The notes below the pieces were generated by a model. The model saw only the letters and a list, made by a program, of their open reading frames with translations. It ran no database searches and was not told where the DNA came from. DNA of 28,486 bases. Origin: a virus. The first letter of the stretch is position 1. Each line of letters begins with the position of its first letter. Made by a program: the position numbers and the translations under genes. Positions 1 through 28,486 of the stretch are shown here, piece by piece. Location: positions 1 through 28,486 of the IMG/VR virus record IMGVR_UViG_3300005294_000068, one strand, 5' to 3'.

Positions 1-555
1 CAGGCGGGGGCGGGTTTCTACCCAGGTCCCGACGTGAACTTTCGGATTTTCTCCGGGGCCGGTCTCTACCTGATCCAATACACCCCGCAGTATAACTGGT
101 ATTTCACCACCGCCATTAACGCGCTCACGTACGCCTCGGGCGGCGGCACCAACTGGCAGTTCAACGGCTCCGACTGGAGTTCGGTCAACTTCGCCGGGGC
201 GGTCGGCGGGCTGGGTTCTTTCGTGACGGTATCGGACGAACGCAGCAAGCGCGATATCACGGATGCTCAGCACGGTCTGGCCACCATCCTGGGCATCAGA
301 CCGATTGTGTTCCATCGTTGGAACCCGGCGACCAAAGTTCGCGCCGAGCGGCCCGAGATCGGTTTCTCCGCGCAACAGATCAGAACGGTTTTACCGGAAG
401 CGGTGACAGACATGGACCCGCCGGACGCCGCGTGGAGAGATCTGGTCGGTGACGGCAAGATAATGGGCGTTCGCACTGACCCCATCGTCGCCGCGCTGGT
501 GAACGCGGTGCGAGAGTTGCAGGAGCAGATTCACCAACTAAGGAGCCGCAAATGA
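1..555 (+). CDS. Tail fibre/spike C-terminus with S74 intramolecular chaperone (5' truncated)
   Basis: The reading frame is open through the left window edge, so this is only the C-terminal part of a longer receptor-binding fibre or spike; the GTG at 34 is probably internal. About 66 codons into the GTG-derived product lies VSDERSKRDI, which matches the self-cleavage site of Peptidase_S74 (endosialidase-type) chaperones: the Ser at 232-234 would be the cleavage nucleophile and the Lys five residues on its partner. The downstream stretch with EIGFSAQQI and VLPEAV is typical of the helical chaperone domain, and the end (VRELQEQIHQL) looks like a coiled coil. In this family the domain helps trimerise a beta-helical fibre and is then released by autoproteolysis. 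Its stop overlaps a following ATG (ATGA at 552-555). The S74 assignment is confident; the fibre class is not known. Confidence 0.85.
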   Translation, partial: QAGAGFYPGPDVNFRIFSGAGLYLIQYTPQYNWYFTTAINALTYASGGGTNWQFNGSDWSSVNFAGAVGGLGSFVTVSDERSKRDITDAQHGLATILGIRPIVFHRWNPATKVRAERPEIGFSAQQIRTVLPEAVTDMDPPDAAWRDLVGDGKIMGVRTDPIVAALVNAVRELQEQIHQLRSRK

Positions 556-575
556 GCAAGATCGGGAACACGTAA
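540..575 (+). promoter_or_regulatory. Ribosome-binding site with seven-codon mini-ORF ahead of the second fibre gene
   Basis: A good Shine-Dalgarno (AAGGAG at 540-545) is spaced for the ATG at 552, not for the ATG at 576. From 552 the frame encodes seven residues (MSKIGNT) and stops with TAA at 573-575, directly abutting the ATG of the next gene. This suggests that ribosomes load at 552, terminate and restart at 576, coupling the second fibre-like protein to the first. The peptide itself need have no function. This is inferred from sequence layout only. Confidence 0.35.
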
Positions 576-1265
576 ATGCCTACTTTCGCGGTATCCGGTA
601 CCAGTTTTTTAGAGAAAGGCGCGACTTTCGGTTCGTTGCCGACTACCGGGGGTACGCTAACCGGACCGCTGACCATTGGCGCGGCACCAGGTAACGCGCT
701 GACGATCACGCCTGGCGCGACGACGGCTAATCCCATCGTTATCAGCGCGACTGGTAGTATGGTAGAGTTTACTAAAAATCTACGAGTTGGTGATTTAACG
801 ACAACCACGTCACTTACGATCTTACCTGGCGGCGGTCCAGGGGAAGAGGCTACGATCACCGCCGGAAGCGGCGAAGGTGGACTGGATCTCATAGTTTCGA
901 CCACTGCGATCGGCTATCCGGGCGTGAATAACAGGCTAAGGATCACGCCTGGCGCGGCGGCGGCGAACACCATCGAGTTCGCTCAGAGCGGCACTGGCGG
1001 CATGACGTTCCTGGGCCAGGTGAATATCGGACCGGTTGGCACCAGCAGTCCGATAGCCCTCACCGCTGGTTCGTCATTCTCTAGCCCGGCCACGATTGGC
1101 GTTGTCGGTGCCGGATTGAGGTTCACCTGCAATGTCGGCTTCAACAACTTTCCACCCCCGGCGAAACCAACCGTGGCAGGATCAAGGGGCGGTAACGCCG
1201 CGCTGGCGTCCTTGTTGACCGCGCTGGCCAGTTACGGCCTCGTAACCGACTCCTCGACCGCTTAG
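576..1265 (+). CDS. Fibre-like virion protein with repeated beta-type motifs
   Basis: This 229-residue product is rich in Gly, Thr, Ala and Ser. It contains GGTLTGPLTI near residue 26, a phrase common in phage tail fibres, and repeated units of the form L-x-I-T-P-G-A with TTANP or AAANT, as expected of a beta-helical or beta-sandwich fibre. The C-terminus (GSRGGNAALASLLTALAS, then YGLVTDSS) resembles ends I recall on phage structural proteins, where a short helix may be an assembly element. It follows the S74 fibre directly and may be a second fibre, a head-fibre or a decoration subunit. No enzymatic motif is visible. The middle of the gene (about 760-830) is clearly more AT-rich than its neighbours. 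The function is inferred from composition and position, not from a recognised domain. Confidence 0.6.
   Translation: MPTFAVSGTSFLEKGATFGSLPTTGGTLTGPLTIGAAPGNALTITPGATTANPIVISATGSMVEFTKNLRVGDLTTTTSLTILPGGGPGEEATITAGSGEGGLDLIVSTTAIGYPGVNNRLRITPGAAAANTIEFAQSGTGGMTFLGQVNIGPVGTSSPIALTAGSSFSSPATIGVVGAGLRFTCNVGFNNFPPPAKPTVAGSRGGNAALASLLTALASYGLVTDSSTA
704..956 (+). repeat. Direct repeat of 16 bases within the fibre-like gene
   Basis: GATCACGCCTGGCGCG occurs exactly at 704-719 and 941-956, and similar sequence continues past both copies (ACGACGGCTAATCCCATCG versus GCGGCGGCGAACACCATCG). The copies encode the repeated ITPGA unit of the protein. This points to internal duplication of a structural module. 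Confidence 0.6.
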
Positions 1266-1293
1266 GAAAACGTGAGAGTAACAGGAGAGCAGC

Positions 1294-1500
1294 ATGTCTA
1301 AAACCGGACCGAAGAACGTCAATCCAAGTTCGAAAGGAAGCTCGCCCACGCATGGCGTGGCGGGTGGGCCGGGGCACAGTTTCGCCCAGCAACCCTTCGC
1401 CGGTCCCACGTCGTCGGGCCAGCCGAGTTCGATGAAGAAAGCCCTGGCGAAGAAGTCACCCAAGGGGTTGGCCACCGGCTTCCCTGGTAAAGTCCGCTGA
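1294..1500 (+). CDS. Small basic hypothetical protein in virion operon
   Basis: This is a 68-residue product preceded by a good ribosome-binding site (AGGAGA about 8 bases upstream of the ATG). It is rich in Gly, Ser, Pro and Lys (SSKGSSP, GGPGHSF, MKKALAKKSPKG) with no hydrophobic segment and no recognised domain, so it is probably disordered and basic. It lies between two apparent structural genes, read in the same direction with short gaps. A role as a minor virion component or nucleic-acid-binding peptide is possible but cannot be shown from the sequence. Confidence 0.55.
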   Translation: MSKTGPKNVNPSSKGSSPTHGVAGGPGHSFAQQPFAGPTSSGQPSSMKKALAKKSPKGLATGFPGKVR

Positions 1501-1513
1501 AAGGATAAACGCC

Positions 1514-1843
1514 ATGCCCAGCTTCCTGTTCAATAACGGATCGTTCTTTCCCGACTCCAATCTGGCGCCACAGACGGGCGCGCCGGTCGCGGGAGCGACC
1601 GTCTCCATGTCGGGGCCCAGCCTGTTCCTCACCCCGGCGGGTACCCTGGCCACGCTGACGGTCCGGTTGCCGCCCAGCCCGTCAGCGGGCGAACAGGCGT
1701 CCATCACGTCCACGGCGGCGGTGACCGCGCTGACGTTGCAGACGGCCACGGGCGGTGCCGTGGCGGGCGCGCCGACGGCGTTGGTGGCCAACACCAAGGT
1801 CACCATGCAGTACGTCGGCACCGCCTGGATCTGGGTGAAGTAA
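1514..1843 (+). CDS. Small beta-rich probable virion protein
   Basis: This is a 109-residue protein with AAAGGA upstream at a suitable distance from the ATG. The sequence alternates Thr, Val, Leu and Ala in short beta-strand-like runs (ATVSMSG, TLATLTVRLP, TALTLQTATGG, TKVTMQYVG) and ends in AWIWVK. This composition and the ending resemble small phage decoration or fibre-associated proteins. Neither signal peptide nor catalytic motif is seen. The stop TAA is immediately followed by the GTG of the next small gene, so the two are probably translated together. The assignment as structural is an inference from composition and location. Confidence 0.6.
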   Translation: MPSFLFNNGSFFPDSNLAPQTGAPVAGATVSMSGPSLFLTPAGTLATLTVRLPPSPSAGEQASITSTAAVTALTLQTATGGAVAGAPTALVANTKVTMQYVGTAWIWVK

Positions 1844-2011
1844 GTGCCGCTCAAAGGCACGCCCGAGGATAAGAAGAAGCAGGCGTTTCATGAATTCGCG
1901 CATGGGCGTCTGCACTCCGGTAAGGGCGGACCCATCGTGAAGGACAAGAAGCAGGCCATAGCCATCGCTCTTAGCGCGGCCCGGCGAGGTGGGAGTAAGC
2001 GAAAATCGTAG
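1844..2011 (+). CDS. DUF6496-like small protein (55 aa)
   Basis: A GTG start directly after the preceding TAA opens a 55-codon frame ending in TAG at 2009-2011. The product carries the pattern FHEFAHGRLHSGKGG, a short linker, and KKQAIAIALSAARR, which matches the DUF6496 family of small basic phage and bacterial proteins (typically HEFKxGxLxSG followed by KQAIAIALSEA). Function in that family is unknown; the high Lys/Arg content suggests nucleic-acid contact. The start is set by gene abutment and the match of the whole frame to the family. Its final codons overlap the region where the next gene's true start probably lies. Confidence 0.75.
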   Translation: MPLKGTPEDKKKQAFHEFAHGRLHSGKGGPIVKDKKQAIAIALSAARRGGSKRKS

Positions 2012-2076
2012 CGTTCGCGGTAAAGGATTTCGGCGGCGAGATACCTCGGCGGGAGCCCCGGCTCCTACCCGACAAC

Positions 2077-4290
2077 ATGGCCGCGCGCGCCACCAACACC
2101 GACCTGGCGCATGGTCCGTTGGACGGGCTCCCCCAACCCGAGCCGATCATCAACCTGGCCGGGATGGCGCCCTGGCCGGTGCGCAAAGCCTATCGGATAC
2201 CTGGTCCCGAGTCGGGCGATCCGGATGTGTGGCTACCCCTGCCGAGTGAATTCTCCTCGGTGTGCGTGTCGCCTTTGGCCAACGACATGCTGCACCGGAT
2301 CTTCTGGACCAACCCGCCCGGCTCGCCGGACGCGGGCGCGTGGTGGAATACTTACGACCGTATTAAAGCCGGTAACTCGGGAACCGACGCGCATTGGAGC
2401 ATGGGGTTCCTACCGCCCGACTCGTCAGCCGGGGCCGCGCCCGTGGTCACGGTATCGGGCGGGACCCTTCCGGCGATGACCGGGTATGGAGCGACCATCG
2501 TCGACGCGGGCACCGGATACATACCGGGGCAGCAACTGTCTGTTTTTGGCGGGACGCTCGCCGAGGGCGGTCAGCCGATGGTCGTCAGCATCGCGCATAC
2601 GTTCGCGATCAGCGCCCGCAGTCATTTCGGCACGGCGGGGACGGGAGGCACCGACGGGCCGGTGACACTTACCGGCACGACGGGGGTCGGCGTGCTGACC
2701 CAGGTGCGGGGCATCATATCCAGCGGGACACTGTACTCGGTGGACGGCATAGCCGATCCCGGCGCCTACACGACGAACCCCACCAACGTCGATATCGAGC
2801 CGGTGGCGGGAGGCGGACTCACGGGCGCCGCCATCACCTTGACCATGGGCGTACGGGACGTAGCGATGGTCAACGCGGGGTCTTATACCGTGTTGCCGCC
2901 GAACCCCGTGCAAACCCGGGTCGTCGGTGGTGGGCCGGGGCAACTCTGTTTGCTCGACGTGACGTGGCAGAGTACCGGCGCGCCGCCCCTGGAGGAACGG
3001 TCCTACTGCTACACGTTCATAGACCAGTACGGCACCGAGAGTTCTCCGTCCGCGCCGTCCCTGGTCGTCGCTGGTCCGAGTAACGGCGTGTGGCATGTCA
3101 CCAACCTGCCCAGGACCGCGCCCGTCGCTCCGACAGGCAGGTATTATCCGCCGCCCGTGAAGACACGCCTGTATCGCACGCTGGTCGCCGCCACGGCGGG
3201 CGCGCAGTTCTACTTCGTGGTGGACCTGCCCTTCGGCACGACCAGCTACGACGACACGATCCCCAATACGACGGTCGTGAACAACAACATCCTGCAGAGC
3301 GTGAGTTTCGCTCCCCCCGTCGACGGGATGGACGGGCTGTTGTCCATGGCCGGTGGGATGATGGTGGCGTTCACCGAGAACACCGTGCATTTCTGCGAGC
3401 CCAACCGGCCCAACGCGTGGCCCGCCGGTTACGATCAGAGCCTGCTTTACCAGATCGTCGCCATGGGCGTGTGGCAGCAGCAACTCATCGTGCTCACGTC
3501 CGGGTTCCCCAGCGCCGGGGTGGGTAACCGCCCCGATCAGTTCACCTTCGCGCAGATCCAGACCGCCGAGCCGTGCATCTCGCGCGGTTCGCTGGTCACC
3601 GATCTGGCGGGGATTTACTACTCCTCGCCCAATGGGCTGGTGGCGATCAATTATTACGGCGCGCAGAACCAGACCCTGAGCAACCTCACCCGTGAGATCT
3701 GGCTGAAACGATTCCATGGCGACAGCCTCGTCGCCGCCCGGCACCGCGCGCAATACCTCGCGGTCAACGGCACCGGCATGGGTTTCGTCATCGACTACAC
3801 GGAACAGCGTTTGGGTATTTGTTCGCTGAGCCCCTTCGTCGGCATCGTGAGCGTATGGAACGACGTCTACACGGGCGACACCTACATGGTGGGCGACCAG
3901 ACGGTCTACCGCTGGGACAGCATGGAGACGCCCGTGCTCATCTACCGGTGGCGGTCGCGGGAATTCTACTTCCCCGCTCCCGTATCACTGGGCGCGTGCC
4001 AGATATCGCTCGATCCCGACGTGAGCCTCCCCAAGCCCAAGGACGCGATCCCGCCGCCCACCGACGGCATGAGCACCCTGAACCTGCCCAACGGCGTGAA
4101 CGCCATCTTCCGGATATTCGCGGGGCCGTCTCAGCAACTGGTTCACGAGGAGTGGCTGCAGCAACCCAGGTGTATCTTCCGCCTGCCGTCCGGTCGTAAA
4201 GCGTTCAACTGGCAATTCGAGATCATCGCGCGCGTGGCTGTTCACAGTGTCGAACTCGCATCGACGATGAGGGAGTTGAAAGGTGTCTAA
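2077..4290 (+). CDS. Tail nozzle-like (tubular protein B-type) virion protein; true N-terminus probably upstream
   Basis: From the first ATG this gives 737 residues. Features recall the podovirus tail nozzle family (T7 gp12-like and relatives): a Fn3-like stretch around residues 309-325 (CYTFIDQYGTESSPSAPS), then RLYRT, then the segment PPVDGMDGLLSMAGGMMVAF and its continuation to NAWP at about 413-450, and repeated beta-propeller-like blades to the end. It would form the distal tail tube through which DNA leaves. The ATG at 2077 has no Shine-Dalgarno. The frame is open from 1999, and upstream codons read AVKDFGGEIPRREPRLLPDN, which fits the N-terminal pattern I recall for this family (PR, PRLLPDN, A..N). 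An ATC at 2005 sits nine bases after GGGAG (1991-1995), so the real start is likely there or a base is miscalled. Family placement is by pattern memory, not by search. Confidence 0.75.
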   Translation: MAARATNTDLAHGPLDGLPQPEPIINLAGMAPWPVRKAYRIPGPESGDPDVWLPLPSEFSSVCVSPLANDMLHRIFWTNPPGSPDAGAWWNTYDRIKAGNSGTDAHWSMGFLPPDSSAGAAPVVTVSGGTLPAMTGYGATIVDAGTGYIPGQQLSVFGGTLAEGGQPMVVSIAHTFAISARSHFGTAGTGGTDGPVTLTGTTGVGVLTQVRGIISSGTLYSVDGIADPGAYTTNPTNVDIEPVAGGGLTGAAITLTMGVRDVAMVNAGSYTVLPPNPVQTRVVGGGPGQLCLLDVTWQSTGAPPLEERSYCYTFIDQYGTESSPSAPSLVVAGPSNGVWHVTNLPRTAPVAPTGRYYPPPVKTRLYRTLVAATAGAQFYFVVDLPFGTTSYDDTIPNTTVVNNNILQSVSFAPPVDGMDGLLSMAGGMMVAFTENTVHFCEPNRPNAWPAGYDQSLLYQIVAMGVWQQQLIVLTSGFPSAGVGNRPDQFTFAQIQTAEPCISRGSLVTDLAGIYYSSPNGLVAINYYGAQNQTLSNLTREIWLKRFHGDSLVAARHRAQYLAVNGTGMGFVIDYTEQRLGICSLSPFVGIVSVWNDVYTGDTYMVGDQTVYRWDSMETPVLIYRWRSREFYFPAPVSLGACQISLDPDVSLPKPKDAIPPPTDGMSTLNLPNGVNAIFRIFAGPSQQLVHEEWLQQPRCIFRLPSGRKAFNWQFEIIARVAVHSVELASTMRELKGV

Positions 4291-4486
4291 GAACCCCAAC
4301 ATCCCGGCCATCTCGTCACCCCAGGCCGACGTCAACGCGCTCGTGTCGGTCGTCATGCAGCTGCGTCAGGGCGTCGAGTCGCTGGCCGGATTCCGTGGCG
4401 GGACACTCGACCGGGCGGTCACGTTGCGGGATTTGGTCGATCTGGGTTTGGTCAGCGCGGCTGATATCCAGGCCAAACTCAGATGA
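4283..4486 (+). CDS. Small phage hypothetical protein after the nozzle gene
   Basis: This 67-residue product starts at a GTG that overlaps the end of the nozzle gene by eight bases, with GGGAG seven bases upstream inside that gene. It has a helical middle (ADVNALVSVVMQLRQGVESL) and ends with VTLRDLVDLGLVSAADIQAKL, a phrase I recall from small proteins encoded near phage tail genes. No catalytic motif or membrane segment is seen. Its stop overlaps the next start as ATGA, so it is in a translationally coupled chain with the nozzle and acetyltransferase genes. A minor structural or assembly role is likely but unproven. Confidence 0.65.
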   Translation: MSKNPNIPAISSPQADVNALVSVVMQLRQGVESLAGFRGGTLDRAVTLRDLVDLGLVSAADIQAKLR

Positions 4487-4941
4487 GCCACCGCGAAGTC
4501 CGCGTGAACCACCCCGGCGACGGCGACTGGATCATGCTGCGCGTGGGCGGCGTGTTCAACGAGAAGACCGATCACACCGTGGCGCTACATCGTGACGGCA
4601 AGATCGCCGGGGGCGTGGTGTTCACGGGTTACCTGGGCGCGTCGATCACGGTGCACATGGCCGGATCGGAGGATAACTGGGCGACACGGGACTTCCTATG
4701 GATGGTGTTCCATTACGCGTTCGTCCAACTGGGTTGCCGGAAAGTCATCGGTCTCGTCAGTTCAGCCAACGCGAGGGCCATGGCGGTGAACATGCGTCTG
4801 GGGTTCGTCCCCGCCGCGCGCATCACCGACACCTATTCGGACGGGTCGGATCTGATCGTGCTGACCATGGAGCGATCCCAGTGCAAATGGCTGGCCCTGA
4901 CACCGAAACACTATCGCAGTAACACACCGGAGCATGTGTAA
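4483..4941 (+). CDS. GNAT-family N-acetyltransferase
   Basis: A 152-residue protein with the overall build of GNAT enzymes, which transfer acetyl from acetyl-CoA to an amine. After beta-strand segments (GGVVFTGYLGASITVHM) comes a helix (FLWMVFHYAFVQLG), a strand (CRKVIGLVS) and then NARAMAVNMRLGF at residues 96-108, the usual GNAT motif-B ending. The canonical QxxGxG/A acetyl-CoA loop is not clear, so the substrate and even catalytic activity are uncertain. Similar genes often sit between tail and internal-protein genes of podophages. The start overlaps the previous stop (ATGA) and its TAA shares one base with the next ATG. It could modify a virion or host protein; the target cannot be told from sequence. 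Confidence 0.75.
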   Translation: MSHREVRVNHPGDGDWIMLRVGGVFNEKTDHTVALHRDGKIAGGVVFTGYLGASITVHMAGSEDNWATRDFLWMVFHYAFVQLGCRKVIGLVSSANARAMAVNMRLGFVPAARITDTYSDGSDLIVLTMERSQCKWLALTPKHYRSNTPEHV

Positions 4942-5810
4942 TGGCCAAGGGTAGCGCACCAGCGGCTCCGGATTATTCGCCGATAGCGCAGTCGTCCTCT
5001 GAAGCGGCGAAGATCCAGGGAGAGATCTCCAGGGAACAACTGGACTGGGCCAAGCAACAATACGCCGATCAGGCGCCGCAGACCAAGGCGTTCATGGATA
5101 AGATGCTTTTGGCGTCCGATCAGTCCAGGGCCGCGCAGGATGAACAACTGGCCAACGCGCGCAAGGCGCAAGGTTTCTACGAAAGCACTTATCAGCCCAT
5201 CGAGGCCCGGCTGGCGTCCGAAGCGCAAGCTTACGCTTCGCCCCAACGCGCGGCGCAACAATCGGCGATGGCGCAAGGCGACGTGTCAGCGGCGTTCTCG
5301 GGCCAGCGCAACGCCGCGCTACAGACCCTGGAGGGCTACAACATAGACCCCAGCCAAACCCGCTACGGCGCGCTGGACCTGGGCGCGCGCATCTCCCAGG
5401 CGGCGGCGCAGGCCAGCGCGGGCACCCAGTCCAGGCTGCAGACCGAAGCGGTGGGGCGTGGGCTGGAGACGGCGGCGGTCAACGTGGGCAGAGGCTACCC
5501 TGGTCAGGTCACCACCGAATATGGTGGGTCCGTGGGGGCTGGCACCGGAGCCGCCGGACAAGGCGGGGCGGGCATCAACGCCGGGATCAACACATCCAAC
5601 GTGTACGGCTCCATGATGGGCAACCCGACGCAGTGGGCGAGCGCCGCCAACGCCTCGCAGAACACGGGTATCAGCGCGACGAACGCGGGCTATCAAAACC
5701 AGATGGCCGGGTTCAACGCCAACGCGGCCATCGCGCAGAACACCTCGTCGGGTATCGGCAGCATGGTCGGCGCGGCGGCTGGCATCGGCGTGATGGCCAT
5801 CGCGGTATGA
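4941..5810 (+). CDS. Internal virion (gp14-like) protein
   Basis: This 289-residue protein is rich in Ala, Gln, Gly and Asn, with long helices (EAAKIQGEISREQLDWAKQQ, then KAFMDKMLLASDQ), a low-complexity Gly/Ala middle and a hydrophobic C-terminus (GSMVGAAAGIGVMAIAV). This profile is typical of the first internal core or ejection protein of podoviruses (T7 gp14 position and style), which is released into the cell envelope at infection and helps extend the DNA channel. GGAG lies eight bases ahead of the ATG. It is followed by two enzyme genes and then two large internal proteins, which supports the role. No sequence identity with gp14 is claimed. Confidence 0.7.
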   Translation: MAKGSAPAAPDYSPIAQSSSEAAKIQGEISREQLDWAKQQYADQAPQTKAFMDKMLLASDQSRAAQDEQLANARKAQGFYESTYQPIEARLASEAQAYASPQRAAQQSAMAQGDVSAAFSGQRNAALQTLEGYNIDPSQTRYGALDLGARISQAAAQASAGTQSRLQTEAVGRGLETAAVNVGRGYPGQVTTEYGGSVGAGTGAAGQGGAGINAGINTSNVYGSMMGNPTQWASAANASQNTGISATNAGYQNQMAGFNANAAIAQNTSSGIGSMVGAAAGIGVMAIAV

Positions 5811-6466
5811 CCGACCAGGACAAGCTCACCACCGCTTCCGAGATCGCGCTGAAAAAGGGTCTGCGCGTATTGCAGGGGTTCCGCCTGGAGAACACCGACC
5901 AGGGGCACGTCGCGGCGTTGCTCGCGTTCATGGCTCCTGGCCGTGGCACCAAATGGGTGGATCTCGGTTGCGGCTTCGGCGAACCGGCCAAGCTCATGAA
6001 GGAGCTACGCCCCGACCTGATGTTCTGGCTGGTGAACAACAATACGTTTCAGCTGTCCAAGTGCCCTTCCGACATGCCGACGTTCTGCTGCGACATGCAC
6101 GACATGCCGTTCGATCCTGGCGAGTTCGACGGGGCGATGTTCCTGTACTCGCTGTGCCACGCGGATGATTTCGTCGTCGCGCTGCGCGAGGCGGCGCGCG
6201 TGGTGCGGCCCGGCGGCAAGCTGTTCGTCTACGACTACGTTCGTTTCGATGGGGACGACGCGCTGGCGCACCAGCATCTGAACGCCCGGTTCATCCCGTT
6301 CGACATGCTCCGCGCGGTGGCGCGCGCGGGCGACTGGGACCTGGAGTCGTTCGTGTTGCCCCGAGGCAGCGACGCGGTGTTCCGCTCCCTGATGCCCAAC
6401 CAGCATCTGTACAACCTGATCTTCAAGGGGCTGCGTCCGATCCTGTGGAAAGCGGCGCGTCGGTGA
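5807..6466 (+). CDS. Class I SAM-dependent methyltransferase
   Basis: This 219-residue protein shows a clear Rossmann methyltransferase plan: motif I VDLGCGFGEP at residues 51-60 binds S-adenosylmethionine, an acidic post-II region (CCDMHDMPFD, 94-103) follows, then FDGAMFLYSLCH as the motif IV strand, and REAARVVRPGGKLFVYDY (127-144), the signature of UbiE/MT11-type enzymes. No DPPY or cysteine DNA-methylase motif is present, so a small molecule, RNA or protein is a more likely substrate than DNA bases. The start is the ATG overlapping the previous stop (ATGA at 5807-5810); longer starts run back through the preceding gene. The stop overlaps the next gene as GTGA, coupling it to the PP-loop protein. 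The enzyme class is confident; the substrate is unknown. Confidence 0.85.
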   Translation: MTDQDKLTTASEIALKKGLRVLQGFRLENTDQGHVAALLAFMAPGRGTKWVDLGCGFGEPAKLMKELRPDLMFWLVNNNTFQLSKCPSDMPTFCCDMHDMPFDPGEFDGAMFLYSLCHADDFVVALREAARVVRPGGKLFVYDYVRFDGDDALAHQHLNARFIPFDMLRAVARAGDWDLESFVLPRGSDAVFRSLMPNQHLYNLIFKGLRPILWKAARR

Positions 6467-7200
6467 TCGACCTCGCGCCCCTGTTGAGGCACGCGCCCGG
6501 CAAGCGGGCGCTCTCGTTCTCGGGAGGTAAGGACTCCATGGCGGTCGTGGAGTTACTACGGGAGTATCTCGACGGGATCACGATCTACCACCTGGACACA
6601 GGTGACCTGCTGCCCGAGATGCGCGAAAGCGTGGCGCGCGTGGAAGCGTTCGCGCCTCACTTCGTTCGTGTTGAGACGGATGTTTCCAAATGGATTGAAG
6701 CCAACGGGTTGCCGACGGACCTGCTTCCTTTTCATAGCCACGTCGTTGGACATCACCTCGGACAGGCTACCGCTCGTTTGGTCGGGCGATACGATTGCTG
6801 TTACGCGAACCTGATGTGGCCGCTCTTCAAGCGCGTGTACGACGACAAGAACACCCTGCTCATACGCGGCACCAAGCGGGTGGACATGCCCAGGTTGCCA
6901 GCCGAGGACGGCGCGGTCGCCGATGGCGTCGAGCTATGGTATCCGTTGCTGAACTGGTCGCACGACCGGGTGTTCGCCTATCTGAGGGAGCGGAACGTCC
7001 CACTCCCCAGGGTCTACGATTATGTAACGAACTCGCCCGAGTGCGCGCGATGCTCGGCGTGGTGGGGCGAGGGGCGTGCCGCCTACCTGAAGAAGTATCA
7101 TCCGGAAATATGGGCCGAATACGACGCGCGGTTGCAGGTGGTCATAGACGCCGTCGCCCCGTCGCTGGCCCTGCTCCGTCACGAAGCGGGGATAACGTAG
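6463..7200 (+). CDS. PP-loop (PAPS/APS reductase-like) protein with Fe-S cysteine pattern
   Basis: This 245-residue protein belongs to the adenine nucleotide alpha-hydrolase superfamily: SFSGGKDS (PP-loop at residues 20-25 from this start) binds ATP, and HLDTG and the later WYPLLNWS are usual for PAPS-reductase-like folds. A Cys-Cys pair (112-113) followed about 80 residues later by CARC (194-197) mirrors the CC...CxxC arrangement that holds the 4Fe-4S cluster in assimilatory APS reductases. The C-terminal catalytic ECGLH cysteine of true reductases is absent, so it is more likely a sulfur-transfer or nucleic-acid-modifying relative (DndC and other phage PAPS-reductase-like proteins share this fold). 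I chose the GTG at 6463 because it overlaps the methyltransferase stop as GTGA; a GTG at 6445 is also possible. Confidence 0.85.
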   Translation: MIDLAPLLRHAPGKRALSFSGGKDSMAVVELLREYLDGITIYHLDTGDLLPEMRESVARVEAFAPHFVRVETDVSKWIEANGLPTDLLPFHSHVVGHHLGQATARLVGRYDCCYANLMWPLFKRVYDDKNTLLIRGTKRVDMPRLPAEDGAVADGVELWYPLLNWSHDRVFAYLRERNVPLPRVYDYVTNSPECARCSAWWGEGRAAYLKKYHPEIWAEYDARLQVVIDAVAPSLALLRHEAGIT

Positions 7201-10200
7201 ATGGCTGGTGGGATTTATCTGGGATCGTTCGCTGGCGGTCTGTTCAGCGGCGCGCAGAGTATCTTCAGTCTGTACAAAGAATACCAGGGTGTGCGTCGTC
7301 AGGTGAAGCTGGACGAGTATGACGAGCAGCGTCGGCTGGCGCGCGAGGAAGATGAGAAAAAACGTCTGGCTGGAACCGGGGCCAGCAAGGTTCCAGGCAC
7401 GCAGGATTTCACCCAGGCTCCCGGAACGACGGCGCTACCCGCCCCCACGCCCGCCCCCACGCCCACGGCGGCGCCGGAAGCCAAACCGGATATCCTGACG
7501 CGTCCGCCCGAACCCGCTTACCCACCGGCACCCCTGACCGAGGGCGATATCGCCCCGTCGTTCCGGGGGCAAAACCGTAGCGCGGCGGGCACGGAGAACG
7601 ATCCGTGGATCACGGGAGGCGGGTATCCGCGCACGCCCATGGTGGGTGGCGTGCCGCGCGCGCTCTACCCATGGGACCCGTATAATCCCGTCGGTACGCA
7701 GACATTACATCCCCAGGAGACGTCGCAAGCCGATGTCGACCGCGCGCTGGCGGAATATCAGGCGCGGCGCGCCATGGCTCGTGACCCGGCTTACGGGCCT
7801 ACTCAGCCGCAGCCCACCGGCCCCGCTCAGATGCCTGACCGTGCCGCGCTTGGTTACGCGCGTCAGTTCAACGCGCCGTCCCCCGGCGTACAGTCCGATG
7901 TGGACGCGCACGGGGCGGTGCCGGACCCGACACGTACGCCGCCCTGGCCCATGACACCCACCAACCAGCCGGTCGGCACCACCGTGGGCGCGGGTGGCGG
8001 TCCCAGCGCGATAACCAATCAGCCGGTCGGAGCTTCGTTGCGGCCCGTACCCGCGCCTCCATCCGTCATGGCTCCCACCAATGAGCCGATACCGAGCCGT
8101 CAGCCAGGCGGACCTTATACGCCGCCGCCACAGCAAGACCCGCGTGTTCCGTCATACACGATGCCGCAGCCCGCCGTTCCCCCGGCGGACGTCGCGCAAC
8201 CTTACCAACCCCCGCCGCCCGTCATGGCTCCCGGTACCGAGCCCATCCCGAGCCGTCAGCCCGGCGGGTTTATCTCACCACCCCAACAGCAAGATCCACG
8301 CGGCCTGCCGCCGCCCCAGCCTTACTCCCCGGCTCAGGCGACACCCCCCACGTCGGCCCCGCCCCCCGCGCCGTCACCGGCCACGCCGCTAGGTGGAGCG
8401 TCCTCGCTGGGTGGGCGCATCCTGAGCATGATCAACCCCATGGGATCGGCTCAGGCCGCCGAGATCACGCCCGCCCGTCCGGTGGGCCAGGGCGACCCCA
8501 ACGCGCCCGCGCCGACACCGACGCAATCGGCGTACGGGCAGCCCCCGCCCCCCGCGCCCGCGCAACCCACGGGCATCACGCCCGCGCAACCCCCCACCGT
8601 GGATAAGAACCCACCCACGCATCCGCCGCCCGCGCCGGTCGCCGTGGCGGGGACCGGCGGCAAGGTCCTGCAATCCGAGGGGACGCCGCCCGCGCTGGCC
8701 CCGCCCGTGGACATGAGCCACTACAACAACGCGAAGACGCGGTATCCGGAACGCCTCGCCATGGTCGAGCGCGCCATCGCGGCGGAAGGCGCCCAGGGTA
8801 TCGTCTCCCCCGAATTCATGCTCGCCACCATCGGGCGGGAGAACGCCGGTTGGAACAACGCCATCAGTCACGGCACGAGCGCGGCGGGATACACATCCAG
8901 CGCCAAGGGGCTTGTACAAATCATTGACGGTACGCGACGCAGCATAGACCCCCGTGGAGAACTGGACTGGCGCGACCCGGAGCAGAACATCCGGTTGGGC
9001 GTGCGGCTCTATAAGACACAGGCACTCGATCAGGGCCTGGGTTCCGATACGTTGCAAAACGCCATGGTGTACCGTGGCGGCTATGATTTCCTGAACGGTG
9101 TCGCCAAACACGGTTTCGATGGTTACGCCGCGCAGGGTCCGGAACAAAAAAGTCAGGTCGTCGACATGATGAAAATGTTCCCCGGTTCGAAACTGGCGGA
9201 CATCCCCATCACGGCGGTCAGTGGCAACCATAAAAATTATGACGCGGTGGCCTTGTACCAGCGCGCTCAGGCCGAGGGGCCCGACGGGTTGTTACGTGGG
9301 TTGGTCGAGACGGGACCGGCGGGACTGGGCATGTCCGACCGCTGGCGCGCGGCTCAATCAGCTCTGGAGAGCTACCTCATCATCAGCGGGCATCCCGAAC
9401 AGGCGGGCATGGCGGGCGAGTGGGTCGCGCAAATGAGCCAGCAGGGCACGGTGTCGAACCTGATCGCCGCCGATCAGGCGATCATGAGCAAGGACCCCCA
9501 GACGGCGATTGGCTACCTCGCCAAGGCGCACGCGTTCTTTCCCGACGGCACCTATGCTCGTTTCGGTGCCGACAACAAAGGCAACATCTGGGCTTATCGG
9601 TTGTCGGACAGAAACGGGACCCCCGTGGGTCAGCCGTTCCAGGTCACGCACGAAGACATCGCGAAGCAGATCATCGGATTGCAGAACCCGGTCACCTACG
9701 TGAAAACATTGCAGGCCCACCAAAAAGAAAACGCCAAGATGGAATTGGATAGGGCGCATACGGAGTATTACAAGCAACTGCCGGGCATCAAGGAGGAACA
9801 GGTCCGCGCCGGTATCGAGAAAGAGCATCTGCGTCAGCAGGGCATAGCCGAGCGTAACGCGCAGGCGGCACAGCATAAAGCGGAGACCGACGCGCTCAGG
9901 GCCGAACGTAACACCGCGCTCGATACGGAAGTTGAAAAAGCCTATCCGCCAGCGGAACGTCCAGAAAAATCACCCGAGGGTGAGTACGAACGCGCGGCTG
10001 ATATCTACCGGCAGATCCGTAAGGTCCCATCGCAAGGCGGCGGCGACATGAGCCAGGCGTCCGCCAAGATGTACGCGGATGGACTGGCCGCTGGTAAATA
10101 CGATTTGCATCTCCTGCCGACCAAGGACGGCAAGGCCGTGTACGCCGTCAGAGACAAGCAGGGTAAGAACGTGGGCACCGCGCCGCTCTCTTATGAGCAG

Positions 10201-10413
10201 GGTGAGCTTATCAAACCGTTGCTGGGTCTGGCCGGATCGGCGCCTTTACAGGGTGCTCCCAACGTGGCGCCGCCCGTCCCATCGCCCACGCCCGCGCTGA
10301 CGCCAGCGAAACCGCCGCCACCCATGAACACCAACGCGCCTTCCGTGCCGCTTACTGATCCGATGGGTAATATGTCGGCGTTACCGAGGCAGGGTTTATC
10401 CAGGGCGGCATGA
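7201..10413 (+). CDS. Internal virion protein with lytic transglycosylase domain
   Basis: A 1070-residue protein. The N-terminus has a short Gly-rich hydrophobic start and a charged helix (DEYDEQRRLAREEDEKKRL). Residues about 75-500 are a Pro/Gln/Ala-rich, probably disordered linker with repeats. A lysozyme-like SLT domain follows at about 505-640: the likely catalytic Glu547 in IGREN, GLVQI at 570-574 (the GLMQ-type motif), and DPEQNIRLGVRLY. The C-terminal third is helical (HQKENAKMELDRAHTEYYKQ, then QAAQHKAETDALRAERN). In podoviruses such ejected proteins cleave peptidoglycan so that the DNA channel can cross the wall (T7 gp16 plays this role). Gene position before the giant protein supports this. 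The start ATG directly follows the previous TAG. Confidence 0.8.
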   Translation: MAGGIYLGSFAGGLFSGAQSIFSLYKEYQGVRRQVKLDEYDEQRRLAREEDEKKRLAGTGASKVPGTQDFTQAPGTTALPAPTPAPTPTAAPEAKPDILTRPPEPAYPPAPLTEGDIAPSFRGQNRSAAGTENDPWITGGGYPRTPMVGGVPRALYPWDPYNPVGTQTLHPQETSQADVDRALAEYQARRAMARDPAYGPTQPQPTGPAQMPDRAALGYARQFNAPSPGVQSDVDAHGAVPDPTRTPPWPMTPTNQPVGTTVGAGGGPSAITNQPVGASLRPVPAPPSVMAPTNEPIPSRQPGGPYTPPPQQDPRVPSYTMPQPAVPPADVAQPYQPPPPVMAPGTEPIPSRQPGGFISPPQQQDPRGLPPPQPYSPAQATPPTSAPPPAPSPATPLGGASSLGGRILSMINPMGSAQAAEITPARPVGQGDPNAPAPTPTQSAYGQPPPPAPAQPTGITPAQPPTVDKNPPTHPPPAPVAVAGTGGKVLQSEGTPPALAPPVDMSHYNNAKTRYPERLAMVERAIAAEGAQGIVSPEFMLATIGRENAGWNNAISHGTSAAGYTSSAKGLVQIIDGTRRSIDPRGELDWRDPEQNIRLGVRLYKTQALDQGLGSDTLQNAMVYRGGYDFLNGVAKHGFDGYAAQGPEQKSQVVDMMKMFPGSKLADIPITAVSGNHKNYDAVALYQRAQAEGPDGLLRGLVETGPAGLGMSDRWRAAQSALESYLIISGHPEQAGMAGEWVAQMSQQGTVSNLIAADQAIMSKDPQTAIGYLAKAHAFFPDGTYARFGADNKGNIWAYRLSDRNGTPVGQPFQVTHEDIAKQIIGLQNPVTYVKTLQAHQKENAKMELDRAHTEYYKQLPGIKEEQVRAGIEKEHLRQQGIAERNAQAAQHKAETDALRAERNTALDTEVEKAYPPAERPEKSPEGEYERAADIYRQIRKVPSQGGGDMSQASAKMYADGLAAGKYDLHLLPTKDGKAVYAVRDKQGKNVGTAPLSYEQGELIKPLLGLAGSAPLQGAPNVAPPVPSPTPALTPAKPPPPMNTNAPSVPLTDPMGNMSALPRQGLSRAA
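8062..8301 (+). repeat. Tandemly duplicated proline-rich segment
   Basis: Within the linker of the transglycosylase protein, two segments starting at Met codons 8068 and 8224 encode near-identical stretches (VMAPTNEPIPSRQPGG and VMAPGTEPIPSRQPGG, each followed by PPQQDPR-like sequence), 156 bases apart. Two shorter related copies, PTNQPVG and ITNQPVG, lie just upstream (about 7957-8034). The repeats look like linker expansion by duplication. Confidence 0.7.
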
Positions 10414-10416
10414 ACC

Positions 10417-13400
10417 ATGGCATATAATGACGAGGGCGATACTACCGTATTAAACGCGCCGGAAGAGGGTGGGTCCGCCCTGGCCCAGGAACAGGATCTC
10501 GCGGACCGGCGAGAACTCCAACAGATCCAGCCTTCTCCGGGTGGTTACGCGCTGCCGCAACGCACTGGCCTGACGCGCGCCGTGCCACCGACGCCGTTGG
10601 CGGTTCGCGCGCAGCCGCGCGTGTCGTTCGCCGATATTGATCCGAACGCAAAACCTTTGGCGGTATACGGACGGCCCGCGCCACCACCGCCCGAGCAAGG
10701 CATCATCGGTAATTCGTTGGACGTGATGTGGAAGGGCGTGCAGTCCAACTGGGCCGACATCATGGGCGCGGCGCGCTTCGCGGAACAGCAACTCTCGTCC
10801 GATCCTGAAACGAAAACCTGGATCGAACGCCAGCGCGAGTCGGTGGAAGGCGAGATCGCCAAGGGATATTCCGATCCCAAACTACAAAAGATCATGTCCG
10901 CCAGCCTGATGTCGCTGTTCGGCGGCAACACCGACGCCAAGGGTAATCACATCCCATCCCCCGGCGAGGTCGGGTGGTTTAATTATTTCCACTACAACAC
11001 GATGGCGATGGTGCCGACGGTCGTGCTGGCGCTGCTCCCCGCCACGGTCACCGCCAAGCTCGCCACCAAGGTCATGTCGTCGCTGGGCGCGGTGGCGAAA
11101 ACCGCCAAGGCGGTGGGCACGGGCTTCGGTGTCGGCGAGTCGGCGTTGCAGGGCGGCGCGCAGAACATGGGCGTGCTCTACAACAGTGTCGCCGACGTGG
11201 TGAAGCACGCGTCGGAAGCGGAGATGATGAAGTCGCCCGCTTACGCCGAATTCCGGCGTGGCGGTTACTCCGACGAAGCGGCCAAGGCCGAACTCATCAA
11301 GCAAACCATCCCGCCCATGGCGCTCCAGGCGTTTGGAGTGGGTGGGCTGGCGGGCGCGGGCGCTACCAGCATCCTGGCGCGCGGCGCGGCGTCGCCCATC
11401 GCCAGCACGGGTCTCAGGAACCGCGCTTTGGGCGCCGCCGTGGGCGCCACCGAGATGGGCGGGCTCATGGCCGGGCAGGCCGGGGTCACCACCGCGCTGG
11501 GCCAACAGGCCGAGCAGGGCATTGGTATCCGTGAAGGTTACGACACCGACGCGATCCGCGCCAACGCCGTGGCGGCGGGTCTTGGCGGCGCGGGCATGGG
11601 CGCGGTGTTCGGTGCCATCCATCCGCCCAGACCGCGTGCCCGGCCCACGCCGGACGTGTCTCCCGACGTGGCCGGGGCGTTGGACGCGGCGTTGCCGCCG
11701 CCCGAGCCACCCGAGCCGCCCGCGCCGCCCACGTCACCCATGCCCCCGCCGCCTCCACCCGACCCGCGTACGCCCGGCCAGATGGAGTTTTCCGGCATGT
11801 CTCCGCAAGGAGAGATGTTCAGCGGCGCCGAAACTGGTCTGGCTCCGCGCCAGCCGATCATCACGGGTGTCCAGCCGGGCATGCCGCCCGAAGCGCAACA
11901 AGGCGGGCTGTTTGATCCCGGTGTGCGCATCACGCAACCGCCGCCCACGCAGGGTGAGATGTTCCCGCGTGAGCCACCGCCACCCACCACGGCCGTCGAG
12001 CCGCCCCCAGGCCCCACGCCCCCACCAGGGTCCACATCCCCACCGGGCCCCACGCCGCCGCCCCCAGGCCCCACGCCTCCACCACCGCGTCCAGGTCCCA
12101 CGCCCCCGCCGCCACGCACGCCCGCGCCCGACATCAGCGCCTACGCGTCGATGAAAAAGACCGATTTGATCGACGCGCTGAGAACGCATGGCGAGACCGT
12201 CAACCCCAACGAGTCGGCGGACCGGCTGCGCATACGTCTGGCCCGCGTCGAAGCCGAGCGCGGCGCATCGACAGGGACTCCTCCGGATACTACAGGAGTA
12301 ACCTCCACTACTGGCGAAGCGGTCACGCCCCGGCGAGACAGTAGTGCCCCGTCGGCGACGGAGAATTCACTCCCTTCGGCGTCGGCGGGGGTTGAGCCCG
12401 CCACCACTGTCCTGGACCGGGCATGGCTGCTTAAAGCGGGCAGCGCTGGTGAGGGCGAGGGTAAGTTCGCCGGGACCGGCTACGATATGAAAAAGGGTGC
12501 CGACGCGTTGACGGCGGAAGCCGAGAAGGCGCTCGCCGCCGGGCACACGGTCGAGCTTGTCACCGACCAAGGTCGTAAGACCGTTCCTATAACGCATATA
12601 AAAAATGGCATGTTGGCTGATGCCAAAGGGCAAGCCTGGGGCACGGCATCCCTGGCCACGGACGGTACCGGCAAAGAAGGTTTGCGCATTACACGCCGTG
12701 TTGCCGAGAATAAAGCGGCGGGGGTTGGCCCCGAGCCCCGTGTCACCGAACTGGAAGGCGAGGCGGCGGCGACCAGGGATTTCAGACCCGGCGCTGAGCC
12801 AGAGGTTTTGTCCACGCTCGTCGCCGAGCCCCGTCAAGAAGTGCAAAACGTTAGCGCGCCCGCGCCCAGAAAAGAGACGAAGACCCAGGAGGCACAGAGG
12901 AAGCGCGAGGAACTGCGGACCCTGGGCGTGAAAAACGCCGGTAAGATGAAGCTCGCCAAGCTTAACGAGACCTATGACCGGGTCATGCGGGAGCAAGAAG
13001 AACTAACGAGAGGGCACGTCCCACCCCCCGTCGAGGCACCCGCGCCCACCAAGGCGGTCATCTCCACCGAGGTCGAGGCGCCGGTAAAAAAGGTCGGCCC
13101 CAAAGCGGCTGAGAAACCCAAGGGTCGTCAGCCACCCAAGACAACGACGGTAGTAATCGAGAGGAAAGCCAACGAGCCGAAGCCGTATGTCGCCGAAGAA
13201 GTGAAAGCCGAGCCGACGGCGGAAGAAGCCCAGGCGGCGCGCTCCACGGAACTGGCGCGCGATCAGGCGCTGGAAGATATCAGTTTCGTCACGCGGACCG
13301 TGGTTGGCGAGGTTCCGCCCGGCACGCCCAAGGGCGCGGCCATGCGTAAAGCGGTCGAGGATCTTGGGCGGCTGGTCAACCTGACCGACGGTTCGCGCGA

Positions 13401-16400
13401 AGACATCACCAGGATGACGCACGCGCTGATGGAGCCACGGGCGGGAGAGCCCGAGGTCGCTACCCAGGCGCGGCAGGAAGTCGCCAGGGCCTACTACGAG
13501 AAGAACATCGGTAAGAAGTTCGGCGAAGCCGTCGTCGACCCCGACGCGGAGCCCACGCGCGGCGAAGTTTCCGTTGTTCGCGAAGAAGAACAAACACGCG
13601 GCGCGACGGAGGGTCCGGCCAAAGCCGAAGACGTAGAAACAAAAGCGGTAGGTGGTGGGGAGGGGGAGAGCGCCGGGCTGACCATGGGCCTGGAGACCAA
13701 GAACAAGGAGGTCACCCAGGCTACCGACGTCAATCGCACGTCGGCTGACTGGATCAACAAGATACTCGATCCGACGGATCGGACGACGGCCACGGAAGCC
13801 GCCTCCCAGTATGATCCGAAGAACAACATGGGACGGCCCCGCTCGGAAGGTTTCCGTACGATGGCCGAGGCGCTCGATACCGAGATCAACCGTGTCACCA
13901 ACGAAGAGAACGCGAGCAAGGATCGGGAAGCTCTGCGCAAGTCGGTCAGCGTGGAGATAAAAGGCACGCCGGGAACCGACGCGTATGATCGCGCGGTGGC
14001 GCGGAAAGACGCGAGAGAAGCCAAACTGGAAGCGAAGCTGGCTGATTTCGCTCCCGAACGCGTTGAACAATTGAGGGCGGCGCGCAGGGAACTCGTCGAT
14101 CCTGTCGGTGTCATTTCCGACGAAGCCAAGGCCATGGCCGACCGCGCCGCGCTCAAGGGGGCGATGGGTAAGCGTAACGTCCAGGCGTCGATGCGCGACA
14201 CTTCGTCCGCGCCGGAACCACCGTTACCAATCACCAACGGAATAGATCCGCGTTCGTCACGCGGTTATAAACTGGCGACCGACCACCGGCTTGGCGCCAA
14301 TCTGGTACGTTGGTTCCAAAGCCGCGAAGGGCGCGGCGAGACGCCGATGTCGCACGACGCGTATCGGCTCATCTCCACCGACCCCATAGTAACCGCCGAA
14401 GCACCGGAACTGGCGGCGTTGGCGCGGCGGCTCATCGACCTCGCGCCAAACGTTCCCATCCATAGTGGGATTGATACGCTCCAGCGTGGTTGGATGATGC
14501 CCGAGCACTTCGATCCGTATTTCACGGGGCGGCTGTTCGGCTACAGCGACATGAACGTGGACCCAAAGGTCCCACGCCACATCATGCTCGACCCCGAGAA
14601 TATAACGAACGCCACGTCGAACCATTCGGTCATCGTCATGCTCCACGAGGGGCTGCACTCGGCCACGCAGAATTACATTTACCATCTGGAACAGCACGAA
14701 CCCTGGCATTTTCATATCCAGGCGCTGGATCTTATTCGCGAAGAGCTTACCAAACGAATCGGAGGCGCGAAAAACGCGCATCCGGGAGAATCCGGTGACG
14801 TCAGATACGCCGTGAAGAATAATCACGAACTCGTATCGGAACTCATGACCAACTCGCAGGTCCAGGCGGCGGCGATGACGGGGAGTTTATCTCCGGAATT
14901 CCGCGAGGGCATGAAATTCTTTGGCTTCGCACCGCGTGGCGCGAAGTCGGTCTGGGCCTACTTCACCCACTGGGTGCGTAAGTCACTCGGTTTTTCTCCA
15001 CCGAAAAGCGCCAGCGAATACACGCTGCTCGACTACGCGTTGCGCCCGATGCAGGAGATCATCGAACACGGCTCCAAATTCCAGAAAGCCATCGACGCCA
15101 AATACCTACCCGCCGAACCCCGGTTGCGCGAAGCGGCGATACCCCTGGCGCGCATGGCCGACGAGGCATTCAGCGGACGCACGAGCCGTCTGGCCGAGCG
15201 CGCGTACCACGCCGTGGGCGACCGGCTCGGCGCTACCAAGGCGCACGCCCTGCTGCAGAGCATCCACCTGGATCGTATGGTCGATAGTTTCGGTCACGTC
15301 ATGCAGGACGGTGACGTCAACCACATCAAGGAAGTCCGCGCGGTGATGGAGCGCGCCGACGTGGCGGGCCAGCGGTTCCTCAAGGACTTCGCTGGCGAGG
15401 CGGGCGAGATCACCCGCGAACTCGTCAAACACGACGACGTGGCCGCGCTGATGAACGACGCGGGCTATGCCCGTGCCGCCCTGGGCACGCGCGAACCTGC
15501 CCAAAATGCACATTTGACCAGCGCCGAGGATCGCGCCCAGCTGGCGGCGTTGCAGACCCGGTTCGACACCATGCCCGCCGAGAAGCAGGCGCTGTATACG
15601 AAGACGCGTGATTTCCTGACCAAGAAATATGCTTTCGAGCGTCAGGCGGTCGCCGACAATCTGGTCAACCGCTTCATGCCCAACGCCACCGACGCCGAGA
15701 AGGCGCTGATGCGCACGACCATGGCGAGCAAGACCCGCCTCGACGCGTTCCTGGCCGACCCCGACAACGCCGGTATCGCCGACGAGCGTAAACGCATAGC
15801 GAAAGGCATGGCCAAGCTGACCCGCATGGGCTTCGTCGACGGGGACTACTTCCCGATGCGCCGCTACGGTGACTTCGCCGTGGAGTATGGCGGCGCGCAC
15901 GGCACCCCCGAATACGGCGTGCAGTTTTTCGAGAAGAAAAGTGAAGCCGCCGCGTTCCGCGCCCAGCAGATCGCCGACAACGTGGCCGACGTGGGCTCGG
16001 TGCGCGAACGTCATGAGATCGTGACCCAGAACAAGGGGCGCCTGTCACCCGTGGTCGAGGACATGATCGACGCGGTCAGGAGAGACCCCGCTTTTTCGCG
16101 CGCGCAAGCGGATCAACTGGAGGAGATGGCGGGACACCTGCAGCTTCGTTACGCGTCCGGCTGGGAGAAGGCCACGGCGCGACGGCGCTACGTGGCGGGC
16201 GCGTCCAAGGACGTGGCGCGCGCCATCAACACCGATGTCAGCGCGACCAGCCGCCGTATCGGCACCATCATGCACGGCGGTGAGCGGGACGCCGCCTTCG
16301 AGCGGATGAAACATTTCGTCGATGAGAAAGGGCGGGACACCAGCAACCCCGACAACACGACGCGCGACCGGATCTATCACGAATTGCAGCAGCGGTTCCA

Positions 16401-18057
16401 ACGCGGCGACGAACTGGACCAGACCGGCGGGTGGGGTATCGCGCGGCGGTTCGCGCAGTTCGGTTACGCGCAAAACCTGCTGAGCCTGTCTCGCGCCCCG
16501 GTCGAGACGTACGAGATGACGTCGAAGATGCTCACGTTCATCGGGGCGAGGTATGGTTACGGGCGCGGCGCGCTGGAACTGGGCCGGGCACTCACGGCCA
16601 TCGGCCCCCAACTGGTGGGCAAGGGCGGGAAGAACACCATCGACGCGCTGATCGGCAAGCCGCTCAGTTCGGCCAACTACAAGTTCACCGAGATCGCCCG
16701 ACAACGGTTCCTGGACAGGGGTTACGACCGTAGTGAAGTCGACGCGCTGTTCAAACACTTCGAAGCGAACGGGTTGTGGGGTAACACCGAGGGTGGATTC
16801 CTGCGGGAGTTGTCGCGCCCCACCAAGCTGGGCGGGGCGTGGGACCGCTTCCTGGAAATCTCCAGCGCCCTGACCCAGGCCACCGACGAGATGGGCCGCA
16901 TCGCGGGCACTATGGCCGCGTTCAAGACGGCGCGCGGCAAGGGCGTGTCCGTTCCCGACGCGATCAACTTCGCGGAGGACACCCTGCGCAAGGCCCCCAA
17001 CTACTCGTCCACCAACCGGGCGCGCATCACCACGGAGAAAGGTTCGCTCAAGGGAGCGGCCCCGGCGATCATGCAGTTCAAGATGTACGGGCTGAACGAA
17101 AGCTGGCTGATCGCCAACATGATGCGCAACTCGTTCGGCCCAGGCGTCGACAAGGCGGTGCGTATCGAAGCGGCCAAGCAACTCGCTGGCACGTTCATGA
17201 TGCACTCACTCGCGGCGGGCGTGCTGACATGGATGGCCGATCCCGTGCGCTACCTGGGCGGCGCGATTGATCTTCTGACCGGACACACGCCCAAGGAGCG
17301 CATGTCCGCGATGCGGTCGTGGCTGGCCGACACCATGGGCCCCACGATGGGCGAGGTCGTCGGCGCGGGCGTGCCGCACGCGTTCGGCGTGGACATGCAG
17401 CACCGGCTGGGCGTGAACAACATGTTCAACCTGCCGCAACTGAACGGCTACGCGCCCAAGGACTTCGTGGAAGCCGCCGGAACCTTTGTCTTCGGCTCGC
17501 CCGGCGGGGCGACGGTCAACGTGATGAGCGGGTTCATGAAGATGCTCCAGGGCGGGTTGTCCGGCGGGCTTCACGACATGGCCTCGGGTGCCGCCGTGGC
17601 TCTCCCGCGCGTCCTGCGTGATCCGATCAAGGCGGGCTTGCTGGCCGACCGTGGCGTGGTCGACCCGCGCGGCAAGGAGATCCTGGCCCCGGAAAAGATC
17701 AGTCCCCTGGACGTCGGCTATCAGGCCCTGGGTTTCGCCCCTTCGCGCGTCACCGAGGCACGGGAGGGCCGTCAGGCCATCGTACAGGCCCGTCAGCAGG
17801 TGGCCGACACGCGGAGCAGGCTCGTGCGACGCTGGCTGGAGGCGGACCCTGGAGACCGCGCGGCGGTATGGTCCGAGATCGCCCAGTACAACGCGAGCCG
17901 GGAGGTCAACCTGGGATCGAAGATCACCAGGGACCAGCTGTTGCAGCAACTCAACGAGCGGCGGAAGGGCAAGCTCCATCCGGGCGCGTTCGGCCTGAGG
18001 CTGCCGAAGGCGAGCGAGCGTCAACTCATGGAGTACGGCGCGTTCGCCAACCACTGA
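10417..18057 (+). CDS. Giant internal virion/polyvalent protein with HExxH metallopeptidase
   Basis: A 2546-residue single frame. Regions seen in order: hydrophobic segment near 196-210 and a Gly/Ala-rich stretch about 280-390; Pro-rich linker about 425-570; a SAP-like helix pair (MKKTDLIDALRTHG) from residue 579; charged helical linkers; a zinc metallopeptidase at about 1340-1500 with HEGLH (His1410, Glu1411, His1414) and downstream NHELVSELMTN (Glu1471 or Glu1475 as third ligand); long helical regions; a hydrophobic stretch about 2256-2285; and a basic C-terminus. This build matches large phage 'polyvalent' or ejected proteins, which carry enzymes into the host with the genome. The peptidase could process host or virion proteins. 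It lies directly after the transglycosylase protein. No polymerase, helicase or methylase motif was found, so it is not an N4-type virion RNA polymerase. Confidence 0.8.
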   Translation: MAYNDEGDTTVLNAPEEGGSALAQEQDLADRRELQQIQPSPGGYALPQRTGLTRAVPPTPLAVRAQPRVSFADIDPNAKPLAVYGRPAPPPPEQGIIGNSLDVMWKGVQSNWADIMGAARFAEQQLSSDPETKTWIERQRESVEGEIAKGYSDPKLQKIMSASLMSLFGGNTDAKGNHIPSPGEVGWFNYFHYNTMAMVPTVVLALLPATVTAKLATKVMSSLGAVAKTAKAVGTGFGVGESALQGGAQNMGVLYNSVADVVKHASEAEMMKSPAYAEFRRGGYSDEAAKAELIKQTIPPMALQAFGVGGLAGAGATSILARGAASPIASTGLRNRALGAAVGATEMGGLMAGQAGVTTALGQQAEQGIGIREGYDTDAIRANAVAAGLGGAGMGAVFGAIHPPRPRARPTPDVSPDVAGALDAALPPPEPPEPPAPPTSPMPPPPPPDPRTPGQMEFSGMSPQGEMFSGAETGLAPRQPIITGVQPGMPPEAQQGGLFDPGVRITQPPPTQGEMFPREPPPPTTAVEPPPGPTPPPGSTSPPGPTPPPPGPTPPPPRPGPTPPPPRTPAPDISAYASMKKTDLIDALRTHGETVNPNESADRLRIRLARVEAERGASTGTPPDTTGVTSTTGEAVTPRRDSSAPSATENSLPSASAGVEPATTVLDRAWLLKAGSAGEGEGKFAGTGYDMKKGADALTAEAEKALAAGHTVELVTDQGRKTVPITHIKNGMLADAKGQAWGTASLATDGTGKEGLRITRRVAENKAAGVGPEPRVTELEGEAAATRDFRPGAEPEVLSTLVAEPRQEVQNVSAPAPRKETKTQEAQRKREELRTLGVKNAGKMKLAKLNETYDRVMREQEELTRGHVPPPVEAPAPTKAVISTEVEAPVKKVGPKAAEKPKGRQPPKTTTVVIERKANEPKPYVAEEVKAEPTAEEAQAARSTELARDQALEDISFVTRTVVGEVPPGTPKGAAMRKAVEDLGRLVNLTDGSREDITRMTHALMEPRAGEPEVATQARQEVARAYYEKNIGKKFGEAVVDPDAEPTRGEVSVVREEEQTRGATEGPAKAEDVETKAVGGGEGESAGLTMGLETKNKEVTQATDVNRTSADWINKILDPTDRTTATEAASQYDPKNNMGRPRSEGFRTMAEALDTEINRVTNEENASKDREALRKSVSVEIKGTPGTDAYDRAVARKDAREAKLEAKLADFAPERVEQLRAARRELVDPVGVISDEAKAMADRAALKGAMGKRNVQASMRDTSSAPEPPLPITNGIDPRSSRGYKLATDHRLGANLVRWFQSREGRGETPMSHDAYRLISTDPIVTAEAPELAALARRLIDLAPNVPIHSGIDTLQRGWMMPEHFDPYFTGRLFGYSDMNVDPKVPRHIMLDPENITNATSNHSVIVMLHEGLHSATQNYIYHLEQHEPWHFHIQALDLIREELTKRIGGAKNAHPGESGDVRYAVKNNHELVSELMTNSQVQAAAMTGSLSPEFREGMKFFGFAPRGAKSVWAYFTHWVRKSLGFSPPKSASEYTLLDYALRPMQEIIEHGSKFQKAIDAKYLPAEPRLREAAIPLARMADEAFSGRTSRLAERAYHAVGDRLGATKAHALLQSIHLDRMVDSFGHVMQDGDVNHIKEVRAVMERADVAGQRFLKDFAGEAGEITRELVKHDDVAALMNDAGYARAALGTREPAQNAHLTSAEDRAQLAALQTRFDTMPAEKQALYTKTRDFLTKKYAFERQAVADNLVNRFMPNATDAEKALMRTTMASKTRLDAFLADPDNAGIADERKRIAKGMAKLTRMGFVDGDYFPMRRYGDFAVEYGGAHGTPEYGVQFFEKKSEAAAFRAQQIADNVADVGSVRERHEIVTQNKGRLSPVVEDMIDAVRRDPAFSRAQADQLEEMAGHLQLRYASGWEKATARRRYVAGASKDVARAINTDVSATSRRIGTIMHGGERDAAFERMKHFVDEKGRDTSNPDNTTRDRIYHELQQRFQRGDELDQTGGWGIARRFAQFGYAQNLLSLSRAPVETYEMTSKMLTFIGARYGYGRGALELGRALTAIGPQLVGKGGKNTIDALIGKPLSSANYKFTEIARQRFLDRGYDRSEVDALFKHFEANGLWGNTEGGFLRELSRPTKLGGAWDRFLEISSALTQATDEMGRIAGTMAAFKTARGKGVSVPDAINFAEDTLRKAPNYSSTNRARITTEKGSLKGAAPAIMQFKMYGLNESWLIANMMRNSFGPGVDKAVRIEAAKQLAGTFMMHSLAAGVLTWMADPVRYLGGAIDLLTGHTPKERMSAMRSWLADTMGPTMGEVVGAGVPHAFGVDMQHRLGVNNMFNLPQLNGYAPKDFVEAAGTFVFGSPGGATVNVMSGFMKMLQGGLSGGLHDMASGAAVALPRVLRDPIKAGLLADRGVVDPRGKEILAPEKISPLDVGYQALGFAPSRVTEAREGRQAIVQARQQVADTRSRLVRRWLEADPGDRAAVWSEIAQYNASREVNLGSKITRDQLLQQLNERRKGKLHPGAFGLRLPKASERQLMEYGAFANH
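11998..12126 (+). repeat. Proline-rich low-complexity repeat in the giant gene
   Basis: Degenerate tandem units such as CCAGGCCCCACGCC encode repeated PPPGPTP motifs that link the Gly/Ala-rich N-terminal part to the SAP-like segment. The stretch is strongly C-rich on this strand. It is likely a flexible spacer that lets domains move through the narrow tail during ejection; this role is inferred. Confidence 0.7.
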
Positions 18058-18069
18058 CAGGAGCATGTG

Positions 18070-18240
18070 ATGAGCATCGGGCTGTTGTTCTGGGTGATCT
18101 TCGTGATCGCCGTCATCTTCGGAGCCTGGGGGCGTACGCCCGGCGGGCAGGTCTACTGGACGAACTACAATGGATGGGTGTTCGTCGTTCTCATGTTCTT
18201 GTTGGGGTGGCGCGTCTTCGGGTTTGTCATTCAGGGATAG
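18070..18240 (+). CDS. Two-helix small membrane protein (56 aa)
   Basis: ATG at 18070 has AGGAG (18059-18063) six bases upstream, in the end of the giant gene. The 56-residue product has two strongly hydrophobic segments, GLLFWVIFVIAVIFGAW (4-20) and VFVVLMFLLGWRVFGFVI (37-54), joined by a short polar loop (RTPGGQVYWTNYNG). The pattern ending GWRVFG-VI-G resembles small membrane proteins I recall next to podophage tail or lysis genes. A holin-like or envelope role is possible, but no endolysin is present in the window, so function is left open. Confidence 0.75.
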   Translation: MSIGLLFWVIFVIAVIFGAWGRTPGGQVYWTNYNGWVFVVLMFLLGWRVFGFVIQG

Positions 18241-18256
18241 GGTTTTACCAACGGTA

Positions 18257-18289
18257 TAAAAATACCCCCGGTGTTCAGAACACCGGGGG
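18257..18289 (-). terminator. Leftward intrinsic terminator
   Basis: A perfect ten-base-pair stem (CCCCCGGTGT at 18265-18274 with ACACCGGGGG at 18280-18289) closes a five-base loop. Read leftward it is followed by TATTTTTATA (18255-18264), the U-rich tract of a rho-independent terminator. Read rightward there is no T-run, so it should stop the leftward replication-block transcript. It sits beyond the HNH gene, inside the rightward block's end. Confidence 0.8.
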
Positions 18290-18351
18290 GAAGTTCGCAT
18301 TGGGGTATATCAGTCGGTTGATAACCGCTCCAGATATTGAAGGAAGCCGCC

Positions 18352-18606
18352 GTGGTCAGCAAGTCTCACGCGAACTACATGCGCAACCGGGATTGGTACC
18401 TGGCCCGCGAGGCATCGCCCGAGGGCGTGAAGAAACGCGTGGAGCGGGATCAGGCGCGGACCAAGGAGATCAAGGCGGGGAAGATATCCCCGCACTCGAA
18501 ATTAACGGTGGACCACGTGAAGCCCCTGTCCAAGGGTGGCGGGAACGCGATGAGCAATCTCAAGCTCACGAGCGGCAAGGCGAACCGTTCAAAATTCAAT
18601 CATTAG
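18352..18606 (+). CDS. HNH family endonuclease
   Basis: This is an 84-residue protein from GTG 18352, which has GAAGGAAG seven bases upstream (a TTG at 18337 would overlap that site and is less likely). The N-terminus SKSHANYMRNRDWYLAREAS and ASPEGVKKRVERD resemble small phage HNH proteins. The nuclease motif is DH at 54-55 followed by KPLSKGGGN, NL at 69-70 and N78, an HNN variant in which the last His is Asn, as in many phage HNH enzymes. These cut DNA using one metal ion and often assist packaging or homing. It is the last rightward gene and faces the leftward block across 16 bases. A leftward transcript would run antisense through it. Confidence 0.8.
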   Translation: MVSKSHANYMRNRDWYLAREASPEGVKKRVERDQARTKEIKAGKISPHSKLTVDHVKPLSKGGGNAMSNLKLTSGKANRSKFNH

Positions 18607-18622
18607 GCGTTTACGACGGTAG

Positions 18623-19006
18623 TTATTCCGCCGCGACAGGCAGTTCGATGACCCATCCAGGCAAACCGATGGCGATCATGCTACGCACATTGCCGTTGGC
18701 GTTAACGCAGCTACGCCTGCCCATTTCCACGACGGTGCCTTCTTCGATCATGGCCGGACGTCTGGGAGACAGGCTGTCACGCCCCATCGCGTTCGCGGTG
18801 GCGATCTCCATCATGGCCATGGGGTGACCATAGTCCATGAGCGTTAGCAGTATTATGGTTTTACCAAGTGTCGTGCTAATTCCGCGTGCCGCTTCGTGGG
18901 ATGTATCCGGGTCGGTGTACCGGGCCAACCCCTCGGCATCGTCGTCACGCGTCCTGGCCAGGATGGCCCTGGCCCGCCGCATACGGTCTTCACTCTCAGC
19001 ACTCAT
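18623..19006 (-). CDS. Small winged-helix-like phage protein
   Basis: A 127-residue protein. The ATG at 19006 is chosen because AAGGAGTGA (19013-19021) lies eight bases upstream; the upstream GTG at 19015 falls inside that site. Residues 31-40 (TDPDTSHEAA) are followed by a helix-rich region with LLTLMDYGHPMAMMEIATANAMGRDSLSPR-type order, a pattern recurrent in small phage proteins with a winged-helix fold, in which LSPRR precedes the recognition wing. This suggests DNA binding, possibly regulatory. It is the last gene of the leftward block, 20 bases after the primase. The fold is inferred from pattern, not from a search. Confidence 0.65.
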   Translation of the reverse strand: MSAESEDRMRRARAILARTRDDDAEGLARYTDPDTSHEAARGISTTLGKTIILLTLMDYGHPMAMMEIATANAMGRDSLSPRRPAMIEEGTVVEMGRRSCVNANGNVRSMIAIGLPGWVIELPVAAE

Positions 19007-19026
19007 GTCGATCACTCCTTGGTTGG

Positions 19027-21972
19027 TTACTTCGTCGCGTCCGCCGGGGATTTACGCAGCATGGCCGCGACCTCGTCGTCGCTGATCGGGTTGGCTATGT
19101 CGGCCAGCCTTCCGGTCAACGGGATGTCCAGCACATGGCCCGTTCCGCCACCGAAACCAGTGCCGCCACCCAATGTCTTACGATAATCCTTCGCGCCCAT
19201 CTTCTCCACCAGTTGTTTGATGATGACGGTGGCCGGAAGGCCGCGCGAGTGCAGCCACTCGTTGAACGACGCCCGGTTCACCCGCAGCACCTTCGCCTGC
19301 ACGGCGATCTGCAACCGGACCACGTTGCCCCTCGGCACGCCCAACAGCCCCACCTTGCCCGCGCCGGACCCGGCGAAGTTGTCGGTGCGCAGCCGGTAGT
19401 CGGCCATGGCGTAGACGTAGTTGTTGACGATCTCCTCCACGTCCAGCCCGCCCGACGCCGACACCATGGTGCGGCTGGATCGTGCCTCGCGCTGCGCCAG
19501 GAACGCCCTCTTGAGCACGTCGTGGATGCCCGCCAGATCGAAGTTGAACAGGTTCAGCTTGCGCGCGATGGACGCGCCCACCAGTACGCAGGTCATGGCG
19601 GTCACGCTGAACCGTTCGTCACGTTGCATGTTCAGTCCGACGCTGAGCGACTTCATGACCGAAGCCAGCTTGGACTGCACCTCGGGCAGGTGCGTCGCCA
19701 GATACTGCAGGTAGACCCGACCGGCGTGCCCGTAGTTGTTCTCGCACAGCTTGATGGCCTGACCGGCGAGCGGATCGAACGCCACCGGGACCTTCGCCAT
19801 CTCGACCTCCAGCAGCCGGGCCAGACCCGAGTCGGTGCCGTCGTCACGCGCGAGCAGGTAGTCCTGGCATGGACGGTTGCTCGTGAACACCAGCATGGTT
19901 TCCCACTCACCCACCTCGCGCAGCGTGGTATCGGATTGCAAACGAGCGCGCTCCTTACCCTGCGGGATGGTGAAGACCATATTCACGAACGCTTCCTGAT
20001 ACTCCTTGCTCACGCGTAGCTCATCCCAATAGCGTATCAATATGCGCGGCTCGCTGAGCGAGCGCATCACCGCGTTGGGCGTGTCCTGCATCGACTGCAT
20101 CGCCTTGGCGTCGCCCCACACCGACTGGCCCACCTTGATCGCGGTGCTCTTGCCGATGCCGCTCTCGGTCGACCAGAAGCTCATGGTCATGCCGCGTATG
20201 TCACCCGACAGGGATATGAGCGGGGCGCCGAACGACGTGCCGATGACGGTCTGCAGATCGGCGCGGCCATTCTCGAACAGCGCCGCCGCCTTGCGCCAGT
20301 TGTCCATTGTTCCGGCGGGCCGGTACATGGCGGCGATCTTGGGGTCGCCACCCGGTACGCGGTCGATACTACCGTCGGCCTTGTAGAGCGTGCCCGCGAT
20401 GGCCACGCCGATCCGCTCGCCCTTCACGCCGATGTTCCACCCGAAGGGGCGCACCACTTCGTTCTTGGTGGTCTGTTGCAGCCGCAGCTGCGATATCCAC
20501 GCCATTACGAAGTCCCCCGCGTGCGCGACACTATGCCGCGTGACCGCCACGCCCTGCTTCGAGAAGTAGCCCACCTGGATCTGCGAGGTCATGTCGGCTT
20601 CGTTGGCGCCGACCGAGTGGTCCCGCCCCGCCAACCTGTAGGTGAAGCTCAGCCGGTGCCCGCCCGTGGCGAGTTCGTCCAACCGGGGGTGCGCCACGTC
20701 GCCCAGGAACAACGGCACCCACTCGGCGTCCTCGCCCTTGCCGTCCATGCGCTGGATGGCCGGTTCACCCGCTATCACCGTCCGTCTGTACTTATACGGC
20801 AGGTCGGTCACGTCCACGCCCAGCGACAGAGGCGATGTGACCTTGCCGTTGAACGGGCAGTTACCGCACACGCCGGGGCGGTTCTTGTCGTAATGATTAC
20901 AGGTGGGCGCGCCGAGGATCTTGCTGTCCGTCTCCTTCTCGGCCCGCGCGTAAGCCTCGTCGACCTTCCCGGCATCGTAACGAGGGTCGCCCTGGCTGAT
21001 GGGGTGGATGAAGTCCTTGCCGTCTTTGGTGTGCACGGCGGTCGAGACGTGGCCCAGATACCAGATCGGATAGGGGTCACCGTTGCCCCCCACGGCCAGG
21101 GACTGCTTGATCTGCTCGCATCTCTTGGCGATCTCGGCGAACAGGAACCGGCTCTCGACACGAGCCGACTGGTTCAGCCCCGGCCCACCCGGCGGGATGT
21201 GGGAGGGGCGTGGGCCGATGGACGTGACGGTGGCGCCGCCATGCGTGCCGGTGGCGCGCGCCTTCTGCGCCCCCATCCAGGGCGTCAGCTTCGTCAGGAT
21301 ATCCTGGTTGGCGTAGTCACCCTGGGAGAGCTTCGGGAACCCCTCGACCGGGACGGGGATACCCGACTTGAAGTTGTATGTTCCAGGCGGGCGCATGATG
21401 CGCGCGCCGTCCACCGTGGGCGCCGTGTCGCCCACCCAGCCATGCGCGATCATCGCCTCGCGCAGCGCGAACGCCATGGGTTGCCACGCGTCGAGGCCGA
21501 TGGCGTCTTCCAGCACCCAGTACCAGTGGAACCCGTAGCCGCTGTTCACCCACACGCTGGGCATCGGCATGCCGGTGGCGTTGGTGAAAGCCTTGAGCCA
21601 CTCAACGGCTTTACTACGGTCGTGAAAAACCTTGGTGGGATCTTTGTTGTCGCCGTCGCGCTTGACGTCGGCGTCCATGACCAGCGTGCGTATCAGGTGG
21701 ACGTTGGTCTGTTCGCGCTTGGCCCGCACCGTGGGCTCGCCCTTCTGGGACGTGCCGATCTCGGCCATGTTGTAGGCGGCGACGGCGAAGTAGGCGTCGG
21801 CTTTGACCTTCACCGCCCAGCGTAACCAACTCGCCGCCTGAGGTATGCTCGACGGAGGGAAGCTCCGTACCGTCCAGCCCCGCCCCTCGCCCTTCCATGT
21901 GATCGTCAGATAATTCCCCTGACCGGGAACCACGCGCGTTAAAAAGCCTTCTGTATCCGCTGCCGTTCTCAT
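19027..21972 (-). CDS. AEP-type primase fused to DUF927-like/SF3-like helicase
   Basis: A 981-residue replication protein. N-terminal AEP primase motifs: LVMDAD (Asp100 and Asp102 bind metal), SGYGFHWYW (144-152; the His is the second motif), and RIMRPPGTYN (191-200). A Cys/His cluster (C358, H360, C369, C372, in NRPGVCGNCPF) likely binds zinc. The C-terminal part has a Walker A ESGIGKST (603-610) after FGAPLISLSG, as in DUF927-type ATPases, Walker B RYWDEL (647-652) and sensor FTSNR (696-700). It would unwind DNA and make primers at the phage fork, working with the family A polymerase and the SSB-like protein. The ATG has only a weak GGGGG upstream, and a hairpin separates it from the previous gene. 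Confidence 0.88.
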   Translation of the reverse strand: MRTAADTEGFLTRVVPGQGNYLTITWKGEGRGWTVRSFPPSSIPQAASWLRWAVKVKADAYFAVAAYNMAEIGTSQKGEPTVRAKREQTNVHLIRTLVMDADVKRDGDNKDPTKVFHDRSKAVEWLKAFTNATGMPMPSVWVNSGYGFHWYWVLEDAIGLDAWQPMAFALREAMIAHGWVGDTAPTVDGARIMRPPGTYNFKSGIPVPVEGFPKLSQGDYANQDILTKLTPWMGAQKARATGTHGGATVTSIGPRPSHIPPGGPGLNQSARVESRFLFAEIAKRCEQIKQSLAVGGNGDPYPIWYLGHVSTAVHTKDGKDFIHPISQGDPRYDAGKVDEAYARAEKETDSKILGAPTCNHYDKNRPGVCGNCPFNGKVTSPLSLGVDVTDLPYKYRRTVIAGEPAIQRMDGKGEDAEWVPLFLGDVAHPRLDELATGGHRLSFTYRLAGRDHSVGANEADMTSQIQVGYFSKQGVAVTRHSVAHAGDFVMAWISQLRLQQTTKNEVVRPFGWNIGVKGERIGVAIAGTLYKADGSIDRVPGGDPKIAAMYRPAGTMDNWRKAAALFENGRADLQTVIGTSFGAPLISLSGDIRGMTMSFWSTESGIGKSTAIKVGQSVWGDAKAMQSMQDTPNAVMRSLSEPRILIRYWDELRVSKEYQEAFVNMVFTIPQGKERARLQSDTTLREVGEWETMLVFTSNRPCQDYLLARDDGTDSGLARLLEVEMAKVPVAFDPLAGQAIKLCENNYGHAGRVYLQYLATHLPEVQSKLASVMKSLSVGLNMQRDERFSVTAMTCVLVGASIARKLNLFNFDLAGIHDVLKRAFLAQREARSSRTMVSASGGLDVEEIVNNYVYAMADYRLRTDNFAGSGAGKVGLLGVPRGNVVRLQIAVQAKVLRVNRASFNEWLHSRGLPATVIIKQLVEKMGAKDYRKTLGGGTGFGGGTGHVLDIPLTGRLADIANPISDDEVAAMLRKSPADATK

Positions 21973-21980
21973 TGTTGACC

Positions 21981-22018
21981 CCCGAATAAACAGGGGGCGC
22001 GGTGCCAGCCGCGCCCCC
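21981..22018 (-). terminator. Intergenic hairpin, weak leftward terminator or attenuator
   Basis: GGGGGCGCGG (21993-22002) pairs with CCGCGCCCCC (22009-22018) around a six-base loop, giving a ten-pair GC stem. Read leftward it is followed by TGTTTATT, a short imperfect U-tract. It lies between the SSB-like gene and the primase gene, so it may partially terminate or protect the upstream mRNA and lower primase expression. Confidence 0.5.
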
Positions 22019-22032
22019 CAGGAAGGTCGGCC

Positions 22033-23085
22033 TCAGTTATCGCTGAGCAGGGAACTGATCTCGTCCTCCAGCGAGGCGGGAGCACCCTGGATGACGACGG
22101 TGGGCGACGGCGTTGTCGGCGCCGTGAACCCCGTCGCCTTGCGCGGCGCCGCTGTCGCCGCTGCCGGTGGCGCTGGCGGGGGCGGCGGGGTAGGCGTCGG
22201 CATGGGCATGGGCGCCGGTTGTGGTTTGGGCTCCTCCGGTTGGTCCGGAGCGACCTGCGCCGCCGGGGACTGACGCACGATCTGAAGGTGCGCCGGACGC
22301 GCCCCCAGCGCCGCCGGTTCGGACGTCACCTCCACCGTCGCGTCCTCCAGCATGCGCTGCACGATGTCGGAACGACCATGCTCGATGACGGTCGAGTAGT
22401 CCTCGGCGCTCTCGATCCAGCCGATGCTGTTGAACGTCAGTTCCTGGTGCGTCACCTGCGGATTGAAGCCGATGCGGGTGACCACCTGGGAAATGTCGGC
22501 GCCCAGGCGTTCCAGATGACGTGTGTAACGGTCGAGATTAGCAAGCGACGTCGGCGGGATGTCCAGCAGCATGGGTCCGCCAAAGGTATCGTTATGCACA
22601 TCGCCGCTTGGCACCATGGCGATGCGGCGACCGTCGCGGCACGCCTTCGCCTTGCGTCCGTTCTCGGTCGTGGCCGAGCCCCAGATGTTCTGCGGGCACG
22701 TCGCGCACATGGTGTTCTGCACCAGCGCCGACGCCGGATCGGGTGATACCCCGTTCACGCTGAAGCAATCAGGAGCTTTCGCTTCACCGCTGGCGAAGCC
22801 CGACTGATACCACTTCTTGCTGATCGCCGTGGCGATACCCACGACCACCATGTCGACGTATTGCACGGGCGTTTCCGGCAGCGGCCTGCCGTTGTGATCG
22901 GTGCCAGCCGACATCGCGATCAGGGTTTCGTCACCCCGATAACGCACGCGCCAGTTCTTGCCACGAATTTTCAGAACCGCGAACGACGCCTGCAGATTGG
23001 CGCGCGCCGCCTGATTGAGCTTGAGCCCGGCGGCGCCCATCAAATGACGTGGCGCGGCACCGAGGGTAACCAACTGATTGTCCAT
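22033..23085 (-). CDS. Putative ssDNA-binding/replication accessory protein with zinc cluster and acidic tail
   Basis: A 350-residue protein starting at ATG 23085, eight bases after GGGAGTGA; the GTG at 23094 lies within that site. The N-terminal two-thirds is compact, with cysteines C107, C127, C130 (CATCPQNIWGS) and C149 (KACRDGRRIAM) that suggest a metal site. Residues about 265-315 are a disordered Pro/Ala linker, and the protein ends in an acidic tip, LEDEISSLLSDN. Linker plus acidic tail is the plan of SSB and T7 gp2.5, which use it to recruit replication partners. It is upstream of the primase and after a coiled-coil gene. I recall similar phage proteins but not a proven function; SSB is an inference. 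Confidence 0.6.
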   Translation of the reverse strand: MDNQLVTLGAAPRHLMGAAGLKLNQAARANLQASFAVLKIRGKNWRVRYRGDETLIAMSAGTDHNGRPLPETPVQYVDMVVVGIATAISKKWYQSGFASGEAKAPDCFSVNGVSPDPASALVQNTMCATCPQNIWGSATTENGRKAKACRDGRRIAMVPSGDVHNDTFGGPMLLDIPPTSLANLDRYTRHLERLGADISQVVTRIGFNPQVTHQELTFNSIGWIESAEDYSTVIEHGRSDIVQRMLEDATVEVTSEPAALGARPAHLQIVRQSPAAQVAPDQPEEPKPQPAPMPMPTPTPPPPPAPPAAATAAPRKATGFTAPTTPSPTVVIQGAPASLEDEISSLLSDN

Positions 23086-23090
23086 GGGTA

Positions 23091-23531
23091 TCACTCCCTG
23101 TCTGTGGATAAAGTTTTAGTATCGGTGGCGCGTCTCACGTTCACTACCACCTCCGATGAAGTTTCAACACCCGGCACGACGTCTTTCGTCGTAGCGGTTA
23201 GCTCCTGTAACGCGAGTTTGGAGATCCGCGCCTCCAACAGATCCCATGCCTGATGTTCACGTATGTATCCCAACGCCGCCGCCCAGTCCGTGACCTTGGC
23301 GGACGTGCGCACGGCCTGATAAGCGGTGCCGTGCGGTGACTTCATCGACTTCAGCCCCGACTGGTTCATCGCCTCCAACATATATGCTTCCAGTCTGTCG
23401 AGCGTGTCGGTGTAGGGCTTCATCGCCTCCTTGTGCTGGTCCTCCAGCACCTTCTTTTTGTCACGAATTTTAACGTATTTTTCTATCATGTTGTCCATCG
23501 TCATGCGTGGACGTTCGGCTGCCTCGCTCAT
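23091..23531 (-). CDS. Coiled-coil phage protein (146 aa), function unknown
   Basis: ATG at 23531 has TAGGAGTGA six bases upstream. Residues about 11-60 form a charged helical coiled coil (EKYVKIRDKKKVLEDQHKEA, then YTDTLDRLEAYMLEAM), followed by SMKSPHGTAYQAVRTSAKV (62-80), then TDWAAAL and LLEARISKLALQE and PGVETSSEVVVNVRR. The order 'coiled coil, GTAY, then PGV and VRR' recurs in phage replication-region proteins that are usually left unassigned. Its stop codon is part of the ribosome-binding site for the SSB-like gene, and its start overlaps the HicA-like gene by four bases. A DNA-metabolism accessory role is plausible. Confidence 0.7.
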   Translation of the reverse strand: MSEAAERPRMTMDNMIEKYVKIRDKKKVLEDQHKEAMKPYTDTLDRLEAYMLEAMNQSGLKSMKSPHGTAYQAVRTSAKVTDWAAALGYIREHQAWDLLEARISKLALQELTATTKDVVPGVETSSEVVVNVRRATDTKTLSTDRE

Positions 23532-23725
23532 GTTTCACTCCTACCGAATACATGCCGCAGATTTCGTTGAAGCTCCTTGTCACCTCGCGCGCCATCGCCC
23601 GGCGTGCTGCTCGTGAAGACCACGCCGGTCACGCCGGGCTTGGTCAGTCTGAGATGCTGGCCGTTGGTCTTGGTGACCACGTAACCCTTCTTCTCAAGTT
23701 CACGTATCCGCTTTTGAATACTCAC
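23528..23725 (-). CDS. HicA-like small protein
   Basis: This is a 65-residue protein with the order helix (SIQKRIRELEKKG), strand (YVVTKT), NGQHLRLTKPG with His24, strand GVVFTSSTPGD and a C-terminal helix (KELQRNLRHVFG). This is the small double-stranded-RNA-binding-like fold of HicA mRNA interferases, where the His after Gly is catalytic. No HicB partner is present; the neighbouring genes are a helicase and a coiled-coil protein. Start GTG 23725 is served by GGGAGTGA seven bases upstream. It may be an orphan toxin, a host-takeover factor, or merely RNA-binding. The resemblance is to the fold and motif, not a confirmed match. Confidence 0.65.
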   Translation of the reverse strand: MSIQKRIRELEKKGYVVTKTNGQHLRLTKPGVTGVVFTSSTPGDGARGDKELQRNLRHVFGRSET

Positions 23726-23757
23726 TCCTTCACTCCCGTCGTAAACCCCATTTTCGT

Positions 23758-23779
23758 TTCGCGGGGGGTGGTCCGCGAA
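23758..23779 (-). other. Intergenic hairpin between helicase and HicA-like genes
   Basis: TTCGCGG (23758-23764) pairs with CCGCGAA (23773-23779) around an eight-base loop. Read leftward it is followed by ACGAAAATGG rather than a T-run, so it is not a clear terminator. It sits in the 66-base gap after the helicase and could stabilise or process the mRNA. Confidence 0.4.
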
Positions 23780-23791
23780 CCTACATTACAT

Positions 23792-25366
23792 TCAGAACGC
23801 CTTCTTCTGTTGATGGAACAACTCCAACAAACAGTTCTGCATGCGCTGTTTGAAGCGCAACTTGGTATACGTCGCCTGTTCGACGGGGGTGCCCACCATG
23901 TGGACGATCAGCGTCTTATGGAGTTGACCCGGTCGATTGATACGCGCGTTCGCCTGTTCGTAGATTTCAAGAGACGTCGTCGGTGAATACCATACGATGG
24001 TGTCCGCCTCGGTAAGCGTCAGACCATGCGCCAGTGTCTGAGGGTGCGCAACAATTATCTTTGGGTTCGGTTTATTTTGAAAGTCACCGAATATGATATC
24101 CCTCGCGGTCCTTCCTATGCCCCCGTGAACCACCGCTATGTCGTAATGGTTCTTGCGCAAATACGTGGACACACCCAGCAACGCGTGCATGAACGGCACC
24201 ATGACCAGTACCTTGCGGTCGGTCTCGTCGAGCACTTCGGTCAGCGCCGACAGGCGCGTCGTCGCGTCCATCTCGTAAACGGTGTGATTATCGGTATAGA
24301 GATAGCCGCACGACACCTGCAGTAGCTTATTATGCAACACGCCCTGGTTGACCGCCGAGATGTTCTCGTTCTTCTGGGTCAGCATATGCGCCTTGTTGTA
24401 TAACAGGCCATAGGCTTTCTTCGCGTCCGCGTCGAGCATGACGGCGCGGTCGACAATCGAGCACTCCGGTAGTTCCATGACGTCGTCGCGGGTATATCTG
24501 ACGGACGGCGACATGGCCTGACGCACGAGGGCGTGCGCCTCGGGTTTGGGATACCAGCGGAACTGATTGATGCGCCGCATGGTCATGTCCTGGAACGCCG
24601 TGAAGGATCTCACGGTGCGTTCCGGCGTAAGCAGACGTACCTGTGCCCAGGCGTCCGTCGGGGCGTTTGGCGTGGGAGAGCCGGTAAGCCCCCAGGCGAA
24701 TCGGACATCGGACCGGGCTATAAGGGCACGCGCGGTGTTCCACAACTCCGTACGACGGTTGCGATAAATAGCAAGCTCATCAAGAACAACGATATCAAAG
24801 CCAGCTTCCTGGACCGCCGTTCCAAGGACCCGTAATCCATGATGGTTAATCACACATATGTCAGAGGATGATCCCAGTAGTTTCAGACGTTTCTCACGGG
24901 AGCCGTAGAGAACAACCACCCTGCGGCCCATGACAAGCTGAAATAATTCCTTTTCCCACACGGGGGTGAGCGTGCTCAGAGGCGCCACCACCAGCATGCG
25001 CTTCGCCATCCCCGCGCGCATCAGATAGTCGGCGGCGTAGATGACCGACCGTGTCTTGCCCGTCCCCATCGAGCTTAGCACATAGCAGCGCGGGCTCTCG
25101 ACCAGCAGCGCCGCCGTGGTGCGCTGGATATCCCACGGCTTGGTGTTCAGCCAGTCGTAGCGGGTCAGGATGGGCGCCGGGACGGGGATGCCCACGTTGC
25201 GGGCGATACGAGCCTCGTCGGGCTGGTTGGGCAGCAGGAGCATCCGCGACCCCTGCCATCTGAAGGGGCGGGCGTGAGGCACCGCCGAGGCCAGCGCCTG
25301 ATCCCAGGGGACGGCCACGTGCTGGCCGTCCCTGGTGATGAATGTGATCGGTGTTTCGACGTTCAT
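23792..25366 (-). CDS. SNF2-family helicase/translocase
   Basis: A 524-residue superfamily 2 ATPase. Walker A is SMGTGKT (99-105), motif II DELA (196-199), motif III LTGSP (227-231), and motif VI is YEQANARINRPGQ (469-481), with the GQ ending characteristic of SNF2-type enzymes rather than DEAD-box proteins. Such proteins translocate on double-stranded DNA and remodel protein-DNA or branched structures. It directly follows, with an ATGA overlap, a VRR-NUC nuclease, a pairing known in phages, suggesting a combined nuclease-translocase acting in recombination or branch processing. The ribosome-binding AAGGAGTGA is about 11-13 bases upstream in the end of the nuclease gene. Confidence 0.9.
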   Translation of the reverse strand: MNVETPITFITRDGQHVAVPWDQALASAVPHARPFRWQGSRMLLLPNQPDEARIARNVGIPVPAPILTRYDWLNTKPWDIQRTTAALLVESPRCYVLSSMGTGKTRSVIYAADYLMRAGMAKRMLVVAPLSTLTPVWEKELFQLVMGRRVVVLYGSREKRLKLLGSSSDICVINHHGLRVLGTAVQEAGFDIVVLDELAIYRNRRTELWNTARALIARSDVRFAWGLTGSPTPNAPTDAWAQVRLLTPERTVRSFTAFQDMTMRRINQFRWYPKPEAHALVRQAMSPSVRYTRDDVMELPECSIVDRAVMLDADAKKAYGLLYNKAHMLTQKNENISAVNQGVLHNKLLQVSCGYLYTDNHTVYEMDATTRLSALTEVLDETDRKVLVMVPFMHALLGVSTYLRKNHYDIAVVHGGIGRTARDIIFGDFQNKPNPKIIVAHPQTLAHGLTLTEADTIVWYSPTTSLEIYEQANARINRPGQLHKTLIVHMVGTPVEQATYTKLRFKQRMQNCLLELFHQQKKAF

Positions 25367-25677
25367 CCTTGTACCATCACTCCTTCCAGATATTCTTCCA
25401 GTTCGCCGAAGCCCTCGACGTCGTCTTCGCCGACGATCAGGAACGTCACGGCGCCCGCGTCACGCATGCGGGTCATGACCACGTCCTGTAGCCGCGTCAC
25501 GCGGCCCTTCTTCGCCTTCGCCTCGATGGAGAAGAAGCGCCCATTGGCGCAGCACAGGAAGTCCACCGTCCGCGAGCCGAGACCCATCGGCACCGGCATG
25601 AAGTAATATATGTTATTTTCGTATCGGTCAAGCAATTTTCTGATTTTATTTTTTACCCTGCCTTCCGGTGTCGGCAT
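25363..25677 (-). CDS. VRR-NUC domain nuclease
   Basis: A 104-residue stand-alone restriction-fold nuclease. Key residues follow the VRR-NUC plan: Glu5 (PEGRVKNKI), a strand with Asp39 (SRTVDFLCC), the E-x-K pair Glu52 and Lys54 (FFSIEAKAKKG), and Gln64 in RLQDVVMTRMRDAG. Such small phage enzymes are thought to cut branched DNA. GGGAGTAAAAG precedes the ATG. It is translationally coupled (ATGA) to the SNF2 helicase downstream. Catalytic residues look intact, so it is likely active. Confidence 0.88.
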   Translation of the reverse strand: MPTPEGRVKNKIRKLLDRYENNIYYFMPVPMGLGSRTVDFLCCANGRFFSIEAKAKKGRVTRLQDVVMTRMRDAGAVTFLIVGEDDVEGFGELEEYLEGVMVQG

Positions 25678-25696
25678 CTTTTACTCCCGTCGTGAA

Positions 25697-26062
25697 TCAA
25701 GGTAGTTCCAGTAAGATCCTGGAGATATGTTCGTCCGATGGAAAATTCTCCACGTCGAACAAGTCCAGTTCACGCATGTTATCGTAACGTATGACGATGC
25801 GAGGCGGGACCTCTTTCATATACTCGACGCGGACTATGCGCGACAGCGCGCGCAACGACAATTGTACCGTGAGGCGTTTTACCCGCTCGTCGAAAGCGAT
25901 ACGCATCGGATCAAGCGAAGCGGCTGGCGTTAGTAACGCGGGTCCCAGGGCGGTGTTTTTCTGGTAGACGTTCTGGGCGTTCCACATGTTGACACTCTGC
26001 TGGTCGATAGCCGCCTGAGTCGCCATCGCCCGACCCAGGTTGTTGTAGTTGTCGTAGTTCAC
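25697..26062 (-). CDS. Hypothetical protein, start resolved by overlap (121 aa)
   Basis: The frame is open back to 26380, but the part before 26062 is out-of-frame translation of the lipoprotein gene and gives a low-complexity Arg/Pro/Gly sequence. A GTG at 26062 overlaps the lipoprotein stop as GTGA, as elsewhere in this operon, giving 121 residues; an ATG at 26128 is a second choice. The product begins with Asn/Tyr/Gln-rich sequence (NYDNYNNLGRAMATQAAIDQ), then RLTVQLSLRALSRIVRVEYM and PPRIVIRYDNMRELDLFDVENF, and ends in ISRILLELP. No domain is recognised and no signal peptide is present. Function is unknown. Confidence 0.6.
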   Translation of the reverse strand: MNYDNYNNLGRAMATQAAIDQQSVNMWNAQNVYQKNTALGPALLTPAASLDPMRIAFDERVKRLTVQLSLRALSRIVRVEYMKEVPPRIVIRYDNMRELDLFDVENFPSDEHISRILLELP

Positions 26063-26292
26063 CGACGCCTGGGCCTGGGAGCCGGGTACCCCCTGGGCGC
26101 GAGATAGGTTGGGGCCGGGGCCGTCCATAGCTTCAATCGCTCGGTTTCCAGCAGATCCCGTTGGAGTCTCAGGGTTTCCACCTGGAAGAACCTCTGGTCG
26201 AGATCCCGTTGCCGGGTCACCACCGTCGTCTCGTGGTCGCACGCCGAAAGGGAGACCAGGGCGAGGCCGACGAGGAGTGTTTTCATTTTCAT
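26059..26292 (-). CDS. Small lipoprotein
   Basis: This is a 77-residue product from ATG 26292, which overlaps the nuclease stop (ATGA); an upstream ATG at 26337 would add a run that breaks the signal peptide. N-terminus KMKTLLVGLALVSLSAC is a type II signal peptide with lipobox LSAC, acylated Cys18 and Asp19 at +2. The mature part has a charged helix (TRQRDLDQRFFQVETLRLQR) and a Pro/Arg tail (APAPTYLAPRGYPAPRPRRR). In enterobacteria +2 Asp keeps lipoproteins in the inner membrane. It could be a superinfection-exclusion or envelope factor; the Pro-rich end recalls Rz1 spanins, but no partner spanin or lysis gene is near. The lipoprotein call is confident; the role is inferred. Confidence 0.75.
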   Translation of the reverse strand: MKMKTLLVGLALVSLSACDHETTVVTRQRDLDQRFFQVETLRLQRDLLETERLKLWTAPAPTYLAPRGYPAPRPRRR

Positions 26293-26966
26293 TTTCCATG
26301 GAAGGGACAGGAAGTAACGGCGCACCAACGCCGACATAGCCCGCCAGGGTTTGGAGGATACTCCTGGGTTTGTCTGGCATCGACCATTCTCCTCACGCGG
26401 GGAAGGATATCCCCCCAGATCTCGGTCACGCTCTCACGGGTGAACGTCGCCCGCTCGATGTGATCATACGCTATGAACACCAGGGCCGCGCGGATGCGTT
26501 TGGTCCTGGTCGAGTGGGCGAAAGTCATGACCGCCGCCAGCTGAAGCTGTGTGAGGTCCTCGGTCGGCTTGCCCGTCTTGTAGTCGATGACGGTGGCGTT
26601 CTCGCCGTTGATGTTGGTGTAGTCCAGTACCATGCGGAACCACGCGCCGCTTCCGAAGAATTTGGACGGCGTCAGCCCGCTGTCCAGCGCCAGTTTTTGT
26701 TCCGTGCGCACCGTCCCCTCGGCGTTGGCCAGCTTGTTCAGCATGCCCTCGTGCGGCACCAGATCGGGCGGCAGGGGCGTGCCACGGCCCACGCGGGCGT
26801 CGAACGCCTCGTGGATGCGCTTGCCCTCGACCAGGGCCTTGCCCTCGGGCTCCTTCACGTCCCTGGAGACGTTATAATTGTAGTAACGGCGCGGGCAGGT
26901 CTCGAAATTCTTCAGCGCCGTGTAGCTCCAGGAGAACCTCTCGGGATTTACGACCGTAGTGCTCAT
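26289..26966 (-). CDS. Cas4/RecB-like PD-(D/E)XK exonuclease with cysteine cluster
   Basis: A 225-residue nuclease starting at ATG 26966 (TTG just before it is less likely). It opens with SWSYTALKNFETCPRRYYNY, the usual start of RecB/Cas4-type nucleases, with Cys24. Further motifs are GKRIHEAFD (His52), RTEQKLAL (Glu89), MVLDYT (Asp115), VIDYKTGK (Asp128, Lys130) and TQLQLAAVM. C-terminal C211, C215 and C220 with Cys24 could hold a 4Fe-4S cluster, as in Cas4 and AddB. It would act as an exonuclease in recombination or in degrading host DNA. The stop overlaps the lipoprotein start. Confidence 0.85.
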   Translation of the reverse strand: MSTTVVNPERFSWSYTALKNFETCPRRYYNYNVSRDVKEPEGKALVEGKRIHEAFDARVGRGTPLPPDLVPHEGMLNKLANAEGTVRTEQKLALDSGLTPSKFFGSGAWFRMVLDYTNINGENATVIDYKTGKPTEDLTQLQLAAVMTFAHSTRTKRIRAALVFIAYDHIERATFTRESVTEIWGDILPRVRRMVDARQTQEYPPNPGGLCRRWCAVTSCPFHGK

Positions 26967-26969
26967 CAA

Positions 26970-28031
26970 CTAGTGCCCTTTGAACGCCGGTTTCACGACA
27001 TAAAGTTCGCGACTGTTAGCGATTGGACCGTCGGTTCGCATGTTAACCCGTGTCTCACGAACCATGACGTCCCGCAATGGAAGCCGCCTTATATGGGCAC
27101 GGCGCAGATGCGCCACCGGGCTCGCGTGAGTCCCCTCGCCTTCGCCACGCGGTCCGGTATGGTGCATACCGTTGATGACGGTCACATATTCTTCCCCCAG
27201 AATGTTAAGCATTTCCGGTAGCCGTTCTTTACCCGATTTACGACGGGAGTTATTAAGTTTATCCGGAACCCGTAGCTTTTCCGTGACCACCCATTTGGTG
27301 TTCATCATCATGAGTACGAACAGCAGATGCGTGGCGTGCGTCTCTATCACAGCGAGTCCGCGATCCTTGGGCAACCTTCCCACGAGAGTCATGTCGGCGG
27401 TGATATCTATTTTTTCGCCAAACGTGATCTCGCCGTTCACGACCAGTTCAAAGTAAGTTTCCCAGCCGCTACCGAGCGACTCGCGCACGGCCACGAGTAC
27501 GTCCAGTTTCATCTTCATGAAATTGTCGGGATCTGGATGGACGACCAGCAGGAACGTGCGTTTCGTGGGGTGCTGAAACGCGATGGCGTACCCGCCATCA
27601 TGAAACGGGTGCGGCAAGTAACCACGGCGAAACAGATCGACGATGCGCGGTATCTCGGCGTTAAGTGCTTCCCACTTCGGCACCATGCCCGATGCTATGA
27701 GGCGACCGCCACGAACAATGTTTTTTACCTTATCCACGAACACGGGAAACAACGTCCGCGCGTCCTCGGAGATTTTCTCTATCATCATCTCCCGTTCAAA
27801 TGTAGTTTCCTCCGATAGCTCTTCCTGGTTTTCCAGTTGTGTATAAACGGTTAGTCCATCATCCGACATAATCGTTTTACGCACCGCCTCGGGCGTAAGT
27901 AAAATTTCTTTGTCTACCTCATAATACGTGTTGTCTTCGGTCACTTCCGATATCGCGGCGGCGGCACGCGAGCGCGCGGCTTGCGCCGAGAGCCCGCCTT
28001 CGTCACTCCACTCGGTTGGCTTGTTGGTCAC
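26970..28031 (-). CDS. Conserved phage hypothetical protein (353 aa)
   Basis: Start GTG 28031 overlaps the polymerase stop (GTGA) and has AAGGAGTGA (28036-28044) seven bases upstream; a longer frame to 28109 runs back through the polymerase gene and is rejected. The product begins with an acidic region, then a middle with alternating strands and helices (REMMIEKISEDARTLFPVFV, YAIAFQHPTKRTFLLVVHPD, LLFVLMMMNTKWVV). The C-terminal HLRRAHIRRL (308-317) and the following VMVRETRVN...LYVVKP match a C-terminal pattern I recall in phage replication-region proteins of unknown function. No nuclease or polymerase motif is visible. It probably works with the polymerase gene before it. Confidence 0.7.
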   Translation of the reverse strand: MTNKPTEWSDEGGLSAQAARSRAAAAISEVTEDNTYYEVDKEILLTPEAVRKTIMSDDGLTVYTQLENQEELSEETTFEREMMIEKISEDARTLFPVFVDKVKNIVRGGRLIASGMVPKWEALNAEIPRIVDLFRRGYLPHPFHDGGYAIAFQHPTKRTFLLVVHPDPDNFMKMKLDVLVAVRESLGSGWETYFELVVNGEITFGEKIDITADMTLVGRLPKDRGLAVIETHATHLLFVLMMMNTKWVVTEKLRVPDKLNNSRRKSGKERLPEMLNILGEEYVTVINGMHHTGPRGEGEGTHASPVAHLRRAHIRRLPLRDVMVRETRVNMRTDGPIANSRELYVVKPAFKGH

Positions 28032-28486
28032 TGGTTCACTCCTTTTTCGGCTTCGAGCAATGTCCGTCCCCAGCCCCCCTCGCTCGCCAGCGGCAGGTCC
28101 GGTGCCCATGTGGGCGGCACGGCGAAAGCACGTTCCAATACCGCGTCGAAGTCACGCGCTTCGCTTTCCGGCACGATGTAGTCATGACTGTCATACGTGG
28201 ACATGAACGGACGATGCCCCGTGTCACGGTCCACGTGGAGCATGATGTCCGTAACGACGATCCGTGCCAAGCCCTGAGTGATATTCTCGATGAATTTAGC
28301 GCCATATATTTTGCGCGGGCCACCGAACACGCCACGATAAGTCGTCTTACGCCCCCATACGCCATCGTCCGGCTCTTCTTTCAGATCCGGGTAGGAGATG
28401 GCCATGCCGTTGGGCAGGTAGACACACTCCGCGCCGATCTCGATGGCGGGGATGCCGGGGTCGGGCACGTCGCGCGGGTTGATCAT
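28028..28486 (-). CDS. Family A DNA polymerase, C-terminal fragment
   Basis: The right window edge cuts the gene: ATG at 28486-28484 is probably internal. The 152 residues fit the palm/fingers end of T7-like DNA polymerases: GRKTTYRGVFGGPRKIYGAK, then FIENITQGLARIVVTDIML, then motif C as STYDSHDYIVPESEA, and PTWAPDLPLASEGGWG near the end. Motif C normally reads HDE; here the Asp102 is kept but Glu is replaced by Tyr103. As the replicative polymerase it would pair with the primase-helicase and SSB-like protein downstream. Confidence 0.85.
   Translation of the reverse strand: MINPRDVPDPGIPAIEIGAECVYLPNGMAISYPDLKEEPDDGVWGRKTTYRGVFGGPRKIYGAKFIENITQGLARIVVTDIMLHVDRDTGHRPFMSTYDSHDYIVPESEARDFDAVLERAFAVPPTWAPDLPLASEGGWGRTLLEAEKGVNQ

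Follow-up and report, generated by a model that had tools for sequence, protein, structure and literature searches.

The window analyzed here is a stretch of 28,486 nucleotides from a 28.5-kb virus record, and it carries a very large multidomain protein encoded amid late virion genes. On the plus strand, these include genes for an internal virion protein (phrog_511; 2077..4290) and a virion structural protein (phrog_8003; 4941..5810), identified by PHROG and protein matches as homologues of BcepIL02 gp63 and gp66, respectively, a GNAT acyltransferase (4483..4941) that is conserved at the same place in Bcep22-like phages, and a PAPS-reductase-like protein (6538..7200) that is 42% identical to BcepIL02 gp67 and also conserved in those phages. 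The order of internal virion protein, GNAT, virion protein, PAPS reductase and giant gene is that of BcepIL02, and three of the encoded proteins show 28-42% identity to their BcepIL02 counterparts. Sequence comparison places the phage among the short-tailed, Bcep22-like phages, named after a Burkholderia phage. The gene next to the giant (7201..10413, plus strand) codes for a 1070-aa protein with an SLT transglycosylase domain (PF01464, residues 529-605, 8785-9015 on the plus strand; E 1.7e-4, just above the cut-off), and its stop lies 3 bases ahead of the giant's ATG. It is a conserved neighbor in the clade and presumably a partner ejection protein of the giant. Among the three versions scanned (the window and the relatives L015 and L024), PF01464 reaches E 4.2e-12 in L015, and no SLT domain was detected in L024. 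A class I methyltransferase (Methyltransf_11, 5633-6466) also lies inside the virion gene block, and a tail fiber-type protein with a C-terminal Peptidase_S74 (endosialidase chaperone) domain is found at the window's left end (34-555). A convergent replication block on the minus strand (19027-21972, 23792-25366, 25363-25677 and 26289-26969) contains a DUF927 primase/helicase, an SNF2-type helicase, an endonuclease-like protein and a RecB-like exonuclease. In the window, the SNF2 helicase thus has an early gene of its own, whereas in relatives it forms part of the giant.

The giant gene (10417..18057, plus strand) runs as a single frame from an ATG at 10417 to a stop at 18055-18057 without an internal stop, and its third-position GC is of the coding type along the entire frame, which bears out the 7.6-kb frame of 2546 residues proposed in the initial annotation of this DNA. 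Family recovery with the C-terminal module of the protein as bait yielded 80 loci on viral contigs and 61 loci in bacterial genomes. Nine of these are close relatives (L015, L016 and L018-L024), with identities of 28-37% across most of the C-terminal module; for L023 and L024, the identity of the module to the window protein is 26-27%. The proteins of L015 and L019-L024 are complete, measure 2347-2653 aa and come from genes in the corresponding position. No near DNA relatives of the window were found in the phage collection, and PDB searches with the single sequences of the giant and of the SLT protein returned nothing significant. The giant is also present in a second record: contig L002 (10.1 kb, metagenome 3300005295) codes for a protein 100% identical to residues 543-2546.

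The N-terminal half of the protein contains an Ala/Gly-rich hydrophobic region at residues 190-420 (10984..11676, plus strand), followed by a proline-rich linker at residues 420-575 (11674..12141, plus strand; 38% Pro). The linker had been described before, and so had several hydrophobic segments, which are borne out in part: one segment (residues 195-220) is strongly hydrophobic and is a candidate membrane segment, and the rest is the Ala/Gly-rich stretch around it. The role of residues 190-420 may be read by analogy with the N-terminal domain of the N4 virion RNA polymerase (vRNAP; PMC12633501). A SAP-like segment had also been proposed, at residues ~572-612 (12130..12252, plus strand). Pfam gives sub-threshold matches there (FANC_SAP, E 0.08; Rho_N, E 0.29) and no counterpart was found in nine relatives, and the SAP domain was therefore dropped.

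The C-terminal third of the giant is a PLxRFG ('tail-700', NF032893) module at residues 1646-2546 (15352..18054, plus strand). The long helical regions had earlier been left without a named family, yet NF032893 matches residues 1810-2518 with E 4e-68 and 230.5 bits, well past its curated cut-off of 100. Motif comparison indicates that PMRRYG (15853..15870, plus strand) is the window's version of the PLxRFG motif. AlphaFold2 models the module as almost only helices (pLDDT 77); Foldseek found no significant solved fold for it in the PDB, and no relation to the helical C2 region of the N4 polymerase was detected. Near its start lies an LPD39-like segment (PF18858, residues 1694-1764; 15496..15708, plus strand), with E 2.8e-4 in the whole protein and 1.7e-5 as a fragment. 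Its 21.1-25.0 bits are below the gathering cut-off of 27, whereas the same domain in the relative L015 is above it (43.2 bits, E 4.6e-11). LPD39 is a suspected enzyme, and a zincin is the sole recognised enzyme of the window giant. Neither an SNF2 helicase nor a DNA methylase gave a Pfam, NCBIfam or PHROG match in it, and its DarB PHROG match is confined to the C-terminus. A single-subunit RNA polymerase domain is likewise absent, the virion RNA polymerase PHROG (phrog_2206) matching the zincin region only.

The zincin metallopeptidase domain spans residues 1268-1557 (14218..15087, plus strand), as delimited by conservation, profile matches and AlphaFold2. Its HEGLH motif at residues 1410-1414 (14644..14658, plus strand), invariant in relatives, stands exactly where the initial annotation had placed it, with H1410 and H1414 as predicted zinc ligands and E1411 as the predicted general base. 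The HELVSE motif noted downstream is also present (residues 1470-1475), but of its two glutamates E1471 is the one that counts and would be the third zinc ligand (14827..14829, plus strand), while E1475 is not conserved. Chance alone would put about 0.06 HExxH motifs into a protein with the giant's composition, and for this reason HEGLH alone is weak evidence; it is the conservation of the site in a masked test that makes the evidence strong. When 27 zincin regions were aligned, just four positions were invariant, namely the His, Glu and His of HExxH and the position of E1471. Because these regions had been selected by HExxH, the test was repeated with the four active-site columns hidden in the search model, which retrieved 49 distinct domains with a median column identity of 31%. 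HExxH was present in 48/48 domains in which the position was visible, and the distal Glu in 49/49. The AlphaFold2 model (input alignment depth 27; pLDDT 80, pTM 0.80) starts with a helix, continues with three strands and closes with the HExxH helix and then the Glu helix, which is the zincin topology. In it, H1410-H1414 are carried by model helix 140-163 and E1471 (model residue 207) by helix 205-214, the latter of the C-terminal core pair. This agrees with the core described for polyvalent-protein metallopeptidases (MPTases), which consists of an N-terminal helix, three strands and two C-terminal helices (PMC5512222).

Pfam has no direct model for the window peptidase or for any of the 27 relatives, and the family libraries scanned (Pfam and NCBIfam) do not directly supply a peptidase family name. 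Foldseek with the zincin model gave no significant match in the PDB; anthrax lethal factor and N4 vRNAP appeared there among the noise only and were set aside as evidence. Against predicted viral structures, the model found a match with E 2e-5, and the best matches include internal or core proteins, virion polymerases/vRNAP and crAss zincin fusions. At rank 1 stands a Vibrio phage protein with an odd name, and several matches are unnamed. Taken together, the conservation pattern and the model indicate that residues 1268-1557 are a genuine zincin fold with an intact active site, which is predicted to bind zinc and to be proteolytic.

The same zincin occurs in ejection proteins with solved structures. 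The zincin profile matches four of them with E-values of 1.7e-17 to 8e-7, and all four retain HExxH and the Glu: an internal virion protein whose sequence is that of LKD16/LUZ19-type phages (9sfn_G, LUZ19/LKD16 gp37; E 1.7e-17), gp10 of Klebsiella F19-type phages (23sg_S; E 7e-11), the tetrameric ejection protein PhiM1 gp48 (8vb2_A; E 1e-10) and the N4 virion RNA polymerase (11fw_A; E 8e-7). The case in which residues 1340-1500 would give no metallopeptidase hit, named in the initial annotation as a refutation, thus did not occur. Given the lack of a significant Foldseek match in the PDB, the link to the solved structures rests on sequence profiles. HExxH and the distal Glu were present in 8/8 phiKMV-group ejection proteins that were fetched independently, and hhalign of the zincin against this group gave a probability of 99 (E 7e-18) versus 0.4 for the neighboring module as control. 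The match of the window zincin to phrog_2206 is weak (E 0.0086), and those of L024 and LKD16 gp37 reach 3e-7 and 7e-17, respectively; all three fall at model positions ~2090-2250. They thereby lie around the C1 domain of the N4 polymerase (2124-2375), in which an HExxH has been reported (PMC12633501).

HExxH motifs are frequent ahead of PLxRFG modules in general. Within ~600 residues before the module, 67/123 proteins have one (33 of this zincin family and 34 of others) compared to 1.7% of shuffles, which indicates that a protease is repeatedly kept beside the module. This is suggestive only of a functional tie between the two. A strict rule of a metallopeptidase slot is weakened by three observations. 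First, a JAMM/RadC-like H-x-HP...S-x2-D motif replaces HExxH in 20/123 of the PLxRFG giants (L048, L066, L046, L100 and others), with L100 matching Pfam RadC (E 4.6e-7); these domains may not be peptidases, and the RadC-like ones may act on nucleic acids. Second, no metal site could be recognized ahead of the module in 36/123 proteins. Third, ART and LPD domains also occur in the slot. In one section of PMC5512222, RadC is listed as confined to polyvalent proteins of conjugative elements, and prophages are mentioned in another.

Among named systems, the window shares its locus and neighbors with the DarB-like giants of Bcep22-like podoviruses, i.e., BcepIL02 gp70, DC1 gp67 and JC1 gp69. The SLT domain and the zincin family are common to the window and the BcepIL02 and DC1 giants. 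The Bcep22-like giants are one fused chain of ~4600 aa with an Eco57I-type methylase, an SNF2 helicase, LPD3 and a C-terminal LPD38; that of BcepIL02, for example, has 4667 aa and combines all of these with SLT and the same zincin (HEAFH; E 6e-38). In the window, by contrast, the SLT domain is split off, methylase and helicase are undetected, and the protein ends in PLxRFG instead of LPD38. In the window clade, transglycosylase and zincin/PLxRFG are found in adjacent genes and helicase/methylase were not found. The split is the same in Rhizobium phage RHph_TM3_14A, which shares the convergent replication genes and whose giant (QIG67549, 2307 aa; ~25% identity to the window giant) also has the zincin and PLxRFG in collinear order. 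Unlike the window giant, it contains an inorganic pyrophosphatase domain (PF18823; E 2e-48), which lies at L004:9073-9477, corresponding to residues 860-994 of the TM3_14A giant. The tetrameric ejection proteins of the phiKMV group (LKD16/LUZ19 gp37, PhiM1 gp48) are internal virion proteins with a homologous zincin, including HExxH and the distal Glu, but they are only 1230-1340 aa long and, unlike the window giant, have no detectable PLxRFG or LPD modules. The N4 virion RNA polymerase has a homologous zincin (C1, with its HExxH at 2228), a large helical region C-terminal to it, an N-terminal membrane region and long linkers, but it differs from the window giant in carrying the RNA polymerase and in its C2, for which no relation to PLxRFG was detected.

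In CsCl-purified virions of JC1, 51 unique peptides came from gp69, which had the second-best score of all proteins (PMC9144972). Absence from purified virions, the other refutation named in the initial annotation, was thus not encountered either, the virion evidence being that for this relative. A place in the virion may be extended to the window giant through the homology of its locus and zincin to the JC1 group, whose giants end in LPD38, and the window giant is probably a virion/ejection protein of the polyvalent type that is packaged and injected with the DNA. The initial annotation had likened it to polyvalent phage proteins carrying a metallopeptidase, a reading that is strengthened by the homology to ejection proteins and the N4 polymerase, by the LPD39 and PLxRFG modules and by the Bcep22-like collinearity.

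We propose, with a probability of roughly 0.6, that the giant is a virion/ejection protein of a Bcep22-like podovirus whose zincin works locally, on ejectosome proteins or on envelope proteins at the entry site. The protein, composed of the hydrophobic N-terminal region, flexible Pro-rich and charged linkers, the zincin and the ~900-residue helical PLxRFG module, would be packaged in the capsid together with the remaining internal proteins, among them the 1070-aa transglycosylase protein, and would exit with or before the DNA. The transglycosylase would open the peptidoglycan and the N-terminal region of the giant would seat in the envelope. The zincin would then act at or after ejection, its targets being components of the ejectosome (the giant among them) or proteins of the envelope close to where the DNA enters, and it would not be a free effector against a host defense system. 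An ejectosome-related job is favored because phiKMV-type ejection proteins retain the active site although Pfam scans of them detected no effector domain. We know of no experimental cleavage by this zincin family.

The zincin could alternatively cut the giant, and perhaps its partners, before or during packaging, in the manner suggested for DdrB of P1, and the injected species would then be fragments. Autoprocessing has been proposed for the MPTases of polyvalent proteins, with DdrB cleavage cited (PMC5512222), and both the long unstructured linkers N-terminal of the zincin and the transglycosylase, already a separate gene in the window clade, would be in keeping with it. Nevertheless, the solved phiKMV-group ejection proteins with this zincin are modeled as long chains in the virion, N4 vRNAP is packaged uncut (PMC5512222) and no cleavage site is evident in the giant, and we therefore regard such processing as unlikely, though it fares best among the alternatives. 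Less probable still is the initial suggestion that the injected zincin degrades a host defense or regulatory protein in the cytoplasm. Polyvalent proteins do often carry effectors (PMC5512222), and ART, InPase and helicase/methylase modules lie near the zincin in relatives, but the helicase/methylase linked to antirestriction are undetected in the window giant, and the zincin is intact in phiKMV-group and N4 ejection proteins, i.e., in unrelated phages with unrelated hosts, a distribution more in line with a general part in DNA entry than with a defense-specific task; for this latter reason a host-defense target was rejected as the best explanation. Least probable is a metal site kept for folding or assembly and not for catalysis, for which the reported need of the N4 vRNAP MPTase region for encapsidation (PMC5512222) and the predicted nature of the zincin's activity would speak, but the HExxH Glu, which a metal site could do without, shows the same invariance as the ligands.

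The local role at the entry site, which we prefer, also bears on the annotation of phiKMV-type proteins. In PhiM1 gp48, residues 268-528 were assigned to an endolysin/exotransglycosidase-like domain (PMC11440229), and the zincin profile covers residues 381-510, inside this region. No Pfam lysozyme or SLT domain was found in the three such proteins scanned (LKD16 gp37, CB5 gp51 and F19 gp44). The 'endolysin-like' region of PhiM1 gp48 and other phiKMV-type ejection proteins thus reads as a zincin. We give an even chance to the broader proposal that podovirus ejection machines in general include a member of one zincin family with its catalytic site intact (Bcep22-like, phiKMV-group, N4-group and probably crAss-like), and that residues 268-528 of PhiM1 gp48 are this metallopeptidase, acting on entry-site proteins and not on peptidoglycan.

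A previously unannotated giant thereby gains a testable domain map, and polyvalent-protein metallopeptidases are tied to ejection proteins with solved structures. The window giant itself joins an already known class; less expected is that the phiKMV-type 'endolysin-like' domain appears to be this zincin, previously overlooked or called 'endolysin'. If the zincin is active, there would be a proteolytic step in the DNA entry of many podoviruses, and the label 'internal virion protein with endolysin domain' would need correcting. Many phage records carry this wording, and the annotation appears to have been propagated; in the phiKMV-group ejection proteins of our set (L155-L162), the zincin lies around residues 370-510.
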